Below, piece after piece: positions 1 through 64,000 of a stretch of 64,000 bases of DNA. Numbering within the stretch: position 1 is the first letter of the stretch; every line of letters starts with the position of its first letter. Under the pieces are notes generated by a model. That model was not told the origin of the DNA. It did no database searches and saw nothing but the letters and a program-made list of their open reading frames with translations. The DNA is from Candidatus Peregrinibacteria bacterium CG10_big_fil_rev_8_21_14_0_10_55_24 (GTDB lineage Bacteria; Patescibacteriota; Gracilibacteria; Peribacterales; Peribacteraceae). A program made the translations under genes and the position numbers. Location of the stretch: NCBI GenBank assembly GCA_002772745.1, contig PFDV01000003.1, positions 1 to 64,000 on the forward strand, written 5' to 3'.

Positions 1-1027
<1,027 letters not shown>

Positions 1028-1063
1028 CCAGGGAATACATTCTCTGTCACATGCTCTGGCTCG

Positions 1064-1072
1064 TGCTCTTTA
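1064..1072 (+). promoter_or_regulatory. boxA-like rRNA antitermination element
   Basis: TGCTCTTTA lies 37 nt after the 16S end and matches the first nine bases of the rRNA boxA consensus TGCTCTTTAACA, the site read by NusB/NusE. Part of it is in the 5' arm of a stem with AGAGCAC at 1111-1117. Its presence suggests that the 16S transcript runs on into this spacer. A chance 9-base match is possible. Confidence 0.4.
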
Positions 1073-1466
1073 GGCCCGCAAGGGCGCCATCATGTGAACT
1101 GATTGCCCGGAGAGCACCCCTTCCATCCCTTAGGGGATTGGGGGCCGGGACCTTCTCTACTCTGCAATGGGGTGAACGAGTAAAACATAGCTTGACATTC
1201 TATGTTCTTACGAAAGAACACTATTTCTGCGATGCACATGGATGTTTTTTTGGCTTGCTTACCAAAAGAAACAGAATAGGGGGAAAGACCGGCTTTTTGA
1301 CTGCTCGAATAAAAAAGGTTCTCGAGTACATCGTTTTCCACATTCCCTCCTAATCATTTCCTCAGAGATCGCAACAAAAACAGGCTCTATCAAGGATATT
1401 CACAAATTCTGAGTTTTGATCTGGTAAAATGTACTTTGATCTTTCTTTGCCAAGAACTCACTGAAT

Positions 1467-1568
1467 AGGCCATGGTGACCATTGGTCATCGTGGCCTGAA
1501 CAGTTCACTGGTCAGGAGCGAAAGTACCCCCATATGACCTTGCAAGGGATTGAACGCAAGATTCAATC
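1467..1568. other. Structured RNA candidate (two strong hairpins)
   Basis: Positions 1467-1480 pair completely with 1484-1497 around a 3-nt ATT loop (14 bp including two G-U pairs). GATTGAA at 1548-1554 pairs with TTCAATC at 1562-1568. CAGT-TC-ACTG at 1501-1510 can form a minor stem between them. A TAAAAT hexamer lies near 1424. The pattern does not match RNase P, tmRNA, SRP RNA, 5S or 6S RNA by eye. The strand is not known. Confidence 0.35.
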
Positions 1569-1690
1569 GAAAGTCCGACTGTGACTCAAGGGTGCTTTTA
1601 GCTGTCTGAATGATCTAGAAAAAGCTTAGATAGTAAATACTAAATTGTGAATTGACATAGAAAAATACAGGAACAAAATCTCCGGAATCC

Positions 1691-1733
1691 CCCGCCGCCA
1701 CGGAGGCGATAGTGGAGGGGGACTGGCGGCGGG
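1691..1733. repeat. GC-rich inverted repeat
   Basis: CCCGCCGCCA (1691-1700) pairs perfectly with TGGCGGCGGG (1724-1733), with a further GC-rich interior. It lies in the non-coding stretch just before a second hairpin and downstream of the minus-strand gene that ends at 1826. Confidence 0.6.
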
Positions 1734-1746
1734 AGCGCTTTCTTTG

Positions 1747-1779
1747 CTTCTTTCTTTGTCGTCCTGACAAAGAAAGAAG
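1747..1779. terminator. 14-bp perfect hairpin, possible terminator of the minus-strand gene ending at 1826
   Basis: Positions 1747-1760 pair perfectly with 1766-1779 around a 5-nt loop. The arms are of the type CTTTCTTTGTC/GACAAAGAAAG. It sits about 45 bases downstream of the stop codon of the gene at 1826-2218. Neither strand has a clear T-tract after the stem, so a rho-independent terminator is plausible but not canonical. Confidence 0.45.
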
Positions 1780-1825
1780 GTTACAGTGCTCTCATACACC
1801 GCAAAACCCCCAAAGAAACCAGCGC

Positions 1826-2218
1826 CTATCTATCCTTCTTAAACCCCACAGGTACGAAATTGTCGTAGAGCAACTGGCGAAACCTCCGTCCAATCCCTTG
1901 AAGACGTTCGGCAGCTCTGCTCGGCCCTGCAACCGCATCAAGGAGCTTCAGTAACTCCTTGGCTTGGCGTGCTCGCTCGGCGACTCCCCTGTGCACTGCG
2001 TACCACCGGTGCCAGTCTCCCCCTTCACTCGTTACCTGCCGCTTGAGCGTTCTTATGAATGAAAGCACAGCCTCGTAATTCGGCACGCTCAACGCATCGA
2101 GTGCTTCCTGGTCAGCTTGAGCAACGATCACCTCAAACTCGGCGGCAGACTCTTGAATCCTGCGATCCAGTGCTTCCTCCTGTGCAGCGGCTTCTCTCTG
2201 AGTGAGCGGTTTCCCCAT
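1826..2218 (-). CDS. Hypothetical helical protein, 130 aa
   Basis: I do not recognise the family. The protein starts MGKPLTQREAAAQ and is predicted to be almost all alpha-helical and highly charged, with Gln/Ala/Glu-rich helices and no signal peptide or membrane segment. Composition looks genuinely coding. The ATG at 2218 is preceded on the minus strand by AT-rich DNA containing TATTAT 6 nt before the start, the arrangement seen at many genes here. It stands alone between the 16S trailer region and the next plus-strand genes. Confidence 0.7.
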   Translation of the reverse strand: MGKPLTQREAAAQEEALDRRIQESAAEFEVIVAQADQEALDALSVPNYEAVLSFIRTLKRQVTSEGGDWHRWYAVHRGVAERARQAKELLKLLDAVAGPSRAAERLQGIGRRFRQLLYDNFVPVGFKKDR

Positions 2219-2418
2219 GACAATATAATATCATATTTATGCAGTTACTGCAACGTCCAAGACGCGTGGGAAAAAGCCGTACCATGCTTTCTGTACGGAT
2301 GTAATGCAACTGAAGCTCCACCATCGGACGAAGGCAGGTGAATTTCGTGTGTGAAAAATTTGCATCGAGCTCGTAGAAGCGCACGATACTCCCAATCCGC
2401 TACTTCTCTCTCTATTCT
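2219..2418. other. Intergenic region with divergent promoter signals
   Basis: This holds the AT-rich upstream region of the minus-strand gene, including TATAAT at 2224-2229 on the plus strand, and a small hairpin CCGTAC/GTACGG near 2279-2300. I see no convincing gene in it. Confidence 0.5.
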
Positions 2419-2610
2419 ATGGATGAGAATCCTCACGAAAGTACCAAGCCGACCCAACCTCTCCCTACAGAAGTTTCATGCTCTATCCGCGGTGATAGTG
2501 ATCTCATGCAGAGAATGGCTGCACTTGCAAAAGAGATTACTGCGATAGGTATTCCCGCTTCATTCACTTGCACGCCACTTCCACAAGGAACGGGGGATGA
2601 AATAAACTGA
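2419..2610 (+). CDS. Small hypothetical protein, 63 aa
   Basis: An ATG-to-TGA reading frame (MDENPHESTKPTQ...) ends 17 nt before the next gene on the same strand, so it could be the first gene of a two-gene unit. The central part (SDLMQRMAALAKEITAIGI) looks like an amphipathic helix. TATTCT lies 4 nt upstream of the ATG. No family is recognised, and it could be a chance frame; codon composition is acceptable but the protein is short. Confidence 0.4.
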   Translation: MDENPHESTKPTQPLPTEVSCSIRGDSDLMQRMAALAKEITAIGIPASFTCTPLPQGTGDEIN

Positions 2611-2627
2611 AGTGCCCCACCCTTCTC

Positions 2628-3275
2628 ATGCGCCGCAAACCCGTCGTCATTGGCATCGTAGGAATACTGGTCCTCACACTCGTCGTTGCGTGGATCATGA
2701 CCGCAATCCTCACCCCTAAGGAAATCGATACGACAACGTGGAACGGAGTGAAGAACCACGTCCGTTTGCAACTCACACGCATGACTTTAGACGACCGCCA
2801 GGCCTTCGTGCATCGTCCACTGTTCCCGGATGTGTACCTGGCCTATGTCATTGACCATGAAACGCAGTACACTTTCATCCAAAAATCGCAGATTGCAGAT
2901 TGGGACATCAACCAGGAAACGCTGGAGGAAGCCGCAGGGAAGAATTTGGAAGAAGTATCGCAGGACATCGAACTGCAGACATTCGGGCCGGATAAGGACG
3001 GCGGAATATACATGCTCATTGAAACTGGTGACGGCTACGATGCAGCACGTATCCTGCTCCCCTCAGTTCGGGAACGCGTACGCCAGGTTTTGGGGGATCC
3101 TTTCATCGCAGCATTTCCGATGCGCGATTTTCTCATTTTCTGGAATGAGGACTTCTCTCTGCAAGACCAATTTGTAGAAGAAGTGCGTCTGCAGTTCACC
3201 GAAGAACCTGAATACCCCTTAAGCCCGTCCATCTTCCGTTTCAATGGAAATTCCATCGAAGTCGCGGAATCCTGA
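2628..3275 (+). CDS. Membrane-anchored DUF1444 (YtpQ)-like protein, 215 aa
   Basis: One N-terminal transmembrane segment (about residues 7-29) is followed by a soluble domain. The stretch from YVIDHETQYTFI through GDGYDAARIL to the FPMRDFLIFWNED region follows the layout of the Firmicutes YtpQ/DUF1444 family: a Tyr-rich strand, an Asp-Gly-Tyr-Asp-Ala motif and a terminal hydrophobic strand. YtpQ has no established function. The membrane anchor differs from the soluble B. subtilis protein. It ends 8 nt before the convergent end of sufD. The family call is from pattern memory. Confidence 0.7.
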   Translation: MRRKPVVIGIVGILVLTLVVAWIMTAILTPKEIDTTTWNGVKNHVRLQLTRMTLDDRQAFVHRPLFPDVYLAYVIDHETQYTFIQKSQIADWDINQETLEEAAGKNLEEVSQDIELQTFGPDKDGGIYMLIETGDGYDAARILLPSVRERVRQVLGDPFIAAFPMRDFLIFWNEDFSLQDQFVEEVRLQFTEEPEYPLSPSIFRFNGNSIEVAES

Positions 3276-3283
3276 ATCTCTGG

Positions 3284-4177
3284 TTATGGACGCAGACGCG
3301 CAATCGCTCTTTGGATGGAGGCACGCATCGTAGCGGCGTCTTTGCCCTGCGCAACGGAGCGGAGAAATCCTTCGATGCACATCGAACGCGCCGTCGCTAC
3401 GTCGATACCGCGCGCCGAAAAGGAGAAGATTTCCTCGGGACCTATACGATGCAACGAGGCGCTGTGACCGGCTTTTACATCATTGGTACGTACTTCCAAT
3501 GCAGGAACGGCATCGACATGCGCAGTGGCATCCAGGAGCAATGCATGTTCCTGAAGCTTCGTTTCTGTCCCCTTTGCGTTTTCCTCGATAACGATACTGC
3601 CATTGCATTCCACCCTTGCTTGCCCCATAGCCACTCCGCGCATCGTTATTGCACCGTGCCCATTCGGAGCTGCAAACACCATGCGTGCAGCAAGACGATG
3701 GGCTGCCGAGGAAAGAAACGCCCAGGTAATGGAGTGCTCACCGCCCACTCCCCGCACCGTACTCTCCACATCATGATCAACGATAGAGGCACTATCGGTA
3801 ACGATCTGCCAATGGAGAGAGGCATCGCTCTCTACGCTACCCTTCTGTCGAACACGCTCGGCCATTCCGCTGGTAAGGAAGGAGAGCATGGCACCGGAAC
3901 GCAGAAAAACTTCGTTGGAAAATACGGCACTCTGTTCAAGGACAACGTGAACATGTGCCTGTGCACGCTCTTCCAAAACAATCGTAAGGTGCGCATGGCT
4001 GGGGAAGCCGGAAAGTGTAATGGGGCGAGGAGAACACGTATCACGCGCGCATGTTAGGAGCCAATGAGCCCCCTCATGTTCAGGAGCAAGCAGATCACCC
4101 ATGGGAGATGGAGAATCTCCAACGGAAAAGAGCGTGACACCATGAGGAAGGGCCTGTATCGCCAGATTGTTTGCCAT
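3284..4177 (-). CDS. sufD: SufD-like Fe-S cluster assembly scaffold protein
   Basis: SufD pairs with SufB and the ATPase SufC in the SUF scaffold that builds Fe-S clusters in the cytoplasm. The C-terminal half is diagnostic: a beta-helix rich in Val/Ile strands, then the ALLLDATAHVDAVPALEV stretch, the NDVKAGHSAS motif with its conserved His, and the terminal helical segment beginning EEIFSFSARGID. At 297 aa it is much shorter than typical SufD (about 400 aa); the missing part is the N-terminal helical region, so it resembles a minimal SufD. ATG at 4177 is preceded by TAGGAT with a 12-nt gap. It is separated from sufB by two ORFs, one on the opposite strand. Confidence 0.88.
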   Translation of the reverse strand: MANNLAIQALPHGVTLFSVGDSPSPMGDLLAPEHEGAHWLLTCARDTCSPRPITLSGFPSHAHLTIVLEERAQAHVHVVLEQSAVFSNEVFLRSGAMLSFLTSGMAERVRQKGSVESDASLHWQIVTDSASIVDHDVESTVRGVGGEHSITWAFLSSAAHRLAARMVFAAPNGHGAITMRGVAMGQARVECNGSIVIEENAKGTETKLQEHALLLDATAHVDAVPALEVRTNDVKAGHSASLHRIGPEEIFSFSARGIDVATARSMCIEGFLRSVAQGKDAATMRASIQRAIARLRP

Positions 4178-4189
4178 GCGCAGAGGGAA

Positions 4190-4195
4190 ATCCTA
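4190..4195 (-). promoter_or_regulatory. -10-like TAGGAT upstream of sufD
   Basis: On the minus strand TAGGAT ends 12 nt before the sufD ATG, predicting an mRNA with a leader of only a few bases. The same TAGGAT hexamer precedes sufB, 10 nt from its start, which may mean that the two separated suf genes share promoter type. Confidence 0.45.
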
Positions 4196-4221
4196 GCGCA
4201 AGCGCGCTCAGCGTGCACCGC

Positions 4222-4227
4222 TATACT
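4222..4227 (+). promoter_or_regulatory. -10 element TATACT, predicts leaderless mRNA
   Basis: TATACT is followed by only 7 nt (4228-4234) before the ATG at 4235, so transcription would start at or next to the start codon. No good -35 is seen. Confidence 0.55.
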
Positions 4228-4234
4228 CATAGAC

Positions 4235-4771
4235 ATGGAAAAACGTATCTACGTCATCGGAGACCAGGAACTGCTCGACGTGCTTACGGAACCTATGCGC
4301 AAGCGCACAGAGTTGGTACAAATTGATGAGGAGTGGCCACAGGTGGAGCGCAATGCGCTCATTATCATTGTCAATACATCCATGGCCATTGATCAGAAAC
4401 TTTCCGGAGCACTCAACCCAGCACTTTGTCTGGAACGTACCCTGGATTTAGCATTGCACGTCCTGCGGCAGGAGCAAGATCCTCCACATGCTGATCGGCC
4501 GTACGTGCCTCCAACAACGGTGCATTGCGATCCGCACGCGCATAGCTCTCTTCTCTCATTTTTTGGCAAGGGGCATTCGAGTCTCTATCGTCACCCCAAC
4601 AACGAACTGCTCTCGACGATTGTTGCTCCACAGATGTTGGATCAATACCTCCACGCACGATTGCGACTCAAACTCCTCGCTGAACAGCACACACGGTGTC
4701 GTGCCGAGACTGCTGCATTCGAAGAAAAACCGACCGAACGTTGGCTGAAGAAATACCTGAAAGGAAGATAG
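4235..4771 (+). CDS. Hypothetical protein, 178 aa
   Basis: The start MEKRIYVIGDQELLDVL is chosen because the -10 TATACT lies 7 nt upstream; a longer reading frame opens within sufD but would overlap it. The N-terminal about 80 residues alternate short hydrophobic strands and helices (YVIGD, ALIIIVN), suggesting a small alpha/beta fold. The middle is His/Pro-rich and the C-terminus basic (ERWLKKYLKGR). No family is recognised. It lies between sufD and sufB on the opposite strand, ending 4 nt from the convergent 4776-5051 ORF. It could be a SUF-associated factor or an unrelated insertion. Confidence 0.65.
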   Translation: MEKRIYVIGDQELLDVLTEPMRKRTELVQIDEEWPQVERNALIIIVNTSMAIDQKLSGALNPALCLERTLDLALHVLRQEQDPPHADRPYVPPTTVHCDPHAHSSLLSFFGKGHSSLYRHPNNELLSTIVAPQMLDQYLHARLRLKLLAEQHTRCRAETAAFEEKPTERWLKKYLKGR

Positions 4772-4775
4772 GGAC

Positions 4776-5051
4776 CTAGCCAATCTTGATGCCACGCAAC
4801 GCTTCTTGTATGCCACTCGCCTGCTGCACATCGACAATGCCACGGGGGTCTTGCGATAAGCGGAGTCGAAGCAATGCACGAAATGCGTTCTCAACCTTTT
4901 GCACGGCATCGTGTCCCCCATACCTCCTAAACATTTCGAGCTGATCTTCTACGTCCTCTGGTTGTACACCAAGGATATTGCGGTCATTCTCAAGTTCCTC
5001 TCGACGCAGGACTTGTGCGAAAGGAAGAGATTGGGAATCCGAATGTATCAA
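4776..5051 (-). CDS. Hypothetical protein, 91 aa, coupled to sufB
   Basis: This frame begins directly after the sufB stop (TAA followed at once by TTG, 5051), so translation would be coupled to sufB with a TTG start. The product (IHSDSQSLPFAQVL...) is charged and helical, with an EDQLEMFRRYGGHDAVQKVENAF stretch, here described rather than matched to a family. No Cys or metal-binding motif is present. The absence of an ATG and its short length make it less certain, but the position immediately after sufB and the coding-like composition support it. Confidence 0.5.
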   Translation of the reverse strand: MIHSDSQSLPFAQVLRREELENDRNILGVQPEDVEDQLEMFRRYGGHDAVQKVENAFRALLRLRLSQDPRGIVDVQQASGIQEALRGIKIG

Positions 5052-6455
5052 TTACCCCACGCTCCCCTCCATCTCGAGCGTGATCAGCCGGTTCATTTCC
5101 AGTGCGTACTCAAGGGGGAGTTCTTTGATAATGGGCTCAATAAACCCGTTCACAATCATGGCCTTGGCCTCTTCTTCGCCAATACCGCGCGCAGTGAGAT
5201 AGAAGACCTGTTCGGGGGAAAGCTTCCCCACGCTCGCCTCGTGCGCAACGGTGACATCGTCGTTGTGGATACGAATGGTGGGAATGGTATCTGCACGACT
5301 GGTCTCATCCAAAAGCAGTGCGTCGCACTCGACGCGCGAGGTGCAACCATGAGCGTTTTCCGCGACATGCAGAAGCCCACGATAGGTGCAAACTCCGCCG
5401 CCCATGCTTACGGATTTGGAGGCAACCGTACTGGTGGTATGGGGAGCAAGATGGAGTACCTTTGCTCCCGTATCTTGCCACTGGCCGGCAGTCGCAACAG
5501 CAAGCCCCAAATGGTCGCATCGTGCCCCTTCCCCCACCAGAAGCGAACAGGGGTAGAGCATGGTAACACCCGATCCCATGTTGCTCCCTATCCACTCCAT
5601 TGTCGCATCCTGTTCCACAATTGCGCGCTTCGTATTCAGGTTGTACGTATCGCGACTCCAGTTCTCCACTGACGAGTAGCGCACGCGTGAGCCTGGCTTG
5701 GCGAAAATTTCCACACATCCAGCGTGGAGCCCATTGCGTCCGTACTTTGGTGCAGAGCACCCTTCGATGTAGTGGACGTTGGCACCCTCCTCAACAATGA
5801 TGAGCGTGTGCTCGAATTGCCCCATCCCGGGCGCATTCATACGAAAATACGCCTGGAGGGGCTCTGTGACCGTCACCCCCGCAGGAACGTAGAGGAAGGT
5901 TCCGCCGGACCACACGGCTCCGTGGAGCGCGGCAAACCTGTGATCCGTTGCTGGAATACAGCGCATGAAGTACTCCTGCACCAAATCCGGATACTCGCGC
6001 ACCGCATCGTCCATGGAGAGGAAAAGCACTCCCTGCTCACCCCAACGCTCCTTGAGACGATGGTAGATGACATCGCTCTCGTACTGAGCTCCAACGCCGG
6101 CAAGAACCCGGCGTTCTGCCTCGGGAATGCCTAACCGGTCGTAGACCCGGCGAATGTGTTTTGGAAGTGCTTCCCATGTCTCAGCTTCCCCAATACCAGG
6201 CTGCGCAAAGTAGAGGATATCCGTAAGATCGAGACGAGAAAGATCGGGACCAAAGCGCGGGGACTGTGAATGGAGGTAGGTCTCGTATGCATCCAACCGA
6301 CGCGCACGCATCCAGGATGGCTCATCCTTGGCAGCACTGATTTCCTCAATCAGATTCCTTGTAAGCCCTCGCGTACACCGCTGCGCATAGAGCGCAGGGT
6401 CCGCCTCATCGAGAAATTCCCGTTGGGACCCAAAGATTGTCTGAGAAGGAGGCAT
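5052..6455 (-). CDS. sufB: Fe-S cluster assembly scaffold protein SufB
   Basis: SufB is the main scaffold of the SUF complex; it accepts sulfur and assembles the cluster with SufD and SufC. At 467 aa the length is normal. Features in order are the N-terminal helical region, the GVGAQYESDVIY segment, the FLYVPAGV and VEEGANVHYIEGCSAP motifs, the NLNTKRAIVEQDATMEWIG region, SRVECDALLLDE, and the HEASVGKLS segment with its conserved His, followed by YLTARGI. The ATG at 6455 is chosen over an upstream TTG: it gives the normal length and lies 10 nt after TAGGAT. No cysteine desulfurase or SufU is present in the window. Confidence 0.95.
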   Translation of the reverse strand: MPPSQTIFGSQREFLDEADPALYAQRCTRGLTRNLIEEISAAKDEPSWMRARRLDAYETYLHSQSPRFGPDLSRLDLTDILYFAQPGIGEAETWEALPKHIRRVYDRLGIPEAERRVLAGVGAQYESDVIYHRLKERWGEQGVLFLSMDDAVREYPDLVQEYFMRCIPATDHRFAALHGAVWSGGTFLYVPAGVTVTEPLQAYFRMNAPGMGQFEHTLIIVEEGANVHYIEGCSAPKYGRNGLHAGCVEIFAKPGSRVRYSSVENWSRDTYNLNTKRAIVEQDATMEWIGSNMGSGVTMLYPCSLLVGEGARCDHLGLAVATAGQWQDTGAKVLHLAPHTTSTVASKSVSMGGGVCTYRGLLHVAENAHGCTSRVECDALLLDETSRADTIPTIRIHNDDVTVAHEASVGKLSPEQVFYLTARGIGEEEAKAMIVNGFIEPIIKELPLEYALEMNRLITLEMEGSVG

Positions 6456-6465
6456 GAGAACTGCT

Positions 6466-6471
6466 ATCCTA
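6466..6471 (-). promoter_or_regulatory. -10-like TAGGAT upstream of sufB
   Basis: The hexamer is 10 nt from the sufB ATG on the minus strand, giving a predicted leader of about 3-4 nt. It supports the choice of the ATG at 6455. Confidence 0.45.
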
Positions 6472-6571
6472 CAGCACCCCTCTACTGGGAAAGAGGAAGA
6501 GGAGGGATTTAAGGCCAAAATCAGGCATATATACCGAAGTTTTCACTGTATTGGAGAGCTAAAAACGGGTA

Positions 6572-6600
6572 TTGAAAATATCTACTTTTTGTTTTATAAT
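6572..6600 (+). promoter_or_regulatory. Strong sigma-70 type promoter for the ABC export operon
   Basis: TTGAAA (6572-6577), a 17-bp spacer and a perfect TATAAT (6595-6600) form a textbook promoter. Predicted transcription starts near 6607, giving a leader of about 27 nt with no Shine-Dalgarno sequence. A small CCCC/GGGG hairpin lies in this leader just before the ATG. Confidence 0.8.
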
Positions 6601-6633
6601 AAAAGAAAGACCCCTTAGAATGGGGCATTCCTC

Positions 6634-8484
6634 ATGACGTTGCAATCCCCGAACGAACCAAGGGCACAGACCATGATAAACCGCATGACGGGATTCCTGA
6701 ACCGCGTGCAAATTCTGCGACCAAAAACACTGCTAACCTTCGCACGTCGACGCTGGAAACTCCTCCTGATCCTCACGCTCATTGGCGTACCGGTACTGGC
6801 ATTTGGTGTGTGGCTCTTTGCACCACAGCAACCGGAGATCATTACCGAGACAGCAACGCGCGGAGACCTGGTCCAGACCGTCGAGGCAGTCGGAACCGTT
6901 GCTTCTGAACGCGACCTGACACTCAAATTCCCTGTCACGGGGGTTGTAGCTGAGGTGTACATTTCCGAAGGAGACGAGGTGAAAACCAACCAGGAACTCG
7001 CTCGGTTGAAGAACGACGCCCTTACCGCAGACGTACAGAGCGCTAGTGCGCAGTTGGCTGCAGAGAGCGCCGCGTTGCGGGAGCTGAAGGAAGGTACCCG
7101 TCCTGAGGACATCCGCATCGCAGAGATTGAGGTGGAAAAAGCTCGCGCCTCCCTCGCTTCTGCCCAAGCATCATTACGCGGCGCGGAAGAAAAGCTTGAA
7201 ACAGGAGAGGAGAAACTTGCATCCCTCCTCAGAGAGGCGGCAACCAGTCTTGCCGGATACGTCACCACATCACAGAGTACTGCCTCACAGCAACTTACCA
7301 CTGCGCGTACGAGCCTGAGAATTTTCGACGACGTATTCCAGTCCAACGAAATCGATCGGGTCGTCAACCAGAACCAACCAGCATCCTACAATATTTTGCT
7401 GCGACAGAAGCAGACTGCTGAGCGCGCAGCCGAAGATGTGAGAAACACCGTAACAACGGGGTTCGACGATTACCGCGAAGCCATTGCAAGCATGCAGCAG
7501 GTCCGCGGGGCGCTCCTTGCTGTTGCGAATGTCCTCGACGAAGCTTATGCATTCATCGCCGATCTTGATCTGGTCGGTGGCACGTTCGACGTCAGTGATC
7601 GAGAGACGCATAAAGCAACACTCACGACCGAGAAGAAGAGTGTTCAAAGTGCGCTTTCTTCGCTCGATACCGCAATGAAGAACCTCCAGGATGCCGCAGC
7701 GAACTTCGATACGAAGATTGCTACAGAGGAGAATACGCTCGCTGCAGCAAAGAGCACCAAAGAGACGTCTCTCGCCGATATCCTCTACTACGAAACCTCC
7801 TTGCAAACCAAGGAAGTGGAACTCCAACGAAAACGTACGGGAGCCCGGCAAACGGAAATTGACGCGGCAGCTGCACAAGTCAGCCAGGCGTACGCTCAGC
7901 TCAACCGAGCGAAGGCAAAACTGGAAGACTCTATTCTCCGCGCCCCGTTCGAAGGAACAATCACGCGCGTGGATATGAAAGCCGGAGAATTCACGGGAGA
8001 TTTCGACAACTATACCTATTCCATCAGCATGCTCGGCGCATCGCCGTACCGCGTCGAGATGTACGTTGCGGAGATTGACATTCCCAAAGTGCAGTTGAGC
8101 CAGTCGGGCTCCATTGAGCTCGATGCATTCCAAGGGAAAAAGATTCCGTTGCGCGTCAGTCAGATTGACCCCGGTGCAACAGAACGCGACGGCGTTGCTA
8201 AGTACTTGGTCACCCTCGATTTCCTCTCCCTGCAGGAAAATCTGCGCATCGGTATGTCAGGCGATGGAGAGATCTACACGGACCGCCGAGAGGATGTCGT
8301 CATGATCCCCGGACGAGCGGTATTGCATGGGGAAGATGGCAGGGAAATGGTACGCATCCTCATGCCAACAGGAGAAATTGAGGAGCGCCCGGTTGTCACG
8401 GGCATTGATGGTGCCGACGGAGAAGTGGAAGTGGTGAGCGGGATAGAAGAGGGAGAAACCGTTGTCATTCTCATAAAGAATTAG
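6634..8484 (+). CDS. HlyD/MacA-family periplasmic adaptor-like membrane fusion protein, 616 aa
   Basis: This is the adaptor subunit of an ABC-type export or cell-envelope system. A basic N-terminus precedes one transmembrane segment (about residues 42-62). Then come the first half of a biotinyl-lipoyl-like domain (VTGVVAEVYISEGDEV, about 105-120), a very long coiled-coil hairpin (about 135-425), the second lipoyl half (LRAPFEGTITRVDMKAGEF, about 433-452) and the beta-barrel and membrane-proximal domains. The hairpin is much longer than in E. coli MacA, which explains the 616 aa. It is followed after 2 nt by the ATPase gene. In an organism without an outer membrane the adaptor would face the cell exterior, so it may act with MacB-like proteins on surface lipids or peptides. 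Confidence 0.88.
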   Translation: MTLQSPNEPRAQTMINRMTGFLNRVQILRPKTLLTFARRRWKLLLILTLIGVPVLAFGVWLFAPQQPEIITETATRGDLVQTVEAVGTVASERDLTLKFPVTGVVAEVYISEGDEVKTNQELARLKNDALTADVQSASAQLAAESAALRELKEGTRPEDIRIAEIEVEKARASLASAQASLRGAEEKLETGEEKLASLLREAATSLAGYVTTSQSTASQQLTTARTSLRIFDDVFQSNEIDRVVNQNQPASYNILLRQKQTAERAAEDVRNTVTTGFDDYREAIASMQQVRGALLAVANVLDEAYAFIADLDLVGGTFDVSDRETHKATLTTEKKSVQSALSSLDTAMKNLQDAAANFDTKIATEENTLAAAKSTKETSLADILYYETSLQTKEVELQRKRTGARQTEIDAAAAQVSQAYAQLNRAKAKLEDSILRAPFEGTITRVDMKAGEFTGDFDNYTYSISMLGASPYRVEMYVAEIDIPKVQLSQSGSIELDAFQGKKIPLRVSQIDPGATERDGVAKYLVTLDFLSLQENLRIGMSGDGEIYTDRREDVVMIPGRAVLHGEDGREMVRILMPTGEIEERPVVTGIDGADGEVEVVSGIEEGETVVILIKN

Positions 8485-8486
8485 TC

Positions 8487-9230
8487 ATGTCCACGCCCAA
8501 GCACATACCACTCATCGAAACGAAGAAGCTTTGCAAATCGTACTTCAATGACGATTTGGAAACCCCTGTGCTCTTTGATATCGATCTCGTGATCGAACGG
8601 GGGGAATTCGTCGCCATTATGGGGCCTTCTGGCTCGGGGAAATCCACGCTCATGCACATCCTTGGGTTCCTTGATCACCATACGAAGGGGCAATTCCTGT
8701 TCCAGGGGGAACCCGCGACGAAGATGGACGAGGACACGCTCGCAAAAATCCGTGCAACGCGCGTGAGTTTCGTTTTCCAGGCCTTCAACCTCTTGCCGCG
8801 CACGACCGTCTTCCAAAACGTTTTGCTGCCTCTGCTCTACCATCCAACAATTCCCGCTGCAGAGCGTGAAGGGCGTGTTCAGAGAGCCATCGAAGCCGTG
8901 GGACTTTCGGAGCGCAGCACGTACTTGTCGAACCAGCTTTCCGGCGGGCAGAAGCAGCGTGTTGCGATTGCCAGGGCACTGGTCACCCAACCTGAGGTCA
9001 TCTTTGCCGATGAACCAACTGGAAACTTAGACTCGGCATCGGGAACGCACGTGATGGCGGCGCTGCAGGCGCTGCACCGAGCGGGGCATACGATCATTTT
9101 GGTCACGCATGAGCAATCCACGGCTGAACACGCTGAGCGCATCCTGAAGATCTACGATGGAAAGATCACAGATGACCTGCGTTCGTTTAAGCGGCGCCAC
9201 GCAAAGGACGGCATTACCATCGAAAAGTAA
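8487..9230 (+). CDS. MacB/LolD-type ABC transporter ATP-binding protein, 247 aa
   Basis: This ATPase would drive the permeases encoded next. Walker A GPSGSGKST is at residues 46-54, then a Q-loop (FVFQAFNLLPRTTV), the signature LSGGQKQR at about 151-158, Walker B and switch region VIFADEPTGNLDSASG at about 170, and the H-loop LVTHE. The N-terminal IETKKLCKSYF and the spacing are typical of the LolD/MacB/FtsE subfamily. Genes on both sides are separated by 2 nt, so one transcript is expected from the promoter at 6572. The C-terminal extension is short and basic. Confidence 0.95.
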   Translation: MSTPKHIPLIETKKLCKSYFNDDLETPVLFDIDLVIERGEFVAIMGPSGSGKSTLMHILGFLDHHTKGQFLFQGEPATKMDEDTLAKIRATRVSFVFQAFNLLPRTTVFQNVLLPLLYHPTIPAAEREGRVQRAIEAVGLSERSTYLSNQLSGGQKQRVAIARALVTQPEVIFADEPTGNLDSASGTHVMAALQALHRAGHTIILVTHEQSTAEHAERILKIYDGKITDDLRSFKRRHAKDGITIEK

Positions 9231-9232
9231 CC

Positions 9233-10468
9233 ATGTTGATGCGCGATCTCCTCCAAACGGCTTCCAAGGGGGTGACCGTCAACCGAGGCCGGTCGCTCTT
9301 GACCATGCTCGGTATCATCATCGGTGTCGGCGCTGTGGTACTTATGACGAGCGTCGGCAGGAGTATGGAGGGCGTCATCCTGGGACAAATTTCCGTCTTG
9401 GGACCCGATACCGTCGCTGTATTCCCCGGAAACCAAGGACCAGAGGGAGGAAATTCTGCCCTGCGACCGGACTTTGACAGCCTCACCTTTGCGGACGCGG
9501 ATACCCTCGCACAGTTGGACACTGTAACAGACGTTGCCCCAGTCGTATTTGTCTCGGGAAACGCACGCTATGGCACGGAAGAATCGGATCCTCGGATTGT
9601 CGGGTCACTTCCGGGGTACTACGAGAACCAGACAGTGGAAGCAGCCCTGGGACGCCTGCATGATGAGAGCGACGAACGAACAGCGCGTTCTGTTGTCGTT
9701 ATCGGTTCTGATATCGCCGAGGACCTCTTCCTCAATCAGAGCCCCTTAGATAAACGTATTGAGATCGCCAACAAAAAGTACACGGTGATTGGGGTACTCA
9801 AACCGGTGGGAACACAGTTCTTCCAGAACGCAGATGAGCGCATTATCATACCCTTCTCTACGGCTATCGCTGTCACGCACAGAACGTACGCGGACATGAT
9901 CGTCCTCAAGGCGCAGGGGGATTTGGATCTCGTCCTGGCAGATGTGACGTCACTCTTACGCCAACGTCACGGCATTATTCCGCCCATGGACGGAGGAACC
10001 GAGAATGATGATTTTCTCATCCGATCAGCCGCACAGGCGCAGGAGATTCTGGGAACCGTCTCGCTGGGGCTCACGCTCTTCATAACGATGATCGCGGGAA
10101 TTTCGCTCATCGTCGGCGGTATCGGCATCATGAACATCATGCTCGTTTCGGTTACAGAGCGAACGCGGGAAATCGGCCTGAGGAAAGCTGTGGGAGCACG
10201 CCGTCGTGACATTCTGCTGCAATTCCTGATTGAGTCGGTCTTTCTTACGTTTATCGGCGGAGTAATCGGTGTCGGTATCGGATTAGGGCTCGATTACGTT
10301 CTCGCAACAGCAGTGGGAAAATACTTGGATAACTACACATTCGAAGTAAGCATCGGCGCCATTGTTCTTGCACTCGCTATGGCAGCGGCAACCGGCATTG
10401 CGTTTGGCATATATCCCGCACGCAAGGCAGCAGACTTAAATCCTATTGAAGCACTGCAATACGAGTAA
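9233..10468 (+). CDS. MacB-like ABC transporter permease 1, 411 aa
   Basis: The FtsX/MacB permease topology is visible: one N-terminal membrane helix (LLTMLGIIIGVGAVVLMTSV, about residues 22-42), a large extracytoplasmic domain (about 45-270), then three helices (about 275-300, 330-355, 375-400). The conserved VTERTREIGLRKAVGARR loop that couples to the ATPase is present. It is adjacent to a second, similar permease, so the transporter is probably a heterodimer of two permeases with a shared ATPase. The substrate cannot be inferred. Confidence 0.93.
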   Translation: MLMRDLLQTASKGVTVNRGRSLLTMLGIIIGVGAVVLMTSVGRSMEGVILGQISVLGPDTVAVFPGNQGPEGGNSALRPDFDSLTFADADTLAQLDTVTDVAPVVFVSGNARYGTEESDPRIVGSLPGYYENQTVEAALGRLHDESDERTARSVVVIGSDIAEDLFLNQSPLDKRIEIANKKYTVIGVLKPVGTQFFQNADERIIIPFSTAIAVTHRTYADMIVLKAQGDLDLVLADVTSLLRQRHGIIPPMDGGTENDDFLIRSAAQAQEILGTVSLGLTLFITMIAGISLIVGGIGIMNIMLVSVTERTREIGLRKAVGARRRDILLQFLIESVFLTFIGGVIGVGIGLGLDYVLATAVGKYLDNYTFEVSIGAIVLALAMAAATGIAFGIYPARKAADLNPIEALQYE

Positions 10469-10470
10469 TT

Positions 10471-11688
10471 ATGCTCTTCTCCGATACGCTGCATACGGCC
10501 CTGGAAGGACTCAAGCGCAATCGCATGCGATCGCTCCTTACGACATTGGGCATCATCATCGGCGTCGGTTCCGTGGTGCTTATGGTGTCCATCGGCACCA
10601 GTTTCCAGCGCTATATCTTAGACCAGGTGGAAACATTTTCTGGAGATACGTTTGAGGTGAATGCAAAAGGCATGGAACAAGTGGGTAAGGACATTAACAC
10701 CATTACGTTCGGTGATGTGGAAGCAATCCGTAACCTCTCTACTGTAAAGAACATCGCACCGGCAATCTTCGTAACTGAGCGCGTACAGTACGGCACCAAG
10801 CAGATTGCTCCATATATTTTCGGCACCACAAAAGAGCTCTTTGCGAACTGGTCAATGAAGATTGGAGAAGGCCGACTGCTCACTGATGCCGATGTTAAAG
10901 GAGCCGCGAGTGTTGCTGTATTGGGACCTCAGGCGGCGGAGGATCTCTTTGAGAACCAAAACCCATTGGGCAAGCGCATCACTATCGGCTCACGCAAGTT
11001 CACAGTTGTCGGCATTCTTGAGGAGATCGGCTCACCTTTGGCAAGCCAATTGGAAAGTATCGTGTACGTCCCGTTTACGGTTGCCAAAGCAATGATGGGA
11101 AGAACAGCCTATGTCGATTACATTTCCCTGCAATCCACAGGAGACAATGAGATGACAGAGCTTGATATCACAACGCTCTTACGACAGCGCCATAATATTG
11201 AGAACCCTGATAACGATCCGGATAAGGATGATTTCATCGCGCGTTCGTTTGCACAGGCAACGGAGATCATCGGCACGGTCACCATGAGTATCACGCTCTT
11301 CTTAGGACTTATCGCAAGCATTTCGCTGTTGGTAGGCGGCGTGGGTATTATGAACATCATGCTCGTTTCGGTGACGGAGCGAACTCGGGAAATCGGCCTG
11401 AGGAAAGCTGTGGGAGCACGCGGAAGGGACATCTTGTTGCAGTTTCTCTTTGAGGCCGTATGTCTCACACTCCTGGGGGGAATCATCGGCCTCATGGGCG
11501 GAGTGGTTCTTGGATTCGTGCTGGTCCTCGTTGCCGCCAAATTTCTCGGAACCATTCACTACACACTTTCGCTCTGGGCTGTCGTCGCCTCTCTGGCAAC
11601 GTCCATCGGCATCGGACTTGCATTCGGCATCTTCCCCGCCCGTAAAGCGGCGCAACTCACACCGATCCAGGCCCTGGGATACGAATAG
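10471..11688 (+). CDS. MacB-like ABC transporter permease 2, 405 aa
   Basis: This is a paralogue of the preceding gene, with the same topology: a helix near residues 22-42, an extracytoplasmic domain, then three C-terminal helices and the VTERTREIGLRKAVGARG coupling loop. Positions 11350-11420 match 10130-10200 of the first permease at 68 of 71 bases, higher than the rest of the pair, where only protein-level similarity is evident. It starts 2 nt after the upstream stop and closes the operon. No obvious hairpin terminator with a T-tract follows. Confidence 0.93.
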   Translation: MLFSDTLHTALEGLKRNRMRSLLTTLGIIIGVGSVVLMVSIGTSFQRYILDQVETFSGDTFEVNAKGMEQVGKDINTITFGDVEAIRNLSTVKNIAPAIFVTERVQYGTKQIAPYIFGTTKELFANWSMKIGEGRLLTDADVKGAASVAVLGPQAAEDLFENQNPLGKRITIGSRKFTVVGILEEIGSPLASQLESIVYVPFTVAKAMMGRTAYVDYISLQSTGDNEMTELDITTLLRQRHNIENPDNDPDKDDFIARSFAQATEIIGTVTMSITLFLGLIASISLLVGGVGIMNIMLVSVTERTREIGLRKAVGARGRDILLQFLFEAVCLTLLGGIIGLMGGVVLGFVLVLVAAKFLGTIHYTLSLWAVVASLATSIGIGLAFGIFPARKAAQLTPIQALGYE

Positions 11689-11889
11689 AACGACACTTCC
11701 TGCACATTCCGCACTCGACTCCGCTGACGCTTCCCCCTCCGTCTCGCCCTGCTCGACTACGGGGGACGAGTCGCCGGGCAAGCCTGCCAAACTTCCCTTA
11801 TCTTCTTGACCTCCCAAACCCGCTATACCCCCCTTGCTCTCACCTGCCACAATAGGAGAAAATATGACCGCCTCCTACCCCCTCTCCCC
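11689..11889. other. Intergenic region after the ABC operon
   Basis: This is C/T-rich sequence with no gene seen. GCTATA near 11822 and CACAATAGG near 11850 are weak promoter-like strings that could serve the small cysteine-rich gene that follows. Confidence 0.4.
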
Positions 11890-12000
11890 ATGCAGTGCGA
11901 CATGTGTGGACAGAACATGTGCTCCAAGTGCGGCGGCTGCGGTTGCCCCGGCAATGAGTGCACCTGCGCGACGGAAGATCTCAAGCAAGAAGAAGAGTAG
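11890..12000 (+). CDS. Tiny cysteine-rich protein, 36 aa
   Basis: The frame starts MQCDMCGQNMCSKCGGCGC, continues PGNECTCATEDLKQEEE and stops at TAG. Eight cysteines lie in residues 3-26 (3, 6, 11, 14, 17, 19, 24, 26), in CxxC-type pairs, followed by an acidic tail. This pattern suggests a small zinc-ribbon or metallothionein-like metal-binding protein. A longer upstream reading frame exists but its N-terminal part looks like non-coding sequence. It stands alone downstream of the ABC operon, with a 190-bp gap to the next gene. Confidence 0.55.
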   Translation: MQCDMCGQNMCSKCGGCGCPGNECTCATEDLKQEEE

Positions 12001-12188
12001 AGCGCGCACAAGGAGATCAGGTGGGCTTTCCCCACTCCGCAGACATCAATCTCCGCGGCAGCTGAGCAGAATTGCAGGAGTACTTTCGCTTACATAAGGC
12101 AAAAAAATGGGAATAAATGCAAATATGCCTACTTTGTGGAGAATTGGCAATTTGATATGGAAAACCAGTCCGGCAGGATAGGCCTCCT

Positions 12189-12698
12189 ATGTCTGCATCC
12201 TCTTCTTCCACCATTCTCAAAACACTCAGTAATATCACGGCTTCTTTAGCCGATACTCCGGCGAGTAAGCATCAGCTTCTCCTGGGCGCACTGGCTCGGG
12301 AAGGCGTGGAACATTCGCCTTCCACACACTCGCTTCAAGACTTGGAAGCACAGGTCATCGAGATTAAAAAAAACACCGACCAGCGTCTGATTATTGTCTC
12401 ACAGGATAAGATCCTGCTCTGTCTGCGCCGCAACCTTGTACATCTGGGAAGACACGAATGGATCGCTCCTCTCTCCACGGTTTCGACTATTCTCATCGCG
12501 CTCATCACCTCGGATTTTAAGAGCGCGCTGTGGTTAAGCCCCGCAGAGTGGAAAGCGATGTTCGTCATCGCCGGGATGCTCTCTACGGGGTGGTTGGCTT
12601 TTTCGCTCCGTAGATCCTTGCGCACCAAAGACGTCAACGAAGTGGTCCACGATGTCTGCACCCAGCTGGGAGGTTGCATGACTCTTGCAGATGCCTGA
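12189..12698 (+). CDS. Hypothetical membrane protein with two transmembrane helices, 169 aa
   Basis: A soluble N-terminal part (about residues 1-95) contains helices and a short hydrophobic strand (RLIIVSQDKILLCL). Two membrane segments follow at about 97-115 (APLSTVSTILIALIT) and 122-142 (MFVIAGMLSTGWLAF), then a basic then polar C-terminus. No family is recognised. The ATG at 12189 follows a CCT-rich stretch with no ribosome-binding site. It converges on the SIMPL protein gene with a hairpin between them. Confidence 0.65.
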   Translation: MSASSSSTILKTLSNITASLADTPASKHQLLLGALAREGVEHSPSTHSLQDLEAQVIEIKKNTDQRLIIVSQDKILLCLRRNLVHLGRHEWIAPLSTVSTILIALITSDFKSALWLSPAEWKAMFVIAGMLSTGWLAFSLRRSLRTKDVNEVVHDVCTQLGGCMTLADA

Positions 12699-12725
12699 GA
12701 ACGCACGTCACTGATCCATACGAAG

Positions 12726-12771
12726 AACGCCGTCGTCCTGAATCCCTTGCGGGTTCAAACACGACGGCGTT
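12726..12771. terminator. Bidirectional hairpin between convergent genes
   Basis: AACGCCGTCGT (12726-12736) pairs perfectly with ACGACGGCGTT (12761-12771), with a smaller GAATCCC/GGGTTC stem inside. It sits between two convergent genes, the usual place for a shared terminator. It has no long T-tract on either side. Confidence 0.65.
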
Positions 12772-12785
12772 GCTGTGGAGAGAAG

Positions 12786-13523
12786 TTATTTGAGCTCGTA
12801 GCTCAACGATACCGTGACGGAAATTTCCTCCTCTCCTGCGGGCATGGGGGGCGAAACCGGACCGGCCCCACCCATACCTTCGGCCGTTGCCATATCCATC
12901 TTGCGGTAGTTCTCGACGTATCCGCCATATCCCTCGTTAAAGCCCTTGAGCTTCCCAAGCTGCATCCCCAAGGACTGCGCCATCACTTCTGCCTTATCTT
13001 TCGCCTGCTCCACGGCCTTGGCGCGTGCCTGGGCACGCAGCTCTTCGGGGTCGTCGATGGTGAAACTCACTCCTCCCACCTGATTGGCACCCGCAGAGGT
13101 GACTGCAGAGACAATATCACCCACTGAGCCTAAGGCTCGAACCTTCACGGTGAGGCTCTGGCGAGCCTCAAACCCACGATCGATGCGCTCCCCCTCGTTC
13201 CAGTCGTACGCAGGGCTCAAGTAGAAGGATTCCGTGGCAATATCCTTCTCCTCCACTCCCTGCGCTTTCACGGCAGCGACAATCGCATTCATCTTCTCCG
13301 AGAGTACATCCATAGCCCCCTCCGCGGTCTTCTGCCGACCGGTCTCCACGCCAAAGGAGATTTGGGCGATATCGGGAGAGGCGAATACCCGGCCCTGCCC
13401 GTCAACGGAGATGACGACCGGTAGGTAATCTTGCTCAGAAACATAGTTACCAACGACATACATGCCGCCGAGAACGAGCGCCGCAAGAACCATGAGCCAT
13501 CCGGAACGTACGATGGAATCCAT
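12786..13523 (-). CDS. SIMPL-domain (DUF541, YggE-like) exported protein, 245 aa
   Basis: An N-terminal signal anchor (about residues 6-26, WLMVLAALVLGGMYVVG) precedes a SIMPL/DUF541 domain. Recognisable parts are VISVDGQGRVFASPDIAQISFGVET near the start, the repeated KAQGVEEKDI element and the C-terminal RAKAVEQAKDKAEVMAQSLGMQLG helix. YggE-family proteins have been linked to oxidative stress protection, but the molecular role is unclear. The C-terminus has a Met/Gly/Pro-rich linker before the last strand, which is usual for the family. On the minus strand a TAGAAT element lies about 29 nt upstream of the ATG. Confidence 0.85.
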   Translation of the reverse strand: MDSIVRSGWLMVLAALVLGGMYVVGNYVSEQDYLPVVISVDGQGRVFASPDIAQISFGVETGRQKTAEGAMDVLSEKMNAIVAAVKAQGVEEKDIATESFYLSPAYDWNEGERIDRGFEARQSLTVKVRALGSVGDIVSAVTSAGANQVGGVSFTIDDPEELRAQARAKAVEQAKDKAEVMAQSLGMQLGKLKGFNEGYGGYVENYRKMDMATAEGMGGAGPVSPPMPAGEEEISVTVSLSYELK

Positions 13524-13644
13524 AGGAGTGAAATGGGGAAGAGAGACACCCTATTCTACGAAGGAGCGACCCAAAGGTTACAAGTCCGGCTTGTAAGGGT
13601 GACTAAAAAGAGGCCAAACCCTATACACAAGGGGCTGAAAATGC

Positions 13645-13650
13645 TATACT
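13645..13650 (+). promoter_or_regulatory. -10 element TATACT before the giant-gene operon
   Basis: TATACT ends 10 nt before the ATG at 13661. It would transcribe the two small genes and probably the 9.2-kb gene, as gaps in that series are only 15 and 36 nt. Confidence 0.5.
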
Positions 13651-13660
13651 ATTGCGATAT

Positions 13661-14092
13661 ATGGCGAGTCACCCCCTCATCCTCACTAAAGACGAAATTA
13701 CGCTCTTTTTGAAGCTCTCCAAAGGCCTGCGTGAAGGCTGGGTGACAGAGGAGGAAACGCTCCCCATCGACGATACGATGCGCAAGTTCTCCATCCGCGT
13801 TGCGCTCATGCACTTGGTGGATCCGCGGTTCAAGGAGTTCCAGGGGAAGATCAAGAATGCCAAGACGGAAAAGGATGCAGTGGCAGCGTTGCGCGATGTG
13901 GACTTCTCCACGGTAGATACGCACGATATCCAGGAAATCCTCTTTGCCATGGGCCCCGTGCTCATGGGACATATGCTGGAGGAGTACCTCAAGATCACGA
14001 AAGACGATGGGATGGTGAAGCAAGTCGCGGCACTTTCTCTCATCCGCCACTCCATCCTGGTAACCCAGGCAAAACCTGCAAAGAAGAAGTAA
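13661..14092 (+). CDS. Hypothetical protein, 143 aa
   Basis: The ATG at 13661 (MASHPLILTKDEITLFLKLS) is preferred over a TTG 9 nt upstream because the -10 lies 10 nt before it. The protein is soluble and predicted mostly helical, ending in a Lys-rich tail (AKPAKKK). No family is recognised. It is first in a same-strand series with the 224-aa membrane protein and the 3052-aa protein, so it may be a small partner of the giant protein. Confidence 0.7.
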   Translation: MASHPLILTKDEITLFLKLSKGLREGWVTEEETLPIDDTMRKFSIRVALMHLVDPRFKEFQGKIKNAKTEKDAVAALRDVDFSTVDTHDIQEILFAMGPVLMGHMLEEYLKITKDDGMVKQVAALSLIRHSILVTQAKPAKKK

Positions 14093-14107
14093 TTTCCCAC
14101 TCTCTTT

Positions 14108-14782
14108 ATGGCAATTGGCATGCGCAACAACGGCCCCGCACTCGAGATCGAGCGCATTCGCGCGGATGCCGAGGAACTTGGTCGCAGGATGGAAGTACTT
14201 CCCGATCCCGAAACAACGGATCCCGCCGAGTACGAGCAGCAACGTACGGAATGGCTGCATCAGGTGATCACGGGTCGTGCGAACCTTAACGGCGAGCTCG
14301 ATAAGTACCCCGGACTGCGGGACGTGCAGCAGGAAGCCGCCGAGGTCGCAGAGCAGAAGGAAAGCTGGCTCACCACGGTCCGCAACACTCCGGTGATCAA
14401 GCAGGCGTGTGACGTGGCGCAGTGGGGGTGGAACCAGGTCACGGAGCATCCGGTGAGGACAGGTGTTGTAGTCCTTGCGGCAGTACTTGCGTACAACTAC
14501 TTCTGGAATATCTGGGGGCCCCAGCTGGGCGCGGCACTGGAAGGCGAAGGCATCGGCGCAGGAGCGGCCAACCAAGATATTTCTTCTCATCTCATTACCA
14601 GCACGGGCGGTGGAGAGATGGCAAACATGCCTGATGTTGTGAGATCGTTCCCAAGCAGCGCTGCACCAACTGGTTCTATCCCTGACTACTTACCTACTCC
14701 ACCTGCTTCGACGCCTATTGACCCAGAGACTGGCATGCAGGCTCTTGAAAATATTTTCGGGAGTCCTCCTTCGCCTCAGTGA
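14108..14782 (+). CDS. Hypothetical single-pass membrane protein, 224 aa
   Basis: Residues about 1-115 are charged and helical (likely coiled coil), followed by one membrane segment around 118-136 (TGVVVLAAVLAYNYFWNIW) and a C-terminal tail rich in Gly, Ser and Pro (about 140-224). There is no signal peptide, so the helical part is probably cytoplasmic and the Pro/Ser tail outside. It lies 15 nt after the previous gene and 36 nt before the giant gene. No family is recognised. The topology suggests a membrane tether for the downstream product. Confidence 0.7.
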   Translation: MAIGMRNNGPALEIERIRADAEELGRRMEVLPDPETTDPAEYEQQRTEWLHQVITGRANLNGELDKYPGLRDVQQEAAEVAEQKESWLTTVRNTPVIKQACDVAQWGWNQVTEHPVRTGVVVLAAVLAYNYFWNIWGPQLGAALEGEGIGAGAANQDISSHLITSTGGGEMANMPDVVRSFPSSAAPTGSIPDYLPTPPASTPIDPETGMQALENIFGSPPSPQ

Positions 14783-14818
14783 TAATCCTGTCTCGATCCT
14801 ACAAAAACAAACACCAAT

Positions 14819-17800
14819 ATGTCCACAGAAAAACCACATTCTGCACCCGATGCCGCTTCAAGAACTGAAGAGCTCAAGCACGAACAAGAAATGCTCACGC
14901 AGATTACCGGGCTGTCACCAGAACACCTCAGCACCTACGAGGCTCTGCAATCACAATCTCGCCCACTTCATCTAGCGTGCTTGCAACATCAAATTGCTCT
15001 GATCTGGAAGCTAGCTGAAAGTCATCCCTCTTTGGGACCGCTCAATCCTGGAAATCAAGTCTCACTGGAAAAACGTACTCTGTGGGAGAGTTATGGCATC
15101 AAAGACATGCTCAAAGGTGTAAACGCTCTCGTCCCTGAGAATGAGAGACAGGAATTCATCCTCTACGTAAACGTACAGCTGGGAACTCTACTCCAAGGAA
15201 CTGGAAAACACTTGGCCATTGATTCACAGAGCAAGAACATCGTTCTTCTAGATGGACCTGCACCGGAGCAACCGGATGTCGTTCAATATCGTAACGTTGT
15301 TGATTCTCTTCAAAACTACCTTGCAGGAACTCTCGACACACAAAAACTTGAATCAATACAATACGTTCTTAAGCAGGCATCGCAACGCACTCCAGAGGAA
15401 CAACAACAAGCTCTAGCAGTTTATTTAGACCACCGATTCGCTGCAGCACTGAAGCCAAGCAGAAAACGGATTACCTATAATAAAGCAGCCAAGGAAGTAG
15501 TCGTAAGCGCTGACGATGGTCAGCGTCCTGACTTCAACAAATACGCATACACAATTTCTTTGTTGGAATTGCTCCTTGGAGGCATAGCAAGTAAATGGGG
15601 AGACAAAAGACCAACGAGTGGAAACGAAGCCTTGCTTGAACACCTCCTCAGCGGATACATGGATGAACGCACACGCCTGATAGAGGAAGGTGAACTCACT
15701 GCGGCACAAAACGTTGATCGCTATACCGCAGTGGAATTAGCACACAACGAAGGAATCGCACTATGGGAAGACATGCTCTCGTTGCAGGAAGAAATTCTTG
15801 CCAAGTTCAATGAGTATTTTAAGGGGCAGGAAATCCCTCCGGAGGTTCAGAAGCTCATAGATGAACAGCGAGAAACTCTCAATGAAATTGCAAAAATACT
15901 TGAAGAGAGATTGCGAGTTGGAAGAGCAACAATACTCAGCAAAAAACTAGCGGAACTCGATAAACAGAAACTTAATCTCCTTGAAAGAACAAACGATGTG
16001 ATTGTACTTTCCTATGAGCTCTCCATCATTTGCAAAACTGCAGACAAAAAATGGACCGAACACCTTAAGGAACGCATAGGAAAGGCTCTGCAAAACATGA
16101 CGGCAGATCAATATTTTGAACTCATATCTGCCTGGAAAAAGGCGGCAGAATCACAAACGCCAATTCAATGGAATGGGAAAACACTTTCCCCAAAAGAGGC
16201 GAATAAATTACTCATCGAATGCTATCCCAAACTTATTCCCGTTTATGGAGATAAAGCGTTTATAGAAGAAATCCAAGCATACGACCTCTCCCTCGCGCAA
16301 AAAGTGAACAAGAAACTCTGGATCGGTCCGGAGGAAGAGATCAAAAACATTATGGATACCAAAAGCCTTGATGACCTAGCAGAAACATTGGGCGATTGGG
16401 CGAAATCCATTTTTGTGCCGGGAGAGAAAGCCGGAATGCGCCATGCGCCGGTCTTGCGCCCGGCACACCTTACGGAGCAAATGCTCCACATGCTCAACTG
16501 GGCTGCAGTCAACAAGATCCGCAGCAACATTGGATCGCTGAGCCTGGAAGATTTGAAGAGTGCAATGGCTGATGAGTTAGAGAAGAGTGGATTAACTGAA
16601 CAAGCCAAACAATTGCGCGAAGGGAAAATCCCGGAGGAAAAGATCAAGGAAGCTGCAAAAAAGCTCGCTGATCTCCGCAACACCCCAGAAACCACTCGCA
16701 TGCAGAACATGCGCGAGGCGCTCGCGGCACGCAGCGACTATGCACAGCTCCTGATGCGTCACTATGTAACACTCTTCGACCGCAGGGCAAACATCACACG
16801 TATTCTGGCACTGGAAGCACACACAGAACCCTTCCTTCCACGCGTGTGTGACCTGCCGGAACACATGAAAAAGGCGCTAAACATTCTCACTGCGCCAAAA
16901 GAAGCTGGCACGGGGATGGGTGCTCCATTATTCGCAACACTCTCTGGCACCCTTGCCTTGACCGGCATGGTGGCAGCACAACCAGAGACAATGAGTAGGC
17001 AGCAAGCTGCTGAAGTCGTAAGCCGCTACTTGCGCCTGCTGCAATCTGCAGAACGCGCCGCACTCCTCTACGACATCAATAACTATCTCGCCCCAAACCA
17101 GTACGTCACGTACCAAGAGGGCGGCTCCATTGAACTCCATGGATGGACACCGGAAATCAACCAATTCCTGGAGGGTGTAGGAGCGTATCGCGACGACCTC
17201 ACGGCAACGCCCCCGCGAATGGCAAATGCAGAAGAATTTCTGCGAAAGCTACCCAGCGACGAGCAGCGCGATCAATGTATTTTGGCACTGAACATAGAAA
17301 TGGCAGGTACGAACGTACTAGTGACGAGAAACCTTGCAGGAGGGCTGGAAACACACCATCGTGCAGAGTTCCTGGATGCCGTACCATTCGTATTGGCGCG
17401 GGATATTCAAACACTTCGCAGCCAGGCAGCTACCCTCGATACGGAAAAGGCTAAACCGCTCCTAGTGAACATCAATGAATACGCACGAACATTGGAGGAA
17501 GAGGAGCTCTACAACTTCATTGATGAGCTCAACAACAGACTGCGCGGCACAAAGAAGATGCTTACGATTGATGTCCGTGTTGATCAGCCGACGCTCATTC
17601 TGGTAGAAGAACCGTCTCGAATAGAACTACAACGCATGGATCAGAAGCAGTTGGCACTGCTCGCGCAGAGCAGACGTGACACACTCAAGTACGCCGATAC
17701 GTTCTGGGAGAAGTACGAATCCGATGTGCTTGGTGGAAAAATCACACTGGAAAATCTCCTCGCCCACCTGTCTGACCGCGCGACGTTTGAACGTGAATAT

Positions 17801-20800
17801 CAGACAACGGCGACTCTGCTCGATGAGCGCATCGAAGCAATGGAAGTCGCCTCCCGAGGAATCTGGAATGGCATCTCAATTCCTGGTATTACCTATTGGA
17901 CGGGATTCAGGGTTCCCGGGTACTACCAATTACCAATTGGAACAAAATACTGGTCTCCGTACCATTGGTTCACATATGGCGTTGATATCCCGTTTACTGA
18001 CAAAAGAACCTGGAATATCAAAGATTGGCTCGGAGGAGAGAAAACTCAGAAAGCCATGCAACCACTCATTGATGAGTTGGGATTGGACATCAAAGACGAG
18101 CATGGGGTTGTCGTAAAATGGTATCTGGATATGACCGAGGAGGAACGCGCAGAGCGTTGCAAGCAATCGCCAAAAATCAGGAGTATCGTCCGTACACTCG
18201 CTCAGCTGAAGATCGGCACAAATCCGATTCTCCACGCACAACGAAGGAACATTGACCTCCTGAGTTCCCTGTGTGAAGAGGGAGGTCTGCGGACAGAGAA
18301 CGGGGAAATAATTGAAGACGAAACCGTGGAGAGAAAAGGATTTGAAACTACAATTCGTCCTCGCGATGTCGCTCATATCTTCACACTACAACGACCCTCT
18401 TGGTGGCCGGAAACCGAGAGGCAGGACATTGAACTAACGCAGAAAGTATTGGATGCAATTGTACGTGCAAACGATGGAAACTCCGATATTTTCCGCCAGT
18501 TTGAAACTGGCGAAGAGGTAGAAGAACTCAAGAAGAAGGCTCCAGACCTACTCTCGGGGAACCGCATCTCCGACGAGGAAGTTCTGCAAATGGTACGTAC
18601 GGCAGCAGCAGCACCAACAGCGAAAGAGCGGCTGGAGCAAATGCTCCCCGTCTACTTCGCTCTCGTAAAGAGAATCGAAGAGTGGGATGTTGCTGCAGGC
18701 ATACGTAACTCCGGAGAAGGAGCTAATGATTCGGCTAAGAATCAGCCGCTCATCGCACTCATGAGCGCTGAGCAAACCACTGACCCACGTTATGCAGAGT
18801 TGCGAGGGAAGATTGCACGGAGCCCCGAGGGTGAACTCACCTGGAAACCGGGAGTGGAGCCAACGCCACAGCAAGAGCTGTTGCTCCGTCAGATGCTTGC
18901 AGAGGCAAAATGGGTATACGAAAGACTGCAGACAAGAGAGCGGCAACTCTCTCTCCTCTTCCTCTCACTGGAACGCAGCCGAAATGCAGCAGTGGAAGAA
19001 AACATTGTCAATCATGCTTTCATGGGCAACGCGAGACTCTCGGCAGAAGCAGATTTTTGGGATCAAGTTTGTGCTGGCATACTTAACTACGTATTACCAT
19101 CTTCGTTGATATGGTCCCTACAGTTTAAGAAATCGCTATTGCCGATACGCGTTGGATTTAGAGGAAGCGGCCTATATCACATCATCAGAGGAGGCAAAGG
19201 AATGTCCTGGACTGCACGAGCTTGGACAGCTCCATGGCAACCCATCATTGTGGGGAGAGACGTTGCATTGAGGCATGCACCTCGTGCCCTCTGGCGTAAC
19301 ACTGCAGGCAGACTATTGCGCCGCGGTGGAGGTGGTCCGGGTGCAGCCTCCCCCTCCCCCGAACCCCCACCCTCCTCCCCGCCCCCCGGCGGACCCAAAG
19401 GCCCTGTGGCCCCACCGGAGCAACCGACCGGCGGCGCGAAGCCGCCAACAATTGAGGCAAAACCACCCATGACGACTCAGGCAGCAGAAGCTGTAGATCC
19501 CATTGAAAACGCACGAATGGAACGAGGCAGACGTCTGGCTGGTGACGTGTGGAAAGAGGAAACCGCAGCCGGAAGAATCCCAGGAGAAACAGCCAATCTC
19601 ACCGACAATGTCGTCGATGATGTTGTGCGACAGGGGCATGCGTTCAGGCAGGTGGAATTCAACGGCTACACACAACTCATCAGAGAAACAGAGCAGAACA
19701 TTGCATCGCTCGAAGGACGGCTCGCCTCTGCTCAGCAGGCACTCGCTACCGCACGGGAGCAATCCATTGCGCAAGCCATTGGCGAAGGCACGGAAGGGAC
19801 GCTGAGGGAAGCAAGCGGCGCAAGCACAGAGGTAACACGACTCAGCCAGGTGACAGATGATCTTTCCGCGGAGTTGCAAACAGCCAGAGGAACACTCGAG
19901 CATGCAAAGAAAATGCGGGACTTCACCATCGTGGAGAAGAAAACATTCGTGCAGGGGCTCCTCAAGAAACAGCTTCCTGATCTGCCCGATTTCGTCCATC
20001 GCCGCATTGCCAATCGCTTAGTGAGTAACGGCGTTTGTGGGTTTGATAGTGTCGCAGAGATCGATGCACTCATGGGACAAACTGGTTCTTTCCTTGGACC
20101 ACAGGGGAGTCTTGCCACCGAAACGCTGGGGGCAGCTCGCCTGCTCGACGACGTTCCCGAAGCCTTCCGCGCAAACAACGCCGTAAAGGCGGTATCAGAG
20201 ATGTACAGCGGAGAAGCCCGAGCAGCGTTTGGCCGGGCTGCAAACCGCCTTGCGGAAGCAGGTGTCAATGCCGACGACGCGGCGAGGCTACTTGAGCATG
20301 CACCCACGGTGCGTTGGCTCAGCAAAGCGGAAACTTCAGCTGGTGTCCTGCGAGAACTCCAGGCAACCGGGGCAGATCTCGCAAATGCGGCTCAGTTGAG
20401 ACGTGTCGCCTCCTTCATTGAAGCTGTACAGGGTACCAGTGCGGCAACAGATGTGAAGGTGCTTACCTCTGTTGCGCGCTCAGGTATCGACGATATCGGA
20501 ACGCTCGCAACAATTGCAAAAGATGTGCGTCTCGCCCGGAATCCTCTGGCAATCGCGAAGACCATCGACAAGCTCGCTAAGTGGGGCGGCATGTCCAAGG
20601 CCGGCCGCGTCATCACACGTGCAGGTGTGGCACTGGAATTTGTCGCACTTACACTTTCACTTTCAGAGGCAATTGAAACAGACGCGCGTATCGAGCACCT
20701 CAAACAAACACTGGAAAAGCAATTGTATACAGCAGGATTCCGGCAGAACGGTGACGTATGGCGTCATGCGGCAAGCGGTGCAGAGCTGAAAGTATCTCTC

Positions 20801-23800
20801 TTCAAAGAAACGCTCGAGGGAATGGATAACCCCGCATGGACACGTGTTGGCGTAGATGCCCTTTCTGCAGGGATCGCTGCAGGAACACTCTGTATTGCGC
20901 CAACGGTACTCGCCGGTCCGTGGGGCATCGCACTCATCGGTGTTCAGGTGACTGTACAGACAGCGATTGAGATATGGAACCAAACGGAGTACCGGGCGAT
21001 GATGCGCACCATACCGATGCCCGTGCTCGCTCTTTTGGGTACAGGGCAACTCCTTGGGAAAACCGAAGCCGATGTCATTGCCGACAACTCCAACTGGATG
21101 GTTTCGGACTCCTGGCTGGAAACATGGCGCGGTATCAACATCGAGGGGGATAAAGTACTTGCTCGAAAAAAAGCATTCCTTGCCATCGCATACGGAGAAT
21201 TGGTGAGTCTTTCGACCATGCAACCAGAGCTCTTCATGGAAATTGTGGGTGATGAAGATCCGCTGCTGTTCTTCTCAGAGGAGGGGCGCGTGTACAAGAA
21301 GGATTTCGATGCCTTCTTCAGACCGTTCCTCGCTGCCCGTCTCTTTGAAATGTCCAACGACGGAGGAGTTAAATGGGATGAATTCCGTGAGCTCAAAACC
21401 GACGAGGGTGCGTTCGACTGGGAGAACGTCACCCAGCAAGACCTTCGCACTGCTGTGCGTGAATCACTGCTTCTCTATGCAATGCATCGCAAGGAGCTCT
21501 CCTATCGAAACATCCGCGAATCTCTTACTGCAGCGCAGGCGAAAGTTGATGCACTGCCAAACGTTGATTCCAATGACGCTCTCCGCAGAAAAGCAAAAGC
21601 ACAGGCAGAGGTTGATCGGCTCCGTGCATTGGAGGAGAACCCTGGGCGCATCTTCGGGACAGATATGCGAATGCTCCCGGCACGTGAGCCGGGAGAAACA
21701 CAGGCCTCTGCCTTGGTAAACGAGTTGACGCGTACGCTCGAAAGGAAAACAGCACAAGTAATTGATGATAAATACAGTACAGCGATGAGAGCATATGAAA
21801 TTACGGTGGCGAAAAGCCATGGTAGAGAGAAACAGTTCGTCCGCCATCCTGCCATAGAGGACTTCACGGCAAGTCGAGAGGAGTTGGGTGGAGTAAGCCT
21901 CTTCCGCCTCTCACTCCCCGAAGGATTGGCTCCTCAGCGTACGCAACGATCAGTAGATCTGAATTACTTGCACCTTCTCGCTTTCGAAAACCAAGAACAG
22001 CTTCCTGTAATACCCTTCACATACGAGCAATACCTCGCCAAGGCCAAAAAGCTCTACGAATTGGAATTCGGAAATATGTTGTTGCGCGACGTGGGTACTT
22101 TCGGCAAGGGAAGCTGGTATGCGCATCACGAGCACAAACGTATTGTTGAGGACTTCGGACTTTTCCTGGAACGTGCGAAGGCATTCGACCCCGATGGAAA
22201 ACTTGCGAAGAGCATTGCGCACTTGCGTTCCTTTGGCTGGGAGAGTGACGCCTACCCGGGCGATCCTTATTTGGAAAAACGTACCGATGCATTCCGCCAG
22301 GTGTTCTCGGAACTCGAGAAGAATATCACCTACTGGGAGGCAATGCGTTATCGCATTTCACCGCCTCATCGGGAACAAATGGCAACCTACACCGAAACGG
22401 TTGGATACGACGAATACATCACAACAACAAACACTCCCAGCCTCGTTGTTGTGGTGGGAGAAGGGAAAGAGTCGAAAGAAATACCACTCGCGTTCACGCA
22501 GAAAAAAGGAGTACAGGAATTCCTGCTGCCCGAAATCGGCACGGTAACTTGCGAGAGAGAATCGGCCTCTTCATACTCATGGAATGTGTGTGGAAAACAA
22601 AAAACCCGCTTCTACGCATACGAGAAAAATCAGTACGGTATTGAGCAGCCGGGTTCATGGGTGCAGTTGGAAACACCGCCGCAGAAGATGGAAATAATTC
22701 CGCCAGGTCAGGACTTCATCATCGACAAGAATGATGAATTTGTCGCCGAGCTTGTGCTAACTGACGGCACAACGAAGCGTGTGAGGGTGCCCAAACCCTT
22801 CGGGGCAAGTGCCGCTGATACGAATGCAGGCAAGCAGTTGCTGCCGTATGTGAAAATGACACGTCTCACCGATTCACCGCACTTTGGATCACTGGTTGCA
22901 AAGCGTGGTAAGCCATCCGCTTATGTGTGGACAGTCGACAGTGGGAAGGTCGCGTGGAGGTTCCAGATACTCGAACCGACGAAAATTCGTACACTTCAGT
23001 TAACCCCCACAGGAAGAGATGAAATCTCTAAACTTCAAGGTGCAACACGTACGATTGATATCGCTGCATCGCCCGACATACGGTCACTCGAGAAACTTCG
23101 AAGGCAAGTATCAATTCCTGAGAAAGTACCAAACGGCACCAGCGTGCAACTCTCCGAGAGACAATCTGTACTCCTCTGGCCTTCGTGGAAAGCCGCAATC
23201 AAGCTCACGCTTGCCGATGGCCGCGTAATCGAAGGAACAGAAGAATCCCTTGGAGAACTCTACGAGTACCTCTCAGTCCTCCCGCGCACCGTACGAGAAT
23301 TCGCCGGTTCTGAATTAAAAAACGGATTACCGAATAAGCCGGAGGATAAAGGATTAAAGATTGTTATCCGCAATCCACAAGCCGTGCGTTCCATCCAGCT
23401 TACAAGCCCAGGCAATGAGGCGGTTCTCGTCCACATCGAGCAACGCGATGCACGAATGATCCGGATGTTTGGATTGAGAAAACAACCAGATGGATCGTAT
23501 GAACGTTCTGGGTGGGAAGGTAAATTCTTCCCCCGCCCCGATGGGAGCCTGTACTGGACCGGAGGACGAGTGAAAGGCCGCGGTCCAATCAAGCCGCAAG
23601 TGTGGCGCGATGGAAAATGGGGAGTGTGGATGGAACAGGCAATAGAACTGCGGGACATCGTGTTCCCCAAAGAGAACCATACGCTGAGCGTTCTTTACAG
23701 AGACGGCCAGCGCCGCGAGTTTGCATTGGAGAAAACAACGAGCATCGATGGTGTTCCTTTGGAAACTATCGGGGATAGCTTGGTGAAGATATTGCCTCCG

Positions 23801-23977
23801 AGCGACAACGTTCAATCTCTTTCAGTGATCAATACAGTAAATGGCAAGTTCGTCGACGTGACCATTGATCAATCGTTCCTACCGGTTGAGCAATTCGGCC
23901 GGGAGCCGGAAACTGCAACGAACGACCTGGCTGCCCTTGGAGTAGGAATGCGCGTACCAAAGACAAAGACAACTTAG
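14819..23977 (+). CDS. Giant hypothetical protein, 3052 aa
   Basis: A single uninterrupted frame of 9.2 kb. No signal peptide is visible; the N-terminus (MSTEKPHSAPDAASRTEEL) is polar. Residues about 1-1500 are mostly helical with long charged stretches. A Pro/Gly-rich linker lies at about 1506-1552 (PEPPPSSPPPGGPKGP within it). Then comes a coiled coil at about 1620-1700, hydrophobic segments at about 1934-1953 and 2014-2047 that could be membrane helices, another helical region, and from about 2520 to the end beta-rich domains with recurring WxxxxGK and DGxxxRV-type strands. Residue positions are estimated from the DNA. I recognise no enzymatic motif. The stop overlaps the sufC stop by 4 nt on the opposite strand. 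Very large proteins are known in this radiation, usually thought to be surface or host-contact factors; that role is only a guess here. Confidence 0.85.
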   Translation: MSTEKPHSAPDAASRTEELKHEQEMLTQITGLSPEHLSTYEALQSQSRPLHLACLQHQIALIWKLAESHPSLGPLNPGNQVSLEKRTLWESYGIKDMLKGVNALVPENERQEFILYVNVQLGTLLQGTGKHLAIDSQSKNIVLLDGPAPEQPDVVQYRNVVDSLQNYLAGTLDTQKLESIQYVLKQASQRTPEEQQQALAVYLDHRFAAALKPSRKRITYNKAAKEVVVSADDGQRPDFNKYAYTISLLELLLGGIASKWGDKRPTSGNEALLEHLLSGYMDERTRLIEEGELTAAQNVDRYTAVELAHNEGIALWEDMLSLQEEILAKFNEYFKGQEIPPEVQKLIDEQRETLNEIAKILEERLRVGRATILSKKLAELDKQKLNLLERTNDVIVLSYELSIICKTADKKWTEHLKERIGKALQNMTADQYFELISAWKKAAESQTPIQWNGKTLSPKEANKLLIECYPKLIPVYGDKAFIEEIQAYDLSLAQKVNKKLWIGPEEEIKNIMDTKSLDDLAETLGDWAKSIFVPGEKAGMRHAPVLRPAHLTEQMLHMLNWAAVNKIRSNIGSLSLEDLKSAMADELEKSGLTEQAKQLREGKIPEEKIKEAAKKLADLRNTPETTRMQNMREALAARSDYAQLLMRHYVTLFDRRANITRILALEAHTEPFLPRVCDLPEHMKKALNILTAPKEAGTGMGAPLFATLSGTLALTGMVAAQPETMSRQQAAEVVSRYLRLLQSAERAALLYDINNYLAPNQYVTYQEGGSIELHGWTPEINQFLEGVGAYRDDLTATPPRMANAEEFLRKLPSDEQRDQCILALNIEMAGTNVLVTRNLAGGLETHHRAEFLDAVPFVLARDIQTLRSQAATLDTEKAKPLLVNINEYARTLEEEELYNFIDELNNRLRGTKKMLTIDVRVDQPTLILVEEPSRIELQRMDQKQLALLAQSRRDTLKYADTFWEKYESDVLGGKITLENLLAHLSDRATFEREYQTTATLLDERIEAMEVASRGIWNGISIPGITYWTGFRVPGYYQLPIGTKYWSPYHWFTYGVDIPFTDKRTWNIKDWLGGEKTQKAMQPLIDELGLDIKDEHGVVVKWYLDMTEEERAERCKQSPKIRSIVRTLAQLKIGTNPILHAQRRNIDLLSSLCEEGGLRTENGEIIEDETVERKGFETTIRPRDVAHIFTLQRPSWWPETERQDIELTQKVLDAIVRANDGNSDIFRQFETGEEVEELKKKAPDLLSGNRISDEEVLQMVRTAAAAPTAKERLEQMLPVYFALVKRIEEWDVAAGIRNSGEGANDSAKNQPLIALMSAEQTTDPRYAELRGKIARSPEGELTWKPGVEPTPQQELLLRQMLAEAKWVYERLQTRERQLSLLFLSLERSRNAAVEENIVNHAFMGNARLSAEADFWDQVCAGILNYVLPSSLIWSLQFKKSLLPIRVGFRGSGLYHIIRGGKGMSWTARAWTAPWQPIIVGRDVALRHAPRALWRNTAGRLLRRGGGGPGAASPSPEPPPSSPPPGGPKGPVAPPEQPTGGAKPPTIEAKPPMTTQAAEAVDPIENARMERGRRLAGDVWKEETAAGRIPGETANLTDNVVDDVVRQGHAFRQVEFNGYTQLIRETEQNIASLEGRLASAQQALATAREQSIAQAIGEGTEGTLREASGASTEVTRLSQVTDDLSAELQTARGTLEHAKKMRDFTIVEKKTFVQGLLKKQLPDLPDFVHRRIANRLVSNGVCGFDSVAEIDALMGQTGSFLGPQGSLATETLGAARLLDDVPEAFRANNAVKAVSEMYSGEARAAFGRAANRLAEAGVNADDAARLLEHAPTVRWLSKAETSAGVLRELQATGADLANAAQLRRVASFIEAVQGTSAATDVKVLTSVARSGIDDIGTLATIAKDVRLARNPLAIAKTIDKLAKWGGMSKAGRVITRAGVALEFVALTLSLSEAIETDARIEHLKQTLEKQLYTAGFRQNGDVWRHAASGAELKVSLFKETLEGMDNPAWTRVGVDALSAGIAAGTLCIAPTVLAGPWGIALIGVQVTVQTAIEIWNQTEYRAMMRTIPMPVLALLGTGQLLGKTEADVIADNSNWMVSDSWLETWRGINIEGDKVLARKKAFLAIAYGELVSLSTMQPELFMEIVGDEDPLLFFSEEGRVYKKDFDAFFRPFLAARLFEMSNDGGVKWDEFRELKTDEGAFDWENVTQQDLRTAVRESLLLYAMHRKELSYRNIRESLTAAQAKVDALPNVDSNDALRRKAKAQAEVDRLRALEENPGRIFGTDMRMLPAREPGETQASALVNELTRTLERKTAQVIDDKYSTAMRAYEITVAKSHGREKQFVRHPAIEDFTASREELGGVSLFRLSLPEGLAPQRTQRSVDLNYLHLLAFENQEQLPVIPFTYEQYLAKAKKLYELEFGNMLLRDVGTFGKGSWYAHHEHKRIVEDFGLFLERAKAFDPDGKLAKSIAHLRSFGWESDAYPGDPYLEKRTDAFRQVFSELEKNITYWEAMRYRISPPHREQMATYTETVGYDEYITTTNTPSLVVVVGEGKESKEIPLAFTQKKGVQEFLLPEIGTVTCERESASSYSWNVCGKQKTRFYAYEKNQYGIEQPGSWVQLETPPQKMEIIPPGQDFIIDKNDEFVAELVLTDGTTKRVRVPKPFGASAADTNAGKQLLPYVKMTRLTDSPHFGSLVAKRGKPSAYVWTVDSGKVAWRFQILEPTKIRTLQLTPTGRDEISKLQGATRTIDIAASPDIRSLEKLRRQVSIPEKVPNGTSVQLSERQSVLLWPSWKAAIKLTLADGRVIEGTEESLGELYEYLSVLPRTVREFAGSELKNGLPNKPEDKGLKIVIRNPQAVRSIQLTSPGNEAVLVHIEQRDARMIRMFGLRKQPDGSYERSGWEGKFFPRPDGSLYWTGGRVKGRGPIKPQVWRDGKWGVWMEQAIELRDIVFPKENHTLSVLYRDGQRREFALEKTTSIDGVPLETIGDSLVKILPPSDNVQSLSVINTVNGKFVDVTIDQSFLPVEQFGREPETATNDLAALGVGMRVPKTKTT

Positions 23978-24729
23978 CCGCCAAAAGCTCGATACCCCTC
24001 CTCTTCAAGCTGCCCTGCCAGCTGCGCTCCTCCACTCTCGACGATCTTTCCCCGTACCATCACGTGCACATGATCGGGAGTGATGTACTCGAGGATGCGC
24101 GCGTAGTGCGTGACGATGAGGAAGGAACGCTCTGATGAACGAAGTGCTTCTACCCCCTGCGCAACGATCTTGAGTGCGTCGATATCCAAACCCGAATCTG
24201 TTTCGTCGAGCAGCGCGAGGATGGGCTCGAGGATCGTGAGCTGGAGCACCTCGGCTTTCTTCTTCTCTCCACCAGAGAACCCCTGATTCACGGAGCGCTC
24301 TGCAAAGGCAAGATCCATGTGCAGATCCTGCAAAACCTGTTCCAGACGCTGTTGGAATTGCAGACGTGTCAGACGTTTCTCTTTGGGATGCCGCGCTTCC
24401 CACTGGGCACAGTATGCGCTGTAGAGGAAGTTTCGCAGGCTCACGCCGGCGATTTCGCGCGGATACTGGAACGCAAGGAAGAGTCCTCTCTTCGCCCGCT
24501 CATCGGGAGGGAGCGCGAGGAGATCTTCGCCAAGAAACCGTACTTCCCCTTTAGTGATCGTATAGGACGGGTGACCGGCGAGCGCAGAGACGAGCGAGGA
24601 TTTCCCCGACCCATTGGGGCCCATGAGCGCGTGGACTTCTCCCCGTTCCATCGTAAGCGAGAATCCCCGCACAACTTCCGTGCGCTCCACGGTAATGTGG
24701 AGATCGTTGATGGAGAGGAAAGAAGACAC
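23974..24729 (-). CDS. sufC: Fe-S cluster assembly ATPase SufC
   Basis: SufC is the ABC-type ATPase that powers the SufB-SufD scaffold. Walker A GPNGSGKSS is at residues 37-45; the SufC-specific FLAFQYPREIAGVS stretch, the signature FSGGEKKKAEVLQ and the Walker B region ALLDETDSGLDIDAL follow, with a switch His in IVTHY. Length (251 aa) is normal. The start is GTG at 24729; no better ATG exists. A TAGAGT element lies about 23 nt upstream. It is about 17.5 kb from sufB and faces a ferredoxin gene divergently, so the SUF genes here are not one operon. Confidence 0.95.
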   Translation of the reverse strand: MSSFLSINDLHITVERTEVVRGFSLTMERGEVHALMGPNGSGKSSLVSALAGHPSYTITKGEVRFLGEDLLALPPDERAKRGLFLAFQYPREIAGVSLRNFLYSAYCAQWEARHPKEKRLTRLQFQQRLEQVLQDLHMDLAFAERSVNQGFSGGEKKKAEVLQLTILEPILALLDETDSGLDIDALKIVAQGVEALRSSERSFLIVTHYARILEYITPDHVHVMVRGKIVESGGAQLAGQLEEEGYRAFGG

Positions 24730-24815
24730 GAAGAAGACAAAGAGAGAACGTACTCTACACTAAATTCCTTTCCCCTGTGGAATGTTCCCTCATCAATACG
24801 CTAAGGTAGTGCCCT

Positions 24816-25100
24816 ATGCCAAAAATCACCTTCGTCATCGGCGGTAAAGAGCAGATATGTGACGCCGCCGAGGGGCAAACGGTTTTGGAAGCTGCCCTGG
24901 AACACGGCATTCCCATGGAGCACGCCTGTGGGGGGAATGGCTTCTGCACAACGTGCCGATGCAAAGTGCACAAGGGAGCGGAGAACCTCAGTCCTCGCAA
25001 CGATCGGGAGCAAATGATGGGTGTCACCGCCGATCCCGATCGCCTGGGGTGCCAGGCGAAGATTCTGGGCGACGTGGAGGTGGAGGTCACAGAGGACTGA
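24816..25100 (+). CDS. [2Fe-2S] ferredoxin, 94 aa
   Basis: This is a small electron carrier with a plant/adrenodoxin-type fold. Cysteines 38, 44 and 47 form the C-x5-C-x2-C motif (CGGNGFCTTC) and C79 is the likely fourth ligand; C49 and C15 are extra. The strands FVIGGKEQICDA and the LGCQAKILGDVEVEV end are typical. It is divergent from sufC, so it probably receives its cluster from the same SUF machinery and may also donate electrons to it. TAAGGT lies 8 nt before the ATG, a poor -10 match. Confidence 0.93.
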   Translation: MPKITFVIGGKEQICDAAEGQTVLEAALEHGIPMEHACGGNGFCTTCRCKVHKGAENLSPRNDREQMMGVTADPDRLGCQAKILGDVEVEVTED

Positions 25101-25201
25101 TACAGCTTCGCCGGGAACTGGTGGATTGGAATGCTGGAATCCTGGTAAGCTCCAATAACATCAAATCCCTCGTATTCAAGTACTCAAATCCCCAATCACC
25201 A

Positions 25202-25966
25202 CTAGACATGCGCAAGCTCCGTGAGTTTCGCTTTCACGGCTTCGTCATATGGCTCCAGCCTGTTGATGCGTCGGTATGCTTCCTCCGCTTTTGCAGCTTG
25301 CCCCAGTTGCAGGTAACTCTCGGCAAGAAGATGGAGAAGTTCAATATCACGTGCGAGGCGTTGGAGCGCCTTTTCGAGGAGGGCAACCGCTTCCTCGTAT
25401 CGATGAGCTGCAATACACGCCTTTCCGAGTGAGGCACAGCGTTCTGGGTTTTTAGGATCGCGATTGAGCGCCTCTTGGTACATCTTACAAGCATCGACGT
25501 ACTTGCCCTGGCGGTAGTAGGCAAGCCCCAAATTCGCAAAGAAAGACACGTCCTCGCAATGATGCAAAAGCTCACGGTAGAGGGCTTCTGCTTTTGCTTC
25601 CCGATCAGTCATCAGGTAGAGCTTCGCCAGCTGCGCTTGTACGTCGTACGCTTGGGGATTGATAGTGAGCGCCTGGATGAAGAGCGCTTCGGCCTCGCCA
25701 TATCTGTTCTGCGCAATCACCTTTTCCGCTTGGCGAACAAGAGAGCGGACTTGCTGCATCTCAATGGCCGATGTTCGAGGATCTTTTCGGCGACGTTCAA
25801 TGACAGTTTCTTCGGTAAAGACGACACCTCGTTCCTCTGCTTGGTGCACTCTCTGACGCACATTGCGCACAAATTTGCGCAACGCGCGGTTCCTCATGAG
25901 GACACGCGCACCGAGAATGGCGCAGATCACCACGAGTGACCCGAAAAGGACAAGGACGTAAATCAA
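25202..25966 (-). CDS. Membrane-anchored TPR-repeat protein, 254 aa
   Basis: An N-terminal membrane helix (IYVLVLFGSLVVICAILGARVL, about residues 2-23) is followed by a basic segment and then four to five tetratricopeptide repeats (about 75-250), for example YGEAEALFIQALTINPQ and YEEAVALLEKALQ. TPRs bind partner proteins, so a scaffold role at the membrane is likely. The start is TTG at 25966: the only later Met (in the MRNRALRKF stretch) would cut off the membrane helix, and a promoter with consensus spacing lies 9 nt upstream of the TTG. Confidence 0.88.
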   Translation of the reverse strand: MIYVLVLFGSLVVICAILGARVLMRNRALRKFVRNVRQRVHQAEERGVVFTEETVIERRRKDPRTSAIEMQQVRSLVRQAEKVIAQNRYGEAEALFIQALTINPQAYDVQAQLAKLYLMTDREAKAEALYRELLHHCEDVSFFANLGLAYYRQGKYVDACKMYQEALNRDPKNPERCASLGKACIAAHRYEEAVALLEKALQRLARDIELLHLLAESYLQLGQAAKAEEAYRRINRLEPYDEAVKAKLTELAHV

Positions 25967-25975
25967 CGGCGCTGC

Positions 25976-26004
25976 AAACTATCACCGCCTGCCAAAGTTG
26001 ACAA
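25976..26004 (-). promoter_or_regulatory. Promoter of the TPR gene, predicts leaderless TTG start
   Basis: On the minus strand TTGTCA (25999-26004), a 17-bp spacer and TAGTTT (25976-25981) are followed by only 9 nt before the TTG start codon. Transcription would begin at about the start codon. This independently supports the TTG start. Confidence 0.65.
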
Positions 26005-26148
26005 GGGTAAACCGTACTTTACCATTCGACAGATCCACCGGATCACGGCTGCGCCAATGAGAGGAAAATCCCTCGGCACCGCTCATGGTGAAGCACTGGA
26101 GCCAACCATGCGATACGCTGCGCCAATTCGGACAGTATCGCTTTTACT

Positions 26149-27123
26149 TTACGACCCAATAGCCAGAGCAAATTGCTGCGCGAGAATTTGCCGGTGCGCA
26201 TTCGTCTTGAGCCCGTCTGCAAGGGCAGAAAGAGCATGCACTTGCTCCAGGGGAGCCTGAGGCATGTGCTCTCGAAGCGTGAGGGCGAGATGGGTGAGAA
26301 ATTGTTCAGCATATTCGTCACGCTTATGGAGTGGCGCGAGGATTTGCAGACGTTCACGTGGAGAATGCGATTGCCAGAATGCCTGGGCCTGAGCATGCAT
26401 CAGACGTTGCTCACGCAGAGCATCGGAGTCATCACGCAAACGAACAGCCCAGCCGGGGGCGCCCTGGGCAACATGGAGAATAAACTGCGCATCGTCTGGA
26501 GAAATATCGGTGAGGAGCGGCAGCATCTCGGGGCGCGGGAGTGGGCGGAGCATCACTTTTCGCGTGCGAGAAACAACGGTAGGAAGGAGGGCCCCCAGTG
26601 CCTGCGTTGTAAGGAGAAAGACAAGGCCCGGGGGAGGCTCTTCCAGAATCTTGAGGAATGCATTGGCTGCAGGATCCTGCATGCGCTCGATGGAACGGAT
26701 GATGCAGCAACGCCACAAGCCTGTTCCTGTCTCGTAGAGACGCTCCTGGAGCATACGAATGTCATCAATGCTGATGGTATCCGTTTTTGCAGCGGGCTTT
26801 TTTGCGCGGTGTTGTTGGGATACGTTCGAGAATTTACTGATGAGCTCCCAATCTTCGCAGAGATCTTCGATCCACAGTTGATCGAGGATGAGGAGATCGG
26901 GGTGGACCAGACGTTCAATCTGGCCTTGAGCACGTGCACGCTCCTCAGGTGGAACCCCTTGCAGGAGAATCTCCAGAGCAAACCAGCGGGCAATCGCCAT
27001 TTTGCCGAGATGCCTCTTGCCGCAGAAGAGATATGCATGCGAGACGTTTCCCAGAGAGAGGTCTCTGGAAAGTTCTTCGCGTTGTACCGTGTGCCCGACG
27101 ATTTCTTGCGCTTTAGCGGCCAT
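26149..27123 (-). CDS. holB: DNA polymerase III delta' subunit (HolB-like clamp loader)
   Basis: This is a clamp-loader AAA+ subunit that helps load the beta clamp (dnaN, also in this window). Features are IVGHTVQREELSRDLSLGNVSHAYLF at the N-terminus, a degenerate P-loop (CGKRHLGKM, about residues 34-42), the IDDIRMLQERL segment, and the hallmark AANAFLKILEEPPPGLVFLL. The degenerate P-loop fits delta', which does not need ATP hydrolysis. The usual four-Cys zinc site of DnaX/delta' is not evident. Length 324 aa is normal. It ends an apparent minus-strand unit tsaB-secA-holB. Confidence 0.88.
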   Translation of the reverse strand: MAAKAQEIVGHTVQREELSRDLSLGNVSHAYLFCGKRHLGKMAIARWFALEILLQGVPPEERARAQGQIERLVHPDLLILDQLWIEDLCEDWELISKFSNVSQQHRAKKPAAKTDTISIDDIRMLQERLYETGTGLWRCCIIRSIERMQDPAANAFLKILEEPPPGLVFLLTTQALGALLPTVVSRTRKVMLRPLPRPEMLPLLTDISPDDAQFILHVAQGAPGWAVRLRDDSDALREQRLMHAQAQAFWQSHSPRERLQILAPLHKRDEYAEQFLTHLALTLREHMPQAPLEQVHALSALADGLKTNAHRQILAQQFALAIGS

Positions 27124-27205
27124 GGAGGAACCATTCTCCCGTGAAATCCGCCACGCTGCAACTCAATGAGCCGCAGGGATGCTGGAGCCAGGGTCGGAAT
27201 TCGGA

Positions 27206-27229
27206 CCAACCCCAACCCGAACCCGAACC
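27206..27229. repeat. C-rich hexanucleotide tandem repeat
   Basis: Four imperfect copies of a hexamer (CCAACC, CCAACC, CGAACC, CGAACC) lie in the holB-secA spacer immediately beyond the secA stop. Similar hexamers occur at 52560-52583 and 52854-52871. Confidence 0.6.
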
Positions 27230-27233
27230 CCGA

Positions 27234-29969
27234 TTATCTCCCGTGACACTTCTTGTATTTCTTGCCGCTTCCACACGGACAGGGATCATTGCGTCCAACA
27301 TGTGCAATGTGTCGAGGGGCCTGGTTGCTGGCACCAGTGGCCTTGCTTGCATTTGGTCTACGCATGACAAGGGCATTCTGTCCCTCTTGAACCTGCCCAC
27401 CTTGCACGCCAGTCTGGGTAAGCTCAGAGGAAATGGCATCCTCATTCGTCTGAAGATTTTCGAGTTCTTCCTGTGCCTGCTCAAGGAGTGCGCGCGGTGC
27501 AAACTGCGCAAAGTCGATCTGGAGCAACGTGCGCACGATGGAACTATCGATAGTAGTGAGAAGCTGGCGAAACCTGCGGAACCCCTGATCCTTGTACTCA
27601 ATAAGAGGATCACGCTGCGCGTATCCCGAGAAAGCCACCTGCTCCCGAAGATGCGCCATATCGTCGATATGATCCATCCAGTGCGTATCAATCGCACGGA
27701 GCGTAACCACACGTTCCGCCTGAGCCACGACCTGAACATCAAATGCTCTGCATTTTTCCTCATAGAAAGAAGTGAGCAGATCCTGGAGCCCCTGAACAAG
27801 CTCATCGGTCCCGCCGAAGGCGCGAACCCGTTCTTCGGGGAGAGCCACTTGAGGATGGAGAGCCACAAGAATCTCGTGAATCTCTTTTGCATTCCACTCA
27901 TCAGGATCCACCGACTGTGCATGGACATGCGCCATGGTCTGCGCTTCTCCTCGCAGTACCTGCAGGATATCCTCGTGCAACGGACGGACTTCTCCATTGG
28001 CGGAGTCGGCTTCACCCTTTCCATCGCGTGATTCTTCTCGCTCGGTTTCGGCGAGTTTGACCAGTATCTTCTGCCGACGCGTGTAAATAATCTCACGATG
28101 CTTATTCATCACGTCGTCGTACTGCACAACATGACGCCGTATATCGAAATTGCGCCCCTCCACCTTCTTTTGGGCACTCTCTATGGACCGCGAAACCATG
28201 TGGTTTTCCAGGGGAACATCATCCGGAACATGGAGACGTTCCATCATGGTCTTCAGGCGATCCCCTCCAAAAAGCCGCATGAGATCGTCCTCCATGGAAA
28301 CAAAGAACCGGCTCTCGCCCGGATCTCCTTGGCGACCGGAGCGACCACGCAACTGGTTGTCGATGCGACGAGCCTCATGCCGCTCCGTACCGAGAATACA
28401 AAGCCCGCCGAGTTCTCTCACTCCTTCACCCAGTTTGATGTCCGTACCACGTCCAGCCATGTTCGTGGCAATCGTAATGGCGCCGGGTTGCCCGGCCTGC
28501 ATCACGATCTCTGCTTCCTTCTCGTGGTGTTTCGCATTGAGCACCTGATGGGGAACCGCCTCTCCCTGCAAAAGGAGTGCAAGAGCTTCTGATTTTTCGA
28601 TGGATGTCGTTCCGATGAGTACCGGTTGGCCCTTTTCGTGCTTCTCCTTGGCAATCTGGGCAACTGCTTTAAACTTTGCTTCTACAGTACGATAGATGGC
28701 ATCGGGTTTATCATCGCGAACGCAGGTTTTATTTGTAGGGACAACAATGGTGCGAAGTTTGTAGATGGATTCAAATTCCTCTTCCTCGGTCTTCGCAGTT
28801 CCTGTCATGCCGGCAAGTTTGCTGTAGAGACGGAAGTAATTCTGGAACGTAATGGTGGCGAGTGTTTTTGATTCACGTTGAACGGGAACGCCTTCCTTGG
28901 CCTCAATGGCCTGGTGGAGACCATGACTGTAGCGTCGGCCGGGCATCAGACGCCCCGTAAATTCATCCACAATGATGATTTCTCCGTCCTTCACAACGTA
29001 GTCGACATCACGTTGATAGATGGCATGCGCACGGAGCGCTTGTTCGATGTGATGTACCTCCTCAAAACCCTTCTCCGTGTAGATATTCTCTACGCCAAGG
29101 AGTTCTTCCATCTTCTTCACCCCTTCCTCAGTCAAAGTAGCCAGGCGCTGCTTCTCATCTTTATTGTAGTGCGTATTTTCACTGAGAGCATGCACAAGAT
29201 GCGTATATTGCAGATACTTCTGTGTGGATTCGTCAGCAGGTTGGCTGATGATGAGAGGCGTGCGCGCTTCATCAATGAGGATGCTGTCGACCTCATCGAC
29301 AATGGCATAGTGGAGCTCGCGCTGTACTTGTCGCGCAAGGGAGCTGGCCATGTTGTCGCGCAGGTAGTCAAACCCGAACTCGTTATTCGTGCCATACGTC
29401 ACATCACAGGCATAGGCTTTGTGTCTCTCTTCGGTGGTCTTCTCATGGAGAATCGACCCAACCGTGAGGCCAAGCGCTTCGTAGAGCATCCCCATCCACA
29501 GTGCATCGCGTTTGGCGAGGTAATCGTTGACCGTCACCACATGAACCCCTTTGCCCGCAAGAGCATTGAGATACACCGGCATCGTGCAGACGAGCGTCTT
29601 GCCTTCCCCGGTTTTCATTTCCGCAATATTGCCCTGGTGAAGCACAATGCCGCCGAGAATTTGTACATCGAAGGGCACCATATCCCAGATAAACGTCTGT
29701 TTCCCGAGACTCGCGGTCTTCCCTTGGATGAGCTCGCATGTGCGGATAACGACTGCAAATGCTTCAACAAGGAGATCTTCCGTGCTTGCCCCCCCGCGAA
29801 TTCTCTCGCGAAATTCCTCCGTTTTCTTTGGAATATCATCAAGCTGCAGCGCACGCATTGCGTCAGATTCAGCAGACGCGCGCACGCGGTGCACAAGGGG
29901 CCAGAGCTTCTTGAGCTCCCGTTCGTTAGGATCCCCAAGAAGCCGGTTGAGCGTATCCATCACAGACAT
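27234..29969 (-). CDS. secA: Protein translocase ATPase SecA
   Basis: SecA is the ATPase motor of the Sec pathway, needed to export the many signal-peptide proteins in this window. Features are Walker A MKTGEGKT at residues 118-125, [32 protein letters not shown] (DEAD-box), the [10 protein letters not shown] and [11 protein letters not shown] helicase region, and the [11 protein letters not shown] motif. The C-terminus carries the zinc-binding tail [19 protein letters not shown] (C-x-C-x8-C-H). From the ATG at 29969 the protein is 911 aa. An upstream TTG is rejected because TATTGT lies 8 nt before this ATG. Confidence 0.97.
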
Positions 29970-29977
29970 GCCGTACA

Positions 29978-29983
29978 ACAATA
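29978..29983 (-). promoter_or_regulatory. -10-like TATTGT upstream of secA
   Basis: On the minus strand the hexamer ends 8 nt before the secA ATG, predicting a leaderless or nearly leaderless secA transcript in addition to readthrough from tsaB, 54 nt upstream. Confidence 0.4.
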
Positions 29984-30023
29984 GACTGCGAGAGCGGCTC
30001 GCAACAGTGCAAAGACTTGTAAG

Positions 30024-30632
30024 TTACCAGGTGCGTCCATACCACGGCTGGAGGAGTTCTGTACGCATTGGCAAAGTATTGAGAAACGTCGGCAGCACAT
30101 TCGGGAGAGGAAGGAGCGGCGCCTTCCGCAGGGCAAGAGAAGAGAGAACTTCCTGTTGCTGTTCAAGGAGTTCACCTGCCCACTGCGTGCCCTGGGGAAT
30201 GCTGTGCATCGTTTCTTCAATGGAGAGGAGAACAGGCTGCGGCCACAAAGCGGCGAGTGCACCGAATCCACGCACAAACAGCGCATCGCGTTTTGTCGCA
30301 TGGAGCCAAACGGCATCCGAGACCTCCAATCGAGCCCGGTAGAGATCGCTCAGATGAATACCAACACCCAAAATCCTCAACTGATGGACGAGTGTATTGG
30401 CGTAGGCAACGACAATACGCAGACTGGTGAATCCACCTGGGCCAATGGCACATGCAACTGCAGTGAGATTCTCATAGTCCCATCCTGCGCTCTCAAGACA
30501 CTGCTCAGTGAGCGCAAGGAGCTCATGATCGCGAACGCGCGTAGAAAGATCCTGGAGAGAAAGCACTGCATGATCATCTACACAGGCAACGACTCCGTCA
30601 TGGCTGGCGATATTAAGAAAGAGACAGCGCAT
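30024..30632 (-). CDS. tsaB: TsaB-like protein for tRNA t6A synthesis
   Basis: TsaB is the non-catalytic partner of TsaD in making N6-threonylcarbamoyl-adenosine at tRNA position 37. TsaC, the first enzyme of this pathway, is encoded at 52239. The start FLNIASHDGVVACV and the motif GPGGFTSLR (residues 64-72; usual form GPGSFTGLR) followed by VVAYANTL define the family. Length from the ATG at 30632 is 202 aa, normal for short TsaB. The ATG is preferred over a GTG 30 nt upstream because TACGAT lies 6 nt before it. Confidence 0.88.
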   Translation of the reverse strand: MRCLFLNIASHDGVVACVDDHAVLSLQDLSTRVRDHELLALTEQCLESAGWDYENLTAVACAIGPGGFTSLRIVVAYANTLVHQLRILGVGIHLSDLYRARLEVSDAVWLHATKRDALFVRGFGALAALWPQPVLLSIEETMHSIPQGTQWAGELLEQQQEVLSSLALRKAPLLPLPNVLPTFLNTLPMRTELLQPWYGRTW

Positions 30633-30638
30633 GCCATA

Positions 30639-30644
30639 ATCGTA
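30639..30644 (-). promoter_or_regulatory. -10-like TACGAT upstream of tsaB
   Basis: On the minus strand it is 6 nt from the tsaB ATG and lies just outside the palindromic repeat at 30649-30681, which carries the -10 of the divergent glycosyltransferase gene. Confidence 0.45.
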
Positions 30645-30648
30645 CCAT

Positions 30649-30681
30649 TTGTAGAGACGCACTGGTGACGCGTCTCTACAA
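30649..30681. repeat. Palindromic repeat copy 1 (TTGTAGAGACGC family), promoter-bearing
   Basis: TTGTAGAGACGC (30649-30660) and its exact complement GCGTCTCTACAA (30670-30681) flank a 9-base centre. A related copy is at 34629-34661. In both, the right arm supplies the TACAAT -10 of the next gene. Confidence 0.75.
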
Positions 30682-30682
30682 T
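30677..30682 (+). promoter_or_regulatory. -10 element TACAAT, predicts leaderless mRNA
   Basis: TACAAT ends 6 nt before the ATG at 30689 of the glycosyltransferase gene and is formed by the right arm of the palindromic repeat. It supports the ATG at 30689 over an upstream GTG at 30665. Confidence 0.6.
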
Positions 30683-30688
30683 GAAACC

Positions 30689-31555
30689 ATGCCAGCGCTC
30701 TCCGTCGTCATTCCAACGCATGGGCGGCCAGAGATCCTCAAGAAGTGCCTTGCACACCTCAGAGAACAAACCGTCCGCAGCGCACTGGAAATCCTCGTCG
30801 TGAGTGATGAGCATGATCCGAAAACGCGAGAAGTGGTTGCCCAAGCGCAATCTTCTGATGGAACCCCCGTCATCCGCCTGGTGGAAGTGGAGAAATGTCA
30901 ACAGGGCGTTGCGCGCAACCACGGTGTGCAGAAGGCGACATCTCCTCTCGTTCTTTTTATTGGCGATGACATTTTCCTGGATCCTGAGGCTTGCCAAAAA
31001 CATCTCGAAGCCCATTCCCAAGCCAAAAATCCCCGGTTTCCGATCGCCGTCCTCGGTTCTACCTCCTGGGACCCTGCTGTGGGCATTACACCCGTGATGC
31101 GTTGGTTGGATCACTCGGGCTGGCAATTCGGTTACCGGTTCATTGAACGGCATGCCCATGAATTCCTCCCCCAAAAGCTTCAAGCCCGCTTTACATACAC
31201 CAGTCATGTGAGTCTTCCCACGCATATCGCGAAAAATCACCCGTTCAGCAGAGAAATGACTCTCTACGGTTGGGAAGATATCGAATGGGGTATGCGTCTT
31301 CGGCAATCCGGAGTGCGGCTCTTCTACGAACCTGATGCAAAGGGGCTCCATCACCACCATCTATCACTCGAGGAATCACTCAAGCGCATGGAAATACTTG
31401 GGGAATCCATCACCCATGCCCATGCGATTTCTCCTCAGATGGATCGCTTGCCCCAAGGATGGAAGCTCCTCGCCTACAGAGTGATGGCGCTCCTGCCAAC
31501 CATGGGAGGAAGGCATCGCAAGACATTTCTCCGTGGTTTGCACAGGAAAGCGTGA
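30689..31555 (+). CDS. Family 2 (GT-A) glycosyltransferase, 288 aa
   Basis: This likely transfers sugars from nucleotide donors to surface glycans. It starts LSVVIPTHGRPEILKKCL, the usual GT2 Rossmann entry. The metal-binding acidic motif appears as FIGDDIFLDPEA (about residue 95), and the acceptor-side region as LYGWEDIEWGMRLRQSG (ED motif, about 200). No membrane segments are predicted, so it is a cytoplasmic or membrane-associated enzyme. The following gene is ftsW, so the product may act on wall or surface polymers, but the acceptor is unknown. Confidence 0.9.
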   Translation: MPALSVVIPTHGRPEILKKCLAHLREQTVRSALEILVVSDEHDPKTREVVAQAQSSDGTPVIRLVEVEKCQQGVARNHGVQKATSPLVLFIGDDIFLDPEACQKHLEAHSQAKNPRFPIAVLGSTSWDPAVGITPVMRWLDHSGWQFGYRFIERHAHEFLPQKLQARFTYTSHVSLPTHIAKNHPFSREMTLYGWEDIEWGMRLRQSGVRLFYEPDAKGLHHHHLSLEESLKRMEILGESITHAHAISPQMDRLPQGWKLLAYRVMALLPTMGGRHRKTFLRGLHRKA

Positions 31556-31587
31556 TCGCCTTCTGGCCCTGGCCACGATCCGCACAC

Positions 31588-31593
31588 TATACT
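31588..31593 (+). promoter_or_regulatory. -10 element TATACT upstream of ftsW
   Basis: TATACT is followed by 8 nt before the ATG at 31602, predicting a leaderless ftsW-murG transcript. No clear -35 is seen. Confidence 0.55.
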
Positions 31594-31601
31594 CATGACC
31601 C

Positions 31602-32816
31602 ATGTTCCGCCGGATGGATTTGCTCCTCCTCGGCATTACAATCGTGCTCACACTCTTTGGGCTCGCCATGATCGCGAGCGTGAGTGTGTTTGAAAGCTAT
31701 CAGATCACCGAACGAATGGTGAGTCAGGGACTGCGTGATATACCCAGCAATTCTTTTTATCTTTGGCGCAGTTTCCGTCATGTCATCATTGGGCTTGCAG
31801 CGATGGGATTCACCATGATGATGCCGTACCGCACGTGGGAACGGATGGCTTTCCCACTGTTCCTCCTTTCGCTCCTCCTTCTTTTGGGGGTATTCATTCC
31901 TGGCATTCGCGCAGAGTACGGTACGGCACATAGCTGGTTACGCGTCGGCTTCTTCTCTCTTCAGCCATCGGAGTTACTCAAACTCACACTCATATTTTAT
32001 TTGGCCGTGTGGCTGCAAAAGCGCGAGCAGCTTATCTCCACGTTTAAGGAAGGTTTCATCCCCTTTGCGATTCTACTCACCTTGAGCACGATGTTCGTGG
32101 CACTACAGCCGGACTTGGGATCATTCCTGGTGCTCTCAGGTATTGCAGTCTTCATGTTCTTCGTCGCCGGAGGAAACATCTTTCATGTGCTTCTGGGCGG
32201 AGCCATTGCAGCGGTCATGGGGCTTCCGGTCATCTTGAGTCAGGAGTATGTGCGTAACCGCTTCCGAGCGTTCCTGCAGCCGGAGAATGCCGCCATCGCC
32301 GAAACGATTGGTTTCCAGATCAAACAAGCACTCATCGCTATTGGGAGTGGAGGAGTTTTCGGTGTGGGGTACGGCAAGTCCGTGCAGAAATTCGGGTACC
32401 TGCCTGAGGTGCAAGCCGATACAATCTTCGCCGCAATGGCCGAAGAACTCGGCTTCCTGCGTCTTCTTATTATTCTGGGAATGTACGGCATCTTTGTCTG
32501 GCGCGGATATCGTATCGCTCAGGAAGCTCCTGACCGTTTCGGAGCACTTGTTGCAACGGGGATTACCACGTGGGTTGCGTTTCAAACCATTGTGAATATT
32601 GCTGTGAATGTCGCCCTCTTTCCTCTCACGGGAATCACACTCCCTTTTATCAGTTACGGAGGAACTTCACTCCTGTCTCTTCTGGCAGCCGTAGGAATAC
32701 TCTTGAACATTTCTACGTACTCCACCCAGGAATCCATTGCCGCAAGACGCACACGCAGAAAAGTACAGAGCCGCTCACTTCTCAGGCATATCCACCCACC
32801 CAAGCCAACCGCATAA
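31602..32816 (+). CDS. ftsW: SEDS-family peptidoglycan glycosyltransferase FtsW
   Basis: FtsW polymerises glycan strands of peptidoglycan at the division site. About ten membrane helices are visible across 404 aa, starting with LLLLGITIVLTLFGLAMIASVSVF. Diagnostic stretches are LQPDLGSFLVLSG, GVGYGKSVQKFGYLPEVQADTIFAAMAEELG and GITLPFISYGGTSLLSLLAAVGILLNIS; the last is the FtsW form. The call over RodA rests on these and on the murG gene 3 nt downstream, the classical division and wall order. The C-terminal tail is basic. Confidence 0.93.
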   Translation: MFRRMDLLLLGITIVLTLFGLAMIASVSVFESYQITERMVSQGLRDIPSNSFYLWRSFRHVIIGLAAMGFTMMMPYRTWERMAFPLFLLSLLLLLGVFIPGIRAEYGTAHSWLRVGFFSLQPSELLKLTLIFYLAVWLQKREQLISTFKEGFIPFAILLTLSTMFVALQPDLGSFLVLSGIAVFMFFVAGGNIFHVLLGGAIAAVMGLPVILSQEYVRNRFRAFLQPENAAIAETIGFQIKQALIAIGSGGVFGVGYGKSVQKFGYLPEVQADTIFAAMAEELGFLRLLIILGMYGIFVWRGYRIAQEAPDRFGALVATGITTWVAFQTIVNIAVNVALFPLTGITLPFISYGGTSLLSLLAAVGILLNISTYSTQESIAARRTRRKVQSRSLLRHIHPPKPTA

Positions 32817-32819
32817 TCC

Positions 32820-33866
32820 ATGGCAAGGATCCTCTTCGTCGGCGGCGGATCCATCGGGCACATCGCACCGTCTGTTGCAGTGGCACATGCCCTTAAGCGC
32901 ATCGCTCCTGATACACGGGTACTATTCGTTTGCGGACCGCGGGAGGAGGAGAAGCAATTTCTCTCCGCAGAAGGATGGGAACCGCATATCCTGCATGCAC
33001 CGCGATTTTCCTGCAGTTTCCCCCTGCGCTTTCCACGGGTGTACTTGCAAGCACATCGGCTTCTTAAAGAGCTGAAGCCTGACGGTATCTTCAGTAAAGG
33101 GGGATACATCAGTGTGCCCCTTTGCCTTGCTGCTCATCGAAGGAGAATCCCCATCGTTCTGCATGAATCCGACGTGGTGAACGGCTACGCCAATCGGCTT
33201 GTGGCTCGATGGGCACACCACGTGTGCCTGGGTTTTCCTATGGCAACCCGTGGGGATGCCCGAAGAACATTCACAGGAAATCCCCTGCGCCCGGCAGTCA
33301 CGCAGGGGAGTACCGAGGAAGGGCTGCGGTTGGCGAAATTCACGAATCGCAGCAGGCCGGTATTGCTCGTGATGGGAGGGAGCCAGGGCTCTCTGGCTCT
33401 CAACCGCTATGTGGCAGAACACGCCGCAGAGCTTCTTTCCGTCTTCGACATTCTCCATGTAACGGGGCAGGGTAAAACGGGCATCGAGCCAAAGCCGGAC
33501 GGGTACTGGCCCACACCATTCGCGCAGAAGGAAATGCCTCACCTCTATGCAACGGCAGATATCGCCCTGAGTCGCGCAGGCATGAATACCATCACTGAAC
33601 TCGCGGCCAACAAGATTCCCACTGTGCTCATGCCGTTACGGGGCGTGGCGCATGATCACCAGGAGAAGAACGCGCGCGCGATAGAGACAATGGGTGGGTG
33701 CATTGTGGTGGAAGAGAGCGATGCCGATGCGCAACTTTTCTCCATTCTCACGCATCTGTGGGACAATCTGCCCCGCCGGCGTGCACTCATTGAAAGTAGC
33801 CGGCATTTGTGGGTACCAGACGCGGCTGTACAAATTGCACATATTATTATGGAGTCACTTGCATGA
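32820..33866 (+). CDS. murG: MurG, UDP-GlcNAc : lipid I transferase
   Basis: MurG adds GlcNAc to undecaprenyl-PP-MurNAc-pentapeptide on the inner membrane face, making lipid II. The N-terminal loop reads [11 protein letters not shown] (residues 8-18) in place of the usual GGTGGH. Then come [27 protein letters not shown], the C-terminal [11 protein letters not shown], and [24 protein letters not shown] with the nucleotide-binding glycine-rich turns. Length 348 aa is typical. It starts 3 nt after ftsW and its stop overlaps the next ATG (ATGA), so the two are translationally coupled. Confidence 0.95.
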
Positions 33867-34615
33867 CATCCTCAATCTCACTACCCTCTGCGGGTCGCAT
33901 GTACAAACTCCTGATCCCCCTCTTCGCCCTCGCACTCTTGGTAATGGGCTGCACACCACAGCAATCCCCTGCGGAGCCGGAAACAACCGATGCTTTTGCC
34001 GGCCAGCTGCTCCACGGTTCACACCGTGTTGTGCTTAAAACTTCCCTGGGGGACATCACCCTGAAACTCGATGCGGATGCCGCACCGAAAACAGTGACGA
34101 ACTTTGTGGCTCTCGCGCAAACCGGATACTACAACGGACTCACATTCCATCGCGTCATTCCTGATTTCATGATTCAGGGCGGCGACCCTGAGGGCAACGG
34201 AACGGGTGGTGAGAGTATTTTCGGCGTGGATTTTGAAGACGAAATCAGCGCCAAGAGTTACACGCTCGATACGCAGAAGCTTAAGGACGTTTCGGAGGAT
34301 GAGCTGCCTGCAGAACTTCAAGAAATGACATTGCAGGAATACTACGAGCTCCAAGGGTACCGTTACCGTGATGACCTGAAATCTCTCCCCATGGATCGGG
34401 GCGCCCTTGCCATGGCCAATAGTGGACCCAACACCAACGGGAGTCAGTTCTTCATCATCCAGCGCGAGGGAGGAACCCCATGGCTTGAAGGAAGGCACAC
34501 AGTCTTCGGTGTGGTAGTGGAGGGTATGGATGTTGTAGATGCCATTGCCAATGTAGAGAGAGGTGCCAACGACCAACCTCTCACTCCGGTGACGTTCTCG
34601 GTAGAAATTCTGTAA
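33863..34615 (+). CDS. Lipoprotein peptidyl-prolyl isomerase (cyclophilin type), 250 aa
   Basis: This would assist folding of proteins outside the membrane. The lipoprotein signal ends at a lipobox LVMGC (mature Cys at about residue 30 from this start), so the enzyme is anchored outside. The cyclophilin domain includes [29 protein letters not shown] (catalytic Arg in FHRV), [19 protein letters not shown] and GRHTVFGVV. An insertion (about residues 130-180) is present before the GALAMA motif. Start 33863 overlaps the murG stop as ATGA; an in-frame ATG at 33899 (MYKLLIPLF) would also give a complete signal. Confidence 0.92.
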
Positions 34616-34628
34616 TAATGGTGCTTGT

Positions 34629-34661
34629 TTGTAGAGACTCACGGACAGTGCGTCTCTACAA
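34629..34661. repeat. Palindromic repeat copy 2 (TTGTAGAGAC family), promoter-bearing
   Basis: TTGTAGAGAC (34629-34638) pairs with GTCTCTACAA (34652-34661). The right arm extended by one base gives TACAAT (34657-34662), 8 nt before the gltX ATG. It shares both arms with the copy at 30649-30681, though the centre differs. Confidence 0.75.
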
Positions 34662-34662
34662 T
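34657..34662 (+). promoter_or_regulatory. -10 element TACAAT upstream of gltX
   Basis: Eight nt separate it from the ATG at 34671, predicting a leaderless gltX mRNA. The element is part of the palindromic repeat. Confidence 0.6.
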
Positions 34663-34670
34663 ACGCATGC

Positions 34671-36161
34671 ATGCGCACCCGTTTTGCACCATCTCCAACC
34701 GGCTTCCTCCATGTGGGAGGACTGCGAACTGCGCTCTTTTCCTACCTCGTCGCCAAACAAACCGGCGGGGAGTTCCTGGTACGCATTGAGGATACCGATC
34801 AGGAACGTTCGGTGGAGGGAGCATTGAAGAATATCCTCCATACACTCCACTGGGCAGGACTCGAACCGGATGAGGGTGTCATACTGCGGAAAGGAGGCAT
34901 CGCCCAAGAGGGCGGAAAAGGTCCGTACATACAGTCTCAGCGATTGGAGCTCTATCGTTCATATGCCGAAAAACTTCTTGCTGACGGTCATGCGTACATC
35001 GCCTTCGATACGAAGGAGGAAATTGACCGCATGCGCACGCGGCAGGCGCAAGCAGGAGTAGCCTCTCCTAAGTACGATGCATCCGTGCGCATGAACATGC
35101 GCAATGCACTGACAATGAGTGCACAGGAAGTCCAGGAGAAACTTGCCGGCGCGGAGCCCTATGTCATCCGCATGAAGATGCCCGCAGAAACTCAGGTTTC
35201 TTTTGAGGATGACATCCGGGGGGTCGTGAGCTTTAACACACGTGAACTCGACGACCAGGTGCTCCTGAAATCCGATGGGTTCCCCACGTATCACTTGGCG
35301 CATGTCGTGGATGACCACCTTATGGATATTGGCATAGTGATTCGTGGCGAGGAGTGGCTTCCGTCGCTTCCTAAGCATGTTCTGCTCTTCGAGGCTTTTG
35401 GCTGGCGACCTCCGCGCTATGCGCATGTACCGCTGCTCCTGAATACAGATCGGTCAAAGTTGAGCAAGCGTCAGAGTTCCGTTGCTGTCGAAGAATTTAG
35501 AGAGAAAGGCTACATGCCTGAAGCTTTTCTCAACTTCATCGCGCTTTTGGGGTGGAACCCTGGAACAGAACAAGAGATATTCTCTTTGCCAATGCTCATA
35601 GAGGCATTCAGTCTTGATCGAGTCCAAAAGGGCGGTGCGGTCTTCGATACGGAGAAGCTCGATTGGCTGCAGGGTCAATGGGTACGCCAATTGTCGACCG
35701 AGGAATTTTCACGGGCGATCCTCCCTCTCGTCACGAACCAGTTCCCAAAAGCTGAGTACGATCCCCTGTTTGAACAGAGAGCGCATCTTATCCAAGAACG
35801 AATTACCTTCCTCAAAGAGGCACCTTCCATGCTCCAATACTTCTATGAGGACCCGATTGTGAAGAATGATTTATTGGCGAATGCAAAACAAAAAATCACT
35901 GAGACCATGCTCCCCGACATTCTTATCTTCCTTCAGGAAACACTCGAAACAGTACTGGCTGATGAATGGACACAGGACGTGCTCAAGGAAAAGCTGCTTT
36001 CTGCGGCAAAACTCAAGGGATACAAGCATGGCCAGGTGCTCTGGCCTTTGCGCGCCGCCCTCACGGGGCTCCCCTTTAGTCCCGGTGCATTTGAGGTGGC
36101 CGCCGCTCTGGGAAGGGATACAACACTCGCCCGCATAGAGATGGCAATGCAATCACTCTAG
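34671..36161 (+). CDS. gltX: Glutamyl-tRNA synthetase
   Basis: This class I synthetase charges tRNA-Glu and, in organisms without GlnRS, also tRNA-Gln for later amidation. The N-terminus RTRFAPSPTGFLHVGGLRT has the HIGH-type signature in the form HVGG. The second signature is KLSKR (residues 263-267), within SKLSKRQSSVAVEEF. The Rossmann core includes FLVRIEDTDQERS. The C-terminal anticodon-binding helical domain is complete. Length 496 aa is typical. It is preceded by the promoter in the palindromic repeat. Confidence 0.96.
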   Translation: MRTRFAPSPTGFLHVGGLRTALFSYLVAKQTGGEFLVRIEDTDQERSVEGALKNILHTLHWAGLEPDEGVILRKGGIAQEGGKGPYIQSQRLELYRSYAEKLLADGHAYIAFDTKEEIDRMRTRQAQAGVASPKYDASVRMNMRNALTMSAQEVQEKLAGAEPYVIRMKMPAETQVSFEDDIRGVVSFNTRELDDQVLLKSDGFPTYHLAHVVDDHLMDIGIVIRGEEWLPSLPKHVLLFEAFGWRPPRYAHVPLLLNTDRSKLSKRQSSVAVEEFREKGYMPEAFLNFIALLGWNPGTEQEIFSLPMLIEAFSLDRVQKGGAVFDTEKLDWLQGQWVRQLSTEEFSRAILPLVTNQFPKAEYDPLFEQRAHLIQERITFLKEAPSMLQYFYEDPIVKNDLLANAKQKITETMLPDILIFLQETLETVLADEWTQDVLKEKLLSAAKLKGYKHGQVLWPLRAALTGLPFSPGAFEVAAALGRDTTLARIEMAMQSL

Positions 36162-36181
36162 TCACACAGGATAGGACCCCA

Positions 36182-36187
36182 TACAAT
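36182..36187 (+). promoter_or_regulatory. -10 element TACAAT upstream of 36195 gene
   Basis: Seven nt lie between TACAAT and the ATG at 36195. It would transcribe the small membrane protein and murB (gap 6 nt) together. Confidence 0.55.
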
Positions 36188-36194
36188 CGCAACC

Positions 36195-36662
36195 ATGACG
36201 ACCCTCAAAACCTCCGACGTGGAAGTAAAAGTGAGAACGGAGAATACCCGAGCCGTCATTGAGGGGAAGACGGCCGTGTCCTTCCAAACCCTTGTCTCCC
36301 TGATTCTCCAAAGAAAAATCATTCCTCTTTTTAAAGAGTGGGGGAAGGATCATGTGATCGTGACCAGCGAATTGCTTACAGCGATCGCCAGCTCTCCGCA
36401 GGACTCCCAGGAAGACCGTACGCGTCTGATACTGGTAACCATCGGCGTAGGAATCCTTGTGGGCGTGTTCTTCCTCGCTGTAACGCAGATCGGCCTCCTG
36501 AGCCTTGGCATCGTTCTGGGACAACAGCAATTGCTCATTATTGCCGGTATTTTGGTGGGTCTCGCCCTTCTTGCGACAGTGCTCACCAAAATCCAACGTG
36601 GTAATCGTGCACAAAAAATCGCGGACAAGATGGAAAAGCTGACATCACTGCTGTCAAAATAA
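36195..36662 (+). CDS. Hypothetical membrane protein with about two to three helices, 155 aa
   Basis: The N-terminal half (residues 1-78) is soluble and charged. The segment LILVTIGVGILVGVFFLAV... (about 78-110) and LLIIAGILVGLALLATVL (about 114-132) are membrane helices, and the basic C-terminus (RAQKIADKMEKLTSLLSK) would be cytoplasmic. No family is recognised. It lies 6 nt before murB in a likely two-gene unit, so a wall-related role is possible but unproven. Confidence 0.7.
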   Translation: MTTLKTSDVEVKVRTENTRAVIEGKTAVSFQTLVSLILQRKIIPLFKEWGKDHVIVTSELLTAIASSPQDSQEDRTRLILVTIGVGILVGVFFLAVTQIGLLSLGIVLGQQQLLIIAGILVGLALLATVLTKIQRGNRAQKIADKMEKLTSLLSK

Positions 36663-36668
36663 CCGCAC

Positions 36669-37535
36669 ATGCAGATTCGCGAGTACGAGTCACTCAAGCC
36701 CAAGACCACAATGCGCATTGGAGGGAACGCGCGGTACTTTGCAGAACTCCAGACGCAGAAAGATGTGGAAGATGCGCAACAATTCGCAGAGGATCACCAT
36801 CTTCCTCTCGTTGTCCTGGGGTCAGGATCAAACACGATTTTCGCAGAGGGAACCATCGAGGCAGTGGTGGTGCGTGTTACAGCTGCTGCGATGCATGGTA
36901 AGGGGGAGCGCATCACTGTCGAAGCGGGAAAGAATCTCGCCATGCTGATTGCTGAACTGGCAAAACGGGGCCGTGATCTCTCTCCCCTCGCGGGTATCCC
37001 CGGCACACTGGGGGGAGCCATCGTGGGGAACGCAGGACAAGGACCAGACGGGATATGGATAGATACCTTTGTAGAGAAAATTACATGTTTCGAGGAAGGT
37101 ACGTGGAAAACCTACGCCAAACAGGAGTGTGTATTTGCATACCGAGAAAGTAGATTCAAACACGCTTCCTGCATCGTATGGAGCGCAGAGCTTGTCGTAC
37201 CACAGGGGGAACCCCAGCATGTAGAGCAGCAGGTGAAAAAATTATTGGAACGGCGCATGGAGACACAACCACACCTCAAGACCGCAGGGTCCTGCTTTAA
37301 GGCTCTCTCCGATGGCACTCCTGCCTGGAAACTCATCGAACGTGCCGGGTTGCGCGGACTCTGCGTAGGCGGAATCACTGTGAGCGAGAAGCACGCGAAT
37401 TTCCTTACCAATACCAATGCTGCAAGTTTCCTCAATGCCGTCACTGCAGTACGCACCGTCCAAGGAAAAATCCCCGAACTCCAGGGAAACGTGGAAATGC
37501 GCTTCATTGGAACAGATGGGAAACCCCTGTTTTGA
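36669..37535 (+). CDS. murB: UDP-N-acetylenolpyruvoylglucosamine reductase MurB
   Basis: This FAD enzyme reduces UDP-GlcNAc-enolpyruvate to UDP-MurNAc in the cytoplasm. Recognisable features are MRIGGNARYFAEL, the FAD loop VVLGSGSNTIFAEGTIEAVVVR, the PLAGIPGTLGGAIVGNAGQGPDGI segment, the FAYRESRFK motif with the catalytic Tyr/Arg, and GSCFKAL, the region of the proton-donating Ser/Cys. Length 288 aa fits the short type II MurB. It converges on ssb. Confidence 0.94.
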   Translation: MQIREYESLKPKTTMRIGGNARYFAELQTQKDVEDAQQFAEDHHLPLVVLGSGSNTIFAEGTIEAVVVRVTAAAMHGKGERITVEAGKNLAMLIAELAKRGRDLSPLAGIPGTLGGAIVGNAGQGPDGIWIDTFVEKITCFEEGTWKTYAKQECVFAYRESRFKHASCIVWSAELVVPQGEPQHVEQQVKKLLERRMETQPHLKTAGSCFKALSDGTPAWKLIERAGLRGLCVGGITVSEKHANFLTNTNAASFLNAVTAVRTVQGKIPELQGNVEMRFIGTDGKPLF

Positions 37536-37605
37536 ATAACGGAAACGAATACCCCGATAGGGGGAGGCCGCTCACGCGAGACCCCCCCACCCATACGACG
37601 GCAAT

Positions 37606-38451
37606 TTAGAACGGCAGATCCTCCGCTTTAATTTCGGAGGCATACTCCACCGCGGGGACATCTCCAGAAGGCGCCACTTCCTCCTGACGATGCGCCGCAG
37701 GCGCACCAACAGCGTCAGCTTGCACCGATTCTAGTGCGACAGGATTGCGCACGCCCAGAAGACTGACAGCATCGGCGATGATTTCCGTCGTGATGCGCTT
37801 GGAACCCTGCTGTGTCTGCCAACTGCGGTGTTGTACGCGGCCAGAAACGTACAGGCGCTGCCCCTTGCGTACGGTATGGCTGACCTCATCGGCAAGCTCA
37901 CCCCACACAACAACGTTGTGGAATTCCGTGCGTTCGCGATCTTCGCCACTGGCCTTATCGCGCCAGCGCTCATTGGTTGCCACGCCGATCGTGAGCACTT
38001 TTTGCCCGCTGGTTGTGGTACGCAATTCCGGATCACGAGTGACGTTACCGACAACATCTGCACGATTGACGCAGGAGAGCGTTGAGCGTGCACCCTCGGG
38101 AGGTGCGGACTGACCGTCTTTGGGATCAAGAAGGATCATATCCAGAGCAACGATCTTGGTTTTGGAACGTTTTTCCTTGGTTTTTTCATCCTCCCAGGAA
38201 TCCGTCTGCAAGCGTCCTGCTATAAAGAGCTGTGAGCCAGGGCGCACGTACTGGTTTGCGACGTCCGCCATAGGCCCCCACACGGTCACCGTGTGAAATC
38301 CCTTACCTTCCAGCGTTTGCCCATTTTCCGATCGGAACGTATAGGGCACAACGATGTTGAGGTCGGTAACGCTCGCCCCATTGGGAGTCTGACGCAGGGT
38401 AATGGGTTGTGTTTGGTAGCCGATGATGTGAACTCTGTTCAGGGAAAACAT
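37606..38451 (-). CDS. ssb: Single-stranded DNA-binding protein with two OB folds, 281 aa
   Basis: SSB protects single-stranded DNA in replication and repair and recruits partners by its tail. Most bacterial SSBs have one OB fold per chain. Here two are seen: residues about 1-105 (NRVHIIGYQTQPITLRQTPNG, WGPMADVANQYVRPGSQLFIAGRLQ) and about 118-218 (NRADVVGNVTRDPELRTTTSG, FHNVVVWGELADEVSHTVRKGQRLYVSGRVQ), followed by a Glu/Ala-rich linker and the partner-binding tip EDLPF. The two folds differ clearly. Deinococcus/Thermus SSBs have this double layout. The start ATG is at 38451. Confidence 0.95.
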   Translation of the reverse strand: MFSLNRVHIIGYQTQPITLRQTPNGASVTDLNIVVPYTFRSENGQTLEGKGFHTVTVWGPMADVANQYVRPGSQLFIAGRLQTDSWEDEKTKEKRSKTKIVALDMILLDPKDGQSAPPEGARSTLSCVNRADVVGNVTRDPELRTTTSGQKVLTIGVATNERWRDKASGEDRERTEFHNVVVWGELADEVSHTVRKGQRLYVSGRVQHRSWQTQQGSKRITTEIIADAVSLLGVRNPVALESVQADAVGAPAAHRQEEVAPSGDVPAVEYASEIKAEDLPF

Positions 38452-38778
38452 GATGTGAAAAAGAAAAAATTGATAAAATCACCGACAGGCGAATACGGCC
38501 TGAGTGAGAAAAAAGCCCGAACGAATCGACGGCTGCACGCGATTGAGAGAGAACATCTCGAGGGGGGAATGGGAGTAGAGGAGGTCACGATCTGCTGCGT
38601 GCGATGGTGTGACGTGAACGGTTGTACACCTATGAAATCATCGGAGCAACACTTCGGACTTGCAAGAAGAACTATCGTAGTTTCTCGTACATCGCAAATG
38701 CTGTTCGACAAAATGCCGGGGGATGCGTCAATGGTTGGTAACCTCTGCGAAGGAGAATCCACGCTAGTATACGCCGCG
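38452..38778. other. Intergenic region between divergent ssb and the secreted cluster
   Basis: The left end (38452-38480) is the AT-rich upstream region of ssb. The plus-strand frame stays open through this region, but the sequence does not look like a conserved protein start, and the first good start has a signal peptide at 38779. I see no RNA gene. Confidence 0.5.
38765..38770 (+). promoter_or_regulatory. -10-like TAGTAT upstream of the secreted Cys-rich cluster
   Basis: TAGTAT is 8 nt from the ATG at 38779, the same distance seen at other genes here. It supports 38779 as the start of the first cluster gene. Confidence 0.4.
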
Positions 38779-41700
38779 ATGCTTTGCTCTCGCGGATGCG
38801 CCATTAGCACGGTGAAGATGCTCCTTATGGGAGTACTCTTCCCCCTAGGATGGCTTGCATTGCCTCAGATGAGTGCAGCTTACCCTCTGGAAGTAGACCT
38901 CAATCCGGGAAGTTTTGACGATATCAAGAAAGTTGTATACCCCGGAAGCGGCGATGAGAATATTCCCACCGACCTCAGAAAAGCTCAATGTGGCGGGTGG
39001 CCGGAGGAAATCATGGAATCGGATTTCGACCCCAAAGACTTAGGTGAGTGGACTGTTGTCGACAAGATTGCCACCGTGACCGGTCTCCCCGGTCGCAACA
39101 GCTCCCCCTTGGGAAATATCAAATCCGGTATGGCAGATCGAGAGTACAATTTCATCGCCCCCGGTGATGTTCCCGTCTGCGGGTTTCGCAGTTCCTGCCG
39201 CCCGGGGAACCCCCCTTTCTACAAAGGACCTCTCCCCTGCCAACGGCCATTGGGCGGTATCGACCCTGATCATCCGGACACCGTTCCCAACGACCGCGGA
39301 GGAATGGTGGAATTCTCCTGCGGAGGAGGAACCATGCCGGGAGACGGGCACGTCTGTCCTGTATTAGAAACAGAACCTAACGGGCTCTGCGATTACATGA
39401 ACACTCACTGGCTGGAGGGATACTATGAAAAGACCTTCTACATCGGTCTCGACTGCGTTGAGCGTTCGTCTCCTCCTGATGATGGGGAATATTGCACAAT
39501 CACCCGTTACCAAAACCGACCCTGCCAAGTAGAAACAGCAGATAAAATTCCACCTGCCTACGGCGCTGGTTACTCGCTCGCGCAGATCCGCTACTGCTGC
39601 ACGCATCAGGGAATTTCCGGTCCCGACGGACTTTCCGGTGACATTTATGGGCCTGACGGTCGTGGGGATCTCCCCGGCGATACCTCGGTACTCATGGAGA
39701 ACTGTATCGATTGCCACGGTTCCGAGTGCCGCTACTGCATGCCATCGGTGGACACCGATGGCAATGGAACGCTCGATGCGTGGGTCGGAGACTGCGATGT
39801 TGAACCTGATCCCCCACGCAGACAGTACTACCCCCCCTGGCGCAGCGAGGTGAGAGCATGCAACAAATTCTTCGAAGAGAACGACGTCTCCTGTTACGTG
39901 AGCAGAGGACCCAGCCTGCGTGGAAAGCGCTACCGTTCATATTACCGTCATTACACAGCAGGCTATACGCGTAAACCTGTCGCGGAGAAGTACGTGAAGA
40001 AGGACGACCATGAGAAATGGGATATTCCTGTTTCCTGTTACCGGCTCTACGTGGAATTCGACCCGTTTGAGAAAACCGTCCCGCGCAACCAGAAGCACTG
40101 CGTGATGGCGTTCTACTACCCGGAAGAGTTCCGCAACTTCAAGAAGATGCGCCAGTCGCAAGCCGGCAAGGGGTCGTTTGCTTCCACGCTCCCCGATACG
40201 GCTGTGGCGATGCTGCGTGAAGAGGAAGAAGGAGACCTATGGTACCTCTTGGGCAATGCTTTCGCACTGACCGATGGGGAAGTATTCAAGGAGGAATTCA
40301 ATAGTGACATCAATATGGCGCTGGTTTCCAACGCGGATGTCGCTCAGTTGCAGGCTTCGATCCAACTGAGACGAGGAACGGAAGATGACGATGGAAAGTT
40401 AGAAGAAGATGAACTCCCCGATCAGCTCCTGTCCCATGGAGCGCTTTTGCGCGCCTTTGATGACACGGTACACGCACAAGCGGGGGACAAACGTGCCGTC
40501 GCCGAGTGGTGGCAGGAGCAGGAAACCGTGGCACATTGGCTCCTCACACCGCCCATTGCTCATATTCTCCTTCCTCCAAGCTGGTCCATGGGCCTTGAGC
40601 CGCTTCAACCGCTCTTCGTCCCTCAGGTGCAAACTGCTCCTAATGCTTCTCAATCTGATCCACAGATGCAGGTACTGGATGTACCAGTGCATGCCGACGA
40701 TGATCTCCTTGGAGACATTCAGGTTTTCCTGCAGAACATGCTTCTCTCGATTCAACCCGAACCTATTCCCGTCGTCATCCCCTTGGGATCTGCAGCAGAT
40801 TTGCGTATGGCGGCAGAGGCGTGGAAGGGGTGGAAAGTACGCCAGGAATTCCAGGGAGGATCGGTCCCTGCGGAAGTGGATACACTCATCACCAGACTGG
40901 AGGAGTACGCAAACAATCTTGATCGTTACCGTGCACTGCGAGGAGAAATTGCCTGGTTCGCCGGTAAACTCTTCGACCGCCAGCGTACGCTCTACGATGA
41001 AATTGGGGAGTGGATTACCGAAGATGTTATGGGCGTGTACACACAGTACCGCTCGCTGCGCGAAACCATGCTCCAAGATCAGGGCCAGTGGAAGAGCATT
41101 CAGAAAACGTATCGGGAAATGCATGACCAGAACAGCATGCCGTGGTGCCACAACGACCGCTTTACCACGCCGATTTACTCACTCCTTGACCCGTGGATGG
41201 AGGGAACTGGAGGAAACCCGGAACCCAGAGAGTGGCTCGATGGCGGTTTGCTCCCACGACTTTCATTAGATGATTACGGTGATTTCTCCTTGGACTTCAC
41301 CGGTCTCAAACTCCCGGAAAATCCTCTAATTTTCCCTGTCCTGCAACCGATTCAGGTACGCATCGAAGCTGATATCCTCCAGCCGCCGGACCTGCTCAAA
41401 TCCGTTACGGCTCCAGAGGTGCCTGTACTTCCCTCACTCCCGCCTGTCCCCAGTCTTGCCGATCTCTTTGATGGACAGAGCAACGAAGCGCTCTTTCCTC
41501 CTATTGTTGTAAAAAATGAGCCAGAAATCGGTTTTTCCATGCCCGGTGGCGTAGGAAGCATCGCCGAAACACTTGGAAAAATCCGTACGACCATTCGTGG
41601 CATCCGTACGGAGTACAAACGATTCTGGGATAGCACTCTCGCTCTCCTCATCTACGGTGTCGGCAGCGGCAAGGAGGACTTCCCCAAACTTACGGAGCAA

Positions 41701-42192
41701 GATTGCTACCGCCAGGGAAGAGACACCTGCGTCCATGCCGAGATGGATCTGCGCGAACGTCTGCAGAGAATCGGATCGAGACCCGCGATCCTCCTGTGGG
41801 AAGACTTCAAAGCGCGAGGCGACTTCCGTCCCACTCCTGGAAGTAAGAAGGAGGATGGCACAACAGTGAACTTCCGCATGGATTCCTGTCCGCCGGAAGA
41901 CTGGGCCTGTCAGCTCTTGCGCGGCCGGGAATTCTATCCAACGCGGGGATGGCAAATCTTGTGGGATGACGAACGCGAAGAGAAAACACAAAAGCCTGCC
42001 ATTGCCTGCGGATCTGGCAACGGCGAAGCAATCGACCAATTGCGGACGTGCCTCTTCGAGGAATCTCTCTATGATCAGCGGTTCCCCTACGAAGGAGGGA
42101 GCGAATCCATCACACCCTCATTCGCAGTCCCCAGCGGGGAAGAACTTATCCCTGATCCCAAGGAAGAAACACGATCTTCTTCCTCTCCATAA
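38779..42192 (+). CDS. Large secreted cysteine-rich protein, 1137 aa (cluster gene 1)
   Basis: Start ATG 38779 gives a short polar N-terminus and the hydrophobic core MLLMGVLFPLGWLALP, a secretion signal probably cleaved near SAAYP. About 28 cysteines follow, 21 in the first 480 residues, suggesting disulfide-stabilised domains. CIDCH at 309-313 looks like a heme c motif but is single. An EF-hand-like loop DTDGNGTLDAW at 325-335 could bind calcium. The middle (about 540-800) has helical and Asp/Glu-rich parts; the C-terminal third has Pro-rich strands (PEVPVLPSLPPVPS) and a Ser-rich end. I recognise no family. A start at ATG 38818 is possible. It leads the five-gene cluster. Confidence 0.78.
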   Translation: MLCSRGCAISTVKMLLMGVLFPLGWLALPQMSAAYPLEVDLNPGSFDDIKKVVYPGSGDENIPTDLRKAQCGGWPEEIMESDFDPKDLGEWTVVDKIATVTGLPGRNSSPLGNIKSGMADREYNFIAPGDVPVCGFRSSCRPGNPPFYKGPLPCQRPLGGIDPDHPDTVPNDRGGMVEFSCGGGTMPGDGHVCPVLETEPNGLCDYMNTHWLEGYYEKTFYIGLDCVERSSPPDDGEYCTITRYQNRPCQVETADKIPPAYGAGYSLAQIRYCCTHQGISGPDGLSGDIYGPDGRGDLPGDTSVLMENCIDCHGSECRYCMPSVDTDGNGTLDAWVGDCDVEPDPPRRQYYPPWRSEVRACNKFFEENDVSCYVSRGPSLRGKRYRSYYRHYTAGYTRKPVAEKYVKKDDHEKWDIPVSCYRLYVEFDPFEKTVPRNQKHCVMAFYYPEEFRNFKKMRQSQAGKGSFASTLPDTAVAMLREEEEGDLWYLLGNAFALTDGEVFKEEFNSDINMALVSNADVAQLQASIQLRRGTEDDDGKLEEDELPDQLLSHGALLRAFDDTVHAQAGDKRAVAEWWQEQETVAHWLLTPPIAHILLPPSWSMGLEPLQPLFVPQVQTAPNASQSDPQMQVLDVPVHADDDLLGDIQVFLQNMLLSIQPEPIPVVIPLGSAADLRMAAEAWKGWKVRQEFQGGSVPAEVDTLITRLEEYANNLDRYRALRGEIAWFAGKLFDRQRTLYDEIGEWITEDVMGVYTQYRSLRETMLQDQGQWKSIQKTYREMHDQNSMPWCHNDRFTTPIYSLLDPWMEGTGGNPEPREWLDGGLLPRLSLDDYGDFSLDFTGLKLPENPLIFPVLQPIQVRIEADILQPPDLLKSVTAPEVPVLPSLPPVPSLADLFDGQSNEALFPPIVVKNEPEIGFSMPGGVGSIAETLGKIRTTIRGIRTEYKRFWDSTLALLIYGVGSGKEDFPKLTEQDCYRQGRDTCVHAEMDLRERLQRIGSRPAILLWEDFKARGDFRPTPGSKKEDGTTVNFRMDSCPPEDWACQLLRGREFYPTRGWQILWDDEREEKTQKPAIACGSGNGEAIDQLRTCLFEESLYDQRFPYEGGSESITPSFAVPSGEELIPDPKEETRSSSSP

Positions 42193-42201
42193 TTCCCACT
42201 C

Positions 42202-43116
42202 ATGAAACGCTTTCTTCTTCTATCGGCCATCTTCCTCCTGGGGTTTGCTTCCTTCGCGAAAGTAAAAGCTGAGGAACCCCCTGTCCCCAACGAAGCCACC
42301 TGCAAGGCACGCATTGACCATGAGCTCGCCCGGGAGCAACGCCTGTACCGTTACGCACTCTTCGGCAGATCCAAAGCTGAAGATGCTGGTATCGGAGAGG
42401 TGTGGTTCGATACCGAGGGCATCGCCTGGTACAAAGCGGCAAAGAACAAATGGGTTTCCCTGACCCACCCCGGCCTCGAATGGACCAACATCACCATGGA
42501 AAAGCAGGCGGAGATCGACACTATTCCCACGGACAAAGGAGGCATGAATTTCCCCCGCCCCGGGTTTTTTGACACGAAGCGCGTGCTTACCTCCGACCTC
42601 ATTCCTCATGTCGAACAGGGCACGCGCTCCCTGCAATGCCGCGTGAATACGCTCTGCGCGGCAGTACGCGCCATGATGCAGCTTTCGAGTACAGATGGCG
42701 CCATACCCGTCACCGGCACTGCAGACGGGTGCCTGGAGAGAGAAATGTCCTCCATGATGGAGTGCCAATTCGCACTGACAAAAAACCAGGTAGATAACGC
42801 TCTTGCATTCACACATTGCGAAGACGTGGGGGAACAGCTGATTGAACGGGAAATCGCTCTTTTGAAGCTCCTTTTTGAATACGATGCATCGTACCGTTCT
42901 CTCCTGCAATTTGCCGGATTCTTTGATACGTTCCTGGAAGACCTGCGCTGGACCGTTGTCGGTAATATCCGCCAGGCCGCTTCCATTATTGGTTGGTTGC
43001 ATCGAATTCCCTGTTTTACCTCCAGCTGCGACGAGTATCCACCCCAACTGCTCCGCGAAGACCGCCCGGAAGAGCTGAATACGAATATCAGTTCCCAAAG
43101 TTCTCCCAGCTCATGA
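42202..43116 (+). CDS. Secreted cysteine-containing protein, 304 aa (cluster gene 2)
   Basis: MKRFLLLSAIFLLGFASFAKVKA is a clear signal peptide. A mixed domain (WFDTEGIAWYKAAKNKWVSL) is followed by helices with cysteine pairs (for example CRVNTLC) and a helical segment EREIALLKLLFEYDASYRSLL ending in EDLRW. A similar arrangement, ILREVLFFLNDRYAALLK ending in EDLRW, occurs in cluster gene 5, suggesting a shared domain. The C-terminus is Ser-rich (NISSQSSPSS). It starts 9 nt after gene 1 and its stop overlaps the next ATG. No known family. Confidence 0.85.
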   Translation: MKRFLLLSAIFLLGFASFAKVKAEEPPVPNEATCKARIDHELAREQRLYRYALFGRSKAEDAGIGEVWFDTEGIAWYKAAKNKWVSLTHPGLEWTNITMEKQAEIDTIPTDKGGMNFPRPGFFDTKRVLTSDLIPHVEQGTRSLQCRVNTLCAAVRAMMQLSSTDGAIPVTGTADGCLEREMSSMMECQFALTKNQVDNALAFTHCEDVGEQLIEREIALLKLLFEYDASYRSLLQFAGFFDTFLEDLRWTVVGNIRQAASIIGWLHRIPCFTSSCDEYPPQLLREDRPEELNTNISSQSSPSS

Positions 43117-44045
43117 CAGAGAACCTTCTCATTATGGGCGTGTGTACGAGAAGGCATTGGAGCCTCTTTCTCCTCTGTCTGTTGATGGCTGAAGTGGGAA
43201 TTGCCATCGCCGCATCTGCCCCTCCCAAACCTAAGTTCCCTGCACTCTCTGCCTGCAGCCGTTATGAGTTCCCCGTCTTCGAGAGTCTCGATTTCATGGC
43301 GTTCGGCCCGAATGAGGAGATCATTCTCTCTGCAACAGAGCTTTCTGCGTGGCGCGATCAGTTCCACGGCACTGTGGACGGGCTTGTAGAAGAGGATATA
43401 GGAAGACGCACAGGAGGAGAACACAGCGCTCTGCGCCAGCCCGATCCTCCACTCCAATGCACGGCAAATGATTACAAAGGGTTCTATAAACCCCGCGGTA
43501 CTCTCCAGGGCCTCGCGAGCCAATTGCCTCTTTGGTACAGAGGAGACGACTACCCTTGGGACGAGCGTACAATCGCCGCCCGGGGTATCAACAGTCAGAA
43601 CCTGACGCAGCTTGATATGCCTGCCGTGCTCATGGAGTACTTGCGCATGTACGAGTGCGCCCATATCGAACGACACTTAGGACAAATCGTCGATACCTCC
43701 TCGGAAGAATGGCGCAGGCTGGAAGCATTGGAGGCTTTTGGCTTCATCCAGGCGTTTCGAGTGGTTCTGCACGCAGGAGAGCTCGCCCAAAAAGTCATTG
43801 AGCAGCGGAGAGATTCTTGGTACGACCTGGATATCGCGCGCGTAAGCGTTCATCGGACCCTCACGCTCCTCGCAGGGATCAACCGCCTCAAGCTCATCGA
43901 TGCAGAACTCACCTGCATCCAGCAAGCATCGCTTGATATCCGCAATGGATTTGCGCTCGCCGCAGACGCAAGTTCGTGCCTGCCAAGAGTATGGAATGCA
44001 AAAGACCCTCTCCGTGATTACAAAAACCCCGACGATCAATGGTAA
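43113..44045 (+). CDS. Secreted protein with helical C-terminal domain, 310 aa (cluster gene 3)
   Basis: The ATG at 43113 overlaps the previous stop (ATGA), which fixes the start. The hydrophobic stretch SLFLLCLLMAEVGIAIAASA is the signal peptide. The N-terminal half has Pro/Tyr-rich loops with few cysteines; the C-terminal half is a helical bundle with a central YECAHIERHLGQIVDT segment and a closing ELTCIQQASLDIRN-type helix and CLPRVW. No family is recognised. Its stop overlaps the start of gene 4 by 7 nt, so the two are coupled. Confidence 0.83.
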   Translation: MTENLLIMGVCTRRHWSLFLLCLLMAEVGIAIAASAPPKPKFPALSACSRYEFPVFESLDFMAFGPNEEIILSATELSAWRDQFHGTVDGLVEEDIGRRTGGEHSALRQPDPPLQCTANDYKGFYKPRGTLQGLASQLPLWYRGDDYPWDERTIAARGINSQNLTQLDMPAVLMEYLRMYECAHIERHLGQIVDTSSEEWRRLEALEAFGFIQAFRVVLHAGELAQKVIEQRRDSWYDLDIARVSVHRTLTLLAGINRLKLIDAELTCIQQASLDIRNGFALAADASSCLPRVWNAKDPLRDYKNPDDQW

Positions 44046-46627
44046 AACGATTGTTGTTCTTCATCGGCCTCGTCTTGCTTGCCCCTCTTCGGGCAAGTGC
44101 TGCGGATACCCTCTATGAACAGATAAAGAAGTTTACCGAGCACCAGTTTATGCAAGAGGAAATGGAACCGGCAATCAACGCGTTCATCCGAACTTTGGTG
44201 AAAGTAGACCCGCAACTCAGCGAGGACGAAGTGAACGCCCTCCTGCGAGGAGAGATGGGTCCCTGCACAGAGAAAAAAGTTGACGATAATCCACTGGATC
44301 AAACCAGTTGCGTTGCTCTGCAGAAGAGAATCTCCGCATTGGCACGCCAAGAAGAACGCATACGCACCCTGGGCAGAGATCTCCAGCTCATTGCTTCGGG
44401 GTACGAAATGCCCATCGGCGATTACCCGGGGAAGATGGTCTCTATCCCTCCACGCTTCCGCAGCATCATTACCGTCTGGCAATCCAGTAACGACTGGGCC
44501 ACCACACCGGTCGTAGAGCGGAAGGTACGCACGGTCGGATACCCAGACGGTATAGAGGAAGACATATCGAGTGTGGAATCTGCACTGTATGAGCTGCAAC
44601 AACAGAGTGAGGGCGGAGACAATGTTCTCTCTGCCGCAGTATGGCGGTATCGCCACGGATTACGGCAGGTGCAGAACGAAGAGGGTGGTACATCTTGTGA
44701 GAATCTTGAGGCAGGAGATGGAACAGAGCTTCAGTACGTGCGTGCGCGCTGGTGCGCGCTGGAGGATGCCCTGGAGTATCTTCTTGTGTACATCATAAAA
44801 AACACAACGTATGATCCGCCGCTTGAGTATGGCGAAGTGGCAATCTTTCCCACATGGCTCTTTAAAGAGCTTGGTATCCTCGTGTGGGTGCGCACAAACT
44901 TCACACCACCCATCGTCGACGATGGAGAAGATGACGAAGAAGACGGAGAGGACCCGACAATTATGATTGATCCTAGTATCGGAGACATTGGATTGGAGTG
45001 GGAATTCCCGATAGAGCCGGTCCTCCCTTCGCTCGATTGCTCGCAATCATCTCCAAAGGGAGCTGGTACTGTTTCCTGCAAGGACAATATAATTATCGGC
45101 GGCATCTATCCGGAACCGCCGCAAGAACCTGGAATCGGAGCCAAGCTCTGCAGCCACCCCTTCTCTTCCCAGGGATATCTTTGCCGACCGCTCGATCTGG
45201 GAGAATGCCCGATGAGTATTGAGGAAGAGGAACAACCAAATAGCCCGTCACAGCAGCCGAAAACGGACACAGGAGGAATTCTGCTCACGCGATGCTATCC
45301 ACGGAACATGAAAGAGCTCACCAGGCAAACGCTCTCCGGGCCTAATGCCTGCGAAGTAGGCGGATGGCGGCTGGATGAGCCGACCATCAACGGAGAACCG
45401 TTTGAGGATTCACCAGAGAAGGACTTGGATGCAGAGGACCTTAAGGATGCAAAGATTCCTCCTGATAAGGATTTCCCCCTGGCCTTTGATTGTGGCAATT
45501 GTTCTGTAGACATCTACTGTGGTGATTGTCCGGAGGGGTTGGGAGGAGGGACGTTCCCAAAAAACGAATTGGGCGTTATCCCTATTTGCCTCTCCAACAA
45601 GGAAAGCTCTGCGGCCTTGAAGTACCTCCTCATGCATGAGCTTGTCCACGCACAACAAAGGTGCAATCAACAATCGGTTTCTATTGCAGAAAACCTGAAA
45701 GAGTGCTGCTCAATTGAACACGATGCATACCTCATATTATGCAACGCCATGGCCAATGACGGCATTTTCGATGGAACGGATATCACCATGGATCTTTGCT
45801 CGAGTGTTCTTTCCAATTACAGTTGTAAGAAATATTGGAAGGAAGAGAAAGTAGACGACAAAACCCGCATCATCGCGTGCACGGACATGGATGATAAGGC
45901 TGAGTTGGAGATGTGGAATGGAAAGATTGGAGACGCCATTGTAAAAAATGGCGCCTCTGCTGCGGAAAGCTGCGATCAGGTTGTGAACTCCATGGACATA
46001 CGTGCTCGCCAACAAATCAATTCTCTTCAGCTCGCCTGCAAGCCCGATTGTCCAGCGCAGTACAACAACACCATAGGGAACAACGCCTGTTACATCGCAC
46101 AGTGCACGGAGCAAACGCTGGAAACCGAGCGCCTGCTCCCCGGTCGCATAACGTACGTGAGTGAGGGCGAATCGTACCCGTGGGATTCCACTACTCCGGA
46201 AGACCCTCTCATTGGATCGCTTCTCCCTGTTCCCCCCGTCCCTCTCACGCGCTTCCCGACCTACGAACCGGAGCGTGTGGTGAAAGATCTGGAACTCGCT
46301 CTCTGCCAGGCAAACGGCTATCCCATACAAAATCCTCCTCATGAATGCAGTTATGATCTTTTGCGTGGCGTTTCCTTCCAGTTGCCAAATGCAGCCCTCA
46401 CGGGTTCCAGCTGGATGCGGCAATTTGAAGAGCAAGAGCGTGCCGCACTTGGTCTCCAGGGTCTGGCACAGGGCATGGGTGCGCGTCTGGGGACGAACCT
46501 TTTTGCGCAATACTTGGACCGCTCGGGGAGAACATTCTGGGAACTTATCACTGATCTTAACCAAATTGTCGGCGGTATCGCCGACATAGAATTCCCCGAT
46601 ACGATGTGCGCCCGCTACCGTGAGTAA
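44039..46627 (+). CDS. Secreted cysteine-rich protein with HExxH metallopeptidase-like motif, 862 aa (cluster gene 4)
   Basis: MVKRLLFFIGLVLLAPLRASA is a signal peptide with an AXA-type site. By my count the chain has 31 cysteines. Helical domains fill residues about 25-270, followed by an acidic stretch DDGEDDEEDGED (about 297-308). A C-x2-C-x5-C-x2-C pattern at 485-497 (CGNC..CGDC) looks like a zinc ribbon. HELVH at 533-537 is an HExxH zinc site; E560 in IEHDAY, 23 residues on, is a plausible third ligand as in gluzincins. The surrounding LLMHELVHAQQRC resembles known zinc peptidases, but the rest of the chain does not match a family I know. Activity is therefore inferred from the motif only. 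Confidence 0.83.
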   Translation: MVKRLLFFIGLVLLAPLRASAADTLYEQIKKFTEHQFMQEEMEPAINAFIRTLVKVDPQLSEDEVNALLRGEMGPCTEKKVDDNPLDQTSCVALQKRISALARQEERIRTLGRDLQLIASGYEMPIGDYPGKMVSIPPRFRSIITVWQSSNDWATTPVVERKVRTVGYPDGIEEDISSVESALYELQQQSEGGDNVLSAAVWRYRHGLRQVQNEEGGTSCENLEAGDGTELQYVRARWCALEDALEYLLVYIIKNTTYDPPLEYGEVAIFPTWLFKELGILVWVRTNFTPPIVDDGEDDEEDGEDPTIMIDPSIGDIGLEWEFPIEPVLPSLDCSQSSPKGAGTVSCKDNIIIGGIYPEPPQEPGIGAKLCSHPFSSQGYLCRPLDLGECPMSIEEEEQPNSPSQQPKTDTGGILLTRCYPRNMKELTRQTLSGPNACEVGGWRLDEPTINGEPFEDSPEKDLDAEDLKDAKIPPDKDFPLAFDCGNCSVDIYCGDCPEGLGGGTFPKNELGVIPICLSNKESSAALKYLLMHELVHAQQRCNQQSVSIAENLKECCSIEHDAYLILCNAMANDGIFDGTDITMDLCSSVLSNYSCKKYWKEEKVDDKTRIIACTDMDDKAELEMWNGKIGDAIVKNGASAAESCDQVVNSMDIRARQQINSLQLACKPDCPAQYNNTIGNNACYIAQCTEQTLETERLLPGRITYVSEGESYPWDSTTPEDPLIGSLLPVPPVPLTRFPTYEPERVVKDLELALCQANGYPIQNPPHECSYDLLRGVSFQLPNAALTGSSWMRQFEEQERAALGLQGLAQGMGARLGTNLFAQYLDRSGRTFWELITDLNQIVGGIADIEFPDTMCARYRE

Positions 46628-48416
46628 ATTCCCCGCTCTTCTCGGCCGGACGAAAACCATACTTCTTTGTGTGGGATGTGGCCTGGCCTTCCTCTCTTCC
46701 CAACCAACGCAAGCCGCAGGGAATTGCCAGGCTGTAGATGGCATCCTCCAAAACTTACAACCAGTATCCCAACAGTACACAGCGCAAGTGCTCGCCCGTG
46801 CTCAGGAGGGCATCGATTTTGCCATGGGACTGCAGGGAGGATTTGACGACAATGCGTTTCTTTTTTGGCTGAACGAAGCCTACCGCAGCATGAGCCAAGT
46901 TGCCGACGAAGAGCTGCATACGCTTCCATCTGTAAAAGATTTGGAAGGAACAACATCCTGCCTGCGCATTGATCTCTTTTTGATACAAACCATGATGGAG
47001 AAGACGCGCTGCTCCATTGAACAGGCTTTCACAGGACGAAATAACAGTGCGGTGGCAATACTGCGCGAAGTGCTCTTCTTCCTCAACGATCGCTATGCTG
47101 CACTCCTCAAAGGGGCACGGGATAACACGTACGAAGATCTGCGCTGGTGGAACGAACACACGTTCGATAAACCTCAGGGGGCAACGTGGCTCAGTAACGT
47201 TGCCTACAGCGACACGTATTGCTGCTACAGAGCGGGTGATACCTGCGCCGTACGCGAAAAGTCATGCCCAAACGATGCGCAGTACCTCACGGAGGATGCG
47301 TGCATCGGTCAAAGCCAATGTATTACCAGAGAAAACCAGAAACCCACCGACTACAAGATGTGCCCCTTCGATTCGGATTACCTACCGCCAACCATCATCG
47401 TCCAATGGTACGCCTTGGATCCATCCAAAGACCCGCCAAACAACGTGGAGTACTTCGACGAACCAGTACCAGTAGGATATGGCTGCGATCTCACCGTCCT
47501 CTCGCGCTATCGTGGACTCTACCTGGATGGAACGGACTTCGACGAGGCGCTTCGCAGTGAGTACGTAGCGCTTGATGCATTGATCAGGGAACGTGACGAT
47601 TTCATTGAAGATGCCATGGAGATGAAGGAGAACGCGCAGAATATTGACTCCTGGTTGGGACGCCCGCCAAACCAAGCGCTGCAATACTTCGGCTGGACCA
47701 GGGAAACGAAGAAGAAAGGTACCGGAGACGACGCAGAAACGGAGCAGGTACGCGAGCACCGAGCTCGCCTGGGCTGCAGCGAACAAGACGGCTACTCCAC
47801 CGATCTGCCGGAAGCCCCAGAGGAACGCTGGCCCCCGGATTGGCCAGAGGGTATGGCAGCACAGGAGAAACGCGGCCCGTTCTCTGTAGATGAACGCGTG
47901 CTCAAATTGATGCGCAGTTACCAGGACTGGCACTTGCGGCTCGCAGAGGAGCGTCCCTACCCCGACCAGTATAAATTTCCGGAGGAATTCCCCCCGGCTC
48001 TCCAAGAACAGGCACGCAATGATTTCCAGTATGTCAATCTCATCACACGAACATTGCAGTACGATTATGGACGGCGATTCTTTAGAGACGAGCACATCAA
48101 GCAGGCGACATTCGATAGCTTGATTGCTGGCAAAGCCCTGGATAGCCCCCGTCATTTCGCCGCGATGTTCACTCCTCTGCGTGCAGCAACCAGTGAATTT
48201 TCGCAGATGGGCAACTCCCTGGATGAGGGGGTGCGAAACTTCGCAAAAGGATTCGCGTACTTCCTACGACGCTCTTGTCTGAATCGTCCATGCAATGAGC
48301 GCCTGGAACGCATCCTGAAAATCGTCTTCCAGGATGATTGTTTCCCCTACACAGATGGACAGTATGTAGGTGACACAAACGTCCACAAAACCTGCGAGGA
48401 GGCGGCGGAGCTTTAA
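46620..48416 (+). CDS. Secreted cysteine-rich protein, 598 aa (cluster gene 5)
   Basis: The GTG start at 46620 lies inside the end of gene 4 (8-nt overlap). The hydrophobic stretch TILLCVGCGLAFLSS and the AXA-like QAA form the signal peptide. Residues about 25-180 are helical with an EDLRW segment shared with gene 2. A dense cysteine knot (YCCYRAGDTCAVREKSC and following, about 200-240) comes next, then helices and a C-terminal cysteine pair region (RRSCLNRPCNERL, CFPYTD). No known family. It ends the cluster 84 nt before dnaE. Confidence 0.82.
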   Translation: MSKFPALLGRTKTILLCVGCGLAFLSSQPTQAAGNCQAVDGILQNLQPVSQQYTAQVLARAQEGIDFAMGLQGGFDDNAFLFWLNEAYRSMSQVADEELHTLPSVKDLEGTTSCLRIDLFLIQTMMEKTRCSIEQAFTGRNNSAVAILREVLFFLNDRYAALLKGARDNTYEDLRWWNEHTFDKPQGATWLSNVAYSDTYCCYRAGDTCAVREKSCPNDAQYLTEDACIGQSQCITRENQKPTDYKMCPFDSDYLPPTIIVQWYALDPSKDPPNNVEYFDEPVPVGYGCDLTVLSRYRGLYLDGTDFDEALRSEYVALDALIRERDDFIEDAMEMKENAQNIDSWLGRPPNQALQYFGWTRETKKKGTGDDAETEQVREHRARLGCSEQDGYSTDLPEAPEERWPPDWPEGMAAQEKRGPFSVDERVLKLMRSYQDWHLRLAEERPYPDQYKFPEEFPPALQEQARNDFQYVNLITRTLQYDYGRRFFRDEHIKQATFDSLIAGKALDSPRHFAAMFTPLRAATSEFSQMGNSLDEGVRNFAKGFAYFLRRSCLNRPCNERLERILKIVFQDDCFPYTDGQYVGDTNVHKTCEEAAEL

Positions 48417-48484
48417 CGCCTCTCACCTGCGAAAAAACCACAGAGAAACCCCGCAGAGACGCACCTGCTACAATCCTCCTCTGG

Positions 48485-48490
48485 TACACT
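48485..48490 (+). promoter_or_regulatory. -10-like TACACT upstream of dnaE
   Basis: TACACT ends 10 nt before the dnaE ATG at 48501. A second hexamer TACAAT lies at 48469-48474. Either would give a short or absent leader. Confidence 0.45.
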
Positions 48491-48500
48491 GCATTCCCCT

Positions 48501-51500
48501 ATGAAACCCGAGGATTTTGTCCATCTGCACTGCCACTCCACGTATTCGCTCTTGGAGGGGCTTCCTAGTACAGAAGAGATTGTGGAAAGGGCTCAGGAGT
48601 TGGGACACAACGCCGTGGGCCTCGCCGATAAGGGGTACACGTACGGTCTGGTGGAATTCTACAAGATGGCGGCGGAACGGGGGGTCAAACCGATTCTTGG
48701 CTTGGAGACCTATGTCGCAGCTCGCTCACGACATGATAAGGAGAGCGGCATCGACACGAAGCGGTTCCCCTTGGTCCTTTTTGCAGAAACTCAGGAGGGA
48801 TATGAAAACCTCCTGTGCCTTGCAACACTCGCAGCGGTGGAGGGTATGTATTACAAACCGCGTGTCGATCGCGAGCTTCTCGCAAAATACGGTAAGGGGC
48901 TCATCGCCCTCACAGGACCGCTATCGGGCGCAATCCCCCAGGCCGCTCTCGCGGAAGACGCCGAACAAATCCGCAAGTTGGTGGAGGAATATCGGTCGTA
49001 CTTCGGCAAGGACAACCTGTACTTCGAATTAATGGATCTCCCCAATGTCACAGGACAAGCAGAAGTGAACCAACAGCTCATCCATTGGGGTAAGGAACTC
49101 TCTGTCCCCCTCGTGGTCACCTGCAACAGCCACTACTGCCGGGCACAGGACGCCGAAGCCCACGACGTGCTTCTTTGCATCCAGAAGAACACGCGTGTGG
49201 ATGACCCCAGTAGATTTTCCATGCGCGATTCTGATTTCTCAATGCGTCCGTACGAAGAACTCGCGAAGATTTTCGATCATGTTCCAGAAGCTCTCGAAAA
49301 TACGCGGGTGATCACTGACCGGTGTTCAGTTGTCTTGGAGTTCGGCACGTACCACATCCCACGGTTTCCGGTGCCAAAGGGCACAACAGAAGAATCCGAG
49401 CTTGTTCGCCTCGCCAATGAGGGGCTTTCCAAGCGTTATCCTCAACCTACACAAGCGCAGAAAGACCGTCTTGAACATGAGATCTCTGTTATTAAGAATA
49501 TGGGATTCGCTGGCTACTTTCTCATTGTCGCCGACTTCGTCAACGAAGCAAAACGTCGTGGCATCGCGGTAGGACCCGGTCGCGGATCTGCAGCTGGTTC
49601 TATTGTTTCCTACTGTCTAAACATTACAACGCTTGACCCGCTGGAACATGGACTGCTTTTTGAGCGCTTTCTCAACCCAGAACGCATCACCATGCCAGAT
49701 ATTGACATGGACTTTGCGGACACGCGCAGGGACGAAATTCTTGAATATGTGCGTGAAAAATACGGTGAAGATCGTGTTGTGCAAATTTGTACATTTGGAA
49801 CGCTCGCTGCGCGTGCCGCAGTGAAGGATGTTGGACGAGCATATGGCATTCCTTTTATGGAAATGAATGCGCTGGCAAAGCTCATTCCTGAACGCCCAGG
49901 AACACTCCTGAGAGAAGCGCTGGAAACGAGTGAACTCAAAGCAGCTTACGAAAGCAACGAAACGTACAGGACGATCATTGATACCGCACTCAAGCTTGAA
50001 GGAAAAGCTCGCCATGTTTCTGTTCACGCTTGCGGTGTCATTATTACAGAAGAACCGACTGTCCAATACACTGCTCTCCAACGAGCCTCCAAGGACGAGC
50101 ATATCATCATCACCCAAGCATCAGCGAAACCCTTGGAAGCCCTGGGGCTCTTGAAAATGGACTTTCTGGGACTTACAAACCTCACGGTAATCCAAACGGC
50201 ACTGGAAATCATCGAACGAACCCGAGGAGAAAAAGTTGATATCGCCTCCATTCCACTGAACGATAAAAAGGCTTTTGCGCTCCTCCAACAAGGAGATACG
50301 ACTGGTGTATTCCAATTGGAATCCGCAGGTATGCGGCGGTACTTAAAACAGCTTGTTCCTACGACGTTCAATGACATCACCGCGATGGCGGCTCTTTACC
50401 GCCCCGGGCCCATGGACTGGATTCCAAGTTTCATCAAACGAAAACATGGAAAAGAAGAGGTAAAATTCCTCCATCCCGATGTAGAACCTATTTTTCGTGA
50501 AACGTATGGCATTGGAGTGTACCAGGAGCAAATTCTTCAACTCGCCCGGCTATTTGCCGGTTACTCATTGGGAGAAGCTGATCTCCTGCGTCGTGCTATC
50601 GGAAAGAAAATTAAGAAAGAACTTGATGCGCAGCGAGATAAGTTCATCGCGGGAGCTGTCGCAAAGAAGTACGAGAGAAAACTCGCTGAGCAAATCTTTG
50701 ATGATGTCATCATGCCATTTGCGGGATATGGCTTCCCCAAGGCTCATGCAGCTGGCTATGCACGCATCGCCTATGAAACGGCTTATCTGAAGGCAAACTA
50801 TCCTGCAGAGTTTATGGCAGCGCTTCTTTCGAGTGATGCCCAGCGTACTGATCGCGTCATGATCGAGATTGAGGAATGCCGTGCAATGGGCATCGAGGTT
50901 CTGCCTCCGGACATCAACGAATCACTCCGTCATTTCACTGTGGTTCCCGGTACGAAAAAGAGAGAGGAGACCATCCGCTTTGGACTGACCGCAATCAAAG
51001 GAATAGGTGATAGTACGGTACAAAACCTGATTGCCATCCGCGAAGAGGGGGGAAAGTTCACAAGCATCGAAGATTTTGCTCGCCGCATACCGACGAAAAT
51101 TCTCAATAAGAAGCTCCTGGAGTCCCTGGCGAAATCGGGGGCATTTGATTCGTTAGAAAAGCGCCATGTTCTCGTCGCACACTACGGAACCATTATCGAG
51201 TTCGCAAAATCCTGCGGGGATATAAGCAGCGCACAAACAGACCTTTTTTCCCATATGGACACTGAAACCGAACCTCCAACAATCGAATTCCCACCAACAG
51301 AAGACATCCCTCTCCAACAGCAGTTGCAATGGGAAAAGGAAACGTTGGGCCTCTATGTTTCCAGCCATCCTTTGGCGGGTTTGAAGAAGTACATCGGGAA
51401 AAAGGCGCAGCTCATTGCGAGTTTGACAGCGCAGGATGCGGGAAAGAAAGTGACAATTGCCGGTATCGTGGAAAGTGTGAAGAAGATTACGACGAAGAAA

Positions 51501-52235
51501 GGGGAAACAATGGCTGCTGTTGTCCTAGAAGACCCAACAGGAAAAATCGAGGCCACCTTGTTCCCCAGAACATTTGCAGAGGCCGCCGGATTCCTGGAGG
51601 CATCTGATGTGGTCATTGTCGTAGGCGGAACGGTTGATCTGCGTGCCGGCCAACTGCAGATCCGCGCTAGTGCTGTAAAAAAAGCCTCGCTCTCCACTAT
51701 GATTGCCCGTGCAAAAGAAGAGGGATTTTTCGACGAAGAAGAGGCACGCAAAGGACTTTCATTCATACGGCCACATCCTGCGGAAGAAGAGAAAATTGAG
51801 TTAGTTGATGAGGAGGGCAACGTCGTCGCAGGAGAAACGGTAAGCATTACCGAAGAAGCAACGGAAGAATTCCTCGGCCCACTCGGACGATGGTTAATGG
51901 ACGGGGCAAATCCTAAAAAAGCCCTGCAAATCCTGCAGGAAGATATTGCTAACTCAAAGGATTCCCCTTCTGCAAAAGATACACCGCCATCAGCGGAAGG
52001 GGGCGAGCCGAATCCCACGCGTATTTCCATCCACACGATTTCGCTCCCTAAGCGGGCACCGAAAAAGCTCCTCCTTGATCTGAAGAAAATTTTGGAAACC
52101 TTTCCGGGAAAGGAAAAAGTACAACTGAAAATAGGGGAGCAAATCATACCGCTTCCACTTACGGTAAGTTTTTCGACGATTCTCGAGCAGAAGATTTCCG
52201 AAACGCTGGAGCGATACTCTTCTCCTGTGCCATAA
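48501..52235 (+). CDS. dnaE: DNA polymerase III alpha subunit
   Basis: This is the main replicative polymerase. The PHP domain begins FVHLHCHSTYSLLEG (residues 7-20). The polymerase active site includes PDIDMDF, with Asp402 and Asp404 as likely metal ligands, and GPGRGSAAGSIVSY before it. The RPGPMDWIPSFIKRKHG and FAGYGFPKAHAAGYARIAY segments are typical. A C-terminal OB-type domain (KVTIAGIVESVKKITTKKG) is near residues 985-1030, followed by a short tail. No 3'-5' exonuclease is fused, so this is DnaE rather than PolC. Length 1244 aa is normal. Confidence 0.97.
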   Translation: MKPEDFVHLHCHSTYSLLEGLPSTEEIVERAQELGHNAVGLADKGYTYGLVEFYKMAAERGVKPILGLETYVAARSRHDKESGIDTKRFPLVLFAETQEGYENLLCLATLAAVEGMYYKPRVDRELLAKYGKGLIALTGPLSGAIPQAALAEDAEQIRKLVEEYRSYFGKDNLYFELMDLPNVTGQAEVNQQLIHWGKELSVPLVVTCNSHYCRAQDAEAHDVLLCIQKNTRVDDPSRFSMRDSDFSMRPYEELAKIFDHVPEALENTRVITDRCSVVLEFGTYHIPRFPVPKGTTEESELVRLANEGLSKRYPQPTQAQKDRLEHEISVIKNMGFAGYFLIVADFVNEAKRRGIAVGPGRGSAAGSIVSYCLNITTLDPLEHGLLFERFLNPERITMPDIDMDFADTRRDEILEYVREKYGEDRVVQICTFGTLAARAAVKDVGRAYGIPFMEMNALAKLIPERPGTLLREALETSELKAAYESNETYRTIIDTALKLEGKARHVSVHACGVIITEEPTVQYTALQRASKDEHIIITQASAKPLEALGLLKMDFLGLTNLTVIQTALEIIERTRGEKVDIASIPLNDKKAFALLQQGDTTGVFQLESAGMRRYLKQLVPTTFNDITAMAALYRPGPMDWIPSFIKRKHGKEEVKFLHPDVEPIFRETYGIGVYQEQILQLARLFAGYSLGEADLLRRAIGKKIKKELDAQRDKFIAGAVAKKYERKLAEQIFDDVIMPFAGYGFPKAHAAGYARIAYETAYLKANYPAEFMAALLSSDAQRTDRVMIEIEECRAMGIEVLPPDINESLRHFTVVPGTKKREETIRFGLTAIKGIGDSTVQNLIAIREEGGKFTSIEDFARRIPTKILNKKLLESLAKSGAFDSLEKRHVLVAHYGTIIEFAKSCGDISSAQTDLFSHMDTETEPPTIEFPPTEDIPLQQQLQWEKETLGLYVSSHPLAGLKKYIGKKAQLIASLTAQDAGKKVTIAGIVESVKKITTKKGETMAAVVLEDPTGKIEATLFPRTFAEAAGFLEASDVVIVVGGTVDLRAGQLQIRASAVKKASLSTMIARAKEEGFFDEEEARKGLSFIRPHPAEEEKIELVDEEGNVVAGETVSITEEATEEFLGPLGRWLMDGANPKKALQILQEDIANSKDSPSAKDTPPSAEGGEPNPTRISIHTISLPKRAPKKLLLDLKKILETFPGKEKVQLKIGEQIIPLPLTVSFSTILEQKISETLERYSSPVP

Positions 52236-52238
52236 ACC

Positions 52239-52862
52239 ATGCGCAGTATTCCTGCTTCATCGCAGGCTATCGATGAAGCGCTCGCTGTACTGCAAAGTGG
52301 CGGCATTGTCGCCCATGCAACCGAGACGTGCTACGGTCTAGCGTGCGATCTTACGAACGTGCGCGCGGTAGAACGCATCTTCACTGTCAAAGAACGCCCA
52401 TACACTTCCCCCGTGAATGCACTGTTCCACTCTGTTGAAGCAACGGAAGAGTGGGTGGAGTGGACAGAGGAAGCCCGCGCCCTTGCAGCGGCGCATTTGC
52501 CCGGCCCTCTCACCATCATTCTCCCCCTGCGGCCACAGAGAGCCGGAAGTATCTTTCCAAGCCCTAGCCCGAGCCCTAGCCCTATGCTCGGTATCCGCAT
52601 TTCTCCGCATCCCATAGCCATGGAACTCAGTAAGCGCTACCCGAAGCCAATTTCCACGACATCGGCGAACCGTACAAGCCTTGCAGAAGGCTACAGCGTG
52701 GCGGAAATCCTGGAACAGTTTGCAGGACGAAAAGCCCAACCGGATCTCTGTATTGATTCGGGCATCCTTGAGTTCCAGCCTCCTTCCACCATTGTGACGT
52801 TCGAGCGTGGTACGATGGAAATCGTCCGACAGGGCTCTGTCTGTCTCGAACTCGAACCCTAA
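52239..52862 (+). CDS. tsaC: L-threonylcarbamoyladenylate synthase TsaC (Sua5/YrdC family), 207 aa
   Basis: This makes threonylcarbamoyl-AMP, the donor for tRNA t6A; TsaB for the same pathway is at 30024. The YrdC fold is shown by GGIVAHATETCYGLACDL (N-terminal), KERPYTSPV, HLPGPLTIILPL and STTSANRTSLAEG. The segment FPSPSPSPSPM (about residues 106-116) is made by a hexanucleotide repeat and interrupts the usual domain. It starts 3 nt after dnaE, so it is likely co-transcribed. The start MRSIPASSQA follows no ribosome-binding site. Confidence 0.92.
   Translation: MRSIPASSQAIDEALAVLQSGGIVAHATETCYGLACDLTNVRAVERIFTVKERPYTSPVNALFHSVEATEEWVEWTEEARALAAAHLPGPLTIILPLRPQRAGSIFPSPSPSPSPMLGIRISPHPIAMELSKRYPKPISTTSANRTSLAEGYSVAEILEQFAGRKAQPDLCIDSGILEFQPPSTIVTFERGTMEIVRQGSVCLELEP
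52560..52583. repeat. Hexanucleotide tandem repeat in tsaC
   Basis: Four copies of an AGCCC(T/G) hexamer (AGCCCT, AGCCCG, AGCCCT, AGCCCT) encode four Ser-Pro units. As hexamers they keep the reading frame if copy number changes. Confidence 0.75.
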
Positions 52863-52871
52863 CCCAAGCCC
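52854..52871. repeat. Short C-rich hexamer run at the tsaC 3' end
   Basis: GAACCC, TAACCC and AAGCCC follow one another and include the tsaC stop codon. They resemble the arrays at 27206 and 52560. Confidence 0.4.
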
Positions 52872-52895
52872 CAAGTACTCAAGCACTTCAGCCCG

Positions 52896-53342
52896 ATGCA
52901 CTGCCCTCGTTGCAAATCTCAGGAAACTTCGGTTGTCGATTCACGCCTTGCAGAAGACGGCCGTGCCGTGCGGCGGCGACGGGAGTGCGTAAAATGCGCA
53001 CATCGCTTCACGACATTCGAGCGTCAAGAGCTCTCTTCACTCATTGTCATCAAGCGTGATGGCATGCGTGAGCCTTACAGCCGCTCCAAGCTGGAACGCG
53101 GAATTTGGCTTGCCTGTACCAAACGCCCGATCACACAGGAACAAGTGGATGATCTCCTCACAAAACTAGAGGAAAAATGGGCGGCGAATAAGAAAGAGGT
53201 GAGTTCCTCAACCATCGGCACGGATGTTATGAAAGCGCTCAAGTCTCTGGATCAGGTTGCCTACATCCGCTTTGCCTCCGTGCATCGTGAATTCAAGGAT
53301 CTGGAAGAATTTAAGGAGGAAGTAGGGAAGCTCTTTACGTGA
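52896..53342 (+). CDS. nrdR: Transcriptional repressor NrdR, 148 aa
   Basis: NrdR represses ribonucleotide reductase genes in response to ATP/dATP. A zinc ribbon uses C3, C6, C31 and C34 (MHCPRCKSQ..., ECVKCAHRF). The ATP-cone domain follows with VIKRDGMREPYSRSKLERGI and the YIRFASVHREFKDLEEF end, both typical. Length 148 aa is standard. It implies that a ribonucleotide reductase exists in the genome, outside this window. No NrdR box was searched for. Confidence 0.95.
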   Translation: MHCPRCKSQETSVVDSRLAEDGRAVRRRRECVKCAHRFTTFERQELSSLIVIKRDGMREPYSRSKLERGIWLACTKRPITQEQVDDLLTKLEEKWAANKKEVSSSTIGTDVMKALKSLDQVAYIRFASVHREFKDLEEFKEEVGKLFT

Positions 53343-53386
53343 GAGTTTTGACCTATTTTCCTGGCCACTTTTTCTGTCGTCTTCCC

Positions 53387-53392
53387 TATACT
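53387..53392 (+). promoter_or_regulatory. -10 element TATACT upstream of aspS
   Basis: It lies 29 nt before the aspS ATG, so the leader would be about 22 nt and is C/T-rich with no purine-rich ribosome-binding site. Confidence 0.45.
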
Positions 53393-53421
53393 GCACGAGA
53401 ACTCCCCTCTACTCTTTCCCT

Positions 53422-55185
53422 ATGCTTAGAACCCATACCTGCGGCGAGCTGAGCTCGAAGAACGCCGGCAAAACCGTTACCCTCTGCGGATGGGTGCACC
53501 GACGTCGCGATCACGGCGGTTTGATCTTTGTGGATTTACGAGATCGCTACGGATTTACACAGATTGTTTTTGACCCGGAGAAGAAACAGGTGTTCTCCAC
53601 CGCAGAAACCGTACGTCCGGAATGGGTGTTGCGCATTACCGGCGCCGTACGCAAACGCCTGGAAGGCGCAGAGAGGAAAGAGAACCCCACAGGGGAAATC
53701 GAAGTGGTTGTGGAGCATATAGAAATCCTCAACCAGGCGAAAACTCCTCCATTTGAAATTGATCAGGAGAAGGACGTCAACGAGGAAGTGCGGCTGAAGT
53801 ACCGGTATCTCGATATGCGCAGGGAACGATTGAGAAAAAACCTCCTGCTCCGCCATGAATTTCTACGCCTCACCAGAGAATTCTTTGCGCAGCGGGATTT
53901 TATCGAGATCGAAACTCCTATCCTCATCAAGGGCACACCGGAAGGAGCACGTGAGTACCTCGTACCTTCCCGTCTCCATGGTGGACAATTCTATGTGTTG
54001 CCGCAATCTCCTCAGCAGCTCAAACAGCTCACTCAAATCGGCGGTTTGGACCGCTACGCACAGATTGCACGCTGTTTCCGGGACGAGGACCTGCGTGGAG
54101 ACAGGCAACCGGAATTTACACAGTTGGACCTGGAGATGTCTTTTGTAACCGCAGAGGACGTCATGCAGATCAATGAAGAGGCGCTGACTTCCATTACGAA
54201 GAAACTGCGGCCCGACGTGAAGATCCTTGAGTCTCCATTCCCGCGCTTCACTTGGGAAGAGGCTATGAACCGTTTTGGATCGGATAAACCGGATATCCGC
54301 TACGCACTGGAGCTTGTGGATGTCACTGATCTTTGCAAGGGATGTGGCTTCGGCATTTTTGCCGACGCCGTGAAAAATGGCGGCGTGGTAAAAGTGTTGC
54401 GCGTCCCTGGTGGGGCAATATTCTCCCGCAAGGAAATCGATGGACTCACGGAAACGGCAAAAGTCTACGGTGCAAAAGGGTTGGCGTGGATAAAGTGCTT
54501 GGAGGGGAAATTTGAGGGGGTCCCTGTGGCAAAGCTAGGCGAGGAGACAACGAAGCAGCTTGCAAAGGCCGCCAAGGCAGAACAGGGGGATCTCCTTCTC
54601 TTCACCGCAGACACCTTTGGCATTGCCTGCACCAGCCTGGGCGCGGTGCGCATCGACGTAGCAAAGCGCTTGAATCTCATCCCGCAGAATGTCTTTGCCT
54701 ACTGTTGGATCACGGATTTCCCCATGTTTGAGATAGAGAAAGAGACAGGGGAATTGGCCGCTATGCACCACCCGTTTACCCGCCCTAAAAACGAGCACAT
54801 TGAGAAGATCGCATCGGATCCTCTCGAGGTGAAAGCGGAAGCGTATGACCTGGCTCTCAATGGTAATGAAATTGCCGGCGGTTCCATCCGTATCCATGAG
54901 GAAGCCCTGCAAAAGCAGATTTTTGACGCACTCAAAATCACGGATAAAGACGCCGAGCGCCGTTTCGGCCATATGTTGGAAGCATTCCAGTACGGAGCTC
55001 CTCCGCACGGCGGGATCGCCTGGGGTTTGGATCGTCTGGTGATGCTCTTTGCCGAGGAAACAAGCATCCGTGAAGTCATCGCTTTCCCCAAGGATCAGAA
55101 AGCGAAGGACCTCATGCTGGGCGCCCCCACGATGATCCCCGAGAAGCAGCTTTCCGAGCTCCATATCCGTGTCGTTGAGGATTAG
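53422..55185 (+). CDS. aspS: Aspartyl-tRNA synthetase, bacterial type
   Basis: This class II synthetase charges tRNA-Asp. The N-terminal OB fold (VTLCGWVHRRRDHGGLIFVDLRD) is followed by the catalytic domain with ETPILIKGTPEGAREYLVPSR (motif 1), FRDEDLRGDRQPEFTQLD (motif 2) and the closing GIAWGLDRLVMLF (motif 3). The GAD insertion domain typical of bacterial AspRS is between motifs 2 and 3. Length 587 aa is normal. Whether it also charges tRNA-Asn cannot be told from sequence alone. Confidence 0.97.
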   Translation: MLRTHTCGELSSKNAGKTVTLCGWVHRRRDHGGLIFVDLRDRYGFTQIVFDPEKKQVFSTAETVRPEWVLRITGAVRKRLEGAERKENPTGEIEVVVEHIEILNQAKTPPFEIDQEKDVNEEVRLKYRYLDMRRERLRKNLLLRHEFLRLTREFFAQRDFIEIETPILIKGTPEGAREYLVPSRLHGGQFYVLPQSPQQLKQLTQIGGLDRYAQIARCFRDEDLRGDRQPEFTQLDLEMSFVTAEDVMQINEEALTSITKKLRPDVKILESPFPRFTWEEAMNRFGSDKPDIRYALELVDVTDLCKGCGFGIFADAVKNGGVVKVLRVPGGAIFSRKEIDGLTETAKVYGAKGLAWIKCLEGKFEGVPVAKLGEETTKQLAKAAKAEQGDLLLFTADTFGIACTSLGAVRIDVAKRLNLIPQNVFAYCWITDFPMFEIEKETGELAAMHHPFTRPKNEHIEKIASDPLEVKAEAYDLALNGNEIAGGSIRIHEEALQKQIFDALKITDKDAERRFGHMLEAFQYGAPPHGGIAWGLDRLVMLFAEETSIREVIAFPKDQKAKDLMLGAPTMIPEKQLSELHIRVVED

Positions 55186-55225
55186 CGCTTTTCGCACAGG
55201 AATGGCTTTGTAGCGCGTTTTTTGC

Positions 55226-55231
55226 TATAAT
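55226..55231 (+). promoter_or_regulatory. Perfect -10 TATAAT, predicts leaderless mRNA
   Basis: TATAAT is followed by 6 nt (AGCCAG) and then the ATG at 55238. With start sites usually 7 nt after the -10, transcription would begin at the A of the ATG. Confidence 0.65.
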
Positions 55232-55237
55232 AGCCAG

Positions 55238-56248
55238 ATGACATCTGGACCTTCTGGCGGCATGGACCCCACGGCACAGGGAAAAGAGTTCCTGGAACAG
55301 CAGTTTGCTCAGGCTCAGAAACGCGCTCAGGAGCAACGTGAACACGAGCAGGAAATCCGCGAGGCACATCGGACGGAGCAAACAGAGATAATGGCAGACG
55401 CCCAGCGCAAACTCGGACAAGAGGCGGCACAGGAGGAAGCTCGCCGCGAAGCGGCGAAGCGGTTCGCTGAGCAGAAGAAGCGCCGCGAAGCGGAATTGGA
55501 AGAGATGAAGAAGAAGCAGGAGGAAGAGCACAGGCGCCTGGAAGAGGAACGGGAGCGCAAACGCAAGGATTTGGAGGCACAACGTGAGTACATGGCGCAC
55601 TTAGAGGAACTCAATGCGTTTGCGATTGAAAAGGAGCATCGCAAGGTGAAAGCTGAGCAGACAGGTTTGCGCTTGCGTAAGGAGGCCGAACAAGCCGCAG
55701 AGCGGCAGAAGCGCCAGGCAGACTCCGATGCGCACCAGAAACAGCGCAAAATTGAAATTGAGGCGGGTAAGAAGCGAGGGCAGACAGATGAAGAGGAACG
55801 ACGCAAAATCCTTGCGGAGGAAGAGGAGGCAAAAGTGAAGAAAACCAAGCTCGATAACATCGACCGCAAAAGGCAAATGGATATTCAATTTGAGTTCCGG
55901 CAGAAGCGCGCTCAGGCCGAGCGGATTGAGGACCGCGCTCTGCGCCTACGCACTCTCGCTGATCTTGAACGACAGGAACGCGGCGCACTCGCCGACATGA
56001 CCGCAGAAACTACCAAGGTAAAGACAGACATCCAAGTAGAAGCCCGTAAGGATCAATTCGATATTTCTTCTCGCGCACAGCGCAAACGTGAGCAGCTCAC
56101 GGTGGAGGAGCGCGAGCAGAAGGAGGAGGCCCACCGTGAGGCGCAGGAACGCAAACGCCAAGCGGATCGGGAACTCAAAGCACGCTACGAAAAGACGAAG
56201 GAAATCCAGGGGAAAATCCTTAAAGGAGAAGATGTAGATGAGAAATAG
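55238..56248 (+). CDS. Long charged coiled-coil protein, 336 aa
   Basis: After a short Gly/Ser N-terminus (MTSGPSGGMDPTAQG), nearly the whole chain is a continuous alpha-helix rich in Glu, Lys, Arg, Gln and Ala (EEMKKKQEEEHRRLEEERER and similar), expected to form a coiled coil or single alpha-helix. There is no signal peptide or membrane segment. No catalytic motif is seen and low-complexity sequence prevents a family call. It has its own TATAAT promoter and precedes tRNA-Leu. A filament or structural role is plausible but not shown. Confidence 0.82.
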   Translation: MTSGPSGGMDPTAQGKEFLEQQFAQAQKRAQEQREHEQEIREAHRTEQTEIMADAQRKLGQEAAQEEARREAAKRFAEQKKRREAELEEMKKKQEEEHRRLEEERERKRKDLEAQREYMAHLEELNAFAIEKEHRKVKAEQTGLRLRKEAEQAAERQKRQADSDAHQKQRKIEIEAGKKRGQTDEEERRKILAEEEEAKVKKTKLDNIDRKRQMDIQFEFRQKRAQAERIEDRALRLRTLADLERQERGALADMTAETTKVKTDIQVEARKDQFDISSRAQRKREQLTVEEREQKEEAHREAQERKRQADRELKARYEKTKEIQGKILKGEDVDEK

Positions 56249-56281
56249 CCCCCTCTCCTAGGCAGATGGCGGCGAGAATCC

Positions 56282-56287
56282 TAGACT
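56282..56287 (+). promoter_or_regulatory. -10-like TAGACT upstream of tRNA-Leu
   Basis: TAGACT ends 9 nt before the first base of the tRNA, a suitable distance for transcription to start just upstream of the mature 5' end. Confidence 0.4.
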
Positions 56288-56296
56288 GCATACCGT

Positions 56297-56383
56297 GCCC
56301 AGGTGGCGGAATTGGCAGACGCACCAGCCTTAGGAGCTGGTACCCGCAAGGGTGTAGAGGTTCGAGTCCTCTCCTGGGCACCA
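56297..56383 (+). tRNA. tRNA-Leu (anticodon UAG), CCA encoded
   Basis: The acceptor stem GCCCAGG (56297-56303) pairs with CCTGGGC. The anticodon stem CCAGC/GCTGG holds loop CTTAGGA with anticodon TAG, which reads CUN leucine codons. A long variable arm (TACCCGCAAGGGTG) is typical of tRNA-Leu, and the T arm contains GGTTCGAGTCC. The 3' CCA is encoded (56381-56383). Directly after it begins a palindrome whose first bases overlap the CCA end. Confidence 0.97.
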
Positions 56384-56410
56384 CGTAAAGGCGCTGCGCG
56401 CCTTTACGTG
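56382..56410. repeat. 12-bp perfect hairpin directly after tRNA-Leu
   Basis: CACGTAAAGGCG (56382-56393) and CGCCTTTACGTG (56399-56410) flank a 5-nt loop. The left arm begins inside the CCA of the tRNA. It could act as terminator, but there is no T-tract. Confidence 0.75.
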
Positions 56411-56638
56411 CCACGTGGCGGCGAAGCCGCTTTACGTGGCTTCAACGGCGCGCCTACGTGGCGCCGCTGGTTCTAACTTCGTTGAGTTTGTGCACCATTC
56501 GACTCACAATTCGTTTCGCTCACTGCTCGCTCATGGTAAACCACGAGTCCAACTTGCAAGCGAGTCGAATGACCCCGAGCAGAGCAGCGAAGTCGGAGAG
56601 TCCTAAAGAGAAACCGACGCGTCGTCCTGGAGAAAGAA
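56384..56638. other. Palindrome-rich intergenic region between tRNA-Leu and the coiled-coil gene
   Basis: About 255 bases without a gene. Besides the two palindromes at the left end, GGCGCGCC occurs near 56447, and CATTCGACTC (56496-56505) is repeated inverted as GAGTCGAATG (56562-56571). No integrase gene or second copy of the tRNA 3' end was seen nearby. Confidence 0.55.
56410..56440. repeat. Second nested palindrome after tRNA-Leu
   Basis: GCCACGT (56410-56416) pairs with ACGTGGC (56434-56440), enclosing GCGGC-GAA-GCCGC (56418-56430). It shares the CACGT motif with the preceding hairpin. Confidence 0.65.
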
Positions 56639-58564
56639 TTACTCTTGGTTCTTCTGAATCTCACCAAGAGCGAGCTCGAACGCGAGCGCGATGAATTCAT
56701 CCCGCTCATTTACAGATGCAATCTCCCCGAAATCTGGCACCCAGGATTCTATCTGCTGCTTATCGCCGACAGTGACCGTTACCGTTCTCGCTGCGGTATC
56801 AATGGAGTAGGTTGCTCCTTCGGGAAGAGCGCTCTCCCGCGCTTCCCCTCGTACGACGAACTTATCGCGAATTTGCTCGGAGTTTAGCCCCCGGAGATCT
56901 GCATTTCCTTCCGGAATTTCGGAAGTTTCTCCCTCGGCGGCAGGAGCAGCTGCTGGTTCGCCAGGCGCCGCATCGGGCGGTCGGGCTGGAGATTCTTCTG
57001 TTGGGACTTCTGCTGCGGGAGTAGCTGCCGCCTCGGTCGTAGGAGCAGGTGCTTCCGCAGGCGGCTCAGTGCCCTCCGGTGCCCCAGATGGAGCTTCTGC
57101 GACTCCTTCTGCTGCTTGCTCCTTCTGCAACTCGGCCCTCAGAGCGCCTGCGACTAACTGCTTAATCGCGGAGGTGAGTTTCTTAGGATCCTTCACCGTG
57201 TAGGTATCACCGCTTTTCTCCAGCCCGACCGCCCGGATCCCGCCAAATTGTTTCTCCAGAGCCTGCGCCAGCTGGACCATGGCCGCGTTATCTGCTGCTT
57301 CGAGCCGAGGTGTAACTCCATCCGAACCAACTGACGCTTTGATAAGGGCAAGGTACGGAATCTTCTTCCCCATGACCTGCGCCAGAGCCTCGGTGATGCA
57401 CTTATTCATTGCGGAGACGCATTGTTGTGCTTCTCCCCGCCATTGATTGAGTGTGGCGATTTCACCAGAAAGCCTTGTAATCTCAGCATCAATTTGCTGG
57501 GGTGTTCGTACGGCAATCTTCTTCTGCAATTCTTCGACTTTCGTCGTGAGTTCACCTTGGAGTGTCTCAAGTTTCTGCTTAAGACTTCCGCTGCCGGGCA
57601 GAGAAATTTTATCGAGATTCACCGGGTCGATTCCCTCTATTGTTGCACCTGCCTTAAGCTTCAATTTCCCTGTTGCGACATCTGGATCAACCTTGTCCAA
57701 ATTGCTGATAAGCTTTTGTATCACATCGAGTTGTGTTTGCGTGTTGCCAAGTTCCTGTTTCGCCTGTTCCACCTGAATTCCACTCGCTTGCGCACGACCT
57801 TTCTCCGTGGTGAGAGTTTCTATTTCCTTCGTTTTCTTTGTCACCAAGCTCTCTGCTTGGGGTGGTTCGCCTGTCATTTCGGCCTGAAGCCTCGCCCGTG
57901 TTTCTTGGTTATTTCTCATCTCTTGACGCGCGTCTTTCTGCGGATACGGACGTCCCTCGACTAGTGCGTAAAACGTTTGAATGATCTTGAAGACGTTGGC
58001 GATAACCTCGCCAAAGCTCCTGGCATCGCGCATGTCTTCCGCAGCGCGGTTCATGTCGCGCATGTATGCCTCTTGGGCGTTCTGTGGAGGATCGGTGAGA
58101 TCCTCAAGTTTCCGTTCGCCGTTCTTCACGCTATCCTGAAGTCCGTAGAGTTCCTTTTGCGTATCACGCACCTCGCGGGCAAGGGCCTTCTCCTTTGCCT
58201 GTAATTCGGGATTCTGGGGATCTTCCCTGAGTTGCGCCTGCACTTGAGCGTACTCTTCTTGGTTCTCTTGGAGCTTCGTTCCAAGTCCTTCCTGCTTCGC
58301 CGACAGCGTTTGCTTAGCCTGTTCCAATTCAGCCTTCGTGCGCTCTACGGGATCACCAACGCCCTGCGTTTCTGCAAATTGCGTAACGTCCTTCATACGA
58401 TCCCCAAGTTCTTTAAGTTTGTCTCCCGCTTGTGCCAGGCGTTCATCTGCTCCCTTTGCAGCTTCGACGTTGGGCTTAAGAACTTCTGTTCCCCTTTCCG
58501 GCGCTGCACCAGGGACTTCTGGTGTTGATGGTGACTTTGCGGCTTCTTGTCCTGGAGGTGCCAT
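56639..58564 (-). CDS. Large coiled-coil protein with Pro/Ala/Glu-rich linker, 641 aa
   Basis: There is no signal peptide or membrane helix. The N-terminal part (about 1-40) is Pro/Ala-rich; residues about 40-400 are helical and rich in Glu, Gln and Lys, with coiled-coil heptads. A small mixed domain (about 400-485, VMGKKIPYLALIKASVGSDG) is followed by a low-complexity Pro/Ala/Glu linker (about 485-560) and a C-terminal domain with strands (YSIDTAARTVTVTVGD) and an acidic helix. No family is recognised. It lies 5 nt after the 111-aa gene, so the two are probably co-expressed. Confidence 0.82.
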   Translation of the reverse strand: MAPPGQEAAKSPSTPEVPGAAPERGTEVLKPNVEAAKGADERLAQAGDKLKELGDRMKDVTQFAETQGVGDPVERTKAELEQAKQTLSAKQEGLGTKLQENQEEYAQVQAQLREDPQNPELQAKEKALAREVRDTQKELYGLQDSVKNGERKLEDLTDPPQNAQEAYMRDMNRAAEDMRDARSFGEVIANVFKIIQTFYALVEGRPYPQKDARQEMRNNQETRARLQAEMTGEPPQAESLVTKKTKEIETLTTEKGRAQASGIQVEQAKQELGNTQTQLDVIQKLISNLDKVDPDVATGKLKLKAGATIEGIDPVNLDKISLPGSGSLKQKLETLQGELTTKVEELQKKIAVRTPQQIDAEITRLSGEIATLNQWRGEAQQCVSAMNKCITEALAQVMGKKIPYLALIKASVGSDGVTPRLEAADNAAMVQLAQALEKQFGGIRAVGLEKSGDTYTVKDPKKLTSAIKQLVAGALRAELQKEQAAEGVAEAPSGAPEGTEPPAEAPAPTTEAAATPAAEVPTEESPARPPDAAPGEPAAAPAAEGETSEIPEGNADLRGLNSEQIRDKFVVRGEARESALPEGATYSIDTAARTVTVTVGDKQQIESWVPDFGEIASVNERDEFIALAFELALGEIQKNQE

Positions 58565-58569
58565 GATAA

Positions 58570-58905
58570 TTAAAGGGTAGAAAGTGCGGATTCAATCTCG
58601 CTGAGTACTGCCTGTTCGTTTTCCTTGTCACGGTTTTCCCGAGCAGTGAGCACGCTCTTGCGATAAACATTCACTTGAGATGTAAGGTCATTCACATATT
58701 CACGGAAGCGCTCATCGTAATGCGTAAACGCCTTGCGGTATCGCTCACGGCGTATCTGGGAATCCTCGCTGGATTCGGTTTTATACTTCTCGCGTAAGAG
58801 TGGGAGTTGTGCTGTGGTGAGCTCAGGTTCAATTTCCCCCATGAGCGCATCGTAGAGCTCACGGGGTGTCGGCATGACCGGCAAAGGGACAGAGGAATCC
58901 GCCAT
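58570..58905 (-). CDS. Hypothetical helical protein, 111 aa
   Basis: The ATG at 58905 (MADSSVPLPVMPTPRELYDAL) is chosen over an upstream frame extension because a promoter with consensus spacing lies between the two. The product is acidic-basic mixed and helical, with no signal peptide or membrane segment (for example YRKAFTHYDERFREYVNDL). No family is recognised. It is followed after 5 nt by the 641-aa coiled-coil gene. The pair resembles the small-plus-giant pair at 13661-23977 in layout, not in sequence. Confidence 0.75.
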   Translation of the reverse strand: MADSSVPLPVMPTPRELYDALMGEIEPELTTAQLPLLREKYKTESSEDSQIRRERYRKAFTHYDERFREYVNDLTSQVNVYRKSVLTARENRDKENEQAVLSEIESALSTL

Positions 58906-58930
58906 GAAAATGAATGTGTGTTCAACAATT

Positions 58931-58959
58931 ATTGTATCACAAATAGCAATTTTCAGCAA
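58931..58959 (-). promoter_or_regulatory. Promoter of the 58905 gene
   Basis: On the minus strand TTGCTG (58954-58959), a 17-bp spacer and TACAAT (58931-58936). The leader to the ATG would be about 18-19 nt, AT-rich, without a ribosome-binding site. It lies in the gap after mfd. Confidence 0.7.
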
Positions 58960-58976
58960 TATCCGGGACATGGGTG

Positions 58977-61900
58977 TTATGCCTCTTGCGGTGGCTCTGT
59001 GTCCTTTTCCTTTGCCTTGGCCTTCTTGCGCTGCAGTGCCTCAATATCGCGTGTTAAGGCCCCTAGCCACTCCATGACGGTGTTTCCGCGTCGCAGGAGC
59101 TCTTCCTTACGAATACGCAGCGTGGAGCCGCTGATGCGCCATTGGGGGTTCTTGGAGAGTAATTGCATGATTTCCTTGGCTGTCACCCAACGCACGAGCG
59201 TTAGGACTACTTCGTCCTCCCCTTTGCCTACGTTCTCCTCCTTCACGCGTTGAACACCGGCTCTGCGGCATGCCATCTTGAGCTTGAGCACAGCAAAGAG
59301 ATTCCGTACCGGAACCGGCGGCGCCCCATATTCCTCAAGGAGATCTTCCTCAAATTCTGCGAGAATATTTTCATCCTCGCTCCCTGCAAGCTTCTGGTAC
59401 ACCGAGATTTTCTCCTGCTCATCGGTAACGTAGAAAGATGGGATCATCGCTTCTACCGGGAGCAAAATTTCCACGTTCACATCTTCTTCTCTCGCCTCCT
59501 TGCCACCCAGCTTCAACTCATCCATGGCGGCCTTGAGCATGCGCAAGTAGTGGCTGACACCAACGGTCTGCATGGCGCCTGATTGGCTGGCCCCGAGGAT
59601 TTCCCCTGCTCCTCTGATCTCCAAATCCCGCATGGCCACCTGGAACCCGCTTCCCAACTCGCACGCCTCTACAATGGCACGCAGACGTTTTTTAGCGTCT
59701 TCCTGAAGCTTCTGGCCATGGTAGAGGAAGTACGCATACGCCTGGACCTTGCTGCGGCCTACACGACCGCGAAGTTGATAGAGCTGCGAAAGACCGAAGT
59801 TTTCCGCGCCGTTCACAATCAGGGTGTTGGCACGAGGCAGGTCAATGCCGTTTTCCACGATGGTGGAACTCACAAGGACGTTAAAGCGCCCCTCCTTGAA
59901 GGCGAGAATGCGCTCTTCAAGCGCGCTGGGCTTTAGTTGTCCGTGCCCTACAACAAAGGTCGCTTCGGGTATGAGTTCCCGGAGCTTATCGGCAAATGCA
60001 TCGATGGTCTCTACGCGATTGTGCAGCATGTACACTTGCCCCTCACGCTCAATCTCCGTGAGAATCGCCTGGCGAATGAGGGCGTCGGAGTACTTGCGCA
60101 CCTCGGTAATGATGGGGAGTCTCCCGGGGGGCGGTGTGGTGATCGTTGTGATATCACGCAGTTTATGGAGACCCAAATTGAGCGTACGCGGGATGGGGGT
60201 TGCCGTGAGCGTGAGAATGTCCACGTTCGCACGCATTTCCTTGAATTTTTCTTTCTGCTTCACACCAAACCGCTGTTCTTCGTCAATAATTACAAGCCGT
60301 AAATTGAGGAATTGCACATCATCCTGCAGTAGACGGTGTGTGCCGATAATAATGTCGATATCCCCTTTCCTCAGCCTCTGCAGAATGGCGCGCTGTTGAG
60401 AGGGGGTACGGAACCGGCTGAGCATTTCAACACGAACGGGGAAGTCTTTCATGCGTTCACGGAACGTGCAGTAATGCTGGTCGGCGAGAATGGTAATGGG
60501 AGCGAGGAGCGCCACTTGCTTACCATCTTGTACGGCTTTGAATGCCGCGCGCATGGCAACTTCCGTTTTCCCAAATCCCACATCTCCGCAAACGAGCCGA
60601 TCCATGGGGTACTCGCTCTCCATATCATGTTTCACGTCCTCTATGGCTTTTAATTGCCCCGGAGTTTCTTGGTAGGGGAACCCCTTTTCAAAAGCATGTT
60701 GATCCCCGGTGTCATCTTCGTAAGCGAACCCTTTGGACTTTGCACGTTTTGCATAGAGCTCCAAAAGCTCCTTGGCGATCTTCTGAGTTTCTTTCTTCGT
60801 CTTTTCGGTGATGCGCTTCCATTCTTGCGTTCCAAGGCGGGTAAGAACCGGAGCGTTTCCCTCCTCGTACACGAACTTGCTCAGTTTGTCGGCCTGATCC
60901 ACAGGAACGAAGAGTTTGTCTCCTTCCGCGTACGTAAGCTCCAAATATTCTCGTAATGTATTATCGACCTCCTTCTGGGTCATACCTTCAAAGTGCCCGA
61001 TGCCATGCTCCATGTGTACGACGTAATCCCCCGGAACAAGCGAGGTGATAAAGTCCAGAGCGAGTTTTTGAATGCTGCGCTGTTTTGCTGCTTTTTTTAG
61101 GGTAAAAATCTCACGATCGGTGAGGAGAGCGAACTGAAGATCGGGGTTTTGAATGGAATGTGGGAGGAGGTCGTCTTCTCCTGCATGGATTAACGTGAGC
61201 GCGCCGGTTTTTTCCTCCTGCTGTGTTGTAAAGGCAATGTGCTCTTCTGTAAGGATTTGCTTCAGCTCTTCCGTACGTTTGGTAACGACAAAAAGCGACC
61301 AACCTTGCTGGAGTTTGTCTCGGACATCGTTAAGAAAATCTGAGAGTGTGTAGAATTTGAGTACAGAGAGATACCGCAAGTGCACGTGATTATCATCTCC
61401 GGTGGGAAACGGGGTAAACCGAAGAAAGGCGTGCTTGAGGGGGGGCTCTACATCATCCTGATCATCGAGCGCAATGAGAATGTGAGAACCAAGCTGCGTG
61501 CCGATAGACTCCATACGTTCATACACAACAGGAAAAATCGCCAGGCTACCGCTTATGGGTTGAGCTTTGGAAAGATCGTCACGGTCAACGGAAAGAATTG
61601 CTCCCACGGTTTCAAAGTCGAGCGATATTCGATAGGGGTGGTCTTCTTGTATGGGAAATATATCAAACACATCTCCTATTCTCCTGTACTCCCCAGGCTG
61701 GAGATACAAATCCTCACCATGCTGATATCCAATGGCAATGAGTGCTTCAACGAACGCGGTGAAGTTTATACGTTCCCCTTTTCTTAAGAGAATCTTACGT
61801 TCTTCCAGCTCTGTGAAAAGGGGAAATTGCTGTTGCCATGTGGCTTGACTACAGACGTATATATCATTATTGGTGCCCTGCATGAAGGAAAGAAAATGTT

Positions 61901-62180
61901 GGAGTGCTTCTGGAATAATCTCTTCATCGCCATTCTCCACCGGTACCAAATGATGTGAGGTTTGGCCAAAAAAGTTGAGCCAGTGCTGCAGGGTATCGCA
62001 TTGGAGATCCTTCTCTGTAATAACAATCGTGCGTTGGGGGTGATGGGAAAGAACGGTACTGAGAATCAGGGCTTTGGCTGTTTCGTTTGAAGCACCGGAA
62101 ACCACCAAACGTCGTTTGGTTTTAAGAAGATCCGCCAGGTTTTTGTGCGTCTCACTCCCAAGGAGGAGAGATGGTCGCAT
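58977..62180 (-). CDS. mfd: Transcription-repair coupling factor Mfd
   Basis: Mfd removes RNA polymerase stalled at DNA lesions and recruits UvrA. In order: a UvrB-homology region (about residues 1-330), the CarD-like RNA-polymerase-interacting domain (VPGDYVVHMEHGIGHFEGM, about 375-395), helicase motif I GDVGFGKTEVAMRAAF (about 530), motif II in VIIDEEQRFGVKQKEKF (about 630), motif VI region QLYQLRGRVGRSK, and the C-terminal TRCF domain. The ATG at 62180 gives 1067 aa; a TTG three codons earlier is possible. It follows dnaN by 66 nt. Confidence 0.96.
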   Translation of the reverse strand: MRPSLLLGSETHKNLADLLKTKRRLVVSGASNETAKALILSTVLSHHPQRTIVITEKDLQCDTLQHWLNFFGQTSHHLVPVENGDEEIIPEALQHFLSFMQGTNNDIYVCSQATWQQQFPLFTELEERKILLRKGERINFTAFVEALIAIGYQHGEDLYLQPGEYRRIGDVFDIFPIQEDHPYRISLDFETVGAILSVDRDDLSKAQPISGSLAIFPVVYERMESIGTQLGSHILIALDDQDDVEPPLKHAFLRFTPFPTGDDNHVHLRYLSVLKFYTLSDFLNDVRDKLQQGWSLFVVTKRTEELKQILTEEHIAFTTQQEEKTGALTLIHAGEDDLLPHSIQNPDLQFALLTDREIFTLKKAAKQRSIQKLALDFITSLVPGDYVVHMEHGIGHFEGMTQKEVDNTLREYLELTYAEGDKLFVPVDQADKLSKFVYEEGNAPVLTRLGTQEWKRITEKTKKETQKIAKELLELYAKRAKSKGFAYEDDTGDQHAFEKGFPYQETPGQLKAIEDVKHDMESEYPMDRLVCGDVGFGKTEVAMRAAFKAVQDGKQVALLAPITILADQHYCTFRERMKDFPVRVEMLSRFRTPSQQRAILQRLRKGDIDIIIGTHRLLQDDVQFLNLRLVIIDEEQRFGVKQKEKFKEMRANVDILTLTATPIPRTLNLGLHKLRDITTITTPPPGRLPIITEVRKYSDALIRQAILTEIEREGQVYMLHNRVETIDAFADKLRELIPEATFVVGHGQLKPSALEERILAFKEGRFNVLVSSTIVENGIDLPRANTLIVNGAENFGLSQLYQLRGRVGRSKVQAYAYFLYHGQKLQEDAKKRLRAIVEACELGSGFQVAMRDLEIRGAGEILGASQSGAMQTVGVSHYLRMLKAAMDELKLGGKEAREEDVNVEILLPVEAMIPSFYVTDEQEKISVYQKLAGSEDENILAEFEEDLLEEYGAPPVPVRNLFAVLKLKMACRRAGVQRVKEENVGKGEDEVVLTLVRWVTAKEIMQLLSKNPQWRISGSTLRIRKEELLRRGNTVMEWLGALTRDIEALQRKKAKAKEKDTEPPQEA

Positions 62181-62246
62181 GTGAGACAAAGAAAAATACC
62201 TATGAAAACCGGCGCAGAAAACACTTGCGAACCGCGCGGGCGGTGC

Positions 62247-63419
62247 TCACCCCTCCTGGAGCCGCAGAGGCATAACCAGGTGGAGAAGCTGCTTATTGGA
62301 AGGAACCCGAAATACAGCAGGATGCATGCTATCGGTGACGTGAGCTTGCACTTGTTCATCGTCAACGTGACTGAGAAAGTCTAGGAGGTAAGACGAGCTT
62401 AACGCAATCTTATTTTGCTCTCCTTCCAGGGTAGTTTCGAGTGTTGCCTCATCGCGGCCGATTTGGGTCTGAGGAGTGATGATATGCACTTTGTTATCGG
62501 AGAATTGGAATGTGAGATTATTATTTGTCTCCTTCGCAAAGTAATGCATGCGCTTCACCACTGTAAGAAGCTCTTTTGTGGAGAGCGCCACTATGGTTTT
62601 TGCTTCTTTGGGGATAATTTGCTGGTAGTCCGGGAATTTCCCTTCAATAAGACGAGAAAGGAGACGAGTATCCCCCACACTCACCTCAATTTGTTGGTTA
62701 CTAAGGGCCACGCCAACAGACTCGTTTGCTGCTTGTTTCTTTTTCCCTTTGTCCCCGCCACTCTTCTCTTCCTTTCCTCCGCCCTCTTCTTTGTATGACC
62801 CAAGAATTGTTTTCAATTCTTCGAGTACTTTTGTGGGAATGATGCAGGAAATATCCCCATTGCCGCTGTTGAGTGGGATACGATATTCAGAGAGCCGGTA
62901 ACTATCAGTGGCAACAAAAATGAGATTTCCTTTTTCCGCGCGCAGGTAAACTCCGGAGAGCACCGGCCGCAAAGAAGAGCGGGCGGACGCAAACGTCACC
63001 ATGTGGAGTGCATCGAGAAGTGGAGTGGCATCGAGGGTGAAGTTTTCTTCTTTTTTGGTTGCCGCAATTGTCGGATACTCGGAAGCAGATTCTCCTGCAA
63101 TTAATGTTTTTGCATGTTTTGAGGTGCATTTGAGTTGTGTCCCCTCACTGGTTTCCAGGAGTACTTCGGCATCAGAATTGTACTGCGCAAAGTTAAGAAT
63201 TGCTTTGGCTGGAATAGTAATAACTCCTTCATTTTCGATGTTCGCTTCAAACTGTGTGACAATACTCAACTCTAAATCTGTAGCACTTATTGTACAACGC
63301 TTCCCTTCGACTTCTAAAAGAACGTTCCCAAGAATGGGTAATGCTTGCTGATTACTAATTGCGCGTGTAACAAGATGAAGAGCGCGGAGAAGGTCTGTTG
63401 TCTGGCAGGAAAATTTCAT
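62247..63419 (-). CDS. dnaN: DNA polymerase III beta clamp
   Basis: The sliding clamp holds polymerase III on DNA. The start MKFSCQTTDLLRALHLVTRAI (ATG 63419) is the classic DnaN start; the frame extends upstream without homology. Three similar domains follow, with NVLLEVEGKRCTISATDLELSI in the first and SRLIEGKFPDYQQIIPKEA in the second. An unusual charged insertion, rich in Gly, Lys and Glu (about residues 206-235), lies near the middle domain. The C-terminus HLVMPLRLQEG is typical (usual end MPMRL). Length is 390 aa, slightly long because of the insertion. Confidence 0.96.
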   Translation of the reverse strand: MKFSCQTTDLLRALHLVTRAISNQQALPILGNVLLEVEGKRCTISATDLELSIVTQFEANIENEGVITIPAKAILNFAQYNSDAEVLLETSEGTQLKCTSKHAKTLIAGESASEYPTIAATKKEENFTLDATPLLDALHMVTFASARSSLRPVLSGVYLRAEKGNLIFVATDSYRLSEYRIPLNSGNGDISCIIPTKVLEELKTILGSYKEEGGGKEEKSGGDKGKKKQAANESVGVALSNQQIEVSVGDTRLLSRLIEGKFPDYQQIIPKEAKTIVALSTKELLTVVKRMHYFAKETNNNLTFQFSDNKVHIITPQTQIGRDEATLETTLEGEQNKIALSSSYLLDFLSHVDDEQVQAHVTDSMHPAVFRVPSNKQLLHLVMPLRLQEG

Positions 63420-63450
63420 GGTTCTATATGAAGAGGATAATTGGATAAGT

Positions 63451-63456
63451 ATTATA
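63451..63456 (-). promoter_or_regulatory. -10 TATAAT upstream of dnaN
   Basis: On the minus strand TATAAT lies 31 nt before the dnaN ATG, inside the short palindrome AAGTAT-T-ATACTT (63447-63459). The leader would be about 24 nt, without a Shine-Dalgarno sequence. Confidence 0.5.
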
Positions 63457-63479
63457 CTTAAATCGTCATAGTAGGAACA

Positions 63480-63803
63480 TCTTTTCAAGAAGGATTTTCT
63501 CCAGCCTGTTCCTGTGGATATATTCTTCTCTCTGCTAAAATTTTGCCTAAGAAACAGAAGAATTTTCCCTGAAAGGTTCATTTGGAGAATAAGAGCACCT
63601 GTGTATGTTCACTATTTGTGTGTGGGGGGGGTGTGGAAAACCCGTGGAAAACCACCAAAGAAATCCTTTAAAGAGCCAATCTCTATTCCATGGCTCATCA
63701 TAGCCAAAAACAACAATTGTTGTGCATAAAACCAAGTGAAGAGTGGGGAACGAGATCTACGCTTATCCACAGGAATGTGGAGAGAGCTCATTGCTTATCC
63801 AAG
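63480..63803. other. Candidate replication origin (oriC) with DnaA-box-like sites
   Basis: A perfect E. coli-type DnaA box TTATCCACA lies at 63763-63771. Near matches are TGTGGATAT at 63513-63521 (inverted, one mismatch), TGTGGAAAA at 63632-63640, CGTGGAAAA at 63643-63651 and TTATCCAAG at 63795-63803. A 14-bp palindrome ACAACAATTGTTGT is at 63710-63723. The region is AT-richer than its surroundings and is the only gap of this size next to dnaN. No dnaA gene is in the window. Confidence 0.55.
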
Positions 63804-64000
63804 AGCCTCAGACCGGTACGCTGCCCTTCCACCGGGTTCCAGCGGAGGGGTTTTGTTCGGTCGGATAACGAGTTCTCCTCCCCTCGTAGTGACAAAACTC
63901 CCATCAGGTATGTCCTGAGAAATCAGTGAGTGGCTGCCAATAAAACTCCCAGCCCCGATTTTGCACCCAGGATTTATGCTGGTGTGGATCCCCAAGCGGC
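63795..64000 (-). CDS. Partial sugar-phosphate nucleotidyltransferase/acyltransferase C-terminus (hexapeptide repeat)
   Basis: The frame is open from the window edge and stops at 63795, so only the last about 68 residues are seen. LGIHTSINPGCKIGAGSFIGSH is a left-handed beta-helix hexapeptide repeat, and the following SQDIPDGSFV resembles the end of bifunctional sugar-1-phosphate nucleotidylyltransferase/acetyltransferases (GlmU-like, archaeal-type subgroup). The C-terminal tail is Pro/Gly-rich. The enzyme probably makes an activated amino sugar for wall or surface glycans. Its 3' end overlaps the right edge of the oriC candidate. Confidence 0.7.
   Translation of the reverse strand, partial: RLGIHTSINPGCKIGAGSFIGSHSLISQDIPDGSFVTTRGGELVIRPNKTPPLEPGGRAAYRSEALG

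Follow-up and report, generated by a model that had tools for sequence, protein, structure and literature searches.

Five consecutive genes in the window (the whole stretch of 64,000 nucleotides that was analysed), here termed g1 to g5, form a block whose known relatives are confined to a single GTDB family of the sampled genomes. The reading that we favour, and hold with somewhat more conviction than doubt, is that the block encodes a single surface complex, in which a fixed frame of five proteins carries an exchangeable display module. The five genes and the two genes that mark the edges of the block are arranged as follows.

ssb, 37606-38451, minus strand: divergent upstream flank, the left edge of the block
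g1, 38779-42192, plus strand: exported protein of 1137 aa with 30 Cys; start codon at 38779 putative
g2, 42202-43116, plus strand: exported protein of 304 aa; 9-nt gap after g1
g3, 43113-44045, plus strand: exported protein of 310 aa; ATGA overlap with g2
g4, 44039-46627, plus strand: exported protein of 862 aa with 31 Cys; 7-nt overlap with g3
g5, 46620-48416, plus strand: exported protein of 598 aa with 18 Cys; GTG start, 8-nt overlap with g4
dnaE, 48501-52235, plus strand: downstream flank, the right edge of the block

The ORF listing reproduced exactly the five genes, sizes, and junctions given in the earlier note, and the single operon proposed there is supported by this layout together with the gene order of the relatives described below. 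Annotation of the flanks placed ftsW, murG, a prolyl isomerase gene, gltX, murB, and the divergent ssb upstream of the block, and dnaE followed by a Sua5-type gene downstream of it, in a source genome of 1.29 Mb that is 98.8% complete. An AAGGAG sequence lies ~24 nt 5' of the ATG of g1, and the g1 frame is open back to position 38293. The TAGTAT hexamer previously proposed as a -10 element before g1 did not withstand examination, as seven copies occur in the window against 6.4 expected and the copy in question lies 9 nt from the ATG without a partner hexamer; no promoter-like hexamer pair was found ahead of g1.

The distribution of the block was examined among genomes of the same family, class, and phylum. 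The g5 gene was found in 65 of the 74 genomes, and in 37 of the 40 genera, of the GTDB family to which the window belongs. All g4 matches among 145 sampled genomes of the class, and all g5 matches among 192 sampled genomes of the phylum, fell within this family, and neither gene was detected in the other sampled families of the class or phylum. On the question raised earlier of whether the five genes always occur together, the complete loci, including that of the window, were collinear in 54 of 54 cases, with the same order on the same strand and never scattered, so that the arrangement cannot be attributed to chance; ssb and dnaE were also in their expected places in 42 of these loci. A further ten loci were incomplete, because a contig or the fetched stretch ended within them or, in L119, because g4 is strongly altered.

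Nine of the 74 family genomes lacked g5, and at least six of these were complete enough for the absence to be a true one, indicating that the system is not essential. In three near-complete genomes, G005, G008, and G023, ssb directly adjoins dnaE with none of the five genes in between. No g1, g2, or g5 was found elsewhere in these genomes (g3 was checked at the locus only), and the sole g4 match among them was a peptidase domain inside an unrelated protein of G005. A 1069-aa surface-type protein joining the same M76-like domain as in g4 (described below) to DUF4215-like repeats is encoded in this genome (L069:6251-9460). In a housekeeping tree built from dnaE, ssb, murB, and gltX, G023 pairs with the carrier L117, and G005 and G008 stand beside the carrier L059; since the operon-less genomes are thus nested among carriers, the whole block was lost at least twice. 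Both states, operon present and operon absent, occur within genus g24, in G353 and G023, respectively. The operon tree was mostly concordant with the housekeeping tree (21 common splits at support 0.9), and the supported conflicts, which concern 8 of 32 operon splits and are clearest for L042/L136, are best read as transfer of the whole block as a unit.

The five proteins also co-vary. Pairwise distances among them gave rho values of 0.79-0.88, compared with 0.34-0.58 for the five against the adjacent ssb or dnaE and lower values against murB and gltX; these figures compare strengths and carry no p-value, because related sequences are not independent points, and faster evolution together with block transfer could explain part of the raised correlation. 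The median identity was 29-33% for the five, as opposed to 55-71% for the neighbour genes. Profile comparison among the five revealed no shared domain or sequence similarity, and they are therefore not internal duplicates. That g1 to g5 constitute one functional unit is well supported.

The signal peptides that the earlier note assigned to all five proteins were seen in each as charged residues at the N-terminus with a hydrophobic core behind them; further along, no transmembrane-like stretch occurs in any of the five. A C-terminal sorting signal with a transmembrane segment, of the sortase-anchored type, was likewise absent from all five window proteins. Cysteine accounts for 2.6, 2.6, 2.3, 3.6, and 3.0% of g1 to g5, respectively, compared with 0.79% in the rest of the window, a three- to fourfold enrichment; the cysteine richness claimed earlier for three of the genes is thus real and extends to all five. 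Eight cysteines of g2 are invariant across 27 aligned relatives, and invariant cysteines were seen in the alignments of each of g1 to g5, which suggests that the proteins are stabilised by disulphides. Thioredoxin_4 (DsbA-type) genes are present at three loci in the source genome; VKOR and DsbB, sought as the partners re-oxidising DsbA, were not found. With respect to anchoring, the g3 homologues in L055, L056, L058, and L059 begin with a lipoprotein-type signal, and the g5 homologues of L054 and L120 end in a C-terminal transmembrane segment; we read both features as signs that exported parts, soluble otherwise, are anchored in occasional lineages. The g3 protein of the window has an ordinary signal peptide with no lipobox, and the homologues suggest g3 as the best candidate for a membrane anchor.

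We then compared the five proteins with known families and folds. Sequence searches with the proteins or their profiles against Pfam, NCBIfam, PHROGs, and the PDB returned nothing above the cut-off for the window proteins, in agreement with the earlier statement that no family was recognisable apart from the motif in g4. No SLH or other S-layer domain of Pfam or NCBIfam was matched in the five, no VirB4-type ATPase or channel gene lies in the cluster or among its flanking genes named above, and no prepilin signal (G-F-T/S-L-x-E) or PilY1/beta-propeller domain was present in g1 to g5, which have ordinary signal peptides. There was no significant PHROG match, g1 had no match in phages, and g5 had none in plasmids. 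The T4SS_pilin and DUF4215 domains were considered as family traits and rejected, each being an addition to a single member.

The g1 protein comprises a conserved core (residues 370-1137) and a variable, cysteine-rich N-terminal part, which is the site of the peptidase domain in four relatives. For the core, AlphaFold2 predicted beta elements and one long helix (mean pLDDT 73, pTM 0.67); the model of g4 (mean pLDDT 68) is built of helices, the C-terminal one being long. The two helices map to the window as follows.

40873-41133, plus strand: predicted 87-residue helix, g1 residues 699-785 (AlphaFold2, pLDDT ~90 there)
46391-46582, plus strand: predicted 64-residue C-terminal helix of g4, of low confidence in the structure model

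Fold searches with the g4 and g1 core models against the PDB gave nothing at E <= 0.001, as did a search of g1 against viral proteins; several zinc peptidases were among the weak matches of the g4 model, none of them significant. No structural match to a known pilus, S-layer, or secretion system, the outcome that would have spoken against the earlier reading, was thus obtained with these two models. Provisionally, the modelled proteins appear to have no known fold, as judged by these PDB and viral comparisons. The components are new in the sense that all of them fall short of curated family cut-offs and that, at the sensitivity used, no fold was matched.

In g4, a fixed N- and C-terminal frame surrounds an insert in the middle of the protein. 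The positions of the insert and of its putative zinc ligands in the window are listed below.

45314-45841, plus strand: exchangeable insert of g4, a disulphide-rich zincin-type domain distantly like Peptidase_M76
45635-45649, plus strand: HELVH motif, g4 residues 533-537, read from the sequence
45716-45718, plus strand: presumed third ligand Glu560 in CCxxE, from the alignment

The metallopeptidase motif reported earlier for g4 was found again as HELVH. In most lineages, the insert is 160-180 residues long and disulphide-rich, with HExxH and a downstream CCxxE. The window domain scored 23.5 bits in isolation and 20.4 bits in the full protein against Peptidase_M76 (PF09768), below the Pfam cut-off of 25.2, and an M76 match at E <= 0.1 was seen in 10 of 42 relatives. 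The HExxH zinc-binding motif is shared with Peptidase_M76 (ATP23-like) proteins and with the putative metallopeptidases of DUF6782, but, in addition to its low score, the g4 domain differs from these in being secreted, in having many conserved cysteines, and in residing in a large unrelated protein, where it is dispensable and mobile between two genes.

This mobility became apparent from a comparison of relatives. In L066, L113, L121, and L122, the domain is located at the N-terminus of g1 and is missing from g4, and it was never seen in both g1 and g4 of one operon. The HExxH motif is lost in seven homologues (L047, L050, L053, L060, L070, L114, and L118), in which the domain is predicted to be catalytically dead, and the whole domain is absent in ~13 loci, including L059, L062-L065, L067, L068, L110-L112, L127, and L128. 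In L119, the g4 slot is occupied by a 2629-aa protein (L119:6008-13894, minus strand) whose C-terminus matches g4 (E 6.7e-24) and whose middle consists of ~23 CGDG-type cysteine-rich repeats over ~2,100 aa. These sequences show that the frame of g4 is conserved and its module exchangeable. The relocation of one domain between two proteins is a classic sign of partnership, and the movement between g1 and g4 is the best sequence evidence that these two proteins are partners. Since the module decays or is exchanged in relatives that retain the frame, proteolysis as such is not what the frame is for. The co-variation, the losses of the whole block, and this relocation lend indirect support to the extracellular assembly suggested in the earlier note, and it is likely, though less firmly so than the functional unit, that the five proteins form one physical complex.

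On this basis, we propose that the products of the operon are subunits of one complex outside the cell, on the surface of Peribacteria, a family of very small, uncultured bacteria. Each of the five proteins would be exported through Sec and, once outside, oxidised into a disulphide-stabilised, largely helical form, and together they would build a frame fixed to the membrane or wall, for which g3 is the leading anchor candidate. Within the complex, g1 and g4 would adjoin, and one of them would bear an exposed, exchangeable module, usually zinc-peptidase-like, sometimes dead, in one case a 2,100-residue cysteine-rich array, and sometimes lacking. If there is such a complex, display of the module at the surface is the likelier arrangement, by a modest measure. 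Most likely, the frame would then serve to hold the module outward so that it can touch or attach to other cells or surfaces; that its purpose is contact with a host or another cell is plausible, and we put this forward with less than even confidence. An attached lifestyle is consistent with the literature on Peribacteria (PMC4736985).

Several other explanations were weighed against this surface complex. The five proteins might sit at the tip of a type IV pilus or as a collar at its base, in a role like that of PilY1 and the minor pilins, and would be brought to a host by the pilus; in the related Saccharibacteria, it is type IV pili that drive binding to the host (PMC12206443). Indeed, in ~11 loci (L043 (14487), L050 (14488), L072, L074, L114-L116, L118, L132, L134, and L135), the stretch from g5 to dnaE holds a prepilin gene of one subfamily, on the same strand as the operon, its products being 52-83% identical to the query pilin and closer to it than most other pilins of the same genomes, and one g5 homologue bears the Pfam T4SS_pilin domain. 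However, these loci cluster in a single part of the tree and may therefore stem from a single acquisition, the prepilin motif occurs only in this separate downstream gene of some relatives and in none of the five proteins, the block contains no assembly genes, and the window itself has no pilin between g5 and dnaE. The same gap also takes up unrelated genes, and the operon-less G005 and G023 still have pilins. Because the pilin linkage occurs in that part of the tree alone and the gap accepts other genes as well, it was rejected as the main explanation and kept as a rival that we consider unlikely. The other genes in the gap encode, in L064 and L121, a small protein in which two repeats resembling RNA-recognition motifs were recognised by eye, and a 713-aa membrane protein, H+-pyrophosphatase-like by eye, between g5 and the pilin gene in L072 (L072:1524-3665).

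A structural coat or wall-associated layer, either S-layer-like or a scaffold crosslinked to the wall and trimmed by the protease module, would suit large, acidic, disulphide-rich exported proteins encoded near ftsW, murG, and murB, but the same neighbours are unchanged where the operon has been lost, S-layer and wall-binding Pfam domains and C-terminal anchors are lacking in the window proteins, and a plain coat less commonly diverges as rapidly as the five do; we regard this reading as distinctly unlikely. The HExxH...E motif of most lineages would also be expected of a system that degrades protein outside the cell or acquires nutrients, with g4 as its enzyme, and Peribacteria are predicted to depend on external amino acids (PMC4736985). 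The retention of the five-gene frame where the motif or the entire domain is gone, and the absence of a linked transporter, make a degradative role very unlikely. Finally, the lack of similarity among the five proteins is what would be seen if they were unrelated exported proteins merely sharing a promoter, an explanation rendered extremely improbable by the conserved order in every complete locus, the whole-block losses, the strong co-variation, and the domain relocation between g1 and g4.

The proposed surface complex was also compared with described systems. Among the open-access papers searched, we found none that describes this five-gene block. The type IV pilus tip complexes (PilY1/PilC with minor pilins, and PilX2 of Saccharibacteria) resemble it in consisting of large secreted proteins encoded in operons, sometimes beside a pilin gene, and in a plausible host-contact role, but g1 to g5 differ from them in lacking prepilin signals, a beta-propeller match, assembly genes, and detectable homology. 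The description of complete Peribacteria genomes in 2016 reported large proteins outside the cell that are often rich in cysteine and may serve attachment, among them a 14-gene cluster of Ca. Peribacter riflensis averaging 7.2% Cys and 1,655 aa (PMC4736985). This cluster belongs to the same lineage and likewise encodes large, exported, cysteine-enriched proteins with a suggested role in attachment, and similar-looking cysteine-rich repeats occur in the g4 slot of L119. In contrast, the present block has 2.3-3.6% Cys and five fixed families in a defined order and locus, and the Myxococcus-type cysteine repeats of that cluster were found in none of the window genes, such repeats being present only in L119.

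The means by which most Patescibacteria hold on to or exploit other cells have, to our knowledge, yet to be explained, and hardly any molecular candidates exist outside Saccharibacteria. Tentatively, the block may represent an undescribed, lineage-specific machine, with a five-protein disulphide-rich frame that has no relatives elsewhere and an interchangeable head, mountable on either of two subunits, that engages other cells. The five genes offer a discrete, testable unit, occurring together and jointly missing from specified close relatives, and the natural variants of the module (active, dead, swapped, and missing) provide a ready-made mutational series.

Three further features of the window were recorded. 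Positions 1-1027 hold a 16S rRNA gene whose 5' end is cut off by the window start, and positions 14819-23977 encode a 3052-aa protein with few cysteines and no Pfam match or obvious signal peptide. Adjoining murB, positions 36195-36662 encode a 155-aa probable membrane protein, which has no Pfam match and is kept in most relatives.
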